Translations under genes and position numbers: made by a program
From: an uncultured Ruminiclostridium sp.
GTDB lineage: Bacteria > Bacillota > Clostridia > Oscillospirales > Ruminococcaceae
Assembly (NCBI GenBank): GCA_949878745.1
Contig: CATLBH010000017.1
Span: 1-54,626, forward strand
Length of the DNA: 54,626 nucleotides
Direction: 5' to 3'
Shown: in pieces, positions 1-54,626 of the stretch
Layout of the letters: every line of letters starts with the position of its first letter
Position numbering within the stretch: position 1 is the stretch's first letter
Notes under the pieces: generated by a model
Seen by the model: the letters and a program-made list of their open reading frames with translations, nothing else
The model's database searches: none
Told to the model about the DNA's origin: nothing

Positions 1-53
1 CGTATTATCTCAAACTGTTCTCGGCTTATATCGCTCGGATATTCTTTTCTCAT
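1..53 (-). CDS. IS5-family transposase, N-terminal 17 codons only
   Basis: Reading the minus strand from the ATG at 53-51 gives MRKEYPSDISREQFEII and then runs off the window. This start is characteristic of IS5-family transposases with an N-terminal DUF4096-type domain, which begin with M-R-K-x-Y-P-S-D-I-x-R-E-Q-F. The ribosome site is weak (GGCGGTG). The family call rests on recollection of the N-terminal signature alone, but the signature, the promoter and the terminal motif agree. Confidence 0.6.
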   Translation of the reverse strand, partial: MRKEYPSDISREQFEII

Positions 54-78
54 TCTTTTTCACCGCCCGTCTATATGC

Positions 79-107
79 ATTATAGCACCTTTTCACGTAA
101 ATGTAAA
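79..107 (-). promoter_or_regulatory. Promoter of the IS5-like transposase
   Basis: On the minus strand a -35 box TTTACA (107-102) and a -10 box TATAAT (84-79) are separated by exactly 17 bases. The transposase ATG follows 25 bases further on. This is a near-consensus housekeeping promoter reading out of the IS end into the transposase. Confidence 0.7.
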
Positions 108-123
108 GATACTAAACAGGCTC

Positions 124-236
124 TTAGGGTTTGTTTGCACGAAATTCAGGAGGCGGCTAAAAAGATAACCGAAGCAATCGAGGCGGAATTGGAGGGTGTT
201 AAAAATATCAGTATGGAGTCTTCTATAGTCGCATAA
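124..236 (+). pseudogene. C-terminal remnant of a gene interrupted by the IS
   Basis: An open frame crosses the IS junction and ends at TAA 234-236. Inside it the residues QEAAKKITEAIEAELEGVK form an amphipathic, probably helical, charged tail. No start codon with a ribosome site lies to the left; an ATG at 75 is inside the IS and has none. The frame is followed at once by a terminator, as expected for the end of a real gene. The parent family is not recognised. Confidence 0.35.
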
Positions 237-244
237 TTATTTTG

Positions 245-276
245 CAAGGGTTTGATTAAAGAAACCCTTGTTTTTT
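245..276 (+). terminator. Rho-independent terminator
   Basis: CAAGGGTTT pairs with AAACCCTTG around a short AT-rich loop and is followed by six T. It lies nine bases after the stop of the truncated frame ending at 236. Confidence 0.75.
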
Positions 277-585
277 GACCAAAAACATTATAAAAAATTT
301 ATAGGTGACTCTTTTAATCAGCAACTGTAAATAACATTATAGCAATAATAAGGCGAAAGAAGAAAAGTAACGCCTGCTAAAACGGGAACAAAATTCTGCA
401 AGATAAGAGAAAAGTTTTTGGGAACGTCATGATAAGTTCCAAGAATCGAATATCAAATGATTATGTTAAGAAAACAATATCCAAAATGATTTCATGATTA
501 TTAAACGTTTTTATCAAACAATTAGTTTTTTTCATAATCGTTCGTACAAGAAAATAAAAAGTTTTATTTTCAAGGAGTAACGACT
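277..585. other. Intergenic leader before the primase-helicase gene; no gene seen
   Basis: About 310 AT-rich bases. I see an interrupted palindrome GGAAC...GTTCC near 421-441, which could be a small operator or hairpin, and a ribosome site AAGGAG at 571-576 serving the ATG at 586. No convincing reading frame, iteron array or promoter box stands out. Confidence 0.4.
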
Positions 586-3246
586 ATGAATTTCATTAAA
601 ATTTCTTACGATTACAGAAGCCTATCAGAAAAACCGGATAAATACTTAACAGCAAGTATAAGTAAAAAAATCGGTATGTCACCCATGGTATTGGATATAG
701 ATAAAATAAAAGAGTTCGCTCTAAAAGTAAGTTGTGAAGGGAACACTTTTTCTCCTGCTACGTTTAAGAACGGAAAAAGATGTAAGAGCGATTTTGAACA
801 ACAGCAGCTATTCGTTTTGGATTTTGACAATAAAAATTCCGAAAGTCTCGTCTCATTTGAAGAAATATATAAGCGTGCCGAATATTATGAGCTTCCTGTA
901 TTATTCGCATATGAAACATTGTCAAGCACTGATTATAGTAAATTTCGTGTTGTTTTTTTAAATGATGTGTCGGTTACTGACAGCATAATTGCCGAATCCA
1001 TGCAACTTGCCATGGGCATCATATTTCCGGAAGCCGACTCCTCGTGCCTTAAAGATATATCTAAAATGTATTATGGCGGTAAGAATATCATCTACTATAA
1101 TAAAAACATACAGATGATCAATATTGAAGTACTATTTAGAAATCTTAGCCGTTATTTTAAGGATAAATTTAAAGCTAACCATTACAAAGAAAAAATCGCT
1201 TTATTTTCTAAAAATACCGGAATTGCCTTAAATCAAAACGGGTTGTTGGATGTTACAGTTTCAGAAAGCTGCACCGAAGATTTTGGTGCGAGCTCCAACG
1301 CCGCTAACGGGAAAAACTCGCCAAGTACTATTATATATAAATGGTATTATTCTAATATAATAGCAGATGGCGAGATTTTCCCAAATAGATATTACTGCAT
1401 AAATCTTGTTAATGATAGTGTGGGCTGCACCGATAAATATTCGGTGCAAAAAGTTTCGTTAAAGCTAAAAAATCATGCTGCATACAGATCGACAGTGATA
1501 GCAGAAATGAAACAGAAATGTCGGTTATATAATCAATTTGTTTCAGGTGAGCGAAAATTAAGCCATGATGAATTATTTGGACTTGCCACCAATTTGATTC
1601 ATATAGAAACGGGAGTAAAAACTTTTAAATCCGTTGTTTCAAAGTATATCTATTACTGTGAAAAAAAGAATAAATGGGAACATGACCTGCTGTATATGAA
1701 GCAACAAGAATACTTGCCTCAAAGCTGCAGCGGTTTTTGCCCACATAAAGAAACATGTAATCACGGAATAAATATTCTGTCTACCATACATACAAAACGT
1801 GGCACAATAGAAAAAATCCCCAATTATAATACAAAGTTTTACTCTCTTGAAGAGGTTCAAAAAGACACATATTCAGCAATCTGCAAGGCGTATAAAGCAA
1901 ATGACAAACAATTTCAAATCGTTAAATCAATGACGGGAGCCGGAAAATCACACAGTTATTTGAGACTTATGTCTGAAAATCCGAACAATAGGTTTCTTAT
2001 TGCGACACCGACTAATTTATTAAAAAATGAGATTTACACAAAAGCAAAAGGAATGGGAATAAACGTTGAATTTACACCGTCGCTTGATGAACTTAAATCG
2101 GAAATGCCGAAAAATGTATGGAACACAATCCAAGGTTTATATAAAATAGGACGTTGTCAATCCGTAAAGCCTTATATACATAATATTCTGGCAAATAGTG
2201 ACATTCCTTGCTTAAAAGCATATTTGGAAAAATGTAAAAAACTGAAAACTTTCGAAGGAAGTCTTATCACCACTCACCGATATTTGCTCAATATGGACGA
2301 AAAAAAGCTAAAAGAATATGATGCTGTTGTCATAGACGAGGATATAATTTTTAAAAGCATAATTACCAACCAAGGTTCAGTGACTGTTTCCGAATTGAAA
2401 ACAATTTTAAATGAAACTTCCGACAGCAGACTATCCGTTAAAATAAAACAGATATTGCGAGATGCAGTAACACAGTCATGTATAGAAACTGATGGGTTTG
2501 AGTATGAATACGAAAGCGATGATAATAATCTGTCCGTATTATTTGATATACGTTCTTTTTGTCTGGCACGGCGTTTTTACCTACATAAATCATCTGAAGA
2601 GCAAAATTTGAAAGAAAACACTTTAGTCTATTTAAACCCAGCAACCTTTAAAAATGTGAAGTATATTATTGTTTCCGCTACTGCTGACGAGAAGATATAC
2701 AAAAATTTTTTCGGAGAAGATAATGTAAGCTTTTACGAATGCAAACGAGCCAAATATAAAGGCACCTTAAAGCAGTACCCCGAAAAATCCATGAGCAGAA
2801 CATGTATAGCCAATAATCCCGGAATTATTCAAAATCTTATGAAATACTTTAGTTTTGATAAAGATAGGGTTATCACATTTATGCGTGAGAATATAGGGCA
2901 TCTGCACTTTGGGAATACCGAAGGGAGCAATTTATTGGAGGGAAAAGATGTTCTTATTGTGGGAACGCCGTATCACGCAGAGTTTTTATACAAGCTTACC
3001 GCTTTTACAATGGGACTTTATTTTGAAGAAGATGAGAAAATGGCTTTACAGTTGGCCGTACATAACGGTTACAGATTTGCTTTCACAACTTTTAAGAACG
3101 AAAACCTAAAATCAATTCATTTTTGGATGCTGGAAAGTGAATTGGAGCAAGCCGTGGGTCGAGCACGGCTGCTCCGAAATGAGTGTACGGTGCATTTGTT
3201 TTCTAATTTTCCGTTGGGGCAGGCGGAAATGACTTCAATTTTTTAG
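586..3246 (+). CDS. Primase-helicase-like replication protein of the mobile element
   Basis: An 886-residue protein with two halves. Residues about 75-170 contain VLDFDN (79 and 81 acidic), the segment FRVVFLND and KDISKMYYGGKN, a pattern like the archaeo-eukaryotic primase/polymerase domains found in plasmid replication proteins. A small cysteine cluster, C381, C385, C391 with H393, may bind zinc or an iron-sulphur cluster. The second half is a superfamily 2 helicase: Walker A TGAGKS (450-455), a DEAD-box-like VVIDED, motif III SATAD and a terminal QAVGRAR arginine motif. The start ATG has AAGGAG ten bases upstream. It probably primes and unwinds the excised element. The helicase half is clear; the primase half is a weaker assignment without alignment. 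Confidence 0.6.
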   Translation: MNFIKISYDYRSLSEKPDKYLTASISKKIGMSPMVLDIDKIKEFALKVSCEGNTFSPATFKNGKRCKSDFEQQQLFVLDFDNKNSESLVSFEEIYKRAEYYELPVLFAYETLSSTDYSKFRVVFLNDVSVTDSIIAESMQLAMGIIFPEADSSCLKDISKMYYGGKNIIYYNKNIQMINIEVLFRNLSRYFKDKFKANHYKEKIALFSKNTGIALNQNGLLDVTVSESCTEDFGASSNAANGKNSPSTIIYKWYYSNIIADGEIFPNRYYCINLVNDSVGCTDKYSVQKVSLKLKNHAAYRSTVIAEMKQKCRLYNQFVSGERKLSHDELFGLATNLIHIETGVKTFKSVVSKYIYYCEKKNKWEHDLLYMKQQEYLPQSCSGFCPHKETCNHGINILSTIHTKRGTIEKIPNYNTKFYSLEEVQKDTYSAICKAYKANDKQFQIVKSMTGAGKSHSYLRLMSENPNNRFLIATPTNLLKNEIYTKAKGMGINVEFTPSLDELKSEMPKNVWNTIQGLYKIGRCQSVKPYIHNILANSDIPCLKAYLEKCKKLKTFEGSLITTHRYLLNMDEKKLKEYDAVVIDEDIIFKSIITNQGSVTVSELKTILNETSDSRLSVKIKQILRDAVTQSCIETDGFEYEYESDDNNLSVLFDIRSFCLARRFYLHKSSEEQNLKENTLVYLNPATFKNVKYIIVSATADEKIYKNFFGEDNVSFYECKRAKYKGTLKQYPEKSMSRTCIANNPGIIQNLMKYFSFDKDRVITFMRENIGHLHFGNTEGSNLLEGKDVLIVGTPYHAEFLYKLTAFTMGLYFEEDEKMALQLAVHNGYRFAFTTFKNENLKSIHFWMLESELEQAVGRARLLRNECTVHLFSNFPLGQAEMTSIF

Positions 3247-3294
3247 GTGAAATGTGAAAATTTGTAATTTTCTGTTAAAAATTTGAAAAGGTGG

Positions 3295-3323
3295 TTGACA
3301 AAAAATTTATAATATTATAGAAT
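3295..3323 (+). promoter_or_regulatory. Promoter for the 264-aa protein gene
   Basis: A perfect -35 box TTGACA at 3295-3300 and a -10 box TAGAAT at 3318-3323 are separated by 17 bases. The next gene starts at 3374 behind AAAGGAG, so the 264-residue protein can be expressed independently of the upstream helicase gene. Confidence 0.65.
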
Positions 3324-3373
3324 ATATAAGTAAAGCAATATTTGTACGTATAATCTTAAAGGAGAAAGTTACT

Positions 3374-4168
3374 ATGGATTCACCGAAAAAAGTATCACTT
3401 CGACATATTATTGTAGACTTTTTGACAGAAAAATTAGGGAAAATTGACCCAACAGAGCCTAATATAAGGGTATTGCAGAACCGATTCAATAAACTGATTG
3501 AAAAATTTGGTTGTAGTATTGATATGCTTAAGAAGAATGGCAAATTTGATTTTAATGAATGTGAAATACCATTTCTACGGGCTATTATATCACAACTTTA
3601 CTATAATAAAGGCATTATGTCTGAAATTATTAATAGCGATAAGGAATACTATACTTCTAAACAAATTAAAGAGCTCATACAGAATATTCTAGATGAAGGA
3701 GATAAAATTGGATTAGGAGAGGCCGATTTAAAAAATATGCTTGAATTTTTTAATGGTATTTTTGGCTATTCTATATTGCGAGTAATAGAAAACTGTCATA
3801 AAATAATAAATGCCTACGTTTCAAATTTAGAAGATTTAACTTATACAGAGCAATTTTATTATATGCTGCGTTTAGAAAAGATTCTAAATAACTGTTTAAT
3901 TGAGCGAATGGCAGACATGGTTAATGATGTTAAGATTTTGGCTGAACAAATTGAGTTATCCAAAGATGTGCTTAAAGATAACATTGGTTGCCAAGACTAT
4001 CAAGGATTCTTTAATTGCGAACCTGAAATAAACAATGAATATATTGAAAGAGACCGCGCTCTCCTTAAAAGAATACAAGAAGATGATGCTCTTAGACAAT
4101 ACATTGAAACTACTTTAGGAAAAAAAGCAGAAGAAATTTTTAACTGTGCCGCACAAAACCCTAAATAA
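3374..4168 (+). CDS. Uncharacterised mobile-element protein
   Basis: A 264-residue, soluble, mostly helical protein rich in Lys, Glu, Ile and Asn with no recognised motif, signal peptide or membrane segment. The ATG lies behind AAAGGAG at the usual distance and behind its own promoter, and a terminator follows about 100 bases after its stop, so it forms a one-gene transcription unit. Its codon use is as AT-rich as its neighbours on the element. Position between a replication protein and an FtsK-type ATPase would fit an accessory replication, partition or defence role, but nothing in the sequence decides among these. Confidence 0.7.
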   Translation: MDSPKKVSLRHIIVDFLTEKLGKIDPTEPNIRVLQNRFNKLIEKFGCSIDMLKKNGKFDFNECEIPFLRAIISQLYYNKGIMSEIINSDKEYYTSKQIKELIQNILDEGDKIGLGEADLKNMLEFFNGIFGYSILRVIENCHKIINAYVSNLEDLTYTEQFYYMLRLEKILNNCLIERMADMVNDVKILAEQIELSKDVLKDNIGCQDYQGFFNCEPEINNEYIERDRALLKRIQEDDALRQYIETTLGKKAEEIFNCAAQNPK

Positions 4169-4268
4169 TATTATTTATTTAACTTTATAATTCATTAAGA
4201 TTATTCTTATATAGTTTCATACTTTCTTATTTTAATATGCTTTTAGTTTGTTAACCAAAATACAAAAA

Positions 4269-4309
4269 ACAACTCCGAGAAACACTTTTGTTGCTCGGAG
4301 TTGTTTTTT
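4269..4309 (+). terminator. Strong rho-independent terminator
   Basis: ACAACTCCGAG pairs with CTCGGAGTTGT and is followed by a T run. It ends the transcription unit of the 264-residue protein and isolates the FtsK-type gene downstream. Confidence 0.85.
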
Positions 4310-4587
4310 GCGAAAAAATATGAATAAAAACATAGTTCTCAATTTGTCAAATTACATAAAAACTTGAAAAAAATTTAGTAATTTTGATGTGACAAATTTT
4401 TGCTGTTTTTTTGACGTAGAAATTTTAAAGCTGTAATGTTATAATCGAAACACAAAAGAAATACGGAGGTGGTCAAAAATCATAAGAACGGATACATAAA
4501 AATACAAGAAGTATATAATACCAACCGAAAACAGTTAGCAATACTTTTTGCATTTAAGAATTCGCTATTTTAATTGGAAAGGAGAGT

Positions 4588-4716
4588 GTGCTTTTTATTT
4601 TATTCTTCTACTTCTTCTACTTCTTTTACTTCTTCTACTCTGAACCACTCGTGTTAAAAATCAGTGATTTTTTAGCAGTTAAAGTACATAACAAGGCACA
4701 GCGGCAGAAGAAGTAG
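4588..4716 (+). CDS. Possible 42-aa leader peptide with FFY repeats
   Basis: A GTG-initiated frame behind AAAGGAG encodes a very hydrophobic start (LFILFFYFFYFFYFFY) followed by a basic tail and ends inside the inverted-repeat right arm. The spacing of the ribosome site to GTG is only about three bases, which is short, and the aromatic repeat is simply the translation of the TTCTAC repeat. It may be a membrane micropeptide, a translated leader, or chance. I favour chance or leader function over an independent protein. Confidence 0.22.
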   Translation: MLFILFFYFFYFFYFFYSEPLVLKISDFLAVKVHNKAQRQKK

Positions 4717-4728
4717 AAGTAGAAGTAA
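4603..4728. repeat. TTCTAC-type tandem repeat with an inverted partner
   Basis: The left arm at 4603-4638 is a run of TTC, TAC and TTT triplets built on TTCTAC. The right arm at 4706-4728 is built on GAAGTA, its complement. The arms can pair over roughly 20 bases with a loop of about 70 bases, just before the ribosome site of the FtsK-type gene. Confidence 0.6.
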
Positions 4729-4753
4729 TTACGATAATGAAAGGAGAATTTTT

Positions 4754-6217
4754 ATGTCCCAAGAAACTAACGAATTAGATTTTGACAACATTAAAAGTTT
4801 GAAGTTAGCAAATGAAATCGAGAAAGAAATTGAGGAGTCTTACAAAAAATTTGGTATTAAAGTTGCATTATCAATTTACAGTGTTAATAAACCTATCTAT
4901 AAATACAAAGTAAATTTACGCGGAAAAACGCAAATAAGCAGCTTAGAAAAATACAAAGAGGATGTACGGATAAGAGCAAAGCTTTTAAAACTGTATATTG
5001 TTAAAGAAAGAAAAAAACTTTTTATTATCGCATCCAAGAAAGAAATTCAAATCAATGTTGATCTTATACAATTTATATACTCTTCGGAATACCCAGAGGT
5101 GGCAGAAAAACTAAACATCGCCCACCCAATCGGGATTGATGATCAAGGTAACCCGGTAGTACAGGACTTAACGCTGTATCCACATCTTTTGATTGCAGGA
5201 ACTACCCGTTCAGGCAAAAGTGTTTCGTTAACTACATTACTTATTACATTAATAGTAAAATATCCCCCGGAATTTATAAACCTTTTGATCTGTGATCCGT
5301 TAGGAGATTTGTTGATATTCAACAATATTCCGCACCTTGTTTGCCCTGTTATAACGGATTTTCAAAAGTTTTATCATGCACTAAAAGCACTTTACTGCGA
5401 AATGGAGCGCCGAATCAGGCTAAAGCAAACATCCGAATATGACACTCTACCGTATGTTATTTTTGTTGTTGATGAATTTATTTCATTGATCTCAGGTAAT
5501 GATCAAGAGAAAAAGGACGCTCGAACTCTGGTTGGCGAAATTCTCCGACAAGGGAGGCATGCCCGAATTCATGTGGTTTTGGTTGCCTTTAACCCGACAA
5601 AGCAAAATTTAAAGCTTGACATATCCGACTTACCCACAAAAATGGTATTTCGAGTTTCAAACTTGCATAATTCGGTGTCTGTTCTTGGAACAGGCGGTGC
5701 CGAAAAACTATCCGGAAACGGTGAAATGCTTTTTCAATCTTCTCGGGAAGGAGAACTGAAAAAAATTAAGGGCTTCTATATTTTGCCGGAGGAACTTGAA
5801 AAATCGTTGAAAAAGGTCAGAAATTATTGGCAAAATAATGAATACGATTATAGTATGATTTTTAAAATTAAGGAAAATACCGCTGAAATTCCAAAATTAT
5901 CACCTATATGTCCTTCGGCGCATGCAAACGAATTAAAGTTGTACGCGCAAGCGATTGTTTGGGCAATGCAGCAATCCTCAATTTCATGCAACCAGCTTAT
6001 GCAAAATTTCGGAATTGGCTGGAACAAAGCGAGGACTGTAATGACAAAGCTTGAAGAATTCGGTATTATTGGTGATTTGGAGTCCAAATTGCCAAGAAAG
6101 GTACTTACAAATTCGCTTAGTGAAATATCGGAGGAAATAATGGAGTTTTTAAAAAGTAATGGGTATTCAGAAAAGAAAATAATAAATATTCTCCAGCTAA
6201 AAGAGGGGGGCAAATAG
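4754..6217 (+). CDS. Soluble FtsK/SpoIIIE-type DNA translocase
   Basis: A 487-residue ATPase. Walker A GTTRSGKS is at 149-156 and Walker B VIFVVDEF at about 235-242. It is followed by GRHARIHVVLVAFNPT and then GGAEKLSGNGEMLF, the arrangement of FtsK/SpoIIIE motors. The C-terminus (QLMQNFGIGWNKARTVM) matches the winged-helix gamma domain that reads sequence polarity in FtsK. There is no N-terminal membrane domain, unlike chromosomal FtsK (about 750-800 aa), so this is not the division protein. In integrative elements such proteins pump element DNA or act as coupling proteins; retention of a gamma-like domain hints at recognition of a specific DNA motif. The ATG sits behind AAAGGAG. Confidence 0.85.
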   Translation: MSQETNELDFDNIKSLKLANEIEKEIEESYKKFGIKVALSIYSVNKPIYKYKVNLRGKTQISSLEKYKEDVRIRAKLLKLYIVKERKKLFIIASKKEIQINVDLIQFIYSSEYPEVAEKLNIAHPIGIDDQGNPVVQDLTLYPHLLIAGTTRSGKSVSLTTLLITLIVKYPPEFINLLICDPLGDLLIFNNIPHLVCPVITDFQKFYHALKALYCEMERRIRLKQTSEYDTLPYVIFVVDEFISLISGNDQEKKDARTLVGEILRQGRHARIHVVLVAFNPTKQNLKLDISDLPTKMVFRVSNLHNSVSVLGTGGAEKLSGNGEMLFQSSREGELKKIKGFYILPEELEKSLKKVRNYWQNNEYDYSMIFKIKENTAEIPKLSPICPSAHANELKLYAQAIVWAMQQSSISCNQLMQNFGIGWNKARTVMTKLEEFGIIGDLESKLPRKVLTNSLSEISEEIMEFLKSNGYSEKKIINILQLKEGGK

Positions 6218-6320
6218 TAAAGTAGATTTTAGAGATAAATTTTTATATCCATAAAGGCTTTAGTATTGCTATTGTGACTAATTATATATTATCATAATAT
6301 AGTAGCTAAAGGAGGATTTT

Positions 6321-7025
6321 ATGAAAAAAAGTATACTGTATTTTTATGCCCACAGGCAGGCATCAGTCGTTTCATATCGCGCAATTTTTCAAACCAAACA
6401 CGGTCGAAAGCTTTACATTGCTATATTAATAGCATATGACTTCTGCACAATAACCGACTGCTTTTACATTGATCGAAATCAAAACCGAAGCGGCATTGAA
6501 CACCGAAAATTCAGACCTCTTAAACTCCGAACTTTTAAATTTCCCTTAACTCGACTGATGGATGTGATTGAAGCGGAATTGGACAAGAAATTTTACGGCG
6601 TGGAATTTGTTTCTGACCAAACCGCGGCTTTATCCGCCGAAGAATTTATCAAAGCAAAGTCAAAGGAATTTTTCTCCAAATACCGTTTTCTGATACTTAT
6701 CGGAGAAGGCGAAATCGTCAACGGACTGCCCGCACAGCTGCGCACAAGGCTGAAAAATCAGCTCCACCGTTCAATCTATGTTGATTTATCATATTACAAG
6801 GACGGAAAGGGCGTAATCAACCAATGCTGCTACTACGACCGCAGATACAAGCGCCAAGACGTTAAAATCACTCCGCCGCAGTTAATAAGCTGTTTCTTCC
6901 CTTACACCAATGAAGGCATATTAAATCTTCTCAATCACGAAATATGCTGTAATTTCACGCATATAATCGTAACAAGCGGAATCGACATAGATTCCAACAC
7001 CACGCCCCTTTGCGGAGCGGTTTAG
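6321..7025 (+). CDS. Uncharacterised mobile-element protein (234 aa)
   Basis: A basic, soluble 234-residue protein. The start has a strong site, AAAGGAGG, seven bases upstream. The N-terminus (SILYFYAHRQASVVSYRAIF) is followed by a mixed alpha/beta region with many Lys, Arg and Tyr, ending in GIDIDSNTTPLCGAV. No catalytic motif or membrane span is seen. It lies directly before a small gene and the serine recombinase, with stop and next ribosome site overlapping, so the three are probably co-transcribed. A role in excision, DNA processing or element control is plausible by position only. Confidence 0.75.
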   Translation: MKKSILYFYAHRQASVVSYRAIFQTKHGRKLYIAILIAYDFCTITDCFYIDRNQNRSGIEHRKFRPLKLRTFKFPLTRLMDVIEAELDKKFYGVEFVSDQTAALSAEEFIKAKSKEFFSKYRFLILIGEGEIVNGLPAQLRTRLKNQLHRSIYVDLSYYKDGKGVINQCCYYDRRYKRQDVKITPPQLISCFFPYTNEGILNLLNHEICCNFTHIIVTSGIDIDSNTTPLCGAV

Positions 7026-7035
7026 GAGGTTAAGT

Positions 7036-7245
7036 TTGAAAAATCTTGGATTTTTCAAACACTTCCTCAAGAGGAAAGGAATGGTCATAATTATGGCAAA
7101 ACTGGCAACCGAATATACGGACATCAAGGAAATACGTCACAAAGTCGAGCACATTGCTCCGGCAGCTTCCGACGAAAGCAGCCGGGAACGAATTAAAGAG
7201 GAGCTTTGCAATATACTTGCAAAGCGGAAAAAGGTTCCAGCTTAA
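7036..7245 (+). CDS. Small protein co-transcribed with the recombinase
   Basis: A frame of 69 residues from TTG at 7036, or 54 from ATG at 7081, or 50 from ATG at 7093. AGGAGGT at 7024-7030 overlaps the stop codon of the gene before and is well spaced for the TTG; GAGG at 7071-7074 would serve the ATG at 7081. The shared part, from AKLATEYTDIKEIRHKVEHI to ILAKRKKVPA, is charged and helical. Small basic proteins beside recombinases are often directionality factors or regulators; that is inference from context. Confidence 0.6.
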   Translation: MKNLGFFKHFLKRKGMVIIMAKLATEYTDIKEIRHKVEHIAPAASDESSRERIKEELCNILAKRKKVPA

Positions 7246-7287
7246 CTTTCCCGATTATATTTCACCACAGAAAGGAGGCGATGTCAA

Positions 7288-8814
7288 TTGATTGTAATAT
7301 ATGCGCGAAAATCGGTGGAACGTGAAAACAGCATAAGCTGTGAAACGCAGATTGATTACTGCAAATCCATGATAAAACCCGATGAGCGCGGAGAAAAGGT
7401 TGAGACCATAGTGGACAACGGTTTTTCCGGCGGCAATGTAAACCGTGACGGCTTTCAGAAGATGATGAGGCTTATCCGTAAGGGTAAGGTCAGCAAAGTA
7501 ATTGTTTACAGATTAGACCGTATGAGCCGTTCACTGGCTGATTTTGTGGACATTTTGCAGGAGTTTAAGCTGCACGATGTTAAATTCGTATCCTCGCAGG
7601 AATCCTTTGACACCTCCTCTCCCTACGGTGAAATGATAGTAAAGCTGCTGGCGGTATTTGCCGAGTTTGAACGCGCCTCGATAATTGAGCGCGTCACCCA
7701 GGCTTACGCTCACCGGAGCGAAATGGGCTTTTATATGGGCGGACGGCAGCCCTACGGGTTTGAGCTTGTTCCAACCGATATTATGGGCGTCAAAACCAAA
7801 AAGCTTAATCCGATTCCGTCTCAGACCCAACAAATATGTTACATATACGAGGTTTACGCGCAGGAAAGCGTTTCATTGCGGCGGCTGCTGGATATTCTTA
7901 TAGCGGAAGGGAAAAAGTCGCTGGACGGCAGTGACTGGTCAACCGCTAAGCTGTCCGCTTTGCTGAAAAATCCGATTTATGTAAAAGCGGATTCGGATAT
8001 TTACGATTATTATGAGCGGCACGGAACGCAAATGATAACAGATCCGTCAATGTTTACCGGCGAATACGGCGCACAACTGTACGGACGCAGCAAGCATAAG
8101 CCCGACAATCCCGACTGGTCGGATATGAAGCTTGTTATGCTGACGCATCAAGGGATTGTTGATTCCGATATCTGGCTTAAATGTCAAAAAAAGCTCTCGA
8201 AAAACAAACAGATCACCAACAGCTTCAGCAACGGCACAAGCTGGTTAGCGGGGAAAATCGTTTGCGAAAAATGCGGTCATCATATGACTACGGTAAAAGG
8301 GGTGATAAACAAAAGCGGAGAAATCAGGCGGTATTTCAACTGTACCGGAAAATCTCACCAAAAGATTTGCACCGGAACCAAGGTAACAATTTACGCCGAG
8401 GATCTGGAGAATATGGTTTATGACTGTATCACCGAAAAGCTGTCGGACTTAAAGGAGGTAAAGCGTACAGGAAAAACCGCCGATTATTCCGAAATCAACG
8501 ACTTGAAGCTTAAATTAAAAACTGTTGAGCAAAACGAAAAGCAGCTTATAGACACAATGCTGGCGGGCGGATTTAATGCCGATTTGCTGGCACTTGCCAA
8601 TCAAAAAGCCGCACAGCTTAAACAAGACAGGATAGCTTTGCAGGATAGGATAGACGAGCTTAAAAGCATAAGTGAGGATACGGCTGTTATTGTCAATCTC
8701 GGCAGATCATGGAAAGCCGCTGATTACAGGAGGAAGAAGGAGGTCGCCGATATTATGATCGACAAAATTCTTATCGGGGAGGACGGTGACACGAAAATTA
8801 TCTGGAACATTTGA
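7288..8814 (+). CDS. Large serine recombinase (site-specific integrase)
   Basis: A 508-residue protein starting at TTG 7288 behind AAAGGAGG. The N-terminal resolvase domain has IYARKS with the catalytic Ser near residue 9 and VYRLDRMSRS with the conserved arginines. A recombinase domain follows (YGFELVPTD ... LSALLKNPIYVKA). Next is a zinc ribbon, CEKCGHHM ... FNCTGKSHQKICTG, then a coiled-coil segment (about 395-460). This is the full architecture of a large serine integrase and its usual length. It would insert and excise the element at short attachment sites, the gene normally lying next to one of them. A terminator follows its stop. Confidence 0.93.
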   Translation: MIVIYARKSVERENSISCETQIDYCKSMIKPDERGEKVETIVDNGFSGGNVNRDGFQKMMRLIRKGKVSKVIVYRLDRMSRSLADFVDILQEFKLHDVKFVSSQESFDTSSPYGEMIVKLLAVFAEFERASIIERVTQAYAHRSEMGFYMGGRQPYGFELVPTDIMGVKTKKLNPIPSQTQQICYIYEVYAQESVSLRRLLDILIAEGKKSLDGSDWSTAKLSALLKNPIYVKADSDIYDYYERHGTQMITDPSMFTGEYGAQLYGRSKHKPDNPDWSDMKLVMLTHQGIVDSDIWLKCQKKLSKNKQITNSFSNGTSWLAGKIVCEKCGHHMTTVKGVINKSGEIRRYFNCTGKSHQKICTGTKVTIYAEDLENMVYDCITEKLSDLKEVKRTGKTADYSEINDLKLKLKTVEQNEKQLIDTMLAGGFNADLLALANQKAAQLKQDRIALQDRIDELKSISEDTAVIVNLGRSWKAADYRRKKEVADIMIDKILIGEDGDTKIIWNI

Positions 8815-8840
8815 TTTTATTAGGCAATGGTTACATAATT

Positions 8841-8886
8841 TTAGTCAAGTACGATTGTTCAATCATACTTGACTAATTTTTTATAA
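8841..8886 (+). terminator. Terminator after the serine recombinase
   Basis: TTAGTCAAGTA pairs with TACTTGACTAA across a short loop, followed by TTTTTT. It closes the mobile-element transcription unit and separates it from the convergent ADP-ribosylglycohydrolase gene. The element end is expected near here. Confidence 0.8.
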
Positions 8887-8915
8887 TGCCAAAAAGTCTT
8901 ATTGTATTACTGCAA

Positions 8916-10049
8916 TTACGCTTTCATACAATAAGTTTTATACACATATTTCTCTAACCACTTCTCGTCCTCACATTCTCCGCTCTCACTAATTTGACAA
9001 TCATCGAGCAAATCTCCCGCCAACTCCAAAAGCACATCATGAAATTCGAGATTGGCTTTATATTTTTGCGGAATAGCCTCATATCCCAAATACGCCCCCA
9101 TAATATTTCCGCAAACCGCTCCCGTGGAATCGCTGTCTCCTTTGTGATTTACCGCAGTACAAACCGCCTTTTCAAAATTTTCTTGATATTTTATCGCACA
9201 ATATACGGTAACTGCAAGGGTTTCTTCCGCCACCCACCCCTCGCCAAGCTGATGAATTGCCTCCAAGTCGTCACATTCTTTTTGTGCTAAATCTACCGCT
9301 TTTTTCATTAACCCCGTAAAGTATCCGATATGAGTACAATTTTCAAACAAGCTTTGCATAGCGGATATAGAATCATTGACCGCCTGTAAAACCGAAAGCT
9401 TGTCATTTTTAACAATCACATTGATTATATGTACCAAAGCGGCAGCCGGGATATAGCCCAGCTCGTGACCGTGAGTAACGGCGGCAGCTTCCGCGCCGAC
9501 CGTATCAATTTTCTCCTGCGGTATTTGCTCAAAACGCGAAAAATAAAGTCCGATAGGCGCAACACGCATAACTCCGCCGCAGCCCTTGCTGTTATTTATC
9601 GGCTTTTCCAACGTTCCCTTTTCACCTGAAGCCAAAGCCGAAAGGCAGGTGTTTCCGGGCGCTCTTCTTTTAAACATTTCGGGCATATTCATAAGCCAAC
9701 TGTATTTTGCGTAATTTTCTTCTTTGTCTATCGGAAACGATTTTGTTTGTGTCAAATACCAGCCTTCGTATTCCGAACCGATATAGCTTGAGTAGCTGCC
9801 CATAATTCCTCTGAGCTTGCCTCTTGTCGTCCCGTCCAATAAAGCCGTTGCCGTAAACATAGTCATTTGAGTATCATCGGAAACTATCGCTTTACCGCTG
9901 TGTAAATCATAATCATATTCGGTGATCCCGCTTTTGCCGTATACTGAAAATATGCTGTTTTCCGAGGAAAATTCCACCGCATAGCCTAAAGCGTCACCGA
10001 CCGCACCTCCTATCAGACAGCCACGGTATTTGTCTTTTATTTTTGTCAT
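8916..10049 (-). CDS. ADP-ribosylglycohydrolase family protein (DraG-like)
   Basis: A 377-residue protein with the DraG/ARH fold signatures: GCLIGGAVGDALGYAVEF at residues 10-27, SDDTQMTMFT (first pair of metal-binding acidic residues) and NHKGDSDSTGAVCG near 305-318 (the second metal site). Enzymes of this family remove ADP-ribose from arginine or other acceptors using two Mg ions; some family members act on other substrates, so the target is unknown. The ATG follows GAGGTGAG. The gene reads toward the mobile element and is not obviously in an operon. No ADP-ribosyltransferase is adjacent. Confidence 0.88.
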   Translation of the reverse strand: MTKIKDKYRGCLIGGAVGDALGYAVEFSSENSIFSVYGKSGITEYDYDLHSGKAIVSDDTQMTMFTATALLDGTTRGKLRGIMGSYSSYIGSEYEGWYLTQTKSFPIDKEENYAKYSWLMNMPEMFKRRAPGNTCLSALASGEKGTLEKPINNSKGCGGVMRVAPIGLYFSRFEQIPQEKIDTVGAEAAAVTHGHELGYIPAAALVHIINVIVKNDKLSVLQAVNDSISAMQSLFENCTHIGYFTGLMKKAVDLAQKECDDLEAIHQLGEGWVAEETLAVTVYCAIKYQENFEKAVCTAVNHKGDSDSTGAVCGNIMGAYLGYEAIPQKYKANLEFHDVLLELAGDLLDDCQISESGECEDEKWLEKYVYKTYCMKA

Positions 10050-10119
10050 AAACTCACCTCGTTAAAAGTTTTTCAACTATATAAATAGTCAAGACTGCCA
10101 AGATTTTTCATACACGCCT

Positions 10120-11313
10120 TTACTTTTCCAAAAGCCAATTTGCAATATCCGTCACCTTTATTCCCTCATATTGATAGTCCTCATGCCGCGTCCTTGCGAT
10201 AATCATTTTAGGATAAGCGTCCCCGATGGACAGCAGCGGAGATACTTCTCTTTCAAATGTTTTTTCGTCCGTTATATTGTCAGACACCTGAATATATATC
10301 TTCTCATTTCTCTTAATTGCAACAAAATCAATCTCTTTTTTATAAAGCACTCCCGCATAAATTTCATACCCTCTGCGCAAAAGCTCGATTGCAACAATAT
10401 TCTCCAACACCCGTCCATAATCAAGATTCTTTGTCCCCAGTCTTGCATAACGGAACGAATGGTCGCTTAAATAATATTTTTCATTGGAGGAAAGGTATTT
10501 TTTCCCCTTAACATCATATCTGCGAACCTTGTAAAAAGCGAAAGCGCTGCATAGATACTGCATATATGCGCCTACTGTTTTATGGTTAATAACGTTCTTG
10601 TTGCCGTTAAAGGTATTGGTAATACTTCTTGACGAGGTGAGATTGGATATATTATCCATAAGGAAATCAACCAGCCTGTCCATTAGGGCGGTATTTCTGA
10701 TTTTGTATTTTGCCCGAATATCCCGCACTACAAGAGTATTGAAAACCTCTTCAATGTAGTTGTACTTGGATTCATAATCCTTGTACAAATACGAGCCTGA
10801 CATTCCGCCTTCAAGCATGTATTTATCAAAGGCATCATACATATTGTCGCCGCCGAAGTAATTGACGTATTCGGCAAAAGAAAAGGGATAAACCTTGATT
10901 TCAAAGGTTCTGCCCGTAAACAGCGTGGCAAGATCGGAGCTTAACAGAAACGCGTTTGAGCCGGTGATATAAATATCATATTTTTCCGAAGCGTGCAGGC
11001 TGTTAATCGCCTTCTCAAAATCCTTGCACATTTGTATCTCATCAATCAAGACATAGTTTTCTCTGCCCTTTGAATAATGTGCGTTAATATAATCATAAAG
11101 GGCGTGGTAATCGGTCAATTCCTCAAACTCAATAAGGTTGAAATTTATGTGTATAATATTTACGTTCTCATTATGCCCAAAAACATAATCCTTAAAAGCT
11201 TCAAGAAGCTTAGATTTTCCAGATCGGCGAACACCTGTGATTACTTTAATATCGGGAGTTACCATTGCGTTTATTATTTTATCGAGATAATCTTTTCTTT
11301 CAATCAGTTTCAC
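10120..11313 (-). CDS. AAA-type ATPase with DUF4143 C-terminal domain
   Basis: A 397-residue protein with Walker A GVRRSGKSKLL, Walker B NYVLIDEIQ and a sensor segment TGSNAFLL. Its C-terminal part resembles a PD-(D/E)XK-like nuclease fold (EIDFVAIKRNEKIYIQVS). This AAA_14/DUF4143 family is widespread in anaerobes and poorly understood; roles in defence or toxin-antitoxin-like systems have been proposed. The start is GTG behind AAAGGAG. Its promoter overlaps a long inverted repeat, suggesting tight control, and a broken relative lies just upstream on the other strand. Confidence 0.85.
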   Translation of the reverse strand: MKLIERKDYLDKIINAMVTPDIKVITGVRRSGKSKLLEAFKDYVFGHNENVNIIHINFNLIEFEELTDYHALYDYINAHYSKGRENYVLIDEIQMCKDFEKAINSLHASEKYDIYITGSNAFLLSSDLATLFTGRTFEIKVYPFSFAEYVNYFGGDNMYDAFDKYMLEGGMSGSYLYKDYESKYNYIEEVFNTLVVRDIRAKYKIRNTALMDRLVDFLMDNISNLTSSRSITNTFNGNKNVINHKTVGAYMQYLCSAFAFYKVRRYDVKGKKYLSSNEKYYLSDHSFRYARLGTKNLDYGRVLENIVAIELLRRGYEIYAGVLYKKEIDFVAIKRNEKIYIQVSDNITDEKTFEREVSPLLSIGDAYPKMIIARTRHEDYQYEGIKVTDIANWLLEK

Positions 11314-11346
11314 TTTTCTACTTGCTCCTTTATATATTTCATATTT

Positions 11347-11375
11347 ATTATAGCACTTCTATTACCCAAAATCAA
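11347..11375 (-). promoter_or_regulatory. Promoter of the DUF4143 ATPase gene
   Basis: On the minus strand TTGATT (11375-11370), 17 bases, then TATAAT (11352-11347). The transcript would start a few bases later and reach AAAGGAG and the GTG at 11313. Confidence 0.7.
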
Positions 11376-11399
11376 GTTCTTTTGATTTTTGGGTAATAG
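11359..11399. repeat. 17-bp inverted repeat overlapping the ATPase promoter
   Basis: CTATTACCCAAAATCAA (11359-11375) pairs with TTGATTTTTGGGTAATAG (11382-11399) with one extra T and a six-base centre. The left arm covers the spacer and the -35 box of the minus-strand promoter, a position typical of a repressor operator. No T run follows on either strand, so it is not a terminator. Confidence 0.65.
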
Positions 11400-11499
11400 A
11401 AATATAAAGGAAAATGTCATATTCTATTATTTTTTGTCTGAAAGTGCAAATAACTAAGTCAAAAGCACCTTAAAAGGTACAAATAATAAAAATAAAAAC

Positions 11500-11528
11500 T
11501 TGCAAAAAGATACATGTTATGATACAAT
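11500..11528 (+). promoter_or_regulatory. Orphan promoter before the ATPase remnant
   Basis: TTGCAA at 11500-11505, a 17-base spacer and TACAAT at 11523-11528, followed by AAGGAGG and ATG 11561. The control elements of the lost gene are intact although its coding region is not. Confidence 0.6.
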
Positions 11529-11560
11529 AATATTATAAAGGACACAAGGAGGATTATCTA

Positions 11561-11837
11561 TGGAACGCAGCGCAGCTCTTAAAATAAAGGAAAAAACTCC
11601 GCGGAGCTTGAATTTGTTGTCGAATCCGATAACAAGCTGTATCCCATTGATGTAAAAGAGGGCAGGGGTACTCTAAATTCTTTGGAGAAATTCTCAAATC
11701 ATAATAAGTTTGAATTCGCAATAAAGGTTTCAAAAAACAATTACGGCTATAATACCGAACAGAAGCTTTTAACGCTGCCCTTTTATTATTTTCCGTTTGC
11801 GGCAGAAGACTTGGCGGAAGGGAAAATGGGGGCGTGA
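11561..11837 (+). pseudogene. Remnant of a second DUF4143-type ATPase
   Basis: A good promoter and ribosome site lead to ATG 11561, but that frame ends after about 30 codons. In another frame, 11583-11837 encodes NSAELEFVVESD, YPIDVKEGRGTLNSLEKF and a tail LLTLPFYYFPFAAEDLAEG. This is the usual C-terminal nuclease-like end of DUF4143 ATPases (E-x-x-F-V ... P-I-x-V-K). The central 300 or so codons are missing, so a deletion joined the first codons to the last 80 and shifted the frame. It is a different family member from its neighbour at 10120-11313 rather than a copy. Confidence 0.7.
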
Positions 11838-11923
11838 AAAAGTTTGTGCCTTACCACTAATCAAAAACAGATAATTTTTTGTTTTTGAAATTTACATCTC
11901 AATTTTTAAAATTTCATTAACAG

Positions 11924-11968
11924 AAAGCACTGCCTGCGGTTAAAACCCGCATCAACAGTGCTTTTTCT
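11924..11968 (+). terminator. Hairpin terminator overlapping the end of cotJC
   Basis: AAAGCACTG pairs with CAGTGCTTT, with an inner hairpin TGCGG...CCGCA, and is followed by TTTTTC on the plus strand. On the minus strand the hairpin spans the cotJC stop codon and is followed by a poor T run, so it may serve both strands with unequal strength. Confidence 0.6.
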
Positions 11969-12527
11969 TCATTATAATCGCCTTTAACTTTGTAAGCATT
12001 GTATCACCAAACCTCTGAAAATGCACCACTTCCCTCTCCCTCAAAAACCTTATAACATTATTTACATCGGGATCATCAGAAAGCCTTAAAATATTGTCAT
12101 AAGTTGCTCTTGCCTTTTGTTCCGCCGCCAAATCCTCCGTAATATCCGCAATAGGATCTCCCTTGCTCTGCAAATAAGCCGCGGTAAACGGCGCTCCGGC
12201 CGCATTTTGAGGATAAACGGCGTTTGAGTGATCCACATAATAATCGCCTACTCCGTAACGGTCAAATGACTTCGCCCCTTCTCCGGAAGTGAGCTGCGAT
12301 ACTATGGAGCCTACTATTTCCAGGTGTGCCAATTCTTCCGTCCCAATATCCGTCAAAACCCCAATCCCCATATTATCCGGCATAGAAAACCTCTGCGACA
12401 AATACCTGAGCGAAGCGCTCAGCTCTCCGTCCGGCCCGCCGTACTGACTCAAAATAATTCCCGCAAGCCTGGGGTTTTTATTATTTATCCTAACCGGTAT
12501 CTGTGTTCTTTTCTCAAATATAAACAT
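11952..12527 (-). CDS. cotJC: Spore coat protein CotJC (manganese-catalase-like)
   Basis: A 191-residue ferritin-like protein of the manganese catalase family. The helices carry the metal ligands in GTEELAHLEIVGSI and EREVVHFQRFGD. The length matches CotJC, which is shorter than full manganese catalases. It is the third gene of cotJA-cotJB-cotJC, made in the mother cell and built into the inner coat; catalase activity of the family is known, its role here is inferred. TAAGGAGGTAAGGAAATG gives an excellent ribosome site. Confidence 0.93.
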   Translation of the reverse strand: MFIFEKRTQIPVRINNKNPRLAGIILSQYGGPDGELSASLRYLSQRFSMPDNMGIGVLTDIGTEELAHLEIVGSIVSQLTSGEGAKSFDRYGVGDYYVDHSNAVYPQNAAGAPFTAAYLQSKGDPIADITEDLAAEQKARATYDNILRLSDDPDVNNVIRFLREREVVHFQRFGDTMLTKLKAIIMKKKHC

Positions 12528-12539
12528 TTCCTTACCTCC

Positions 12540-12797
12540 TTACAGCTTCTGGGGAGGCCACGCGCCCATGAGCCAGTCCCAACACTCTTCGTCTCGGCTC
12601 GCTTCCGCGTTCAGCGGATAGCAAGCGCACTCGAAGGCTTCCTTGCAGGCCTTGTACTGCTTTGCCGCTTCCTTGAACATTCCTATCGCCACGGTGTCGT
12701 TGGGGTGAGTGTCCAGGTAAAGCTTAAGATCCTGCATATAGAAGGAGGCTTCGTCAACCGCCTGAAGGAGCTGACGTCCGTTAAGATTATTTTCCAC
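12540..12797 (-). CDS. cotJB: Spore coat protein CotJB
   Basis: An 85-residue protein with LLQAVDEASFYMQDLKLYLDTHPND and ALEYY-like alpha-helical coat motifs, typical of CotJB. The start is GTG at 12797, overlapping the last codons of cotJA by 11 bases, with AGGGGG upstream inside cotJA; this implies translational coupling. It ends 12 bases before cotJC. CotJB is needed for assembly of the CotJ proteins into the coat in Bacillus. Confidence 0.88.
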   Translation of the reverse strand: MENNLNGRQLLQAVDEASFYMQDLKLYLDTHPNDTVAIGMFKEAAKQYKACKEAFECACYPLNAEASRDEECWDWLMGAWPPQKL

Positions 12798-12990
12798 CGT
12801 AAAGCCCCCTTTCGTATTCGTTTATCGTGATGTTAAGCTCCGGGAATATTGTTCCTACCGCCAGCGCCTTCTGCGGGGAATATACCCTTCCTATGCAAAC
12901 CTGCATTGGAACATATGAGTAACCCAGCGGAGCGTCGGGACAAAAATTCGCGCACTTGGTATCAGGACATTTCTGCCATTGTGTCTGCAT
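12787..12990 (-). CDS. cotJA: Spore coat associated protein CotJA
   Basis: A 67-residue protein containing LGYSYVPMQ and YSPQKALAVGTIFPELN, the core of CotJA. ATG 12990 follows AAAGGA. About 50 bases upstream the minus strand has GCATAA and CATAACA, loosely like sporulation sigma-E boxes but with imperfect spacing, so the mother-cell promoter is only suggested. First gene of the three-gene coat operon. Confidence 0.88.
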   Translation of the reverse strand: MQTQWQKCPDTKCANFCPDAPLGYSYVPMQVCIGRVYSPQKALAVGTIFPELNITINEYERGLYGGK

Positions 12991-13104
12991 TTATTCTCAT
13001 TCCTTTCTTCTTTATAAGGGCAGCTCGTATTTTTTCTGTTATGCCGCCTGATTTATTTTATGCCAAAAAGAAAAAAGTGTTAATCCGTTGTTTCCGCAAT
13101 AAAC

Positions 13105-13190
13105 AAAATAAAAAGCCCGTACCGATAGCTTCGGAGTACGTGTTTTCGGCAAAACTATGCTCGAAAATCCGCGCTCCTGCCCATCGGTAC
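13105..13190 (-). terminator. Structured region after radA, probable terminator
   Basis: On the minus strand GTACCGAT and ATCGGTAC enclose about 56 bases with an inner hairpin TTTTCG...CGAAAA, and a GGGCTTTTTATTTT run follows. It lies between radA and cotJA and would end the radA transcript. Its inner sequence CGGATTTTCGAGCATA also occurs in the nested palindromic repeats elsewhere in the window, so it may be a decayed repeat used as a terminator. Confidence 0.5.
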
Positions 13191-13247
13191 AGGGTTCGAG
13201 AAATGCCCGTTCGTACAAATCTTTAAAGGGGAAATCCCTCTTAAAAA

Positions 13248-14642
13248 TCACTTCTCCTCCCGATTATCCCCCTTCCTCTTCCTCTCGTAGAGATCAATAC
13301 CCTTAAACACCTGCTGCAAATTCGATACCCCCATAATATTTATCCTGTACCTTTTCTCCCTGTCCAGCCCCTGAAGCGCCGCCTTGGGCACAATACACCC
13401 CTTGAATCCCAGTCTTTCCCCCTCTCTTATTCGTTCCTCCACATGGGAAGCGCTCCGTATTTCTCCCCCTAATCCTATCTCGCCCAACACAAACAGATCC
13501 TCCGGCAGCGGCCTGTCGCACAGCCCCGAATAAAGCGCCGCGGCTACCGCCAAATCGGCGGCGGGCTCGTCTATCCTCAGCCCCCCGATAATGTTTATAT
13601 AAACGTCAAACATTCCGAAAAGATACCCCGTCCTCTTTTCGAGAACCGCCAGAATCAGACAAAGCCTGTTGTAGTCGAACCCGTTCGCCACCCGTCGCGG
13701 CGTGGCGAAGCCCGTCTTGCACACCAGCGCCTGAACCTCCGCCATAATCGGACGGGTACCCTCCATTGTGCACAGTATGCTTATCCCGCTTACGTTGACG
13801 GGTCTCCCCGAAAGCAGCATCGCGGAAGGGTTTGGAACCTCCTCGAGCCCCTTGTCCGACATTTGAAAAACGCCTATCTCGTTGGTAGAGCCGAATCGGT
13901 TCTTTTCCGCCCTTAATATGCGGTAGGAAAGCTGTTTGTCCCCCTCGAAATAAAGAACCGTGTCCACGATATGCTCCAGAACCTTCGGCCCCGCTATTCC
14001 TCCGTCCTTGTTCACATGCCCTACTATGAAAATGGGAATTTCCTCGTTTTTGGCCAGTCTCATAAAGGCGTTTGTGCATTCCCTCACCTGTACGAGACTC
14101 CCCGCCGCCGAGGAAATAGTGTCCAGCTGAACCGTCTGTATCGAGTCCACTATCACGATATCGGGCTTATGCTGTTTTATGGCGGTTATTATGGCGGAGC
14201 AGTCTGTGTCGGCTATAAGGCTTAAGTTTTCCGTTTCCACCTTCAGCCGTTCGGCTCTTAGCTTTATCTGTCTTCTGCTCTCTTCCCCCGATACGTACAA
14301 AACATCGTGTTCCCGTCCCAGATAATCGCAGATCTGCAATAACAAAGTGGATTTTCCGATACCGGGATCGCCGCTTAAAAGCACTAGAGAGCCTTTAACC
14401 AGCCCGCCCCCCAATACTCGGTTAAGCTCCTCCGACCCCGTGTCATATCTTACGTCTTCGTCATAGCTTATTTCAGATAATTTTGAGCACTTTGCCGTGC
14501 GGGAAGAGTAAACTCCAGTTCCTTTTTCCTCCACCGCTTCTTCCAGACTGTTCCACGCTCCGCAATTGCTGCACTTTCCCAGCCATTTTGGAAATTCCTG
14601 CCCGCACTCACTGCATATATAGTATGTCCGCTGCTTCGCCAT
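13248..14642 (-). CDS. radA: DNA repair protein RadA
   Basis: A 464-residue RadA/Sms. A zinc finger has C10, C13, C24 and C27 (CSECGQEFPKWLGKCSNCG). The RecA-like ATPase has GDPGIGKST, a Walker B IVIVDSIQT and the hallmark KNRFG motif. A Lon-type domain closes the protein (DLAVAAALYSG ... VLGEIGLGGEIR). RadA promotes branch migration of recombination intermediates. The start ATG overlaps the end of cwlD by 35 bases and is preceded by GGGAGAAG, so the two are co-transcribed. Confidence 0.97.
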   Translation of the reverse strand: MAKQRTYYICSECGQEFPKWLGKCSNCGAWNSLEEAVEEKGTGVYSSRTAKCSKLSEISYDEDVRYDTGSEELNRVLGGGLVKGSLVLLSGDPGIGKSTLLLQICDYLGREHDVLYVSGEESRRQIKLRAERLKVETENLSLIADTDCSAIITAIKQHKPDIVIVDSIQTVQLDTISSAAGSLVQVRECTNAFMRLAKNEEIPIFIVGHVNKDGGIAGPKVLEHIVDTVLYFEGDKQLSYRILRAEKNRFGSTNEIGVFQMSDKGLEEVPNPSAMLLSGRPVNVSGISILCTMEGTRPIMAEVQALVCKTGFATPRRVANGFDYNRLCLILAVLEKRTGYLFGMFDVYINIIGGLRIDEPAADLAVAAALYSGLCDRPLPEDLFVLGEIGLGGEIRSASHVEERIREGERLGFKGCIVPKAALQGLDREKRYRINIMGVSNLQQVFKGIDLYERKRKGDNREEK

Positions 14643-15378
14643 TTTCTTCTCCCGTATTTTGAACGTCCGAGGACTCCGCGCCCCCGTAAAAGCTTGTTAT
14701 CCCCTTGTAAATCGTAAATGCCACCTTTTTCCGATACTCGCTGTCGGACAGATTCGCCGCGTCCTCCGCGTTGGACAGAAATCCGCATTCTATAAGCAAA
14801 GCGGGCTGCTCCGTGTTCTTGAACAGATACAGACCGTTGTCGATAAGCTTTACCTCCCTGTCGTTGTTGGGCTGAAGCTCACGGAAGCACTGCTGCATGG
14901 TCTGCGCCAGCTTGAAGTTGGAAGGATTGTTTGTGGTATAAAACATCTGCGCTCCGAAATACTGCGGCTCCGTATACTGATTCTGATGAATCGATATAAA
15001 CAGCGCGTCAGGGTGGGACTGTATTATCTTAAGGCGATTCTCCATATCGCTTACCTTCTGATTGCGAAGTCCCTCTATCCCGCTGTCGTGTATGGATACA
15101 TCCTCCGTCCTTGTCATAACCACGTTGAAGCCGCTCAGCTCCAAAAGCTTCTGAAGATCCGTGGCGATGGACAGATTGATGTCCTTTTCCACACAGCCGT
15201 TTATCCCGACGCAGCCCCCGTCGGCTCCCCCGTGACCGCTGTCGAGCACCACGGTGCGCCTTCCCTCCGCGACCGAATCGGAAATAACCGGAACCGAAGC
15301 GTTTCTGAAGGAAACCGCCGCGGCTATTACGATAAAACAGGCAAGAAAAATAAGTGTATGAGGAATCTTTGTTTTCAT
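14608..15378 (-). CDS. cwlD: N-acetylmuramoyl-L-alanine amidase, CwlD type
   Basis: A 256-residue zinc amidase (Amidase_3). An N-terminal membrane or signal segment spans about residues 5-25. The catalytic domain has VVLDSGHGGADGG (zinc His), EKDINLSIA (zinc Glu), FISIHQNQ (zinc His) and LLIECGFLSN (catalytic Glu). CwlD makes muramic-delta-lactam in spore cortex, needed for germination. The length and the position before radA in a spore-former support CwlD over general amidases. AAAGGACG precedes the ATG. Confidence 0.85.
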   Translation of the reverse strand: MKTKIPHTLIFLACFIVIAAAVSFRNASVPVISDSVAEGRRTVVLDSGHGGADGGCVGINGCVEKDINLSIATDLQKLLELSGFNVVMTRTEDVSIHDSGIEGLRNQKVSDMENRLKIIQSHPDALFISIHQNQYTEPQYFGAQMFYTTNNPSNFKLAQTMQQCFRELQPNNDREVKLIDNGLYLFKNTEQPALLIECGFLSNAEDAANLSDSEYRKKVAFTIYKGITSFYGGAESSDVQNTGEENGEAADILYMQ

Positions 15379-15463
15379 AGTGTCGTCCTTTCGTCAAGTG
15401 TTGTCCTTGTTGAAAGACTATGAAACAAGCGCCGCTTTTAGAACCTGTCTTTACTTAAACGCC

Positions 15464-16018
15464 TTATTTTTTCTTTTCGTACATTATCCTGTCCGGGTTG
15501 AAGCTGTCCTTATATCCCGCGTTAAACCCAATATGCGCCGCCAAGGGAATAAGAATATAACACCCCATAAATATAAGCGCGAAATAAGGCGGCATCAAGC
15601 TTATTTCGGAATAATTGACCCCCATTGTAAGCGACAGCGGATAAATCATTCCGCAAATCATACGGTAGGGTATAAGAAATCCGTCAAAAAGTCCGAAAAT
15701 CGCGTCGAAAAACAATATCAGCGACGGTATGCACATTATTAGCAGCATTATGAGTCCGATAAGCGCCCATCTTCCCTTTATAGGCGCCTCCACCCGATGA
15801 TTCTTAACCATAAGCCGTTCCCTTTGCCCGTCCTTAAATGCGGCGGTGAACACAAGGGAGTAAAAAACAAACAGCGTTAATAAGAAAAGTATCACCGTAA
15901 CAAAAGTCACGTCGGCGAACATTGACAAAGCCACGGTCATAACGGTGCCCATGATATTGCCCAAAACCATATATCCCACACCCGTGACTAAAAGCTTCCA
16001 AAACGGTTTTCTCTGCAT
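15464..16018 (-). CDS. Uncharacterised four-helix membrane protein
   Basis: A 184-residue protein with about four or five hydrophobic spans (near 10-32, 38-58, 85-108, 115-135 and 145-168) and a charged tail ending in a lysine run. No family is recognised. It starts at ATG behind AAAGGA, is divergent from the 144-residue gene at 16075, and lies 85 bases upstream of cwlD in the same direction, so it may share a transcript with cwlD and radA. Confidence 0.75.
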   Translation of the reverse strand: MQRKPFWKLLVTGVGYMVLGNIMGTVMTVALSMFADVTFVTVILFLLTLFVFYSLVFTAAFKDGQRERLMVKNHRVEAPIKGRWALIGLIMLLIMCIPSLILFFDAIFGLFDGFLIPYRMICGMIYPLSLTMGVNYSEISLMPPYFALIFMGCYILIPLAAHIGFNAGYKDSFNPDRIMYEKKK

Positions 16019-16074
16019 AATTTAAATCCTTTCGGCAATAATAAAAATGAAATCACTGTAAAGGAGCTGACAGT

Positions 16075-16509
16075 ATGTCAAAAAACGACGATCTTGAAAT
16101 ATTGAATTGTATCTATAAAAACAGCAAAATGGCGGCCGACTGTATCGACAGCGTTCAGGACAAGTGCGAAAGTCAAGAGCTGTGCGACTATATCGGAAAA
16201 CAGCGCACTCATTACAACAACAGCTGCGACAAGGTGGCGAGCCAAATCCGCGAGTTGGGCGGAACCCCTGCCGAACCGCCCCAATATGCTCAGATGATGG
16301 CGGAAATCGGAATAGATATGAAAACGGCGGTGAACCGCTCCCAAAACAAGATAGCGAAAATTATGTACGACGGCACCAATATGGGCATAGTGGACATTGC
16401 CGAAACGGTTAATCACGCTTCTGGCGCGGACGAAAAAACTATATCGGAGGCGAAACAGCTTTTGTCGGCGGAGGAACGCTATGCCGACGGGCTGAAAAAA
16501 TTCTTATGA
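16075..16509 (+). CDS. Helical-bundle protein, DUF2383-like
   Basis: A 144-residue soluble all-helical protein: DLEILNCIYKNSKMAADCID, then a helix with CDYIGKQRTHYN, a third around IGIDMKTAVNRSQNKIAKIM and a last with AEERYADGLKKFL. The spacing and charge resemble ferritin-like four-helix bundles of the DUF2383 type, but metal ligands are not clear. AAAGGAG lies nine bases before the ATG. Its stop codon overlaps the start of the next gene (ATGA), suggesting coupling. Confidence 0.7.
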   Translation: MSKNDDLEILNCIYKNSKMAADCIDSVQDKCESQELCDYIGKQRTHYNNSCDKVASQIRELGGTPAEPPQYAQMMAEIGIDMKTAVNRSQNKIAKIMYDGTNMGIVDIAETVNHASGADEKTISEAKQLLSAEERYADGLKKFL

Positions 16510-16730
16510 CGAACGAAACTAAAAAAAACGCAAGTGAAATAAACCAAGTCAAAAAAGAGTTCAAAAGTCGGGGAAACGACACCGTGATCTCTCCGAAGAA
16601 AACCATGGAACCCCAATACCTGACCTATATCGCCGTAGACAACAAGACCACCGAAAACGGCTGCGTTATCAATAAAGCGGATATAAACGCCGATATCTGC
16701 CAAAAAGAGACCGATGCCAACAAACTATGA
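16506..16730 (+). CDS. Small hydrophilic protein, coupled to the helical-bundle gene
   Basis: A 74-residue, charged, Asn- and Lys-rich frame that starts within the stop of the preceding gene (ATGA overlap) and ends eight bases before a terminator. The position and overlap argue for a real gene. The lack of a recognisable family and of a strong own ribosome site argues caution. Confidence 0.5.
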   Translation: MTNETKKNASEINQVKKEFKSRGNDTVISPKKTMEPQYLTYIAVDNKTTENGCVINKADINADICQKETDANKL

Positions 16731-16737
16731 TAATATT

Positions 16738-16769
16738 AAATTACCGAAGCTTTTTCGGTAATTTTTTTT
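16738..16769. terminator. Bidirectional terminator
   Basis: AAATTACCGAA pairs with TTCGGTAATTT, with a T run on the plus strand and an A/T-rich arm on the minus strand. It serves the 74-residue gene on the plus strand and the 263-residue gene ending at 16781 on the minus strand. Confidence 0.8.
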
Positions 16770-16780
16770 GGGGGGCAATC

Positions 16781-17572
16781 TCACGGGTTTTCCTCGGGCG
16801 TGTTCACCTTATTATCGCCTATTATATTCCCGAAGGTTTCCAGCGCCCTTCTGTGGCACTCCTTCGTGTTCTCGTCCTGCTTCGCGTAGCCGCTGAAATC
16901 GTTGCTCCTTACGGCAATATACAAATCGTCGGGACAGCTTTCCGCGTACCGCGCCGCCTCGGCAAACTTGCTTCCTTTTATCCTGTAATAATACTTGTCC
17001 ACTATCTGGGGATTGTCTGGGTACAGGGCGGACAGATCCTCGAACCCCCTGCTTTCCTCTTGATCTCCCAGAACCGTTTCCAGCTGTGCCTTGTCTCCCA
17101 GAAAAATCTGCGCCGTAGCGAGACCTATTTCCGAAAACAGCTTCGTCTGGTTTATATTGTAATACGTTCCATCCTGCTGCGGGCTCATATCTATATAGTA
17201 AATATCAGCGTGAACGTTTCCGTTTTCGTCAAAATCCTCGGTATACCGTTCAAAGGCCAGCTCGATATCATGGGTCTTATAGTAGAGATCGCCGGATATC
17301 ATCTTGTCGCCTGAAAAAGCCAGAATCCTTATATCCGCCTTCTCCTTGGAAACGGTGGAATACACCATCACCGCCGCCACCGCCGCGAAAAACAGCACCA
17401 AAACAAGCTGCCATTTATAAAGATAAAGAAAATTGGCAAGCTTGTTTTTGAAGCCCTTGACCTCATACTTTTTTTTATCCGCCGCCGCGCCCTCTTCTTT
17501 TATGGTCTCACTTTCCGTAATGATCCCCTGTTTCAGCTTGAGCAGCTCCCGCTTATCGTCGTTATATGACAT
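16781..17572 (-). CDS. Uncharacterised membrane-anchored protein (263 aa)
   Basis: I place the start at ATG 17572 (MSYNDDKRELLKLKQG) because AAAGGAC lies at the right distance; a longer frame to 17626 has no ribosome site. A charged N-terminal segment of about 55 residues is followed by one transmembrane helix (WQLVLVLFFAAVAAVMVYS, near 58-78) and an extracellular domain of about 180 residues (FTQ-free, with YYKTHDIELAFERYTEDFDE and YIDMSPQQDGTYYNINQTK). The topology is that of a single-pass protein facing outward. No family recognised. Confidence 0.75.
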   Translation of the reverse strand: MSYNDDKRELLKLKQGIITESETIKEEGAAADKKKYEVKGFKNKLANFLYLYKWQLVLVLFFAAVAAVMVYSTVSKEKADIRILAFSGDKMISGDLYYKTHDIELAFERYTEDFDENGNVHADIYYIDMSPQQDGTYYNINQTKLFSEIGLATAQIFLGDKAQLETVLGDQEESRGFEDLSALYPDNPQIVDKYYYRIKGSKFAEAARYAESCPDDLYIAVRSNDFSGYAKQDENTKECHRRALETFGNIIGDNKVNTPEENP

Positions 17573-17716
17573 ATTAAAACGTCCTTTCGATCTGATAATG
17601 CTTTTTAGCAATATAAAGTATATCACACATAAAGATTTTTTTCAAGTAAAAGCTGTGACGGAAATGTGAAAGGCGCTTAAAGGACGCGCGGGAACACAAA
17701 AAACGTAAAAGGCGTT

Positions 17717-18667
17717 CTAATCGGCTACATTATTCCTTATATCCCCCTGAATAAATCCCCTTATATTGTTCTCTACAATTTCCAAAAGCCGCTCCCTCGT
17801 TTCCCGCGCCGCCCAGGCAATATGGGGAGTTATTATACAGTTTTCCGCTCCGTAAAGCGGACAGTCGGGTGACATCGGCTCCTTTTGCAGCACGTCGGTG
17901 CCCATTCCCGCCAGTTTTCCCGATTTAAGGGCGTCGGCTGCGTCCCTTTCGTTCACCACGGCGCCCCTTGAGGTGTTTATAAGTATCGCCCCGTCCTTCA
18001 TAAGCGCGATCGTGTCTTTGTTTATAAGATTTTCAGATTCACTGTTGAGAGGACAGTGAAGGCTTAATATGTCGCTTTCCTTAAGCACCGTTTCAAGATC
18101 GGCCTGAACGACGTTTTCCGCCTCCTTTCGCGAGCGGTTATAGGCTATTACCTTCATTCCGAAGGCGTTTCCTATCTCCGCCGTTTTCCGGCCTATGCTT
18201 CCCAATCCTATTATGCCGAGAGTTTTTCCCTTAAGCTCCATAATTGGTATCGGAAACATACTGAAAGTGCGGCTTTTTATCCAATCGCCTTTGTCCGTCA
18301 GCCTTTTGTAATCGTAAACCCTATTGGACAGCTCCAGTATAAAGGCGAACACAAGCTGCGCCACCGCGTCGGTGGAGTAATTCGGCGCGTTGCACACCTT
18401 TATCCCCTTTTCTTTACAGTACGGTATGTCTATGTTGTTGTAGCCCGTGGCGAAAAGCCCGATATATTTAAGCTTTTCCGCGTTTTTAAGATTGTCGCGG
18501 TGCAGCGGCGTTTTGTTGCAGAGGACTATGTCCGCATCCTTTATTCTTTCCTCAACCAGGTTTTCCGGGGTAAGCCCGTAGCTTGTTACCTCACCGAAGG
18601 ATTCTATTCCTTTGAAGCTCAGATCGTTTTGGGTTACCGTATCCATATCCGTTATTACTATTTTCAT
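17717..18667 (-). CDS. D-2-hydroxyacid dehydrogenase (NAD-dependent)
   Basis: A 316-residue enzyme of the D-isomer 2-hydroxyacid dehydrogenase family. The Rossmann motif is GIIGLGSIGRKTAEIG near residue 148. The catalytic Arg is in NTSRGAVVNE, followed by a Glu and then a His in ITPHIAWA. The family reduces 2-keto acids such as hydroxypyruvate or glyoxylate; the exact substrate cannot be read here, glycerate dehydrogenase being a frequent assignment for this arrangement. The ATG follows AAAGGACAG. The gene lies 38 bases after the lgt-like gene in the same direction. Confidence 0.9.
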   Translation of the reverse strand: MKIVITDMDTVTQNDLSFKGIESFGEVTSYGLTPENLVEERIKDADIVLCNKTPLHRDNLKNAEKLKYIGLFATGYNNIDIPYCKEKGIKVCNAPNYSTDAVAQLVFAFILELSNRVYDYKRLTDKGDWIKSRTFSMFPIPIMELKGKTLGIIGLGSIGRKTAEIGNAFGMKVIAYNRSRKEAENVVQADLETVLKESDILSLHCPLNSESENLINKDTIALMKDGAILINTSRGAVVNERDAADALKSGKLAGMGTDVLQKEPMSPDCPLYGAENCIITPHIAWAARETRERLLEIVENNIRGFIQGDIRNNVAD

Positions 18668-18705
18668 TTTTTAACCCTGTCCTTTCCCTATTGCAATACG
18701 ATTTC

Positions 18706-19668
18706 TTATTTGTTTTCGCTGTTCTTTTTCGCCTTAAGATAAGCGATATACTCCTTAACATACTCCTTCCGATAATCCCTCCGCGCTTTTTGGGATTCCT
18801 TATACTCCATTCGCCTGATATTCAGCTTTTCCGATTCCTCCGCGTAAATTATATCGTGTTTTTCTCCTATTTTATCCATAAATGCGGGCTTTATCAATAA
18901 AAAAGAGCCTATCAAAACAATGAATATGCTTATCGTCTGAGAACTTGACAATGCCCCCAAATGACCCCTTATAAGATCCCCCCTGAAATATTCGAGAACA
19001 AACCTCATAACCCCGTAACAGCAAAGGTAAAGCCCCGTTGTAAGCCAACGGCGGCAGGTCAGGCGGTAAACCGCGAAAAGCACCACCCACAATATAAGAT
19101 TCAGCCCGCTTTCGATAAGCTGTATCGGCAGAAGCTCCACCCCCGCGGGCGCACCGCCTATATTGCTTTCGGGAAACGTCACCGAAAACAATCCGTGATA
19201 CTCCACCCCGTAGCAGCATCCCCCCGTAAAACAGCCCACCCTTCCGAAGGCGTGAAACAAAGGCACGCCCGCAAAGGCAATATCCACCGATTCCGAAACA
19301 GGCGTCTTATAATGAAAAATATAAATCAGCCCCGCCGCCGAAGCGCCTATTAGCCCGCCGTAAAACACAAGTCCACCGCCCGCAATCAGCCTTATCCATT
19401 CCCAAAGATTTTGAAAAACGTTCAGGTTTTCGTTGTATATGAAATCCACGGAGGTTAAAGCGTACATTATTTTAGCGCCTATGAACATTCCGAAGGCGGC
19501 AAACATAAGCATAAGGAGAACGTCCTGTTTATCGGGAACAATCGAGGCTTTTTTTCTCGGAAAACGGCACTGCATCGCGCAGAATACCGCAAAGGCTATC
19601 CCCCCCGCCACGGCGCAGAGCGAATAAACGGAAAACGTCCTTCCGAGTACGGTAACGGCTGAAAACAT
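18706..19668 (-). CDS. Prolipoprotein diacylglyceryl transferase family protein (Lgt-like)
   Basis: I choose ATG 19668 (MFSAVTVLGR), with AAAGGG upstream, over a TTG 30 bases earlier. A 320-residue polytopic membrane protein with about seven spans. The key segment is AFGRVGCFTGGCCYG, which corresponds to the H-G-R-x-G-N-F signature of Lgt but with cysteines, as in a distinct Lgt-like subgroup common in Clostridia. Lgt adds diacylglycerol to lipoprotein cysteines. Because the conserved Asn-Phe is replaced, this may be a paralogue with another substrate rather than the housekeeping Lgt. Confidence 0.75.
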   Translation of the reverse strand: MFSAVTVLGRTFSVYSLCAVAGGIAFAVFCAMQCRFPRKKASIVPDKQDVLLMLMFAAFGMFIGAKIMYALTSVDFIYNENLNVFQNLWEWIRLIAGGGLVFYGGLIGASAAGLIYIFHYKTPVSESVDIAFAGVPLFHAFGRVGCFTGGCCYGVEYHGLFSVTFPESNIGGAPAGVELLPIQLIESGLNLILWVVLFAVYRLTCRRWLTTGLYLCCYGVMRFVLEYFRGDLIRGHLGALSSSQTISIFIVLIGSFLLIKPAFMDKIGEKHDIIYAEESEKLNIRRMEYKESQKARRDYRKEYVKEYIAYLKAKKNSENK

Positions 19669-19691
19669 TTTGTGAGAATCCCTTTCTTTGT

Positions 19692-19722
19692 TAAACAAAA
19701 AGCCCGAATTATGATTCGGACA
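19692..19722 (-). terminator. Terminator-like hairpin upstream of the Lgt-like gene
   Basis: On the minus strand GTCCGAATCATAATTCGGGC is followed by TTTTTGTTT, an intrinsic terminator shape only about 25 bases before the start codon at 19668. It may end transcription arriving from the DUF4190-like genes, or act as an attenuator for the Lgt-like gene. Confidence 0.6.
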
Positions 19723-19754
19723 ATGTTGTTTTATAGTATTTTCGAGGTTTTTTT

Positions 19755-19967
19755 ATACCAATCCCTTTTTAAATTAACGTAATATCCGCAGTTTCTTAGG
19801 GAACCGCTGATTAAATCGGTGTGTGCATATTGCGCGGCAGATTTTTCGTCAGATTGTACAAATTCGACGCAGGCGGGCTAGCGCCCGTCAAGGAGAAGTT
19901 GTGCAATCTGACGGAAAATATGCAAGCAAGATGCGCGCATCCGATTTAATCAGTGGTTCCTTAGTAT
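19755..19967. repeat. Composite palindromic repeat in the gap between genes
   Basis: 19797-19964 is a 168-base inverted repeat with ends AGGGAACCGCTGATTAA and TTAATCAGTGGTTCCTT. Inner arms TCAGATTGTACAA and TTGTGCAATCTGA and a central CGGGCTAGCGCCCG palindrome fill it. On its left is a partial copy of the double-hairpin element (ATACCAATCCC...), and on its right the matching AGTAT end, as if the larger palindrome had inserted into a double-hairpin element. No coding potential. Confidence 0.7.
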
Positions 19968-20001
19968 TAAGCGCGGCAGCGCCGCGAAAAAATAAGCCGG
20001 A

Positions 20002-20664
20002 TCAGATATAATCGTTCCAATCCCAGTCATAGTCGTTGTAATAGTCCCAATCATAGTACTGATCCGGCCATTCCTGAGCAATGGCCTCGTCCACCGCCAT
20101 ACTTAACGCGCCGACGCAGGCGATACAGGAAATAAACACCAAAGCGGATATAACCGTTCCTATAATACCCGTAGTCAGCCCCGCCGTGGCCATTCCGCCG
20201 ATAAATCCCCGCTTTTTCGCACAGACGGCGGTAATTATGGCGGAAACACCCAAAATAACGCCCACTGCTGCGAAAGGCCCTGTAAAAGAAGTCACCAGCG
20301 AAAAAATTCCGCATATCATCGAGGCCGTGGCCAGCCCGTTTCCCGGCTGTGAGTGTGAGGGAGGGGGATTAAATTGTGGCTGACGGTAAGACCCGTAGGG
20401 CTGTGGGGGGTATTGCTGCCCGGATTGATAGGGCCGATTGTAATCGGCGGGATACCCATAAGAATTCTGTGCCCCGTCCTGATTATTTTGGGGGTACTGT
20501 TGATTTTGCGGCGGCTGGGGCGATTGAGGCATTTGAGACGGCTGGGAAGGCTGAGAAGCGTTATAGCCTTCCTGCGGGCTCCGCTGTGAAATATCCCGCT
20601 GTCCCGCCGCGTCCGAAGGGGAATTGCCCTCGGGGCGGGAAGGGTTGTTGTAATCGTTGTACAT
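20002..20664 (-). CDS. DUF4190-like membrane protein with Pro/Gln-rich N-terminus
   Basis: A 220-residue protein. The first 110 residues are a low-complexity tail of Pro, Gln, Ser and Tyr. Then come two hydrophobic segments with a basic loop, LATASMICGIFSLV and an AKKRGFIGGMATAGLTTGIIG motif, as in DUF4190-type proteins. The C-terminus is extremely acidic and aromatic (DQYYDWDYYNDYDWDWNDY). GGAGGATATATACAT precedes the ATG. A shorter paralogue lies upstream. Function is unknown; such proteins sit in the membrane with disordered tails and may scaffold envelope proteins. Confidence 0.75.
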   Translation of the reverse strand: MYNDYNNPSRPEGNSPSDAAGQRDISQRSPQEGYNASQPSQPSQMPQSPQPPQNQQYPQNNQDGAQNSYGYPADYNRPYQSGQQYPPQPYGSYRQPQFNPPPSHSQPGNGLATASMICGIFSLVTSFTGPFAAVGVILGVSAIITAVCAKKRGFIGGMATAGLTTGIIGTVISALVFISCIACVGALSMAVDEAIAQEWPDQYYDWDYYNDYDWDWNDYI

Positions 20665-20801
20665 ATGTATATATCCTCCGAATAATTACGGTTAAAAACG
20701 TTTCTTTCATAGGAGAAACAATATATACATTTTATCACACAAATTTCATATTGTCAACAGCTTTTGCCTTTTTCGGGTTCTTTTTCGGTTGCAAGCGGCC
20801 T

Positions 20802-20838
20802 AAAAAATTACCTCCGAACATATTCGGAGGTAATTTAC
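20802..20838 (-). terminator. Terminator of the 117-aa DUF4190-like gene
   Basis: A near-perfect palindrome, AAATTACCTCCGAA...TTCGGAGGTAATTT, followed on the minus strand by TTTTTTAGG. It lies 42 bases after the stop at 20881. Confidence 0.85.
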
Positions 20839-20880
20839 TCTTTGTGAAAAAGCGTATTACAACTGTCTTAAAACTTGTTT

Positions 20881-21234
20881 TCAGAAAGAACCCCAAGCGC
20901 CCGCCGCGCCCGCAAATCCCGCTGCCGCGCATATGATGACTGTGCATACGATAAAGCCGATAGCGCTGAGGATTGCTCCGATAATTCCGGTTACAATGCC
21001 CGCTGTGACCATACCGCCGATAAATCCCTGTTTTTTAGCCTTTGTACCGCATACGGCGGCGGCTATACCGAGACCGATACCGAGAATGGCGCCCCATGAC
21101 ATCCACCAGAATACCAAAGAACAAATGCCCATTACCAACGATGCGATAGCAAGGTTTTTTCCGGGCTGTACCGGAGGCAGGGGAGGCTGATACTGAGGCT
21201 GCTGAGGCTGTTGATTGTTGTAGTCGTTGTTCAT
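20881..21234 (-). CDS. DUF4190-like small membrane protein
   Basis: A 117-residue paralogue of the protein at 20002-20664. A short Gln/Pro N-terminus (NNQQPQQPQYQPPLPPVQPG) leads into LAIASLVMGICSLVFW, a loop with KAKKQGFIGGMVTAGIVTG, and a last hydrophobic segment. It has the core of the family without the long tail. GGAGG lies nine bases before the ATG. Its own terminator separates it from the paralogue. Confidence 0.78.
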   Translation of the reverse strand: MNNDYNNQQPQQPQYQPPLPPVQPGKNLAIASLVMGICSLVFWWMSWGAILGIGLGIAAAVCGTKAKKQGFIGGMVTAGIVTGIIGAILSAIGFIVCTVIICAAAGFAGAAGAWGSF

Positions 21235-21650
21235 AAAAATCCTCCAAAACTGAGCGGAAAACCGCCATATGTATTGCTCCCGTTATCAGCCGCGTTCCCG
21301 CGAAGAGGTATTTGTTCTTAAAATATTCGCAAATTCCGGCAGCGGTCTTGTTTATATCATACCAAAGCGCAAAAGGCTAAGGTATGAGCATAAAAAATGA
21401 TTTGGAAGCAGAGGCGTCGGTAAAAATCCTACTGACTGCCTATAATAGTAATTATAACGATTTAATTCCCAAAAGTCAATTGACTATGTGACGGATTTGT
21501 GATATCTTTTTGAAAAAAATTAGTGCGATTTCGACAATATATCCAATTTTATAAATAATAAATAATTTAATAGAATTTATTATTATGTTTAAATAGTTAC
21601 TATTATAGGAAGCTGGAAAAAAACTTCCGTTTTATAAAGGCGTATTACTA
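21235..21650. other. Intergenic region without a clear gene
   Basis: Roughly 415 mostly AT-rich bases. The only candidate is a 35-codon frame at 21384-21491 (MSIKNDLEAEASVKILLTAY...) with a poor ribosome site, possibly the start of a lost gene. A small inverted repeat, GGAAG...CTTCC, lies at 21608-21628. Confidence 0.35.
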
Positions 21651-21964
21651 AAGAACCGCTGATTAAGAAACTGTTCCAATAGGAATGGAGTGCGGATTTT
21701 CGAGCAAATTTTGTTGATGACAAGGCAAAAATCCGCGGGCGGGCAGCTTACGCGATAAGCCCGTCAAGGATTTTTAACACACGATGTGTTATACCAATCC
21801 CTTTTTAAACTGACGAAATACACACAGTTTAAAAAGGGATTGCACCCAAAGCACTAATCCAACAGTTTTAAAAGGGATTAGTATAAAACACAATCGCCCC
21901 GTTCAAAGCAGTGTACTTACGCGGCCGATTGTGTTACGCTGTGCTTTAATCAGCGGTTTCCTAA
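21651..21964. repeat. Nested palindromic repeats (three layers)
   Basis: The outer pair AAGAACCGCTGATTAA (21651-21666) and TTAATCAGCGGTTTC (21946-21960) encloses two other repeat types. First is a copy of the GAAACTGTTCCAATAGGAAT type (from 21667), with inner GCGGGCAGC...CCCGTCAAGGATTTTTAACAC. Second is a complete double-hairpin element at 21791-21884. The remaining right part forms AACACAATCG...CGATTGTGTT. The arrangement reads as successive insertions of small non-coding palindromic elements into one another. Confidence 0.7.
21791..21884 (+). repeat. Double-hairpin element, copy 1
   Basis: Hairpin I has a perfect 18-base stem, CAATCCCTTTTTAAACTG with its complement, around a 12-base loop. 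The core GCACCCAAAGCACTA follows, then hairpin II, CTAATCC...GGATTAG, ending GTAT. No ribosome site follows. This copy is inside the nested repeat block. Confidence 0.8.
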
Positions 21965-22012
21965 TTCTTGTCGTTTGAAAATACACTGCCTCGCTGTTTC
22001 GGTAAAGAGCGG

Positions 22013-22066
22013 TTAAAAATTTAAGAGCCTGTCCACATAGGAATGGTGCGTGGACAGGTCTTAAAT
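22013..22066 (-). terminator. Terminator of the sensor kinase gene
   Basis: TTTAAGACCTGTCCAC on the minus strand pairs with GTGGACAGGCTCTTAAA and is followed by TTTTT. The hairpin overlaps the stop codon region of the kinase gene ending at 22061. Confidence 0.8.
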
Positions 22067-23380
22067 TTTTATAACCAAATCAACAAAAAACTCCTTTTCA
22101 CTGTTGTGCGCCCTGGCAGAGCCGCCGTATTTTTCCGCGACGGCGAAAACGGAAGCCAGCCCCGTCCCCTGTCCCCCGTGCTTTGTGGAGCGGTATCCTC
22201 CCTCGCCGTTTTTCAGCGCTTTTCCGTTAAAACTGTTGGTGGAAACCACGTAAAGGCTGTTTCCGCGGCGAAGCTCGGAGGTGAGGCTGAAATATTTTTC
22301 CCCCTCGGTCTGTTCCGAACAGGCGTGTATTGCGTTTTCCATAATGTTTCCGAACAGCGCCGCCATATCCAGCTCGGACACCGTAAGCGGCTCGGGAAGC
22401 TCGATTTTCCAGTCCGTTCGGATTCCCTCCTCCTCCGCCGTTTCGTAATAATATCGGAACAGCGCGTCAAGAGAGGCGTTGGAACAAAATTCGGCATAAC
22501 CGCTGCGGGATATGCGCTGTTCGTATTCCGAAAGGTGGGATCTTACTCCGTCGAGATTTCCTTCCTCCGCCAGAGAGGACAGTATGTGGACGGACTGACG
22601 GAAATCATGTCTCAGCCTTTGAGTCTGTTTCATATATTCTCTAAGCTCGTACAACCTGCTGCTCTGCATTTCCAACAGCTGAGAACGTTTATCCAGTTCG
22701 GCGCGTTCAAGAATAATTACCGCCGCCTGATAAAAAAACACATAGATTATCATAAGTACGGCGAGCATAAAAAATTCAAAAAGCGGAAACAGATAATACA
22801 TTCTTCCCGCCAGTATAGTTCGGTAAGAAAACGGCGTGGCCATTATATTGGCGAAAAGGAATATAAAGGACAGCGCACAGGTTGAATACCATATTTTCGC
22901 CGAATTCATCCGATCGATCATCTTTGCGGCGTATTTTCGTGAGGGATAGTAAGCTGTAACCGACAGAAAACAGGAAAGCCCAAGCTGAAAAAACTGCGCC
23001 TCCAAGGAAAAATCAAGCGCGCCGGAGGTAGGGTTTATGAATGCGTCGAAGGCGTAGGCAAACTGCGCGGGAAAGCTTTGCGCCGTGCATACTCCCATAT
23101 ATACGGAAAGCGATCTGGGCAGATCGGTGTTTAAAGTCTTTCGATAGAGGAAAAAGGCTGCGGCAATAAACGGAAGGAGTATCAAACCCGCGCCGATTTT
23201 TAACACTGAAACCGCCAGCGAACCGAAAACCGCGAAAGGAATTATAACCGACGAACAGAGAAGCGCCGTTTTTCCCACGGAATATTTCATATGTTTTTTT
23301 ACGGGATAATAGCACGAGACCGCCGTAGGTATCAGCACGAGAAACTGCGGCAGCACCGACAGCCATTTTTCTGTATCCAC
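22061..23380 (-). CDS. GHKL-type sensor histidine kinase (AgrC/LytTR partner)
   Basis: A 439-residue kinase with five or six membrane spans in residues 1-215. A coiled coil with RLRHDFRQSVHIL follows (the phospho-acceptor His near 255), then a GHKL ATPase domain: FGNIMENAIHAC, the N box, and HGGQGTGLASVFAVAEKYGG, the G boxes. This is the class that pairs with LytTR regulators such as AgrC. It starts at GTG seven bases after the regulator stop, with AAAAGGAG inside the end of that gene. No agrB or agrD-like peptide gene is nearby, so the signal is unknown. Confidence 0.9.
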   Translation of the reverse strand: MDTEKWLSVLPQFLVLIPTAVSCYYPVKKHMKYSVGKTALLCSSVIIPFAVFGSLAVSVLKIGAGLILLPFIAAAFFLYRKTLNTDLPRSLSVYMGVCTAQSFPAQFAYAFDAFINPTSGALDFSLEAQFFQLGLSCFLSVTAYYPSRKYAAKMIDRMNSAKIWYSTCALSFIFLFANIMATPFSYRTILAGRMYYLFPLFEFFMLAVLMIIYVFFYQAAVIILERAELDKRSQLLEMQSSRLYELREYMKQTQRLRHDFRQSVHILSSLAEEGNLDGVRSHLSEYEQRISRSGYAEFCSNASLDALFRYYYETAEEEGIRTDWKIELPEPLTVSELDMAALFGNIMENAIHACSEQTEGEKYFSLTSELRRGNSLYVVSTNSFNGKALKNGEGGYRSTKHGGQGTGLASVFAVAEKYGGSARAHNSEKEFFVDLVIKI

Positions 23381-23386
23381 GTATAC

Positions 23387-24136
23387 TCACTCCTTTTCGC
23401 GCTTTTGTGTGCTGCGTATTTTTCCAAAATTATAATCTCTCACCGCCTGTTCTATTTTCAGGCGATCCCGTATTCGTAACGGAAACCTCTCTCCGTTTTC
23501 CATTATACAGCAGCTGTTGTCAAAATCCGCCACATATTCGGCGTTTATCGTTATCCCTTTGTTTATGTAAATAAAACGGGGATCTCCGTTAATCTGTTCT
23601 ATAAATCGGGGCATCGTCATACGGCTTCTCACGGCGGTTCCGTCCGCGAGACCAATATTCAGGTAATGAGCGTCGGTGACGACGGAAGCTATTTTATCCG
23701 CCGACACCCGAATCGTTTTTCTGTCGCTGTATAAATCAATATATTTCGATTCCGTCGGAATCAGCTTTAGCGCGTCGGAAAGAACCTCGGTTATCCGCTT
23801 TTCCTCAGCCGGCTTTAAAACGTACTCAAAGGCGTGGCAGGAAAAAGCGTCGGGCATACGTTCACCGCATGAGGTGAGAAAGATAATGATACAGCCGCTG
23901 TCTTGTTCCCTCAGTATCTTTGCCGCCGAAACCCCGTCAGTGCTCCCCATAAAAATATCCATAAAAACGATATCGTAACCGCTTACGCCGAAAGAGGGAA
24001 GAGAGGAAAGAAACGAATCGCCGTCGTAAAAGGCTTTTATCTCCATGAATATCCCTTTTTCGTTTCCGAAGCTTCGGCATATTTCCGAGATTTGATTGAT
24101 ATATGAGCCTTCGTCGTCCACTATGGCTATCCTCAT
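23387..24136 (-). CDS. LytTR-family response regulator
   Basis: A 249-residue regulator. The receiver domain has IVDDEG at the N-terminus and the phospho-acceptor Asp in DIVFMDIFMG near residue 60. The C-terminal LytTR DNA-binding domain (about 140-240) contains ADKIASVVTDAHYLNIG and FIYINKGITINAEYV. It is the first gene of an operon with the sensor kinase. Its promoter and a direct repeat that fits a LytTR site lie just upstream, in the region shared with the divergent sigma-factor gene. Confidence 0.93.
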   Translation of the reverse strand: MRIAIVDDEGSYINQISEICRSFGNEKGIFMEIKAFYDGDSFLSSLPSFGVSGYDIVFMDIFMGSTDGVSAAKILREQDSGCIIIFLTSCGERMPDAFSCHAFEYVLKPAEEKRITEVLSDALKLIPTESKYIDLYSDRKTIRVSADKIASVVTDAHYLNIGLADGTAVRSRMTMPRFIEQINGDPRFIYINKGITINAEYVADFDNSCCIMENGERFPLRIRDRLKIEQAVRDYNFGKIRSTQKREKE

Positions 24137-24182
24137 ACCCTCACCGCCTTTTCCTATTGGAACAGTTTCTTATATTTTATTA

Positions 24183-24211
24183 AGTATATCATATTTTCCC
24201 CCGTTTTTCAA
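24183..24211 (-). promoter_or_regulatory. Promoter of the response regulator-kinase operon
   Basis: On the minus strand TTGAAA (24211-24206), 17 bases, TATACT (24188-24183). The terminal 20 bases of a palindromic repeat (TTCCTATTGGAACAGTTTCT, 24151-24170) form part of the leader between this promoter and the ATG at 24136. Confidence 0.65.
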
Positions 24212-24223
24212 CCCCTTTGGCCT

Positions 24224-24252
24224 GACGTTCCTGCCGAAATAACGACGTTCCT
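24224..24252. promoter_or_regulatory. Probable LytTR binding site (direct repeat)
   Basis: GACGTTCCT occurs at 24224-24232 and again at 24244-24252, a period of 20 bases. LytTR regulators bind imperfect nine-base direct repeats, with A-C-G-T-T or A-G-T-T cores, about two helical turns apart. The repeat ends 12 bases from the -35 box of the regulator promoter on one side and 18 bases from that of the sigma-factor promoter on the other, the expected place for activation. Confidence 0.6.
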
Positions 24253-24270
24253 ACCAAAACCGTTTTTCTC

Positions 24271-24300
24271 TTGATTTTTTTTGAGCAAATAATGTATAAT
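24271..24300 (+). promoter_or_regulatory. Promoter of the sigma-factor gene
   Basis: TTGATT at 24271-24276, an 18-base spacer and TATAAT at 24295-24300. The putative LytTR direct repeat lies just upstream. Ninety bases separate the promoter from the ATG at 24391. Confidence 0.65.
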
Positions 24301-24390
24301 TGAAATAAAAATTTTGTTTTTATCCAATAAATTGCGTTTTTTATCCGTTATAGTAAGTGAAAAGGGAAAACGCGGAAAGGAATCTTCATT

Positions 24391-24897
24391 ATGACAGACA
24401 GCGAGCTCAGCTTAAAGCTTAATAAAGTACACGAGGGCGATATTCAAGCCTTCGAGGACATATACAACGATATGAAAACCCCCATTATGACCGTAATTAT
24501 GAGAGTGGTGGGAAACAGGGAGACGGCGGAAGACCTTCTTCAGGAGGTATTCGTAAAGCTTTACCGCTCCCCGCCAAAGGACGTATCAAAGCCCAGAGCC
24601 TATATTTTCAAAACCGCGGTAAATCTGGCCATAGACAGTCTCAGAGCCGAGGACAGGACGGTAAGCCTGGAGGAGTGCGAAGGCTTTATGTTCGCCAACG
24701 ATTCCGACAGCGGGATGAAATTGGATATCGAGCGAGCCATGGGAAAATTGGACGAAGCCAAGCGTAGGATAGTTACTCTTCATATAAACGCGGGTCTGAA
24801 ATTCCGCGAAATAGCGGAAATAATGGGTATTCCCTTAGGCACGGCGATCTGGAGATACAACGAGGCGATAAAAAAGCTTCGGGAGATGCTTTCCTGA
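24391..24897 (+). CDS. ECF-type RNA polymerase sigma factor
   Basis: A 168-residue sigma-70 family protein. Region 2 has NRETAEDLLQEVFVKLYRSP (about 50-70) and YIFKTAVNLAIDSLRAE; region 4 has HINAGLKFREIAEIMGIPLGTA (about 130-150), the helix-turn-helix. There is no region 1 or 3, as in ECF sigma factors. ATG 24391 follows GGAAAGGAA. The next gene encodes a secreted membrane protein rather than a classical anti-sigma factor, so this pair is unusual. Transcription probably depends on the divergent LytTR regulator. Confidence 0.9.
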   Translation: MTDSELSLKLNKVHEGDIQAFEDIYNDMKTPIMTVIMRVVGNRETAEDLLQEVFVKLYRSPPKDVSKPRAYIFKTAVNLAIDSLRAEDRTVSLEECEGFMFANDSDSGMKLDIERAMGKLDEAKRRIVTLHINAGLKFREIAEIMGIPLGTAIWRYNEAIKKLREMLS

Positions 24898-24993
24898 TTT
24901 TCGTGACTTCCCTTTTCAAAACAATAACTTTTTAACTTATTCGTATTTATGTTGATAAAAAATCTGGTCTTTTACGTGGAAAAGGAGTTTGAT

Positions 24994-26394
24994 ATGATTA
25001 AGCCGAAAATATACGGAATTTTTTGCGCGCTTGCCCTTATTTCCGCCCTCCCTCTGCTAACCGTGAGTGCGGAGTCGGAAACCAACGCGGCGGAAACCGC
25101 TTCGGAGGAGGGGTTATATATGTGCGGCGACGAGGGCGGAGAATTGGTTCCCTCCGACAACGAAGGGAACACGGCGGAGGGGGAGGGAAACGACATTTTC
25201 CCCGCTTACATCGAGGACATAGTTCCGGAGGAGAACCCCGTTCCGGCAACCTTCGACGGCGCGGAAATGATCTCTCCCCCCTACGACCCCGACAGCGGGG
25301 AGCTTCCCCCCGCCGCGGGCGAGCCTATGGAGATGTTTGCCGATTACGATAAAGGAAACGGCGATATCGAGGATATCAGGGAATATTGGGAAGCCAACGG
25401 CTACCCCGAATATGTGAGCTTTATATGCGATCAGGGCGTTGCCGAATACGATGTGGCCACACAGACAGAAACAATACACCACCTTTGGAAAATAGGCATA
25501 GCCGATATCAGCGAGGAAAAAAAGGAAGAGGTTAAGGCGCTTGTTTCTCGGGAGCAGCATTTGTTCTTTACCCCCTGCGGCTACACCATTGAAGAGCGTC
25601 GGGCTATCGGGGAGAAGCTGAGTCTTGAATATCCCCTTGCCGAGGTTTCCCTTTCAAAGTACGGCGAGGAAATCGAGGCCGTGATAAGCGGCTATCCCGA
25701 AGAGGAATGGGATAATATAGAATCCGATATACTTTCCATGTTTACGGAGGAAAATCGGATAATAAGAGTCCTTAAATCGGTACCCACTATAGGTATACCT
25801 GAAACCGAGATCGCGGTGGAGCCCAATGAAAACTTTGGAGAAGAATCGCCCGAAACCGCCTCCGGAAATGATTCCGAAATCGTCTTCCCCGCGTTTACTC
25901 AGGACGTAGAGCCCTCTCCCGAACCCGATGCCACGGAGTCGGCCCCTGCCTTCGCCACGGACAATTCACCGCTTCCGGAACAAACGGCGGTATACTCAAA
26001 TCGGGACGATTACCTTACCGAAGGCGCTCCCGCTCCGTCTATTGATCCGAACAAAGCCGCCGACATAGAAAAATCAAAGAACCCCGAAGTGGAAGGTGCC
26101 ATAAGCGAGATAGGCGGCGTTGCGGCGCTGATAAATCAGGAGAGCCAAAGAAGCGGAAACGAAAGCCTATGGATATGGATAAGCGCCGCCGCTGCCGCTG
26201 CCCTGGTGATAACCGCGGCGATGATATTGGGAAGAAAGCGCTTGAAAACCTTTAGCCTTGCGGACGGCGGAGAAGTGTCCGAAGACGGAAAAATGACCAA
26301 AGCCGAGGTTGTGAAAGCCGTTGAAGAGAGCAAAATCACCCCCTCCGACAGGGTTTTCCAAGAGATTGTCGAAAAAATAAATAAAGAAGAATAA
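24994..26394 (+). CDS. Acidic secreted membrane protein downstream of the sigma factor
   Basis: I take ATG 24994 because AAAAGGAG lies just upstream; a frame from 24949 is open but has none. The 466-residue protein has a signal peptide (residues 1-25, IYGIFCALALISALPLLTVS), a long extracellular part rich in Glu, Pro and Ala, and a folded segment around 115-250 (DIREYWEANGYPEYVSFICD). One transmembrane helix (WIWISAAAAAALVITAAMIL, near 388-408) precedes a 55-residue cytoplasmic tail, so it is a type I membrane protein. Its place after the sigma gene suggests that the tail may control the sigma factor or that it is a target; both are inference. Confidence 0.75.
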   Translation: MIKPKIYGIFCALALISALPLLTVSAESETNAAETASEEGLYMCGDEGGELVPSDNEGNTAEGEGNDIFPAYIEDIVPEENPVPATFDGAEMISPPYDPDSGELPPAAGEPMEMFADYDKGNGDIEDIREYWEANGYPEYVSFICDQGVAEYDVATQTETIHHLWKIGIADISEEKKEEVKALVSREQHLFFTPCGYTIEERRAIGEKLSLEYPLAEVSLSKYGEEIEAVISGYPEEEWDNIESDILSMFTEENRIIRVLKSVPTIGIPETEIAVEPNENFGEESPETASGNDSEIVFPAFTQDVEPSPEPDATESAPAFATDNSPLPEQTAVYSNRDDYLTEGAPAPSIDPNKAADIEKSKNPEVEGAISEIGGVAALINQESQRSGNESLWIWISAAAAAALVITAAMILGRKRLKTFSLADGGEVSEDGKMTKAEVVKAVEESKITPSDRVFQEIVEKINKEE

Positions 26395-26419
26395 AGGAAA
26401 CTCGACTGTTTCCTAACAA

Positions 26420-26460
26420 AAACCCCCGCCCTTTTATCTGAGGCGGGGGATTTTTATTTT
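26420..26460. terminator. Convergent terminator
   Basis: AACCCCCGCC pairs with GGCGGGGGA and is followed by TTTTTATTTTT. It ends the sigma-factor operon on the plus strand and lies just beyond the stop of the minus-strand VapD-like gene. Confidence 0.85.
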
Positions 26461-26817
26461 TCAGAGCAATGCGGCGGAAGCGTTTTCCGCGTCTTTCTCC
26501 GCTTGCCACTCCGTGTCGGTTAACTCGCGTATGCCCTGTATTATATCAAGAGTTATAACATTCGGGCTGATTATCATTTTTTTGGCGCAGAGAGGAAACC
26601 ACTTGTTTTTCCTGGCAAAGGAATACATCAATTTTGAAGCGTCCACTTTATTCAGTCGGGAATTTACATAATCGCTGTCTTTTCTGTGCTCAAAACCGTT
26701 GTTTTTTAAAAATCGCTTAATAACGTCATATGCGCCTTGGGGAGAAGCTTTTGAAAAATATTTTTTCAGGCGTTCGGTATCAAGATCGAATGACAGTACC
26801 ACGCCGTTTTTCCACAT
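26461..26817 (-). CDS. VapD-like protein (Cas2-like endoribonuclease fold)
   Basis: I choose ATG 26817 (MWKNGVVLSFDLD) because it puts the family core at the start and leaves no overlap with the upstream gene; a TTG at 26883 is possible. The 118-residue protein has VVLSFDLDTERLKKYF, AYDVIKRFLKNNGFEHRKDSDYVNS and then a helix with MYSFARKNKWFPLCAKKMI. This order of strand, helix, G-F-E and Y-V-N matches the VapD family, relatives of Cas2 that act as endoribonucleases in Haemophilus and Helicobacter. Catalytic Asp is likely D10 in SFDLD. The gene follows a 92-residue partner. Confidence 0.6.
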   Translation of the reverse strand: MWKNGVVLSFDLDTERLKKYFSKASPQGAYDVIKRFLKNNGFEHRKDSDYVNSRLNKVDASKLMYSFARKNKWFPLCAKKMIISPNVITLDIIQGIRELTDTEWQAEKDAENASAALL

Positions 26818-26836
26818 AGACTCTTTTCTTTTTTCT

Positions 26837-27115
26837 TCAAACGGCAACTCTTTTTTCTCCTTCCCCCATATCGTAAAATTCAAGCTTGGAAAAAAACGTT
26901 TTTATTTCCTCCAGAGAAAAGAAAAAGAACGAAACAGAGCCGAAATCGCTTTCATTGGTTATGATCCCGCCTTTACAATATGTGTTGCCGTCGATCTTGA
27001 CTATTTTGAATTTTTTTTGCCACTTTTCTATTTCCGAAAGCGCTTTTGCTTTTTCATCGGGAGTCAGATCGTCTTTAAGTTCGGCGATTACTTTATAATT
27101 GAAATTGTTGTCCAC
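26837..27115 (-). CDS. Small protein upstream of the VapD-like gene, possible antitoxin
   Basis: A 92-residue soluble, charged protein (GTG 27115 behind AAAGGAG) with an N-terminal strand and helix (NFNYKVIAELKDDLTPDEKAKALSEIEKWQKKFK) and a second region ending in YDMGEGEKRVAV. Its stop is 19 bases before the chosen start of the VapD-like gene, so the two are co-transcribed. VapD proteins are often preceded by a small antitoxin gene; this position makes it a candidate. The family is not recognised. Confidence 0.6.
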   Translation of the reverse strand: MDNNFNYKVIAELKDDLTPDEKAKALSEIEKWQKKFKIVKIDGNTYCKGGIITNESDFGSVSFFFFSLEEIKTFFSKLEFYDMGEGEKRVAV

Positions 27116-27145
27116 TTATAAGCTCCTTTACATTACGCACTGCTT

Positions 27146-27553
27146 TTATTCGATTATCTTTATCCCCTTACTCTTAAGCAGCTTTTCCGTCGCCTCGTTA
27201 TTCTTCGTTTTTATCGCTATATCCGCCTCGTCGGGGCGGGATCCCATAAAGGAATAGCTGTATTCTATTTCCACTCCCCCCTCCTGCAATATCCCTATTA
27301 CCTTGTTCATTTCTCCCGGGTGGTCGGGAATGGTGAAACCGGTTATTTTGTTGGCGGCGGCGGTGAAGTCGTTTTCCTTAAGGGCAGTCAAAGCCTTTTC
27401 CGGCTCTCTCGCGATTATTCTCACAATTCCGAAGTCGGTGGTGTCGGCAATGGTGAAGGCTCTCAAGTCAACCCCCGATTTTCCCAGAACGTCCATAACG
27501 GCGGCGAGCCTTCCGGGTTTGTTTTCCAAAAAAATACTGATCTGTTCAAGCAT
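27146..27553 (-). CDS. ACT-domain protein of the IOR operon
   Basis: A 135-residue protein built of two ACT domains: QISIFLENKPGRLAAVMDVLG (residues 4-24) and then GFTIPDHPGEMNKVIGILQEGGV (about 71-95). Each has the G/P-R/E turn used to bind amino acids. It is the last gene of the iorA-iorB-paaK unit, 14 bases after the ligase, and is a common companion of that operon. It probably senses an aromatic amino acid. AAAAGGAG precedes the ATG. Confidence 0.88.
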   Translation of the reverse strand: MLEQISIFLENKPGRLAAVMDVLGKSGVDLRAFTIADTTDFGIVRIIAREPEKALTALKENDFTAAANKITGFTIPDHPGEMNKVIGILQEGGVEIEYSYSFMGSRPDEADIAIKTKNNEATEKLLKSKGIKIIE

Positions 27554-27567
27554 ATTTAAGCTCCTTT

Positions 27568-28896
27568 TTATTTCTTTTCAAATTTGTTTTTGATAAGTCG
27601 GTTGTCCTGTACTCTTGTGGCTTTTCCCATGGAGCGGGCTAAAGATTTGGGTTCGAGAAGGCGTATTGAAACGCCTACGCCGATGGCGCTGTCTATGGCG
27701 TGCTTTAGCCTTTGCTTATAGCTTTCCACGTCTCTTACGTTATCGCCCAGCAAATCGCCGCGAAGCTCCACCTGTACCTCAAGAGTATCCAAGTTGTTGA
27801 CCCTGTCCACCACGAGGAAATAGTTGGTGGCCTTGTTGTCAACGCTGAGAAGGGCGGCTTCTATCTGGGACGGGAACACGTTAACGCCCCGTATAATCAG
27901 CATATCGTCAGTTCTTCCCTGAGGTTTAAGCATACGGACGAGGGTTCTCCCACATTCGCATTTGTCGTATACCAATGTGGCGATGTCCCTGGTTCTGTAT
28001 CGTATAAGAGGGAATGCCTCCTTTGTGATACAGGTGAACACGAGCTCGCCCTGCTGTCCCGCGGGGAGCACCTCCAGGGTGTCGGGATCGATTATTTCCG
28101 GTATAAAGTGATCTTCGCATATATGCATACCGCTCTGGCACTCGCACTCGCTGGCCACGGAGGGTCCGCTGATCTCGGAAAGTCCGTAAATGTCGTAGGC
28201 CTTAAGCCCCAATCCATCCTCAATTTCGCGGCGCATTTCCTCCGTCCAGGGCTCGGCTCCGAAAAGTCCGGATTTTAAATGAAGGGTATCCTTGGAGATA
28301 TTGTTTTCCCTCATAAGCTCGATAAGGCTTACGGCATAGGAGGGAGTCATACATACTATCGAGGAGCCGAAGTCCTGAAACATCTGTATCTGTCTCATAC
28401 TGTTTCCCGCGGAGGCGGGAATGGTGGTTGCGCCTAATTTTTCGGCGCCGTAGTGCATTCCCAGCCCCCCGGTGAAAAGTCCGTAGCCGTAGGAAACGTG
28501 AACGAAATCGTTTTTGGTGCCCCCCACTCTCGCCAAGGCTCTGGCGGCGCATTCCGACCAGATGTCAATGTCCTTTTGGGTATATCCCACCACGGTCTGT
28601 TTTCCCGTTGTGCCCGAAGAAGCGTGAATACGCACCACTTCGCTGAGCGGGGTGGCGAACATACCGTAGGGGTAGTTGTTGCGAAGATCCTGCTTTACGG
28701 TAAAGGGAAGCTTTCCAAGATCCTTTATGGATCTGATATCTTCGGGCTTTACTCCCGCCGCGTCCATTTTTTCCCGATAGGGCTTTACGTTGTCGTAAAC
28801 CCTCCGTATCTGGCGGCAGAGACGGTAGCTTTGAAGCAGCTCCATTTCCTCTCTCGGAGCGCATTCTATTTCGGGCATATAAATTTCGTTGTTCAT
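27568..28896 (-). CDS. paaK: Phenylacetate-CoA ligase family protein (PaaK-type)
   Basis: A 442-residue adenylate-forming enzyme. Residues 93-100 (SSGTTGKQ) form the phosphate-binding loop. YDIYGLSEISGPSVASE and YRTRD are the further adenylation motifs, and the C-terminal subdomain has RVQDNRL. Length and motifs match PaaK. It activates phenylacetate or another arylacetate with ATP and CoA. Next to iorAB it would handle the acid made from aryl-pyruvates, in anaerobic aromatic amino acid metabolism. ATG follows AAAGGAAA. Confidence 0.92.
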   Translation of the reverse strand: MNNEIYMPEIECAPREEMELLQSYRLCRQIRRVYDNVKPYREKMDAAGVKPEDIRSIKDLGKLPFTVKQDLRNNYPYGMFATPLSEVVRIHASSGTTGKQTVVGYTQKDIDIWSECAARALARVGGTKNDFVHVSYGYGLFTGGLGMHYGAEKLGATTIPASAGNSMRQIQMFQDFGSSIVCMTPSYAVSLIELMRENNISKDTLHLKSGLFGAEPWTEEMRREIEDGLGLKAYDIYGLSEISGPSVASECECQSGMHICEDHFIPEIIDPDTLEVLPAGQQGELVFTCITKEAFPLIRYRTRDIATLVYDKCECGRTLVRMLKPQGRTDDMLIIRGVNVFPSQIEAALLSVDNKATNYFLVVDRVNNLDTLEVQVELRGDLLGDNVRDVESYKQRLKHAIDSAIGVGVSIRLLEPKSLARSMGKATRVQDNRLIKNKFEKK

Positions 28897-28934
28897 TGGC
28901 GTTGTTTCCTTTGCAGTTTTTATTTTTTACTTTT

Positions 28935-29513
28935 TTACTTCTGTATTTCTCTTGCCAGTCTAAAGGCCTTTTTGTTTATTTCCAGCGCTTTTTCGGGCAC
29001 GCATTTTTCGATGGCTCTCTCCCATACCTCTTCCCCGAATTCGGTGTTCGCCGACAATACTCCCAGCAGAGCCACGTTTACCGCTTTGGCGCTTCCTGCT
29101 TCCTCCGCGATTTTCAGCGCGTCCACCGCCGTTATGTCCGCTCCGGTTTTCTTAAGCTTTTCCACTATCTCTTCCGGATACTCCGCCGCTCCGGTAATTA
29201 CGGGCATCGGATTTATTCTCTGGGTATTCAATACCATTCTTCCGCCCTTTTTAAGGTAAGGTAGCCATCTGGCCGCCTCCAGCTCCTCAAAGGACAGTAT
29301 AAGGTCGGCTTCTCCCTTTTCGATAACGGGAGAATAAACCTTGTCGCCGTATTTCACATAGGTTACCACGCTGCCCCCTCTTTGGCTCATTCCGTGAACC
29401 TCGCTAACCTTCACGTCATAACCGCCCTCAAGAAGGACCGCGCCTATAATGCGGCTGGCCAAAAGCGTGCCTTGTCCGCCTACGCCGACTATCATAATAG
29501 CTTTTGTTTCCAT
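28935..29513 (-). CDS. iorB: Indolepyruvate:ferredoxin oxidoreductase, beta subunit
   Basis: A 192-residue gamma-type subunit of the 2-oxoacid:ferredoxin oxidoreductase family. The N-terminal IMIVGVGGQGTLLASRIIG is the family signature, and SEVHGMSQRGGSVVTYV is highly conserved. The iorA gene lies 20 bases upstream, so the pair is translated from one mRNA. The enzyme converts aryl-pyruvates to aryl-acetyl-CoA with reduced ferredoxin. Confidence 0.95.
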   Translation of the reverse strand: METKAIMIVGVGGQGTLLASRIIGAVLLEGGYDVKVSEVHGMSQRGGSVVTYVKYGDKVYSPVIEKGEADLILSFEELEAARWLPYLKKGGRMVLNTQRINPMPVITGAAEYPEEIVEKLKKTGADITAVDALKIAEEAGSAKAVNVALLGVLSANTEFGEEVWERAIEKCVPEKALEINKKAFRLAREIQK

Positions 29514-29533
29514 TTATGTAAATATCCTTTCTT

Positions 29534-31276
29534 TCAGCACCTGTCAGCGCTTGTTATCGCTCCGGGCTTGCACATTTCCTCGCATATTCCGCAGCCCACG
29601 CACTGGGTATGGTCTATAACGCATTTTCCGTCGATTGCCGAAATGGCGGGACAGCCTATTTTAAGGCACATTTTACAGCCCACGCATTTATCGGTATCCA
29701 CCTTAAGGGCGGGCTTATGCTTTACCGATTTAAGCAGCGCGCAGGGACGGCGGGAAATTATCACCGAAGGCTCTTCGCGGTTCAGCTCTTCCTTTATCGC
29801 CGCTTCCGCTTCCGCCATACAATAAGGATCGATTACTCTTACCCTGTTTATTCCCACCGCCTTACAAAGCTCCTCGAGATTTACGGCGGAAGCGGGGTCG
29901 CCGTAAATGTCCTTTCCGTTGGCGGGGTTGTTCTGATGTCCCGTCATTCCGGTGATGGAGTTGTCCAGAACGATAACGGTGCTGTTTGAGCGGTTATAGG
30001 CTATGTTTATGAGTCCGGTTATGCCGCTGTGTATAAAGGTGCTGTCGCCTATGACAGCCACTCTTTTGTTTTCGTATTCCGGCGCGGCCTTGTTCATTCC
30101 GTGAAGTCCGCTTACGGAAGCGCCCATACATACCGTGGTGTCCATGGCCTGTAACGGAGCCGAAGCCCCTAAGGTGTAACAGCCTATGTCTCCCGATACT
30201 ATACAGCCCAGCTTTTTAAGAGTGTAGAATATCCCCCTGTGAGGACAGCCCGCGCACATTACGGGAGGACGAACGGGAATGTTTTCGCCGAAATCAAGGC
30301 TTTCGGTTTTTTCGCCAAGGATTTTTTCTTTCAGATAGCTCTGGCTGTACTCTCCCGTAAGGGTAAACACTTCTTTTCCGATACAGCTTACCCCCAGCTT
30401 TCTCACATGATTTTCGATTACGGGGTCAAGCTCTTCTATTATGTACAGCTTTTCCACCTTTTGAGCGAAGTCTTTTATAAGCCTTTCGGGAAGAGGGTTA
30501 ACCATTCCCAGCTTAAGATAGCTCGCCTTGTCGCCCAGCGCTTCCTTTGCGTACTGATAGGCTATTCCCGCGGTAATTACGCCGATTTTCGTGTCGTGCA
30601 TTTCCCTTTTGTTCAAAGGGCAGTTTTCGGCGTATTCCATAAGCGCGAGAGTGCGTTTTTCCACTTCCGTATGCTTGGGCTTGGCGAAGGCGGGCATCAT
30701 AACGTATTTCCGGATGTTTTTTTCATAGGGTTTTGGGGGCAAGTTTACCCTTTCCTCCTCGTCAACTCTGCTTTGACTGTGGCTTACTCTCGTGGAAAGG
30801 CGAAGCAAAACGGGGGTGTCGAATTTTTCAGAAAGCTCGTAGGCAAGCTTTGTGTATTCCTTGCATTCCGCGCTGTCCGACGGCTCAATCATGGGGAGCT
30901 TTGCGCCAATGGCGTGATTTCGGCTGTCCTGTTCGTTCTGGCTGGAGTGCATACCCTGATCATCGGCGACGGCCACTACAAGACCTCCGTTTACTCCCGT
31001 ATAAGAAGCGGTGTACAGGGGGTCGGCGGCCACGTTCAGCCCCACGTGCTTCATTGCGCAGAAGCTTCTTACTCCCGCAATGGAAGCGCCGATGGCCGTT
31101 TCACAGGCCACCTTTTCGTTGGGCGCCCATTCGCAGTACATTTCGTTTTTGTCGTAGGCGGAGGCGTATTCGGTGATCTCGGTGCTGGGTGTGCCGGGGT
31201 AGCTTGACACTACTCTAACGCCCGCTTCGTAAAGTCCTCTCGCTACCGCCCGATTTCCAAGCATAAGCTTTGACAT
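29534..31276 (-). CDS. iorA: Indolepyruvate:ferredoxin oxidoreductase, alpha subunit
   Basis: I start at ATG 31276 (MSKLMLGNRAV) behind GAAAGGAAAG; an upstream TTG would use that same site as coding sequence. The 580-residue subunit begins with the pyrimidine domain (SYPGTPSTEITEYAS), and the thiamine diphosphate domain has GDIGCYTLG and GDSTFIHSGITGL. The last 50 residues form a two-cluster ferredoxin: CVGCKMCLKIGCPAI and CVGCGICEEMCKPGA. It is oxygen sensitive by family. A degenerate double-hairpin element lies between its ribosome site and the methyltransferase stop. Confidence 0.96.
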   Translation of the reverse strand: MSKLMLGNRAVARGLYEAGVRVVSSYPGTPSTEITEYASAYDKNEMYCEWAPNEKVACETAIGASIAGVRSFCAMKHVGLNVAADPLYTASYTGVNGGLVVAVADDQGMHSSQNEQDSRNHAIGAKLPMIEPSDSAECKEYTKLAYELSEKFDTPVLLRLSTRVSHSQSRVDEEERVNLPPKPYEKNIRKYVMMPAFAKPKHTEVEKRTLALMEYAENCPLNKREMHDTKIGVITAGIAYQYAKEALGDKASYLKLGMVNPLPERLIKDFAQKVEKLYIIEELDPVIENHVRKLGVSCIGKEVFTLTGEYSQSYLKEKILGEKTESLDFGENIPVRPPVMCAGCPHRGIFYTLKKLGCIVSGDIGCYTLGASAPLQAMDTTVCMGASVSGLHGMNKAAPEYENKRVAVIGDSTFIHSGITGLINIAYNRSNSTVIVLDNSITGMTGHQNNPANGKDIYGDPASAVNLEELCKAVGINRVRVIDPYCMAEAEAAIKEELNREEPSVIISRRPCALLKSVKHKPALKVDTDKCVGCKMCLKIGCPAISAIDGKCVIDHTQCVGCGICEEMCKPGAITSADRC

Positions 31277-31298
31277 TTGTTTCTTTCCTTTCAAGTTA

Positions 31299-31352
31299 AT
31301 ACTATTTGCAAATAGTGCTTTGGGTGTGATTGTTGATCAATATAAAATCATT
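31299..31352 (-). repeat. Double-hairpin element, degenerate copy before iorA
   Basis: On the minus strand a TGAT...ATCA hairpin with an inner TTGATCAA leads into the core CACACCCAAAGCACTA, then the perfect palindrome ACTATTTGCAAATAGT and TAT. The iorA ribosome site GAAAGGAAAG follows within seven bases. The element overlaps the methyltransferase stop codon and fills the gap between the two genes. Confidence 0.6.
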
Positions 31353-32136
31353 CTTTTTGAAATATGTCAAGAATATGATGGCTTATACCCACCATATCCT
31401 CTCTTTCGCAAACGGAAAAGTGATATTTAAGATAGGTTTCAAACAGCTCTTCGTCCATATTGTCAACGCTGTTCCTCATATAATTGGTGAACATATCGGT
31501 TCCCACATAGTGAAGCCTTTTCACGGGGAAGCTTTTCATAAGCGCGTCTATATCCTCTTTTCGGTAAAGCTCGAAAAGCTCTTTAGGGCTTGAACCCGCC
31601 TTGAAGGTCACGGGATCCACCAGACTTTTGTAGGGTTCGTTTTTTATCATACCTTTTTCAAAACAGAACTGAACGATGGTAGCGTCGTTTCCGCAATAGG
31701 CGGCGAATATTATCCCGCCGCCCCTGGTGATTCGAATTGCCTCCGAAATGGCTTTTTCCTGTTCCTCTCGGGTAAAAAGATGGTACATCGGCCCCAGAAG
31801 AAGGGTTATATCATATGTACCGTCGGCTATATGAGACAAGTTTGTGGCGTTGCCTTTTGTTATGGTTATGTTTTCGTTTTCGGCGGTTTTTCTTTTAAAC
31901 GCTTCAATGTTATGGTCTATAAGCTCGACAGCGTCCACCCGATAGCCCTTTCGGGCAAAATAATGACTGTATCTTCCCGTTCCCGCGCCTATTTCGATAA
32001 TCCTGTCGTTTTCCTTAAGATATTTTTCCGTATATCGAACCGTGGTGAGAAATTCGGGGGTTCCGTGTTTTGAGGTCAGTCTTCCGTCCTCGTCGTAATT
32101 TTCGTAGTAGGCTTTTAAGTAGCTTTCGGTTTCCAT
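31348..32136 (-). CDS. SAM-dependent class I methyltransferase
   Basis: A 262-residue protein. Motif I is IIEIGAGTGRYSHYFARKGY (about 44-63), followed by the acidic residue in VDAVELI; a later strand is YDITLLLGPMYHL. These are the SAM-binding features of class I methyltransferases of the Methyltransf_11/25 type. The substrate is not inferable. The gene reads toward iorA with only the small element in between, so it may be the first gene of that transcript. GGGAGG lies just after a double-hairpin element and before the ATG. Confidence 0.88.
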   Translation of the reverse strand: METESYLKAYYENYDEDGRLTSKHGTPEFLTTVRYTEKYLKENDRIIEIGAGTGRYSHYFARKGYRVDAVELIDHNIEAFKRKTAENENITITKGNATNLSHIADGTYDITLLLGPMYHLFTREEQEKAISEAIRITRGGGIIFAAYCGNDATIVQFCFEKGMIKNEPYKSLVDPVTFKAGSSPKELFELYRKEDIDALMKSFPVKRLHYVGTDMFTNYMRNSVDNMDEELFETYLKYHFSVCEREDMVGISHHILDIFQKE

Positions 32137-32154
32137 AAACGGCCTCCCTGTTTT

Positions 32155-32262
32155 ATACTAATCTTTGGTCAGATTATAGACAAAAAAATGTTGACCAAAG
32201 ATTAGTGTTTCGGGTGTAATCTTTAATCATATTTCGTCTGCAATATGATTAAAGATTAGTAT
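32155..32262 (-). repeat. Double-hairpin element, copy 2 (methyltransferase leader)
   Basis: Both stems are different from copy 1 but remain paired. On the minus strand hairpin I is AATCTTTAATCATAT with its complement, the core is TACACCCGAAACACTA, and hairpin II is AATCTTTGGTCA...TGACCAAAGATT, ending AGTAT. The ribosome site GGGAGG and the ATG at 32136 follow at once in the same sense. Confidence 0.8.
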
Positions 32263-32264
32263 TA

Positions 32265-32570
32265 GAAACTGTTCCGATGGGAATAGGCGCACGTCTTTTC
32301 GGCATATTTTGCCGCTGACTTGCGTTTTGTCATTTGCTTTGTTGTCGGCGCATCCTTGCGCCGACTTTGGGTAAATGACTAATACTAATCCCGCTTTAAA
32401 CTGTGGGTATTACGTCAGTTTAAATCAGTTTAAAAAGGGATTGGTATAACACATCGTGAGTTAAAAATCCTTGACGGGCTTATCGCGTAAGCTGCCCGCC
32501 TGCGGATTTTTGCCTTGTTATCAACAAATTATGCTCTAAAATCCGCACACCATTCCTTTTGGAACAGTGC
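32265..32570. repeat. Palindromic repeat, GAAACTGTTCC type, composite
   Basis: Ends GAAACTGTTCCGATGGGAAT and ATTCCTTTTGGAACAGT are inverted copies. Inside are a CGGCATATTTTGCCG hairpin, a GTCGGCGCA...TGCGCCGAC hairpin, a single-hairpin relative of the double-hairpin element (32390-32453) and a GACGGGCTTATCGCG / GCGGATTTTT module shared with 21667-21790 and 42939-43178. No reading frame. It directly abuts copy 2 of the double-hairpin element. Confidence 0.75.
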
Positions 32571-32735
32571 CTTGTTATGATTAATTATACCATAAAAATA
32601 GCCTCTTGTGAATACTTTTTCATATTTTTTTACAGTAATGGAATAAAATTTTGTTTTTACTTTTTAAGGAATATCGGTTAAGGGTCGAATGAATCTCGAA
32701 AAAAAATTATCTTTGAATCTTTACCGAAATTTGTA

Positions 32736-32764
32736 TTGACATTTTGACCAAAAAATGCTAAAAT
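32736..32764 (+). promoter_or_regulatory. Promoter of the first chemoreceptor gene
   Basis: TTGACA at 32736-32741, a 17-base spacer and TAAAAT at 32759-32764. The transcript would contain the whole double-hairpin element at 32826-32918 in its leader before the start codon at 32942. Confidence 0.75.
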
Positions 32765-32825
32765 GATATCAATTGATTTACGCAATCTGTCCAATACTGT
32801 TAATAAAAATAGGCATAAACCGTTC

Positions 32826-32918
32826 ATACCAATCCCTTTTAAACTGACGAAATACCCACAGTTTAAAAAGGGATTGCACCCAAAGTACTAATCCAACAGT
32901 TTTAAAAGGGATTAGTAT
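32826..32918 (+). repeat. Double-hairpin element, copy 3 (chemoreceptor leader)
   Basis: Hairpin I is AATCCCTTTTAAACTG with its near-complement, the core is GCACCCAAAGTACTA and hairpin II is CTAATCC...GGATTAG, ending GTAT. It lies in the 5' leader of the chemoreceptor, about 60 bases after its -10 box and seven bases before the ribosome site AAGGAGG. Confidence 0.85.
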
Positions 32919-32941
32919 AAGTGCCCAAGGAGGTTGAAACC

Positions 32942-34864
32942 ATGAATTCAAGAATAGGAAGAAAGCTTTTGTTGTCCGTTATCCTTTGCTTGGCGATGAC
33001 GGTGGCGATAGTAAATACGGTCACTATTTTCCGCGCCACCGCCCACAGCGATTCCCTTATGCTTATGCAGGCGCGCTCCGGACTCAACATTATAATACAC
33101 CGTCTTGAGGAACATCTGAATCGGTTTGAGGATATTTACAACACGTTGGAACTTTCGGATACTATTTCACAGGATAATGTTTTTAACGCCAACGCCGCTT
33201 GGGGGAACGCGAAAGAAACCGATTTCGACTTCGCCGCCTTTTATAACGAAGAGGGAAAGGTGTACTGGCAGACCGGCAACTACAACCTGGCCGACATATC
33301 CCTGGATAAAATAGGCGGCGCGGGTTACAGCGGCTTTGTCAACGACTCCCGCGCGGGTCTTACCATACAGCTCACCAAGCCGATTAAGGTAAACGGTACC
33401 GTAAAGGGCGCGGTGGTAGTGGGAATGAAAATGGACAACAACAGCTGGATAGATCAGATAAAGCTTGAATTGGGCAACGAGGTAACCATTTTCAGCGGCA
33501 CCACGCGTTACGCCAGCACCATTCTCGACGAGAACGAAGAGAGACTTTTAGGCTCGGAAATGCCCGAATACGTAGCCGAAGCGCTTTTCAACGGAATCGG
33601 CGAATACGAGGGCACGGCGGAGATAAACGGGCAGAAGCACTATGTTTGTTACAGCGTGTTCAACGACATAAACGAGGAGCCGGTAGGCGCCTATCTTGCC
33701 GCCCTTTCCTCCGAGGAATCCGATAAGCTTAAGGGGGTCATGATACTTACTTCTATCATAGTGGCGGTAAGCGTCGCGGCGGTTTTCCTGTTCTTAATAA
33801 GCTTTATTTCCATTCGCCTTATACTGAGGCCCATTCAGGCGGCTGAGAAGCTGGCGGACTGTATGAGCCGAGGCGACCTTGACGAGCCCGATGTGGATTT
33901 CAAGTTCGGCAACGACGAATTGGGCGACTTCGTACATAAGCTGGAAAAAACCAAGCATAATCTTAACAACTATATAAAAGACATCAACTTCGTTCTGGGA
34001 AAGATGGCCGAAGGCGATTTTACGGCGCAGCCACGCATACACTATATAGGAAACTTTATCGCCATAAGCGATTCCTTTGCCAAGATAGAAGAGTCCCTTA
34101 ACGAGATTATTTCCCACATAGGCGAATCCTCAGGCGACGTTATGATAGGCGCGTCCCAGATAGCGGACGGCTCCAAGAGCCTGGCGGAGGGCACTACAAG
34201 GCAGGCCGCCGCGATCGAGGAGCTTTCGGCCACTATTAACGAGATAGCCGATAAGGTACAGAGGACGGCGGACAACGCTTCGGAGGCGAATAAGGTGTCC
34301 CAGTCGGGCATTGACAAGATAGAATATCAGAACGGCGAAGTTGAGCGTATGCTTCAGGCTATGGACGATATCAAAAAGAGATCCGACGAAATTCAGAACA
34401 TCATAAAGTCCATTGACGACATCGCTTTCCAGACCAACATACTTGCCCTTAACGCCGCGGTTGAAGCGGCAAGGGCGGGAGAAGCGGGAAAAGGCTTCGC
34501 GGTGGTCGCGGACGAGGTGGGAAGCCTTGCGGCAAAGAGCGCGGAAGCGGCGCAGCAGACGGGAGAGCTTATCGGAGCCACGATAGAGGCGGTGGGAAAA
34601 GGCATAACCATCGCGCAAACCACGGCTTCCACCATGAAAGAGGTCACCAAGCTTTCGGATAAGACCAATTCTTACATCGAAGATATATCCAACGCCTCGG
34701 GAGAACAGGCGGACGCAATCATTCAGGTAAAGATCGGCATCGAACAGATTTCCACTGTCGTTCAGCAAAATTCCGCCACCGCGGAGGAAACGGCGGCGGC
34801 CTGCTCCGTCCTCAGCGAACAGTCGTCCAAGCTGGAGAATGAGATCGGAAGACTTAAGGTGTAA
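32942..34864 (+). CDS. Methyl-accepting chemotaxis protein
   Basis: I start at ATG 32942 behind AAGGAGG; an upstream GTG at 32921 overlaps that site. The 640-residue protein has a first membrane span (about 8-30), an extracellular sensor domain (about 31-255) with a Cache-like fold, a second span (about 265-290), a HAMP domain, and the cytoplasmic signalling domain. The hairpin tip, [20 protein letters not shown], is near 490-510. It controls CheA in the chemotaxis array. The ligand is not known. A double-hairpin element in the leader and a downstream terminator frame a single-gene unit. Confidence 0.95.
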
Positions 34865-34916
34865 TATTTACAATAAGTGCTTTTGAAATCTTGCCTTTAA
34901 ATGAAAATTATTATTA

Positions 34917-34958
34917 AAAACCGTAATCTTGCTGTTTCGTTGCAAGATTACGGTTTTT
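34917..34958. terminator. Bidirectional terminator
   Basis: AAACCGTAATCTTGC pairs perfectly with GCAAGATTACGGTTT and is followed by a T run. It separates the chemoreceptor from the convergent surface-protein gene. A second hairpin, ATTATTCGG...CCGAATAAT, follows. Confidence 0.85.
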
Positions 34959-34994
34959 CGTATTATTCGGAACGCGCCGAATAATTATTATTTG

Positions 34995-37900
34995 TTATTT
35001 TTTCTTTTTGAAGATTATTATTCCCAACGCGGCCGCCGCGGCGGGAATAAGAGCAAGCGCGACGCCGGTATTCTGATTCTTATCCTCTTCGTTCGCGCTA
35101 AAAGAGTTGTTTCCTTCGGCGGCGGGAATATCGGAGGGTACGTTTTGGGAAGCGTTGGCTTCGGTTTCCGTATTTAAGTTGTTTTCCGTATTTACCGCAC
35201 TTTCGGGAGCCAAAGAAATTTCTTCGGCGGTGACGGAAGCTTCGTTAAGCTTTACGGTGGAAATAACATATTTGCTGAGATGTCCCGTTTTAAACGTTAC
35301 CGCGCCGTCGGAGAATACGGCTCCCATATCGGTATAGGTTCCGTCGGTTTCCGCGCGGTAAACGTAGTACGCGCCGCCCTTTAAGCTTTCGGGACATTTT
35401 ATTGTGATGGTAAGCGTACCGTAAGGCTGTATGGGCGCGTTGTTATAAACAAGAGTGATGTCGAATACCGCGTAGGTTTCGGTTGTTTCACCGACTATTA
35501 CGTTAAGCGCCGCGCCTTGTTTTACCGCATTTTCCGCAAATTCCACCTTAACGCCCGCCTTCTCGTCGGTAACCGATGTTGCGGCAGCGGGAGCGGAGGT
35601 AGTTTCTTCTGCGGAGGTCTGAGCGGTTTCGGGTACGGAGAATCCGTAATTTGCCGTGGTTACGGGAGGCTTTTCGGTAACAGCGGGCGGAAGCTTTTCA
35701 ACTGCTCTCGTTTCGGTTTTTCCGCAAATCTCGCATTTTCTGGTTTCTTCGCCTTCCTCTTTTTCGGTAGGCTCCTTTGTAATTTTCCATTCGCCGAAGG
35801 TATGCTCGGCTTCCTCGGATTTCTCGCCGCATTCGCATTCCTTCCAGTGGCTGTTATCGTCGGACATCCAATCGCCGAACTTATGGGCGTGATCGATTAC
35901 GGGGAGAGTTTCAACCTCCTTGAAAGCGCATACGGTACAAACTCTTTCCCGAGAGCCTTCTTCTTTTTCGGTAGGTTCCTTTGTGGTTTTCCATTCGCCG
36001 AAGGCATGTTTGGCTTCCTCGGATTTTTCGCCGCACTCGCATTCCTTCCAGTGGCTGTTATCGTCGGACTTCCAATCGCCGAACTTATGCGCGTGATCGA
36101 TTACGGGGAGTGTTTCAAGCTCTTTATAGCCGCACACGGTGCAAGCTCTTTCTCTAGAGCCTTCTTCTTTTTCGGTAGGCTCCTTTGTTGTTTTCCATTC
36201 GCCGAAGGCATGCTTGGCTTCCTCGGATTTTTCGCCGCACTTGCATTCCTTCCAGTGGCCCGTTTCGTCGTTTTTCCATTCCTCGCCGAATGTATGAGTG
36301 TGTTCCTCTTCCTCTCCGGCGCCTACGAGAGCATATTCGCTGAAATGCTCAAGGTAAATAATGTAGCTGTCCTCGGTTTGTTCGCCGGGGATAACTTCTT
36401 TTACCGTTTTTCCGTCCACTTGGGTCAGACGGAAGCAGGAAAACGTTTTGTCCCTGTGACCTGCGGGAATGGGAATAACTACCTGTACCAAGCCTTCATA
36501 GCCGTTTGAAAAATCTTCACCGTCATAAAGGAGAGTCAGGTCGAGAAGATTGTAATGGGTATTCCCCTTAATCTCTTCTCCCAAAGCTTCTTCGGCTCTT
36601 TTTAAGCCCTCTTCGTCATAAATTTCCTTCGCCTTTATTTTTATTTTTGTAAGATCAAGCTCGACGTTTTCGTCATGTTTGTTCTTCATATTAAAGGCGG
36701 GATTTATGGTGATAGTGGTAATTCTGTCCTCTTCCGGAATATCGGCCGCTTCGGGAGGAGTTTCCACTTCGGTTGTGGACTCGTTTTCTTTGTCAAAATA
36801 ACCGTCGCCATGTATCGTTATGTGACGCGGCTCCGACCATACGCCGATTTTATCGTTATTTTCATAAACGCAGGCGTCGATGATGTAATCCCCGTTTGAT
36901 AAATCGGGAAGGTCGTAAATGTGTTCTGACCAGCTTTTTGCCAATTTTACAAGCGAACCGTCTTTATCGTTGCGTATACGATACCAGAAATAGTATGTAT
37001 TATCATGTCTCAATCTGTCATAATCCCATAAAATTTCGTTAAATTTATAGAATAAGTTGGGAACCCATACCGTTTCGTCATGAACGGTATCAAGAGTCAA
37101 ATCATAGCTTTTGCTGTTATAATTGTAATTTTCATCGATTACAAACATTTCGGCTTTATAATTGCCGGCGGGAAGTCTGTTGGCGACATTAACGCCGTAA
37201 TTATAGTCTTTGGTTATCTCGTGCCATTCGTCCTCTAACAGCATATTGTTTTCCGCTGAGATACAGAGCCAATATTTGTAAGCGCCTTCGACATCCTCCC
37301 ACTTTATATGGCTTTCTTCAATCCGTATACTTTCGGGAATGTTTATGGTACCGTCAAGTATGGGATTGAAAGTCGCTTTAAGGGGTTCCAAACTAACGCT
37401 TGATGAAACGTTTTCCTGATCGCTGTACGCATATATGTATATTTGATATTCTTCGTTCGTGCGAGGGCAGGTAAGAGATTTCCAGTTTTCAAATACGGTA
37501 TCTTGGGCGTTGTCCCATTTATAATAAGTAAAGTTGCAGCCATCAAAATTTCCGTAAATTTGTACGCCATAATAAGCCGCGCCTTCTACTGCGTCCCATA
37601 AAATATTTTCTCCGCTTTCGTCAAAACGGACATTTTGGGGCGGTTCAAGATTTGTAGAAGCGGTATGAGGAATAAGAAGCGGTTCCGTCCATTTACTTGC
37701 GTTGTAATCTTTATCCATTGCCTGAACGGAAATCCAATAATTCCCCGTATCGGACAAATAATGTTTATATGTGATGGAGTTATATGATACATATGTATTA
37801 GTATATAATGACGACGCGTTTTCCTCATTATAAAAACGAATATTATATCGTGCGGTACCGGCCACTTCGTCCCATATAACCGTTTCATCATACTCCTCGT

Positions 37901-38447
37901 CTAATCTTACATTTTGCGGCATATCAAAAGAAGGTGAATAAGAAACGGTAACAGGTTCCGACCATTCGCTGTCAGTGCCTTCTTTGTCAAAGGCGCAGAG
38001 GGAAAATTCATATTCGCCGAAATCCATATTGTTTTCATAACACAGTCTGTCCAGCTCCGCATAGGTTTCATAGTACCTAAACCATTGTTCGTAGCCGTTT
38101 AATGTGGTTTTCAGACAATACCCGTATGCGGCTTTAACCTCGTCCCACTTGAAAAATCCGTTCGTTTCGTCATATCTGAAATTCGGCGGTGTGATTAACT
38201 CCTCCGTTTCGGCGGGCTCCGTATCGGAAACTGCGTCGGAGTTCGGGTATATGATATTTTCGTCTGTTTCCGATTCGGCGGGCAGTTCCGAAGGGGTTTC
38301 ATCGGCAACTCCGTCGGTCACCGATACATCGGGAATAAGCTCTTCCGCGTGGGCGGAATAAGGCGCAGTCAGTATGATTCCGCCGGCAAGCGACGACAAA
38401 AGCACCGCCGCCGCGCATATGGCGGATAACAGTTTTTTTGTTTTCAT
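34995..38447 (-). CDS. Large cell-surface protein with fibronectin-like and tandem repeats
   Basis: A 1150-residue exported protein. A signal peptide (residues 1-34, SAICAAAVLLSSLAGGIIL) is followed by six or so fibronectin-type-like repeats of about 85 residues (WDEVKAAYGYCLK, WDEVAGTARYNIRF, WDAVEGAAYYGVQI, WEDVEGAYKYWLCI) and a ZU5-like segment. Three tandem cysteine-pair repeats contain HAFGEWKTTKEPTEKEEGSR and CTVCGYKELETLP. After a Thr/Ser stretch and a second beta domain, the C-terminus is NQNTGVALALIPAAAAAL then KKKK, similar to a cell-wall sorting signal with a non-standard NQNTG motif. Probably an adhesin or carbohydrate-interacting surface protein. Confidence 0.82.
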   Translation of the reverse strand: MKTKKLLSAICAAAVLLSSLAGGIILTAPYSAHAEELIPDVSVTDGVADETPSELPAESETDENIIYPNSDAVSDTEPAETEELITPPNFRYDETNGFFKWDEVKAAYGYCLKTTLNGYEQWFRYYETYAELDRLCYENNMDFGEYEFSLCAFDKEGTDSEWSEPVTVSYSPSFDMPQNVRLDEEYDETVIWDEVAGTARYNIRFYNEENASSLYTNTYVSYNSITYKHYLSDTGNYWISVQAMDKDYNASKWTEPLLIPHTASTNLEPPQNVRFDESGENILWDAVEGAAYYGVQIYGNFDGCNFTYYKWDNAQDTVFENWKSLTCPRTNEEYQIYIYAYSDQENVSSSVSLEPLKATFNPILDGTINIPESIRIEESHIKWEDVEGAYKYWLCISAENNMLLEDEWHEITKDYNYGVNVANRLPAGNYKAEMFVIDENYNYNSKSYDLTLDTVHDETVWVPNLFYKFNEILWDYDRLRHDNTYYFWYRIRNDKDGSLVKLAKSWSEHIYDLPDLSNGDYIIDACVYENNDKIGVWSEPRHITIHGDGYFDKENESTTEVETPPEAADIPEEDRITTITINPAFNMKNKHDENVELDLTKIKIKAKEIYDEEGLKRAEEALGEEIKGNTHYNLLDLTLLYDGEDFSNGYEGLVQVVIPIPAGHRDKTFSCFRLTQVDGKTVKEVIPGEQTEDSYIIYLEHFSEYALVGAGEEEEHTHTFGEEWKNDETGHWKECKCGEKSEEAKHAFGEWKTTKEPTEKEEGSRERACTVCGYKELETLPVIDHAHKFGDWKSDDNSHWKECECGEKSEEAKHAFGEWKTTKEPTEKEEGSRERVCTVCAFKEVETLPVIDHAHKFGDWMSDDNSHWKECECGEKSEEAEHTFGEWKITKEPTEKEEGEETRKCEICGKTETRAVEKLPPAVTEKPPVTTANYGFSVPETAQTSAEETTSAPAAATSVTDEKAGVKVEFAENAVKQGAALNVIVGETTETYAVFDITLVYNNAPIQPYGTLTITIKCPESLKGGAYYVYRAETDGTYTDMGAVFSDGAVTFKTGHLSKYVISTVKLNEASVTAEEISLAPESAVNTENNLNTETEANASQNVPSDIPAAEGNNSFSANEEDKNQNTGVALALIPAAAAALGIIIFKKKK
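35700..36310 (-). repeat. Three tandem units of about 205 bases inside the surface protein
   Basis: Each unit encodes a 65- to 68-residue module with HWKECECGEKSEEAKHAFGE, the KEPTEKEEG linker and a C-x-x-C pair. The modules at the centre are nearly identical at the DNA level while the outer ones have drifted, as expected for slippage or recombination changing repeat number. Confidence 0.8.
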
Positions 38448-38811
38448 AGCATAAAATCCTTTCTTTTAAAATTTGTCAAGTAATTGTTTTAGGAAATTCT
38501 AATACAAATATTTTACCATAAAGCACCGAAAGATTCAATAGTATAAAGAAATTACGCTAAAAAATTCATAAAAAGTTTTTTGTAAAGTGATTTGTTGATT
38601 GAAGTAGGCTGAAATTAGGCTTTTGCGGCCATTCCGAATTTTGCTTTCATTTTGATGTATGTTAATATTTTTTTAATTTTTCTAAGAAAACTTAAAATGG
38701 TATTTTTAAGGGAACCTTTAAAACCTTGTTTTTTCTCACAAGGTTTTTTGAGGTTCCCTTAAGTTAGTATGTGTGTATGCCTATTTGCTCCCGCAATTAA
38801 CGCTTAAAAAG
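38448..38811. other. AT-rich gap with one large palindrome
   Basis: Between the surface-protein start and the PhnB-like gene end. 38704-38766 forms AAGGGAACCT...AGGTTCCCTT with inner AAAACCTTG...CAAGGTTTT, and its ends resemble those of the repeat at 19797-19964. No convincing gene. The PhnB-like transcript may end at this palindrome. Confidence 0.5.
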
Positions 38812-39237
38812 TCAGCCGGATTTTCTCGGATTGGGGCAGGTTATTATCCAGGTGAAGCCGTATTTGTCGGTGAGAAGACAGCCCATTCCGCCGTCGTCGG
38901 GCTCCGGGTGGGGCGACAGTTCGGAAATCACGTTTCCGCCTTTTTTCAGTATTTCGATACTTTTCAGGGCTTCTTCTTCCGTTTCCGTGTGGATCATCAG
39001 CTTTACCGCTCTTGTGGGGGGTTCCTCTTCAAAGGTGTCGCCGGCGGCTAAGCTTGTTTGTCCCAGCAGGAATTCCGTGTGCATTACCTTTCCGATTTGG
39101 CTTTTATTTTCGCAGTTGTTTTCGTCCCATCTTGAAAGGTAGAGTATTTTTCCGCCGAAAGCGCCGATGTAGGCGTTTACGGCTTCTTCGCAATTGCCGT
39201 TAAAGGACAGATATGTAATGATTTTACGTTCGCTCAT
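38812..39237 (-). CDS. PhnB-like VOC-family protein
   Basis: A 141-residue protein of the glyoxalase/vicinal oxygen chelate superfamily, PhnB type: YLSFNGNCEEAVNAYIGAFGGK at the N-terminus, GDTFEEEPPTRAVKLMIHTE in the middle, and PDDGGMGCLLTDKYGFTWII at the C-terminus. The fold is a beta-alpha-beta-beta-beta repeat; metal ligands are only partly conserved, so activity is uncertain. ATG follows GGAG. Confidence 0.85.
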   Translation of the reverse strand: MSERKIITYLSFNGNCEEAVNAYIGAFGGKILYLSRWDENNCENKSQIGKVMHTEFLLGQTSLAAGDTFEEEPPTRAVKLMIHTETEEEALKSIEILKKGGNVISELSPHPEPDDGGMGCLLTDKYGFTWIITCPNPRKSG

Positions 39238-39255
39238 GGTTTTTTCTCCGGTAAT

Positions 39256-40107
39256 TTAAATTCGGTTCAGGCAAATTATACCTATTCCGTTAAGATTTCG
39301 GGAAGATACGAATAATTTGTTTTCTTCGATATATGCGCTGCCGCTCAGGCTTAAGGCCGTTTTGATCTCTTTTCTTTTTTCAAGAGTATTCGTATCCCAC
39401 AGAGCGATTTCACCGCAGGGATAAGAAACGGTCGCCAACATATCCTCATATATTCCGGCGCAGTCAAACATTTTATTGTGCGCGTTTTTTTGCGATAACA
39501 TTACTTTAAATTCCGACGGGTCTATCTTGAACAGTTTTTTGTCCCGACAGGCGGCATACAGTGTTTTATCTTTTATATAAAGGCTTCTGACGTTATGCTT
39601 CCCTAAAATCAGGCTTTTTTTCGGCGACATATTTTTCCGATCCAACAACAGAAGCCGACCGTCTACCGTTCCGCACAGCAGATCGCCGCCGTATGTTATT
39701 AAGCTCCACATACCGGCTTCGGAAACGGTATATTCGGTTTTTTCGAAGGATCTTTTATCGACGGTTATAATCCTTCCGTTACGTATGGAACAATATATCT
39801 TTTTTTCGTCCAAGGTCATTCCGCAAATATCAGAGCTTAGGTTTTCGCCTATTTTGATTTTTACGATAATTTCGTAATCATTTGCGTTTAAAACGTATAA
39901 GGTGCAAAAATCGCTTATGTAAATCCGATTTTCATCGGAAGTCATTATCTTTGACATAGCTTCTTTTTCAAAAATCTCTTTTTTGTAAATAACGGTTTCG
40001 GAGGCTCTGTCAAATTTATAAAGCGTTTTTTTACACAGAAAATCAATATATTGGTTTTTTACGCAAAAGCCGAGAACCGCGCCGTCCGAATTTATGAGGT
40101 AATCCAA
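39256..40107 (-). CDS. Beta-propeller (WD40/YVTN-like) repeat protein
   Basis: A TTG at 40107 is seven bases after AAGGAGG and gives MDYLINSDGAVLGFC; another TTG two codons earlier is too close to that site. The 283-residue protein consists of repeated four-strand blades (KIMTSDENRIYISDF, DICGMTLDEKKIYCSIRN, VRSLYIKDKTLYAACRDKKL, DCAGIYEDMLATVSYPCGEIALWD). No signal peptide. Cytoplasmic propellers of this type usually bind proteins. It follows the glycosidase gene closely in the same direction, so it may share the transcript. Confidence 0.72.
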   Translation of the reverse strand: MDYLINSDGAVLGFCVKNQYIDFLCKKTLYKFDRASETVIYKKEIFEKEAMSKIMTSDENRIYISDFCTLYVLNANDYEIIVKIKIGENLSSDICGMTLDEKKIYCSIRNGRIITVDKRSFEKTEYTVSEAGMWSLITYGGDLLCGTVDGRLLLLDRKNMSPKKSLILGKHNVRSLYIKDKTLYAACRDKKLFKIDPSEFKVMLSQKNAHNKMFDCAGIYEDMLATVSYPCGEIALWDTNTLEKRKEIKTALSLSGSAYIEENKLFVSSRNLNGIGIICLNRI

Positions 40108-40138
40108 ACGCAAGCCTCCTTATTAAACGCAAGCCGCC

Positions 40139-41398
40139 TTATTCGAAATAAAAGGCTTTTGCGCCGTGTTTTTTGAGTTTTACGGTGATGGTTTGGTCAA
40201 AATTCACTTTTTCGCCGCTCCAAAGCTCTTCGCCTTTTACGGGGGAGTAAATCTCAAGGTCGGAAAGGGGAATTTCTATCTCGCTGTCGCTGTCGCCCGC
40301 GTTGAATACCGCCGCGTAAAGTCCGCCCTCCGCGCTTGAGGCCGTCCAGAGAATGTGTTCGACGCCGTTTATTTCTTTGCGCCATACCTGATGGGAGTGG
40401 CGGGCGTTTTTGTGCATTTTCAGTATAGCCTCGTTGGTAAGGAGCTTTGTTGTGAAGTCGTCAAGCTTGGTAAGCTCGCAGCCTATCATAAGGGGGGAAC
40501 GGAAAATGCACCAGAGGGTGAGCATGGTGTACTGTTCGTTTTCGGTAAACTTCGTGCGGTTGTCGGGGCCGTAATCCTGAAGTATCGCGCCCACGGGGAG
40601 CATATCTGCGTCGGGGTAGGTTCCGAAGCCGGTGTGGGTGCACCATTTTTCGGTTCTGTCAAACATATCGTACAGAAGCTCCCATTTGTCCCAGAAATCG
40701 TCGGTTATGCGCCACATATTGGCGGTCTGTTTGAACAGCTCGGCTTTGTTCAAGGGGGCGGGGCCGGGGGAAAGGCTCAGAACCATATCTCTTCCGCAGC
40801 CTTTAAGGGCGTCGCTTAGCATTACCAGTTCTTTTTCCTCATGGGGCATTTCTCTGGCTATGTCGTCGCACTTTATAAAGTCCACGCCCCAGGAGGCGTA
40901 AAGCTTGAAAATGCTTTCGTAATATTCCTTCGCGCCTTCTTTGTCGGGGTTCACGCCGTACATATCGCTGTTCCACTCGCAGATGCTGGCGGTTTTGGCG
41001 ATTTGGCGGGCGGTTTTGTCAGTGCCTAAAATGGGGAGATTTTGGTGGACGGCTTGTCTGGAAATGCCGCGCATAATGTGAATACCGAATTTCAGACCCA
41101 GGGAATGAACATATTCGGCCAAGGGGGCGAAGCCTTTTCCGCCCTTTGAAGAGGGGAAGCGGTTTTCGGCGGGGATAAGGCGGGAGTATTCGTCGGTGCA
41201 TACCTCGGTAAAGGGGTGGTATTCGTGGCTTTCGGCGGTGGGCTCATACCACTGTATGTCCACAACCACGTATTCGTAGCCATATTTCTTAAGGTGCTTC
41301 GCCATATATTCGGCGTTCTTTCTCACGGTTTCCTCGTTTACGGAGGCTCCGTAGCAGTCCCAGCTGTTCCAGCCCATGGGTGCGGTTTTCATTTTCAT
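40139..41398 (-). CDS. Glycoside hydrolase family 27 alpha-galactosidase-like enzyme
   Basis: The start is ATG 41398 (MKMKTAPMGWNSWDCYG) behind GAAAGGA; a longer frame to 41524 has none. The 419-residue enzyme has the GH27 opening MGWNSWDC, YVVVDIQWY at strand 2 (residues 43-51), the nucleophile in FIKCDD (D178 or D179) and the acid/base in WRITDDFWDKW (about D233). A C-terminal beta domain follows. There is no signal peptide, so it acts on imported sugars. GH27 includes alpha-galactosidase and alpha-N-acetylgalactosaminidase; the substrate is inferred. Confidence 0.88.
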   Translation of the reverse strand: MKMKTAPMGWNSWDCYGASVNEETVRKNAEYMAKHLKKYGYEYVVVDIQWYEPTAESHEYHPFTEVCTDEYSRLIPAENRFPSSKGGKGFAPLAEYVHSLGLKFGIHIMRGISRQAVHQNLPILGTDKTARQIAKTASICEWNSDMYGVNPDKEGAKEYYESIFKLYASWGVDFIKCDDIAREMPHEEKELVMLSDALKGCGRDMVLSLSPGPAPLNKAELFKQTANMWRITDDFWDKWELLYDMFDRTEKWCTHTGFGTYPDADMLPVGAILQDYGPDNRTKFTENEQYTMLTLWCIFRSPLMIGCELTKLDDFTTKLLTNEAILKMHKNARHSHQVWRKEINGVEHILWTASSAEGGLYAAVFNAGDSDSEIEIPLSDLEIYSPVKGEELWSGEKVNFDQTITVKLKKHGAKAFYFE

Positions 41399-41557
41399 AT
41401 TGGTTTTTCCTTTCTTCGTGATTTGTGTTTTTTTAATCACTTTAAAAAATATTTTATTTATACCAAAGAGTAAAACGGCAGCGTCCTTATGGGAAAAACA
41501 GGGGGTGGAGCGCTTGCGCCGCATTTTTTGTTATAATTATCAGGATTATAGTTTTTG

Positions 41558-41586
41558 TTTACAATTTTATCCGCTTATGTTATAAT
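41558..41586 (+). promoter_or_regulatory. Promoter of the 183-aa protein gene
   Basis: TTTACA at 41558-41563, a 17-base spacer and TATAAT at 41581-41586, 42 bases before the ATG at 41629 with AAAGGAGGG in between. Confidence 0.7.
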
Positions 41587-41628
41587 TAAACCAATCAGAC
41601 AAAACCGATTTGTCAAAGGAGGGAAACG

Positions 41629-42180
41629 ATGTTATATCACGCTTCGCCGGTACCGGACATTATCAGGCTTGTTCCTCACATATCAAACCACGGAAGGCCG
41701 CTTGTATATTTTTCCTCAAGACCCGAAAACACGCTTGTGTATCTCAGCAACGCGGTGGAAAAGTGTTGTCGGGAAAAGGGGTTTGTTCACAAGGGAGGAT
41801 ATACGAAATGGGGACCTTACGGCTTTAGCGGGGAGGGAACGCTTACTCTGGACGAATATTATCCCGACGCGATAACGGATACTTATAAGGGCGTTTCGGG
41901 GTATATTTACGCCGCGGAGGAGTCGGAGGACATTGTGCCGCTAGAGGGGATCCCCTTTGCTTTCATCTCCGAAAGGGAGGTGGAGGTAAAGGGGCGGGAG
42001 TTTGTTCCCGACGCTTATTCGGCGCTTATGAGGGCGGCGGAAGAGGGAAAGATCGTTATCACGGAATATAAGGATCTTTCTCCCGCCAAGCTGGAATGGA
42101 TAGCAAAGACCGTAAAAAGGGAGTATGAAGAAGGATCGGAGGAATATCGGTTCTTTCTGAGGAACAAGTTCGCGCTGTGA
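41629..42180 (+). CDS. Uncharacterised protein, possibly ADP-ribosyltransferase-like
   Basis: A 183-residue soluble protein starting LYHASPVPDIIRLVPHISNH, then LVYFSSRPENTLVYLSNAVE and GVSGYIYAAEES. The opening L-Y-H-A-S and V-Y-F-S resemble the His-containing first strand and the second core strand of small ADP-ribosyltransferase-like domains of unknown function, but no acidic catalytic residue can be fixed and the similarity is weak. A clear promoter and ribosome site show a single-gene unit. Function open. Confidence 0.6.
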   Translation: MLYHASPVPDIIRLVPHISNHGRPLVYFSSRPENTLVYLSNAVEKCCREKGFVHKGGYTKWGPYGFSGEGTLTLDEYYPDAITDTYKGVSGYIYAAEESEDIVPLEGIPFAFISEREVEVKGREFVPDAYSALMRAAEEGKIVITEYKDLSPAKLEWIAKTVKREYEEGSEEYRFFLRNKFAL

Positions 42181-42229
42181 GAACAGTTTCCTATAAGTTT
42201 CGAATCGCGCGGGGGCAAATCCGATAAAT

Positions 42230-42901
42230 TTAATTCATATATTCGCCGTTGTATTCCAGAAGGGTCACTCCCGTTACGCCGCTCACCGTTTTGAATCGGG
42301 AAGCTTCGGAGGTGTCGTTGTTTTTAACCTTTATCTCCACGGTGAGCTCCGTTTCGCCGTCGGTAAGGGTCTTGCTCTTAAGCTTATATTTCATGGAGCT
42401 TAAAAGCGTGTTTATCTGATTTTCGGCGGAGTCATCGTATCTTACTATCAGGAGATAATTTTTCTTTTCCTTTTTGCAGAAGTGCAGTATTATGTAGATA
42501 AGGGCTATAACCACCGTTCCCACCATGGCCACGAAATAGAGACCCGCGCCGCAGGTTAAACCCGACGCAATGCCCCAAAACAAAAAGCCGATATCAAGCG
42601 GATCTTTTATGGCGGAGCGGAAACGCACGATGGAAAGCGCGCCCACCATACCGAGAGAAAGCACCAAGTTGGCGCTTATGGTCATTATGATGAAGGAGGT
42701 TATGACGGATATCATAATCAGAAGTATGTTGAAATTATCGCTGTAAACCACGCCGCGGTAGAAAAAGCGGTACACAAGATAAATCAGGACGCCGCAGAGG
42801 GCGGCGGAAAACATACAAATAAGTATGTGGGGCAGCGAAAGGCTGGCCAGCTGATCCGACAGATCCAGGCTCGCGCCGAGATCTTCAAGTATTTTATCCA
42901 T
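42230..42901 (-). CDS. DUF4956 membrane protein
   Basis: A 223-residue protein with four membrane spans (about residues 25-48, 55-76, 88-110 and 115-138) and a cytoplasmic C-terminal domain. MVGALSIVRFRSAIKDPLDIGFLFW is the strongly conserved signature of DUF4956. Such proteins are commonly encoded next to VTC-domain polyphosphate polymerases, as here. AAAGGAAAAAC precedes the ATG. Confidence 0.88.
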   Translation of the reverse strand: MDKILEDLGASLDLSDQLASLSLPHILICMFSAALCGVLIYLVYRFFYRGVVYSDNFNILLIMISVITSFIIMTISANLVLSLGMVGALSIVRFRSAIKDPLDIGFLFWGIASGLTCGAGLYFVAMVGTVVIALIYIILHFCKKEKKNYLLIVRYDDSAENQINTLLSSMKYKLKSKTLTDGETELTVEIKVKNNDTSEASRFKTVSGVTGVTLLEYNGEYMN

Positions 42902-42938
42902 TTGTTTGTTTTTCCTTTCAGGTTACGGAGACTGTTTT

Positions 42939-43178
42939 GAAACTGTTTCAATAGGAATCGGGGCGCGTCTTTTCGGCATATTTTGCCGCTGACTTGCGTT
43001 TTGTCATTTGCCCAAAGTCGGCGCATCCTTGCGCCGACAACAAAGCAAATTACTAACACATCGTGTGTTAAAAATCCTTGACGGGCTTATCGCGTAAGCT
43101 GCCCGCCTGCGGATTTTTGCCTTGTCATCAACAAAATATGCTCGAAAATCCGCACACCATTCTTATTGGAACAGTTTC
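42939..43178. repeat. Palindromic repeat, GAAACTGTTTC type, complete copy
   Basis: A 240-base element with inverted ends GAAACTGTTTCAATAGGAAT and ATTCTTATTGGAACAGTTTC. Inside are CGGCATATTTTGCCG, GTCGGCGCA...TGCGCCGAC and the GACGGGCTTATCGCG module. It lies between the VTC gene and the DUF4956 gene without disrupting either. Confidence 0.8.
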
Positions 43179-43193
43179 TTATTAAACAGACAC

Positions 43194-43898
43194 TTATTTT
43201 GCAAGTTTTTTTCTGAAATCCCTGCACAGTACGTATTTTGAGACCGATTCGGCGTTTAGGGGAAGACCCGCCAAAAGCTCGCGTATGTAGGAAGGCATAA
43301 AGCTGTCGTATTTCACCTCTAAAATTATTTCGCCCTTGTCAAAGACGTCGTAAAAGTTCGGCTTTCCGTTCAGGGCATCCATTCCCGCCATAGTTTTAAG
43401 ACGGCTGTCAAAGGTGATTCGTACGTTTCCCGCGGGGCAGACATAGGCTTCCCTCACATAGTCCACCACGGCGGCGGGGGATATCCTCACCAGCTTATCG
43501 GAGGCGTATAGTTCCTCGCCCACGGTACCCAGAAACCTTTCCTCGGACAAAAAGCCTTTGTCTCCCCGAAGAATGCTTTCGTAATCGCCGCAGGTCATTT
43601 TCACGGAACGCTTTGACACCATTTCGCCCTTTTTGTCCTTGATCTCCAGGCGGATAAGTTTCGGGGAAAGACCGTAAAATCTGATGCGGTATTTTTTTCT
43701 TACGTCAAGACCCATCAGCTTATCGTTATAGGCGCTGTCGAAAACGTCGTCGAGATAAAGGCTTGTGATTCTGTAGACTCCGTTGTCTCCGTGGGCATCG
43801 GGTTTCATCACGGCTTTGGCTCTTTGGCGGATTATTTCATACCAGCCTTTGTTAAGCATATACTTGAACTCGTGACGGTACTTTTTTCGGTTATCCAA
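43194..43898 (-). CDS. VTC-domain polyphosphate polymerase family protein
   Basis: A 234-residue protein starting at TTG 43898 behind AAAAGGAGG. YRHEFKYMLNKG at residues 7-18, YRITSLYLDD at about 43, KYRIRFYG near 65 and LEIKDKKGEMVSKRSVKM in the centre carry the alternating basic and acidic residues lining the tunnel of VTC-type polymerases. The family makes inorganic polyphosphate from ATP in eukaryotes; in bacteria the role is inferred. It pairs with the DUF4956 gene downstream. A single-hairpin element ends exactly where its ribosome site begins. Confidence 0.88.
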   Translation of the reverse strand: MDNRKKYRHEFKYMLNKGWYEIIRQRAKAVMKPDAHGDNGVYRITSLYLDDVFDSAYNDKLMGLDVRKKYRIRFYGLSPKLIRLEIKDKKGEMVSKRSVKMTCGDYESILRGDKGFLSEERFLGTVGEELYASDKLVRISPAAVVDYVREAYVCPAGNVRITFDSRLKTMAGMDALNGKPNFYDVFDKGEIILEVKYDSFMPSYIRELLAGLPLNAESVSKYVLCRDFRKKLAK

Positions 43899-43915
43899 GC
43901 AACCGCCTCCTTTTC

Positions 43916-43971
43916 ATACCGATATTTGGCCATACATATTATTTGTCCGTACTTTGACCGAAGATCGGTAT
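43916..43971 (-). repeat. Single-hairpin relative of the double-hairpin element
   Basis: On the minus strand ATACCGATCTTCGGTCA leads through TACGGACAAATAATATGT to GGCCAAATATCGGTAT. Stem and loop correspond to one hairpin of copy 2 (ATACTAATCTTTGGTCA with loop ATAGACAAAAAA). The ends show paired changes: CTAATC/GATTAG there, CCGAT/ATCGG here. The element abuts AAAAGGAGG of the VTC gene in the same sense. Confidence 0.65.
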
Positions 43972-44058
43972 CGGATACTCTTGATACAGTATAACATAGA
44001 GCGCGAATTTTTGCAATAGTTTTACGTCAGTTTTTAAAAAGTTGTTTAAAACGACATA

Positions 44059-44087
44059 TTGACTTTGTTTCCGATAAATGATATAAT
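44059..44087 (+). promoter_or_regulatory. Promoter of the second chemoreceptor gene
   Basis: TTGACT at 44059-44064, a 17-base spacer and TATAAT at 44082-44087. The spacer contains CCGATAAA, reminiscent of a flagellar sigma-28 -10 element, but no properly spaced TAAA is present, so I call it a housekeeping promoter. Confidence 0.7.
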
Positions 44088-44162
44088 GGCTTTGTAATTT
44101 TTTCCTTAATTTCATCATCTGAATCTTTATAATTTATTTAATCAAGGAGGAAATCAGTCGAT

Positions 44163-46139
44163 ATGAAAACTATTAAGGGTAAAATACTTCTCCGAGTGCT
44201 GTTACTGGTGTTTTCGGTGGCGTTTGTGGTGGCTCTTATAAGCGCTTTTATGAACGCTTCGAGTATTGACTCGCTTCTTGCGAAAACAATACCTCCTTCC
44301 ACACGTATTGCCGCTAACGCGGTTAAGTGGAAGATGGATAATTACTGGGCGCCTCTCAAGGAAGCCGCCGAATACGATATATTCCGAGACGAGGATCCCG
44401 AATCAGCCGCAATAAATGAAATGGCTTTAATTATGGCTGAAAGAAACGGATTTATTTACATAGGCAAGATGGATGCGGATGGCAAAGCTTCCACAGGTCA
44501 GAATTACGGCAGCGAGTCTTATTTCACGCAATGCCGCGATACTATGAAGCCGTATGTTACCGATCTTATGTTTGACGGTGAGCGGAACGTGTTTATACTT
44601 GAAGTTCCCATTATTACCGACGGTGGATTTGACGGGATCGTTTACGGCGCGGTCAACGCGGATTTTCTCGTGGATATAGTAAGCGATCTTCTTGTGGGTG
44701 ACAAAGGCGTGTCTTATATAATAGACAGGAACGGAAACGTTATAGGTCACCCGGATCGCTCTTTTATAGAACAGCACGCCAACATTATCGAGACCGCCAA
44801 GGAGGACAAGGGCGTTCAGAGCGTGGCGGACGTAAATCTTCGCATGATGAAAGGCGAAACGGGCTTTGACACGTATAATTATTACGGGGATAAGAAGCTG
44901 GTGGGCTATGCTCCCATAAGCGAGGAATTGGGCTGGAGCATCGCCATAGAGATGAGCGAAAACGAGTTTAAGTCCTCGATAGGCGTCAGCACGGCGCTTA
45001 TTTACGGGGCGGCGCTTATAGTTATAGTAATCGCGTTTATAGCGGCTCTTCGTCTGGCGCGGACCATCTCGGAGCCGATAAAGGCCTGTTCGGAGCGGCT
45101 GACGCTGCTGTCTCAGGGGGATCTTCAGGCGGCGGTGCCCGAGGTTACCACCAAGGACGAGATAGCCGCGCTTGTTACGGCGCTGGGCACCACGGTATCG
45201 CGGCTTTCGGACGTGGTGGGGGACGTGTCGGGGCATCTGGGGCATATGGCCAACGGAGATTTTACGGTTGAAATGACCCGCCGGTACAAGGGGGACTTTG
45301 TGGCGATAGAGACCTCGATGAAATCCATACAGAGATCGCTCAGAGACACTCTTATCGGTATTTCCCAATCCTCCGACCAGGTGGCGGTAAGCGCGGATCA
45401 GGTGGCGGCAAGCTCCACCGCGCTGAGTCAGGGAGCCACGGAGCAGGCGAGCTCCGTTGAAGAGCTGGCGGCGACTATCACGGACATTTCGGGACATATA
45501 CGCAATAACGCCGAAACCACCCGCAAGGCCAACGAAAACGCCCATATGGCGGGCGAAGATATGGACGAAAGCAGCCATAAGATGCAGGAGCTTATCGAGG
45601 CCATTCAGGAGATCAATATGACCTCGGACAAGATAAGCGACATTATACAGACCATCGAGGACATCGCGTTCCAGACAAACATTCTCGCCCTTAACGCGGC
45701 GGTTGAGGCGGCCAGGGCGGGGGACGCGGGCAAGGGCTTCGCGGTGGTGGCTTCGGAGGTAAGAAGTCTCGCCTCGAAATCCGCGGCCGCTTCCAAGAAC
45801 ACGGCGGCGCTTATAAACGAATCCCAGCTGGCGGTTCAGAAGGGAATGACTTTGGTGAACGAGACGGCGGAGGCGCTGATGCGCACCGTGGAAAGCGTGG
45901 AGAACATCGTTACCATGCTGGACGAGATTTCCAACGCCACGGAGCAGCAGTCGGAGGCTATAGAGCAGGTAACGCTGGGCGTGGATCAGATTTCCACCGT
46001 GGTTCAGACCACCTCGGCCACTTCGGAGGAGAACGCGGCCACCGCGGAAGAACTTTCCGGACAGTCGCAGGTTATGAATAATATGATTGCCAAGTTCAAG
46101 CTGGAGCAAAAGGAAGCGGAAGAGCCGGCGGCTGAATAA
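44163..46139 (+). CDS. Methyl-accepting chemotaxis protein with dCache sensor
   Basis: A 658-residue chemoreceptor. A first span (about 9-31) precedes an extracellular double-Cache domain (about 35-275: [50 protein letters not shown]), a second span (about 280-300), HAMP (about 302-355), and a signalling domain with the tip [20 protein letters not shown] near 498-518. dCache sensors usually bind small metabolites. AAGGAGG is 12 bases before the ATG. It is a different paralogue from the receptor at 32942. Confidence 0.95.
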
Positions 46140-46263
46140 AAAAAGTAAAAAAGTGATATACGAACGCTTTCGGAGGCGGGAGACGGTTTTAAACGGATTT
46201 CGCGGAAGATGGGCGTTCGTTTTTTTCGGAAATTTTTATTCAATTTTCAATGAGCGTTTTTTT

Positions 46264-46379
46264 ATACTGATTTTTAATCAATCTGTTGACAAACAGATTG
46301 ACTAAAAATCACCCCCAAAGCACTATATGCAAATCATTCCAAATTTTATTTTGTCTATAGTATGATTTGAAAACAGTAT
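46264..46379 (+). repeat. Double-hairpin element, copy 4
   Basis: Hairpin I, TGATTTTTAATCAATCTGTT with AACAGATTGACTAAAAATCA, is paired over 20 bases with one mismatch. The core is CCCCCAAAGCACTA. Hairpin II is CAAATCAT...ATGATTTG, ending CAGTAT. The stems differ from all other copies. AAGGAGGG follows 23 bases later. Confidence 0.75.
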
Positions 46380-46499
46380 TAATTCGATAAAAACAGACAA
46401 AAAAGGAGGGCGGCGTGTTGTATTTTCCGCTTTTCTTTCGAAAAACGAAAGGAAAGCCGGTGAGTACGAAGGACGGGAGGCGAAGCAGAAAATGCACTA

Positions 46500-46614
46500 A
46501 TACTAATCTTTAATCATAATGCAGACGAAGTCGGAAATACGATTGAAGATTACACCCGAAACACTAATCTTTGGTCAACATTTTTTTGTCTATAATCTGA
46601 CCAAAGATTAGTAT
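46500..46614 (+). repeat. Double-hairpin element, copy 5
   Basis: The same stems as copy 2 in the opposite orientation in the window: AATCTTTAATCATAA...GATTGAAGATT, core TACACCCGAAACACTA, then AATCTTTGGTCA...TGACCAAAGATT and AGTAT. AGGGGGG follows within 15 bases. Confidence 0.8.
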
Positions 46615-46906
46615 TAGGAATCAGGGGGGACCGATTTTTTTGAAGATTGACATTTGTATTTTCCTTTCTTTTTATTCTCTTGTGAGTTGATTTATATTAT
46701 ACTTGATTGGGAACGAAAAGTCAAGCTTTTGGAGGTACAAAAATTTTGAAATTTTCGGATTCGTTTTTGTATAATTTAACGATACATTATCTTGGGAAAA
46801 ATGTCGGTTTATTTTACGCCGCTTGTGTTACACGGTATCGAGTCCGCTTTTTTACCCTTATTTTACTTGTTTTACCCGTATTTTAACCGTTTTTTTAAAA
46901 AAACTA

Positions 46907-46935
46907 TTGCATATTTTCCCAAATTATTGTAAAAT
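46907..46935 (+). promoter_or_regulatory. Promoter of the hybrid kinase gene
   Basis: TTGCAT at 46907-46912, a 17-base spacer and TAAAAT at 46930-46935, some 70 bases before the ATG at 47008. Confidence 0.65.
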
Positions 46936-47007
46936 AAAAAATATCAATATTTTTTGAGCAGCTTTTGTTATTTGCCCCCAAAATAAAAGCGAATCGGAGG
47001 ATTTTAT

Positions 47008-49068
47008 ATGCACGACAGCTTTAAGGATCTTTTGAAAATTTCCGCCGAAAGCTCCGACGATTTTTTCAGGAGACTTGTGGAGGAAATGCCCGGAGGCTTC
47101 TTTATTTACCGCGCCGACGGAAAAGAGGAGGTTCTTCGTATAAACAAGGCGGCGCTGAGAATATTCGGATGTGAGAATATGGAAGAGTTTAAAAGGCTTA
47201 CGGGAGGAACTTTTCGAGGAATGGTGCACCCGGACGACCTGGAGCGGGTGGAAAACAGCATATCATATCAGATAGCCAACAGCGTCAACAATCTGGACTA
47301 TGTGGAATACAGGATACGGCAGGCGGACGGGTCAACGCGCTGGGTCACCGATTACGGCAGATTTGCCCATCTTGAAAATGTGGGCGATATATATTATGTT
47401 TTTATATCAGACGATACCGAGCGAATGAAGAAACGTATGAGCGATCTGGAAACCATAAACAGCGAGCTGGTGAAAATTTCCGCCCGCGAGAGCCAGTATC
47501 GCAAGGCCATACTTTACGACGCGATTTTTTTCTTCGAGATAGACCTTACCCGCGACAGATTCATCACCGCCATCACTCATACCGAGGACGTTCACACCTT
47601 TGATATGTTCGATTCGGTGAACACGGGGGAAGAGACTAAGTTTTCGGATTTTATCGATTTTTCCGCCAAGGGACAGATCGACCCCGACGAATATATACGG
47701 TTTTTCGACAGGGAGCGGCTTATACGCTTCTGTGAAGAGGGTCAGCTGGAGCAAAGCTATGAATGTCAGGCCTCGGACAACTTAGGACGGAGGCGGCTGC
47801 TTCAATACGTGGCGCTTTTGGGGAAAAGCGCCGACGGGAAAGTTTCCGCGCTTATTATGGCGAAGGATATCACTTCTCAGGACGAAAAGCAAAAGCTTCT
47901 TCAAATGTCATTAAGACAGGCACAGGCGGCGAATATAGCCAAAACCACCTTTCTTTCCAATATGTCTCACGACGTAAAGACCCCGCTTAACGCGATTTTG
48001 GGCTTCGCCGACCTTATAAAGCTTCATATTGACGACAGCGCGGCAATCGAAGAGTATACGGATAAAATAAAGATTTCGGGAAAACAGCTTCTTAACATAT
48101 TAAACGAGGCTCTGGAAGTAACCCGAATGGAATCGGGAAAAGCCATGCTGGCGGAAACGGAATGTCACCTTATCGATCTTCTGGCGGAGGTGGAGAAGGC
48201 GGTGATTCCCGAAATGAACGCGAAATCCATACGGTTTAACGTGGATAAGTCGCAGATTACCCATTTTTCGGTTTATATGGACGTTTTGAGAATGAAGGAA
48301 ATGCTGTGTCAGCTGCTCGACAATGCCGCCAAATATAACAGAAATTCGGGAAAAGTACACCTTACGGTAGGGGAAGAGGTTCATTCGTGCGGCTACGGCA
48401 AATATACGTTTATTGTGGAGGACAACGGCTGCGGCATTTCCGACGAGTTTATGGAGCGTATCTTCGAGCCATTTTCCAGGGAAAGCAACACCACAAAAAG
48501 CGGCGTGCCGGGAAGCGGGCTGGGGCTCGCGGTGGTGAAAAACCTTGTGGATCTTATGGGGGGGAAAATCACGGCGGAAAGCAAGGTGGGAGAGGGCTCA
48601 AGGTTCACGGTGACCCTGGTGCTGAAAATACTCGAAAAAAACATTCCCGCGGGCAGGGAAATAACCCTTGAGGGAAAACGGCTGCTGCTGGCGGAAGACA
48701 ACGCCATAAACTGTGAGATAGCGGAGGCGCTTCTCACCGAGGAAGGCTTCACAGTAGAAACCGTTGGCGACGGGGATCAGGCGGTGGAGGCGGTGCGGAA
48801 GGCGGAAGCCGGGTATTTCGATTTTGTACTTATGGACATACAGATGCCGCGTATGAACGGGTATGAGGCCACTATGGCCATCAGAGCCCTTAAGGACAGG
48901 GAGCGGGCGAATGTTCCAATAATTGCGCTTTCCGCCAATACATATGCCGAGGATCAGAAAATGTCGGTACAATCGGGTATGGACGCTCACGTTTCAAAGC
49001 CTTTGGATATGACTAAGCTTAAGGAAACAATAAAAACGGTTTTGGAACGCAGAAGCGTTCAGAGCTGA
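47008..49068 (+). CDS. Cytoplasmic hybrid sensor histidine kinase with PAS and receiver
   Basis: A 686-residue protein without membrane spans. A PAS domain (about 20-140) has GGFFIYRADGKEEVLRINKA and VEYRIRQADGSTRWV, and a second sensor region follows (about 160-300). HisKA has FLSNMSHDVKTPLNAI with His near 321. The ATPase has NAAKYNRNSG, DNGCGISDEF and GSGLGLAVVKN. A C-terminal receiver domain has LLLAEDNAIN and the Asp in LMDIQMPRMNG near 609. It senses an intracellular signal; its output would go through another protein, possibly the HD-GYP protein nearby. GGAGG precedes the ATG. Confidence 0.93.
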   Translation: MHDSFKDLLKISAESSDDFFRRLVEEMPGGFFIYRADGKEEVLRINKAALRIFGCENMEEFKRLTGGTFRGMVHPDDLERVENSISYQIANSVNNLDYVEYRIRQADGSTRWVTDYGRFAHLENVGDIYYVFISDDTERMKKRMSDLETINSELVKISARESQYRKAILYDAIFFFEIDLTRDRFITAITHTEDVHTFDMFDSVNTGEETKFSDFIDFSAKGQIDPDEYIRFFDRERLIRFCEEGQLEQSYECQASDNLGRRRLLQYVALLGKSADGKVSALIMAKDITSQDEKQKLLQMSLRQAQAANIAKTTFLSNMSHDVKTPLNAILGFADLIKLHIDDSAAIEEYTDKIKISGKQLLNILNEALEVTRMESGKAMLAETECHLIDLLAEVEKAVIPEMNAKSIRFNVDKSQITHFSVYMDVLRMKEMLCQLLDNAAKYNRNSGKVHLTVGEEVHSCGYGKYTFIVEDNGCGISDEFMERIFEPFSRESNTTKSGVPGSGLGLAVVKNLVDLMGGKITAESKVGEGSRFTVTLVLKILEKNIPAGREITLEGKRLLLAEDNAINCEIAEALLTEEGFTVETVGDGDQAVEAVRKAEAGYFDFVLMDIQMPRMNGYEATMAIRALKDRERANVPIIALSANTYAEDQKMSVQSGMDAHVSKPLDMTKLKETIKTVLERRSVQS

Positions 49069-49094
49069 AATAAAAACAAAAAGGATCTGATAAT

Positions 49095-49895
49095 TTGAAA
49101 ATATTTGACGCGCATTGTCACATTTTTCCCGAAAAAATAGCCTCGAAGGCTTCCGTTAACATCGGCGCTTTTTACGGGCTTCATATGTGTTTTGACGGCT
49201 CGGTGAAAACGCTTATGGAGCTGTACGGGAAGGTGGGGGTAGACAAGTGTCTTGTACAGTCCGTTGCCACGACTCCGGCGCAGGTTAAGAGCATAAACGA
49301 TTTTATCGCGGAAAGCGTTAAGGAATATCCGGATATGTTTGTGGGCTTCTGTTCGCTCCACCCTCTTATGGAAAAAAAGGAGATAGAGGCGGAGATAGAC
49401 AGGGTCATCGGAATGGGCCTCAAAGGAATAAAGCTTCACCCCGACTTTCAGAAATTCAGGATAGACGAGCGGAAGGCTTATGATATTTACGAGCCTGCCG
49501 AGGGAAGGCTTCCCATACTTTTTCATACGGGCGACAAGCGGTACGACTATTCCTCGCCGAAGCATCTGGCGAAGGCGCTTAAGGATTTTCCCCGTCTTAC
49601 GGCCATAGGCGCTCATTTCGGCGGTTGGAGCGAATGGGACGAGGGAATGAGGTATCTGGCGGGGAATCCCAACGTTTACGTGGACACAAGCAGCTCGCTG
49701 TACGAGGTTTCTTCCGAAAAGGCTTTGGAATATATAAGAGCCTTTACCGCCGATCGGGTGATGTTCGGCACCGACTATCCAATGTGGGACGTGAGGGACG
49801 AGCTCAGGTATATGGAAGGGCTTGACCTTACCGAGGCGGAGAGAGAAAAAATTATGTATAAAACCGCCTGTGGGCTTCTCGGAGTTTCGATTTAA
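49095..49895 (+). CDS. Amidohydrolase-2 family metal-dependent hydrolase
   Basis: A 266-residue TIM-barrel protein. The start is TTG 49095 behind AAGGA, giving FDAHCHIFPEKIA with the two metal-binding His. Then LKGIKLHPDFQKF, ILFHTGD, AIGAHFGGW and VMFGTDYPMWD carry the other metal ligands and catalytic Asp. The family includes decarboxylases and hydrolases; the reaction is not decidable. It is 26 bases after the hybrid kinase gene and 50 before the HD-GYP gene, so all three may be one transcript. Confidence 0.88.
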   Translation: MKIFDAHCHIFPEKIASKASVNIGAFYGLHMCFDGSVKTLMELYGKVGVDKCLVQSVATTPAQVKSINDFIAESVKEYPDMFVGFCSLHPLMEKKEIEAEIDRVIGMGLKGIKLHPDFQKFRIDERKAYDIYEPAEGRLPILFHTGDKRYDYSSPKHLAKALKDFPRLTAIGAHFGGWSEWDEGMRYLAGNPNVYVDTSSSLYEVSSEKALEYIRAFTADRVMFGTDYPMWDVRDELRYMEGLDLTEAEREKIMYKTACGLLGVSI

Positions 49896-49945
49896 ACTTA
49901 AGCAATTTGGCATATCTTGTCAAATGATCACGGGAGAGTTTTACA

Positions 49946-52912
49946 ATGAAAAAATATCTGACGTTTTTTTTGTTCCTTTTGGGGGCAGTTTGTGCCTGTT
50001 CGGCTCTCGGAGCCGAGGTTTTTTCCGAAGAGGCTTTTTCCGAAAGAACGATAGTGTACACCTTTGACGACACCAACGGGCTTCCCACCGGGGAGGCCAA
50101 TACGGTTATCCAGACAAGGGAGGGGTATGTATGGATAGGAAGCTACGGGGGATTGATCCGATATGACGGCACGACCTTTCACAATTATTCGGAAAAGGGA
50201 GTGTTCCCCTCCTCCAGCATCAGGTCGCTTTTTCAGGACAGCAAGGGGCGGCTTTGGATAGGCACCAACGATCAGGGGGTTTTTTATTTTGAAAAGGGCG
50301 AATTCACAAAAATAACCCACTCCGACAAGACAAAATTTCTTTCGGTGCGTTCGCTGGGCGAGGGGGAAAACGGGGAGATATATGTGGGAGCCACCTCCGG
50401 GCTGGCGGTGTCGGGGGAGGACGGAAGCCTGACGGAGATAGGGGATATCGGTTCAACCGTTTACAATATCGCGAAGGACAGCAACGGGGTGATGTGGGCC
50501 TGTGTTGACGGCGGGGCGGTTCTTGTGAGGGAAAAAAAAGTTATCGGAAGCTTCGGCTCGGAGGGGCTGAAAGCGCCTATGTATTGTCTCGGAGCCGCCG
50601 CAAACGGAGATATACTTTTGGGCACCAGCGAAAACTACGTTTACAGGGTGTCCTTAAACGACGATAAATACGGGGAGAAGTCATATAAGCTCACCGAATA
50701 CTCCACCGGTGAAATAATGACCGACAACTGGGTGACGGAGGACGGGAAGGGGAATATATGGGCGGCGGCGCAGAACGGACTTGGCTATGTGGATCCAAAC
50801 GGGATCTGGCACACGATTAACAGCGAGCGCACCGCTTCTTCCCGCACCGTATGCTTTGACTATGAGGGAAACGTGTGGGCGGCTTCCAGCAGCTACGGAG
50901 TAATACACGTAGTGGAAAGCCTCTTTTCCAATCCCAATCATACTGCGGGGATCGCCGACGTTTTTATCAATTCTGTCGCCATAGACGATAACGGAAATCA
51001 CTATCTCGGCACCGACAGCGGCATTATAATACTTGACGAACATTTTCGACCCTCGGAGGACGAGGACGCGATTGCGCTTATTGAAGAGCTTAAGGACGAG
51101 AGAGTTCGCAATATAACGAAAAGCGGGGATGGGAGGATATGGATAAGCACCTATTATCAGCACGGACTTTTGGCGTATGACCCGAAAAGCGGGGAAACGG
51201 CCGTGTTCGGAGAGGAAAACGGGCTTTCGGGAAGTCAGACAAGGCTGTCCCTGGAGCTTAAAAACGGCGCAATGGCAATAGCCACGCAGAACGGGGTAAG
51301 CGTTATCGAAAACGACAGGGTGGTTAAAACCTATACTAAAGAAAACGGGTTGGACTATCCCATAATACTCTGTCTTTGCGAGGGCGGTGACGGAACGCTT
51401 TACGCGGGGAGCGACGGACAGGGGATTTACGCCATAAAGGACGATACGGTGACTCATTACGGCTTTGACGAGGGTCTGCCTTCGGGTGTGGTGCTTCGTA
51501 TGCTGACGGACGATAATGGGGAGGGAATGTTTATCAGCGCGGGGAACAGCCTTTATTACTGGGATTTTAAGGAATTCAGGCTTCTTGACAGCTACACCAA
51601 GAGCCCGGGAAGCGTGTTTGACATAATGCTTCGGGGTAACGAGCTTTGGCTTATGCAAAGCAACGGTATCAACATAGTGGACAAGGAAAAGCTGTTGGCG
51701 GGTGAAAATGTGAAGGTGAGGATTCTGGGAGCGGCTTACGGGCTTACGGGCACGCTCAACGCCAATACCTGGAACACGGAAAAGGACGGGACGCTTTATC
51801 TTTGTACCTCCGGGGGGCTGTCGCTGTTGGATTACTCGGATATGGACGAGGAGGAAACGCGGATAATCGCGGCGGTGAACGAGGTTACCGCCGACGAAAA
51901 CGTTTATATTGCTCCCGAAAAAATAAGGCTGGACAGCGGGGTGACAAGACTCACCTTTAGCTTCGCGGCACTTTCTTATACGGGAAAACCGATAAACGTA
52001 AGATACAGGCTTAAGGGCTTTGACGAAGGAGCCACCGTTCTTTCGGGAAGCGAGCCTATGAGCGCCAGCTATACAAATCTTTCGGGGGGAAATTATGAAT
52101 TTTGTATAGAGGTGTTGGATTGGGACGGGGAAAAGGTTATAAATTCGCTTACCGTGCCGGTGCACAAGGAGTATAGGCTCACGGAGCTTGTTTGGTTCAG
52201 GATAGCTTTCGGGGTATCCGTTTTGGCGGTTGTGGTTCTGGCGGCGGTGCTTGCCGTGCATATCAAGACGGCGCGGCTTAAGAAGCGGCAAAAGGAATAT
52301 AAAAGGATCATAGGTGAAGCGCTTCGCACCTTCGCCAACGCCATTGACGCGAAGGATAAGTATACAAACGGACATTCTCTGAGAGTGGCCACTTATTCCA
52401 TGGAGATCGCAAGAAAAATGAATTTGTCGGAGGAGGAGCAGGAGAGAATTTACAATATCGCGCTTTTGCACGATATCGGGAAAATCGGGATCACGGACAG
52501 AATATTGAACAAGCCCGGGAAGCTGACGGAGGAAGAGGCGGAAACGGTGAAAAGGCATCCGCTTATCGGCGGGGAGATACTGAAGGATTTCACTTCCATA
52601 CCGGGAATATGCGAGGGAGCCAAATATCATCATGAGCGGTATGACGGCACCGGGTATAACGAAGGTCTTAAGGGGGAGGAAATTCCGTTTTTCGCCAGGA
52701 TAATCTGCGTCGCGGACAGCTATGATACTATGGCGGGCGGGAGGCACTATCAGAGGAAAAGGGGGAACGAGGAGGTTAAGGAGGAGCTTAGAAGATGTGC
52801 GGGGGGACAGTTTGATCCGGAGATTGTGGGGATTATGATTGAGCTGATTGATGAGGGGAAGGCGCCGGTTAGCTTTGAGGATACTAAGATTAGGATGTTT
52901 TATGAGGAATGA
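49946..52912 (+). CDS. Two-component-propeller sensor fused to an HD-GYP-type phosphodiesterase domain
   Basis: A 988-residue protein: signal peptide (1-24), two seven-bladed propellers of two-component-regulator type (repeats such as GYVWIGSYGGLIRYDG, GRLWIGTNDQGVFYF and GRIWISTYYQHGLLAYD), a Y_Y_Y-like domain (about 660-735, LTFSFAALSYTGKPINVRYR) and one membrane span (about 750-775). A cytoplasmic HD domain follows: HSLRVATYS, HDIGKIGI near 838, KRHPLIGGEIL, HHERYDGTGYNEGL near 894 and ADSYDTM. The domain is HD-GYP-like but has G-Y-N where the signature has G-Y-P. It probably degrades cyclic di-GMP in response to an extracellular ligand. The ATG follows GGGAGAG. Confidence 0.92.
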   Translation: MKKYLTFFLFLLGAVCACSALGAEVFSEEAFSERTIVYTFDDTNGLPTGEANTVIQTREGYVWIGSYGGLIRYDGTTFHNYSEKGVFPSSSIRSLFQDSKGRLWIGTNDQGVFYFEKGEFTKITHSDKTKFLSVRSLGEGENGEIYVGATSGLAVSGEDGSLTEIGDIGSTVYNIAKDSNGVMWACVDGGAVLVREKKVIGSFGSEGLKAPMYCLGAAANGDILLGTSENYVYRVSLNDDKYGEKSYKLTEYSTGEIMTDNWVTEDGKGNIWAAAQNGLGYVDPNGIWHTINSERTASSRTVCFDYEGNVWAASSSYGVIHVVESLFSNPNHTAGIADVFINSVAIDDNGNHYLGTDSGIIILDEHFRPSEDEDAIALIEELKDERVRNITKSGDGRIWISTYYQHGLLAYDPKSGETAVFGEENGLSGSQTRLSLELKNGAMAIATQNGVSVIENDRVVKTYTKENGLDYPIILCLCEGGDGTLYAGSDGQGIYAIKDDTVTHYGFDEGLPSGVVLRMLTDDNGEGMFISAGNSLYYWDFKEFRLLDSYTKSPGSVFDIMLRGNELWLMQSNGINIVDKEKLLAGENVKVRILGAAYGLTGTLNANTWNTEKDGTLYLCTSGGLSLLDYSDMDEEETRIIAAVNEVTADENVYIAPEKIRLDSGVTRLTFSFAALSYTGKPINVRYRLKGFDEGATVLSGSEPMSASYTNLSGGNYEFCIEVLDWDGEKVINSLTVPVHKEYRLTELVWFRIAFGVSVLAVVVLAAVLAVHIKTARLKKRQKEYKRIIGEALRTFANAIDAKDKYTNGHSLRVATYSMEIARKMNLSEEEQERIYNIALLHDIGKIGITDRILNKPGKLTEEEAETVKRHPLIGGEILKDFTSIPGICEGAKYHHERYDGTGYNEGLKGEEIPFFARIICVADSYDTMAGGRHYQRKRGNEEVKEELRRCAGGQFDPEIVGIMIELIDEGKAPVSFEDTKIRMFYEE

Positions 52913-52964
52913 TAGAGGAGGTTGTGAAAAACAAAAAAGCGTCGAAGCCGCGGAATGTTTTTTT

Positions 52965-52995
52965 CGCTTCCTTTTCGGACACCGAAAAGGAAGCG
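52965..52995. repeat. Perfect 14-base hairpin after the HD-GYP gene
   Basis: CGCTTCCTTTTCGG and its exact complement are separated by only ACA. It is not followed by a T run in either direction, so it is not an obvious terminator. A similar hairpin (GCTTTTCTTTCG...CGAAAGGAAAGC) is at 46429-46457. Confidence 0.7.
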
Positions 52996-53032
52996 GGGTG
53001 TGGGGGTAAAACAGAATTAAGGGTACCAAATG

Positions 53033-53126
53033 ATACCAATCCCTTTTTTAACTGACGAAATACACACAGTTTAAAAAGGGATTGCACCCAAAGCACTAAT
53101 CCAACAGTTTTAAAAGGGCTTAGTAT
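53033..53126 (+). repeat. Double-hairpin element, copy 6
   Basis: Almost identical to copy 1: CAATCCC...GGGATTG hairpin, core GCACCCAAAGCACTA and CTAATCC...GGCTTAG, ending GTAT. One arm base differs (GGGCTTAGTAT). No gene follows on this strand. Confidence 0.8.
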
Positions 53127-53208
53127 GAACCTCGCATTATAATATTGCTCAATAAAGTTAATACAGCGAAAAATCTTAATTTAAAAGGGTTTTCCTTTGT
53201 GTTTGTTA

Positions 53209-54132
53209 CTAATTTGTGATTAGTTCAATATTCAATTTCAATTCCTCAACATTTTTATGCGTGTAAATTCGTTCACCAGTATCTTTTGATTTATGCCACA
53301 TAATTCTGTCAATACACACTTTGTTCGCTCCGACAGAATCAAGACGTGAGCGAAAAGTGTGGCGGCATTCATGGGGGGTATGGTTCATTTTCAGCTTTTC
53401 CATTATTTCATACCATAGCAATCTATACTGACTTTGATACAGTTTTTTTCCTTCATATTCAAACAAATAACCGCTTTTTGACTGTTTAAGCCGTTTTTCG
53501 ACAAATGGTCTAATTTTTGAATGAATGGGGACTATACGGTTTTTTCCCGCGTCTGTTTTTGTTCCGCCTTTCATAGTTTCGGCTTGAAGGTCAATATCTT
53601 GTGTTTTCAGGTCGAACATTTCCGAAATTCTAAAGCCGGTATAAAGGAAAAACAGTACGGAATCCACCCAGGGCAGATTTTTGTTTTCCCAGAGCCTTAA
53701 AACTTCTTCATCGGTAAAAATTTGCTTGGTTGTTTCGGGAATGGGTGCCGATGTTATAAGATCGGAATAACATTTTGATATTACATCAAGTTCCATTGCA
53801 AATTTATCCAAATGCCCCCATAGGTTTTTTATCGCGCCTTGGGTTGCGTAGCTTTTTCCGCAGCTGTCAATGGTATCCTGCATTTGATAGGATTTTATTT
53901 GATTGTATTTTAGTTTGGAGTACTTTAAACAGTGCTTGTATGCTGATTTTAACGCCAATTGATTTGATGTTCCCAACTTGACAGCTCTTTTTTCAATCCA
54001 AAGGTCAAATAGTTCCTGTAAGGTAATTTTGTCGGCTTCAATATCCCACGGATTATTGTTGTACTTGGCGAGCATAATAAGACCTTCTTCCCGCGTGGCG
54101 GTGTAGCCGATGGGTTTTTGATGGCCGGACAA
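53209..54132 (-). CDS. Tyrosine site-specific integrase, start uncertain or lost
   Basis: The C-terminal catalytic domain has all five conserved residues: R in TGFRISEM, the Lys in the MKGGTKTDAGKN turn, HxxR in HECRHTF, His in IMWHKSKD and Tyr in RIYTHK. An SAM-like N-terminal DNA-binding domain lies at 30-125. The frame stays open upstream of this TTG to 54216 and encodes NPNRFGTVTKLSGNRRKPF, the conserved arm-binding N-terminus of this family, but then meets a stop with no start codon. I therefore think the gene lost its first codons, probably through an insertion at about 54217. Confidence 0.85.
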   Translation of the reverse strand: MSGHQKPIGYTATREEGLIMLAKYNNNPWDIEADKITLQELFDLWIEKRAVKLGTSNQLALKSAYKHCLKYSKLKYNQIKSYQMQDTIDSCGKSYATQGAIKNLWGHLDKFAMELDVISKCYSDLITSAPIPETTKQIFTDEEVLRLWENKNLPWVDSVLFFLYTGFRISEMFDLKTQDIDLQAETMKGGTKTDAGKNRIVPIHSKIRPFVEKRLKQSKSGYLFEYEGKKLYQSQYRLLWYEIMEKLKMNHTPHECRHTFRSRLDSVGANKVCIDRIMWHKSKDTGERIYTHKNVEELKLNIELITN

Positions 54133-54216
54133 GCCTTCGCGGACAATAAAAGGCTTACGCCTGTTGCCGGACAGCTTTGTTACCGTTCCGAAACGGTTTG
54201 GATTTTTCGTAAATTC

Positions 54217-54626
54217 TCAAAGTAAATGCAACAGTAGCAAGTAAGCTGCATTAAGTGTGAAAAACGGCGGCATTAACTTTAAGAAAAAAGCCAAAAATAA
54301 TAAAAAAGTAAGCTAAAAACAAACAAATCAATAAAAAAAGGCATAGTAAACAAGCCCAAGAAGGAGGCTTCTCAGACTAAATGCAACATTAAATTGCGTT
54401 TACTATGATAAGAAAATTGAAACCATTACTTGATATTTTTAAGCAGCTTTGGCGATTGAATAACATTTTCGGGGGAATAAAAGAGATACCCAAAGCATCG
54501 AGACCCAAACAAATTTTGTGTAAAACCGAATAAAGCACTTCCGATCAGCCAAGACTTAAGTCAAGGAAAAACTGAAAGGAAGTGTTTTAATAATGGAAAA
54601 AACATAAAAGGAGCTGCTTAAGGAAT
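54217..54626. other. Gene-poor, palindrome-rich region, possibly an insertion-sequence end
   Basis: No gene is convincing in the last 410 bases. Features: CATAGTAAAC (54342-54351) and GTTTACTATG (54398-54407) are exact inverted copies; TAAATGCAACA occurs twice (about 54223 and 54380); AAAGCACTTCC (54533-54543) pairs with GGAAGTGTTTT (54579-54589). Just after this hairpin, GAAAGGAAG and ATG 54593 begin a frame that stops after four codons. The stretch joins the integrase gene where its start should be. Confidence 0.4.

What the first reader, a model, noticed from the sequence alone, without database searches (positions are those of the whole stretch)
31299..46614. Double-hairpin element family with covarying stems and a conserved CACCCAAAGCACTA core
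Seen directly: six full copies (21791, 32155, 32826, 46264, 46500, 53033) and one degenerate copy (31299) share the layout hairpin I, core Y-R-C-C-C-R-A-A-R-N-A-C-T-A, hairpin II, AGTAT. Stems differ between copies (CAATCCCTTTTTAAACTG; CTAATCTTTGGTCA; TGATTTTTAATCAATCTGTT) yet stay paired, while the core barely changes. That is the pattern of selection on structure (covariation). I do not recognise it as a described RNA or repeat family.
Basis: partly seen in the sequence, partly recalled or inferred. Interest (0 to 1): 0.75.

Follow-up and report, generated by a model that had tools for sequence, protein, structure and literature searches.

The report
Double-hairpin miniature transposon family
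The repeated double hairpins are copies of a tiny, gene-less jumping DNA element that has spread between the genes of this bacterium and some relatives; the enzyme that moves it was not found.

Summary
Six full copies and one decayed copy lie in the window, and the genome holds 180 core matches against 2 for the reversed control. Stems differ wholesale between subfamilies yet stay paired. The elements are 78-124 bp, start TAC, end GTA and are flanked by a duplicated TNA triplet: 68 of 87 copies, shuffled mean 36. Ten of 102 have a strict empty-site match elsewhere, nine with one intact triplet. One copy sits inside another. So this is a miniature inverted-repeat transposable element (MITE) family, not a demonstrated RNA. 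Within subfamilies, changed stem pairs are mostly unpaired, so single copies show little sign of structural selection. B- and D-type ends share a signature, TACTAAT-n14-TAGACAAA, with other short structured elements; it hits 16 of 295 relatives, at least four probably by chance. No gene-bearing element with these ends was found in what I searched, so the mobilising enzyme is unknown. It has no Rfam match, and my paper searches found no description. Known kind, unusual build.

The parts
21792..21883 (+). full copy, subfamily A (92 bp); flanking triplets TTA and TAA differ
31300..31350 (-). decayed copy: core, short hairpin II and right end kept, left end not recognisable; just upstream of a gene start
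32156..32261 (-). full copy, subfamily B (106 bp); TAA on both sides
32827..32917 (+). full copy, subfamily A (91 bp); triplets TCA and TAA differ; just upstream of the start of a chemotaxis receptor gene (32942-34864)
46265..46378 (+). full copy, subfamily D (114 bp); TTA on both sides
46501..46613 (+). full copy, subfamily B (113 bp); triplets TAA and TTA differ
53034..53125 (+). full copy, subfamily A (92 bp); TGA on both sides
46553..46566 (+). conserved core between the hairpins, example from the B copy

Best explanation
It is a MITE family that spreads by insertion into TNA targets, mostly between genes. Shown: discrete units with ends TAC...GTA, a 3-bp TNA duplication, empty sites, a nested copy, high copy number and patchy presence among species. 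Inferred: a transposase acting in trans recognises the ends (TAC at the tip; in B- and D-type ends also a TAGACAAA box at positions 22-29), cuts TNA with a 3-bp stagger and joins the element there. Positions 4 to about 20 of each end pair with an internal inverted copy beside the core, which makes the two hairpins. New subfamilies arise when the middle of an end changes together with its internal copy, which gives the covariation. Why the core stays fixed is unknown; my best guess is a protein contact or spacer needed for movement. The enzyme was not identified.
For: 180 core matches against 2 control in the genome. Equal flanking triplets in 68 of 87 copies with ends chosen by sequence alone, shuffled mean 36.4, maximum 50. 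Strict empty sites for 10 of 102 elements with equal triplets; by my reading 9 of the 10 keep the triplet exactly, and two of them use the same target repeat. An A copy inside hairpin I of a B copy with the triplet doubled. 0 of 66 copies mostly inside ORFs of 150 aa or more, which cover 77% of the same DNA. G+C of copies 30%. Patchy presence: core with hairpins in 8 of 393 relatives searched, all of one genus. Shared end signature with other short elements.
Against: No autonomous partner: the genes hit by five Pfam families lack these ends, and no gene-bearing unit turned up in 843 kb of this genome. 19 of 87 copies have unequal triplets, among them three of the six full window copies. The TAGACAAA box is within one mismatch at position 21-22 of at least one end in only 6 of 19 representatives; A and C types lack it. 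The ORF test overstates the bias, because an insertion breaks the ORF it enters.
Confidence: 0.85

Rival explanations
1. A structured RNA or cis-regulatory family: each copy works where it sits (terminator, leader or protein-binding RNA), and selection keeps two hairpins and the core.
For: Pairing is kept between subfamilies; folds are far more stable than shuffles; in subfamily A loop I varies more overall than the arms, and the core has the fewest private changes (2 in 49 copies); some copies sit just upstream of genes.
Against: Target duplications and empty sites; changed pairs within subfamilies are mostly one-sided; private changes per site in arms (0.007-0.013) are like those in loops (0.010-0.012) in A, and B core is not lower than its arms; both strands are used; no Rfam match.
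Confidence: 0.06
2. A REPIN-like element moved by a Y1 (RAYT) transposase acting on single-stranded hairpins.
For: Two palindromic units in one mobile element, compensatory changes and extragenic location as in REPINs (passages of PMC3116915); enzyme encoded elsewhere.
Confidence: 0.05
3. MITEs of an IS1031/IS5-type insertion sequence.
For: IS1031 members prefer TNA and make a 3-bp repeat (passage of PMC12016507); IS5-type transposase genes exist in this genome.
Against: The ends of the IS seen in two places here are AGAACCTGTACCAATAGG, unrelated to TACTAAT; G161, G043 and G062 have no PF01609 match though they carry the end signature.
Confidence: 0.08
4. Moved by the tyrosine recombinase beside the copy at 53034.
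For: It is adjacent and weakly matches the XerA / integron integrase model, far below its cut-off.
Against: Relatives at E 1e-10 or better in only 3 of 16 genomes (G000, G043, G018), none in G001, G016, G036, G055 or G070, which carry copies.
Confidence: 0.01

Closest known systems
Prokaryotic MITEs in general (review PMC10969869, passages read)
   Same: Short, AT-rich, terminal inverted repeats, direct repeats, intergenic, fold into stem-loops.
   Different: Here each end is self-paired, so there are two hairpins around a core; the centre is steadier than most of the end sequence; no parent insertion sequence found.
REPINs / REP doublets with RAYT (PMC3116915, passages; PMC3733652, passages)
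   Same: Doublet of palindromic units, compensatory changes, extragenic, many copies, families with different stems.
   Different: TNA target duplication; tips TAC...GTA; Y1 genes do not follow the distribution.
IS1031 subgroup of IS5 (ISLrh, PMC12016507, passage)
   Same: TNA target and 3-bp repeat.
   Different: Its terminal repeat GAACCTGTCTAGTATCT is unrelated; in this genome such ends resemble the window's other repeat family.

Membership tests
MITE | short unit without a gene | tested here: met
   78-124 bp
MITE | terminal inverted repeats | tested here: met
   TACYAATC...GATTAGTA in A and B types; other types share TAC...GTA and partly similar next bases
MITE | target site duplication | tested here: met
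   68 of 87 equal triplets; 10 strict empty sites of 102
MITE | many dispersed copies between genes | tested here: met
   180 matches; 0 of 66 inside long ORFs
MITE | shares ends with an autonomous transposon | tested here: inconclusive
   none found in what was searched
REPIN / RAYT | Y1 transposase in genomes that carry the element | tested here: not met
   absent from G001, G016, G055, G043, G062, G161; some of these are incomplete
REPIN / RAYT | tetranucleotide tag (GTAG type) at the foot of each unit | not tested
   feature from PMC3733652; no dedicated test was run
IS1031/IS5-derived | TNA target, 3-bp duplication | tested here: met
IS1031/IS5-derived | IS1031-like terminal repeats | tested here: not met
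Rfam RNA families | score above a curated cut-off | tested here: not met
   0 matches in the window; best sub-threshold E 0.34

The most novel reading that the evidence does not exclude
The mobilising enzyme reads the folded ends (two hairpins plus the core) and not a fixed terminal sequence, so stems are free to turn over while fold, core and tips are kept: a structure-read transposon that still makes a 3-bp target duplication, moved by an enzyme not yet linked to any insertion sequence.
Probability: 0.12. Interest if true: 0.75.

Novelty: new variant of a known kind. Interest (0 to 1): 0.42.

Why it matters
It is a clean case where the covariation used to call RNA families comes from a mobile DNA element whose source copies change, and not visibly from selection on each copy; a covariance scan without a target-duplication check would call it a new RNA. 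It also sets a concrete hunt: an enzyme that has spread some hundred or more copies in several genomes with related ends, without a gene-bearing copy in the sequence examined.

Tried and rejected
RNA family: no Rfam match at the gathering score; a permissive look at 46240-46640 gave four weak matches, best E 0.34. No covariance model was built and no tree-based null was run; permutation between clusters was used.

Elsewhere: the core pattern has 0 stretches in viral contigs and the B copy no match in plasmids. The one hit outside Clostridia (L066) has no hairpins. The core hits in G002, G030, G093, G136, G138, G180, G194, G219, G234 and G363 have stem scores of 2 or less.

Partner: PF01609, PF13586, PF13359, PF01797, PF00665. 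The loci of these genes lack the ends, with two near misses: in L089 the string TAA-TACTAAT lies about 350 bp upstream of an IS5-type gene but outside that IS's own terminal repeat and without the box; in L229 of G072 a different IS has inserted into a MITE. In G072 the wide-spaced end pairs that I fetched were separate MITEs; only the first 100 of 111 places were listed.

Loop-loop complementarity was seen by eye in some subfamilies and not tested. Solo hairpins (9, of which 7 with equal triplets) are most simply deletions between repeated arms; independent movement is not excluded.

Limits of the counts: one search dropped 32 of 119 cores that lacked both recognisable ends or flanks. In some searches ends were chosen with a bonus for equal triplets, so 102 of 122 and 18 of 24 are not independent evidence. 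One search used 49 A copies of 92 bp and 20 B copies with one arm spacing out of 113 distinct elements; zero change at the ends follows from how ends were found.
Full report
What is there. The core is present at all seven reported places. The exact units are 21792-21883, 32827-32917, 46265-46378, 46501-46613 and 53034-53125 on the plus strand and 32156-32261 on the minus strand. The seventh, about 31300-31350 on the minus strand, keeps its right end and a short hairpin II but no clear left end. Five of the six full copies were folded as single-stranded DNA and are much more stable than shuffles, z -5.5 to -10.0; in the 53034 copy hairpin II is not in the best fold.

How common. In the genome (2.67 Mb, 108 contigs) CACCCRAARCACTAATC with up to 2 mismatches occurs at 90 forward and 90 reverse places, reversed control 0 and 2. 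The exact 14-base core occurs in 18 of 393 relatives searched. In the loci fetched (up to three per genome) hairpins stand beside it only in eight genomes of the same genus (G000, G001, G008, G016, G036, G049, G055, G070); in the other ten the stem scores are 2 or less.

It is an insertion. With ends chosen by sequence alone, 87 of 119 cores have both ends and flanks. The three bases outside each end are identical in 68 of 87 (shuffled mean 36.4, maximum 50 of 1000 shuffles), and 67 of 77 pairs of form TNA share the middle base. Joining flanks with one triplet removed and searching the held DNA gives strict empty-site matches for 10 of 102 elements with equal triplets. By my reading 9 of the 10 keep the triplet exactly; element 52 does not, and elements 12 and 28 use the same target repeat. 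Several of these empty sites are other copies of repeats into which the element has jumped. One is an A unit inside hairpin I of a B unit. A likely between-species case (element 82) is visible but did not pass the strict filter. Copies avoid long ORFs: 0 of 66 lie mostly inside ORFs of at least 150 aa, which cover 77% of the same DNA; an insertion breaks the ORF it enters, so this overstates the bias. Three of the six full window copies have unequal triplets, as expected of older copies or of errors in placing ends.

Covariation, and what it means. Among 113 distinct elements, 19 clusters of the outer arm were represented by one element each. Own-arm pairing is 13.2 of 15 in hairpin I and 10.4 of 12 in hairpin II, against 8.4 and 7.1 with arms of other clusters; no permutation of 20,000 reaches either total. 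About seven of the 19 are variants of subfamily A. With 8 coarser clusters and fixed register the totals are 89 against a best permuted 87, and 84 against 84, reached once in 20,000. Several positions show three or four pair types, for example C-G, T-A, G-C and A-T at position 9. Within a subfamily the picture differs. In 49 A copies, changed pairs are one-sided or unpaired 89 times (16 of them G-T) and complementary 22 times. In 20 B copies the numbers are 9 and 0 for each hairpin. Private changes per copy and site in A are 0.007-0.013 in the arms, 0.010-0.012 in the loops and 0.004 in the core (2 changes). In B the core (0.009) is like the arms. Overall differences in A are highest in loop I (0.195). 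So pairing marks the source of each subfamily, and single copies give little sign of structural selection, though the low count in the A core leaves some room.

The ends and the wider group. In B and D types the ends read TACTAAT or similar, then 14 bases, then TAGACAAA at positions 22-29, with the box in the hairpin loop. It is within one mismatch at position 21-22 of at least one end in 6 of 19 representatives; A and C types lack it. The signature TACTAATN{13,15}TAGACAAA hits 16 of 295 relatives: 84 places here, 68 in G001, 47 in G072 (another genus), 34 in G055, 12 in G161, and fewer elsewhere. The reversed pattern gives at most one place per genome. In four genomes (G102, G138, G168, G347) the single hit has no TNA flank and is probably chance. 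The loci fetched hold other short structured elements: hairpins of 100 and 157 bp, units of 164 and 183-189 bp with several hairpins, and another double hairpin with core CACCCTAAGCACTA. The double hairpin thus looks like one build among several with the same tips and box; a common enzyme is an inference.

Missing partner. Five Pfam families were searched, each in one to nine genomes. None of the genes found is bounded by these ends. G161, 99% complete with several identical ends, has no PF01609, PF13359 or PF01797 match and one sub-cut-off PF00665 match in a 663-aa frame. In 843 kb of this genome plus fetched loci of relatives, the only 0.5-6 kb pairing of matching ends and equal triplets is between unlike MITE ends. 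In G072, with 111 ends by a relaxed pattern, the wide-spaced pairs fetched are separate MITEs. The enzyme may be lost, unassembled, of another family, or encoded by a gene without such ends.

Mechanism. Shown: insertion with a 3-bp TNA duplication, fixed tips, and two self-paired ends around a core. Inferred: a transposase in trans with a 3-bp stagger. IS1031-type elements share the TNA habit (passage of PMC12016507), but the one examined in this genome has other ends. REPINs are the closest analogue in logic (passages of PMC3116915), but Y1 genes do not follow the distribution.

Literature. Searches for the core letters found no paper, and topic searches listed no description of this family; the library holds open-licence papers only, and long result lists were seen in part. 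Passages were read in PMC12016507, PMC3116915, PMC10969869 and PMC3733652; the others were seen in listings.

Verdict. A real, abundant and, as far as these searches go, undescribed MITE family with self-paired ends and a conserved centre. It is a known kind with an unusual build; the open question is the enzyme.

Noticed in passing
window 21660-21790, 32267-32385, 32460-32590; L089, L090: A second repeat family (AGAAACTGTTCCAATAGGAA...) whose ends resemble the terminal repeat AGAACCTGTACCAATAGG of an IS5-type insertion sequence in the same genome; probably MITEs of that IS.
   Followed up: partly
L140:2237-2425, L142:9609-9796, L201, L203, L213, L215: Elements of 183-189 bp with the same TNA / TAC...GTA ends that fold into about six hairpins, -61 to -101 kcal/mol as RNA.
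   Followed up: partly
L158:10318, L166:16585, L168:11348, L174:13658, L176:8526, L183:15053, L185:2669, L188:10208, L191:15704: Solo hairpins of about 50 bp with the same ends, 7 of 9 with equal triplets; probably deletions between repeated arms.
   Followed up: partly
window 21650-21672 and 21938-21960; L188:16483-16739: A third repeat, GGAACCGCTGATTAA...TTAATCAGCGGTTCC, which in L188 has inserted into hairpin II of an A copy, apparently with TTAG doubled.
   Followed up: no
L365 and L366 (G072): MITEs with the same ends that carry a short tandem repeat (GGTCACTGYGTGGACAA) inside.
   Followed up: no
window 53209-54132 (-): Tyrosine recombinase gene beside the 53034 copy; its distribution does not follow the element.
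   Followed up: yes
loops of hairpins I and II, e.g. L152, L150, L182: The two loops are complementary over 6-8 bases in some subfamilies (TAGACAA with TTGTCTA), as expected if both ends carry the same box; a loop-loop contact was not tested (by eye).
   Followed up: no
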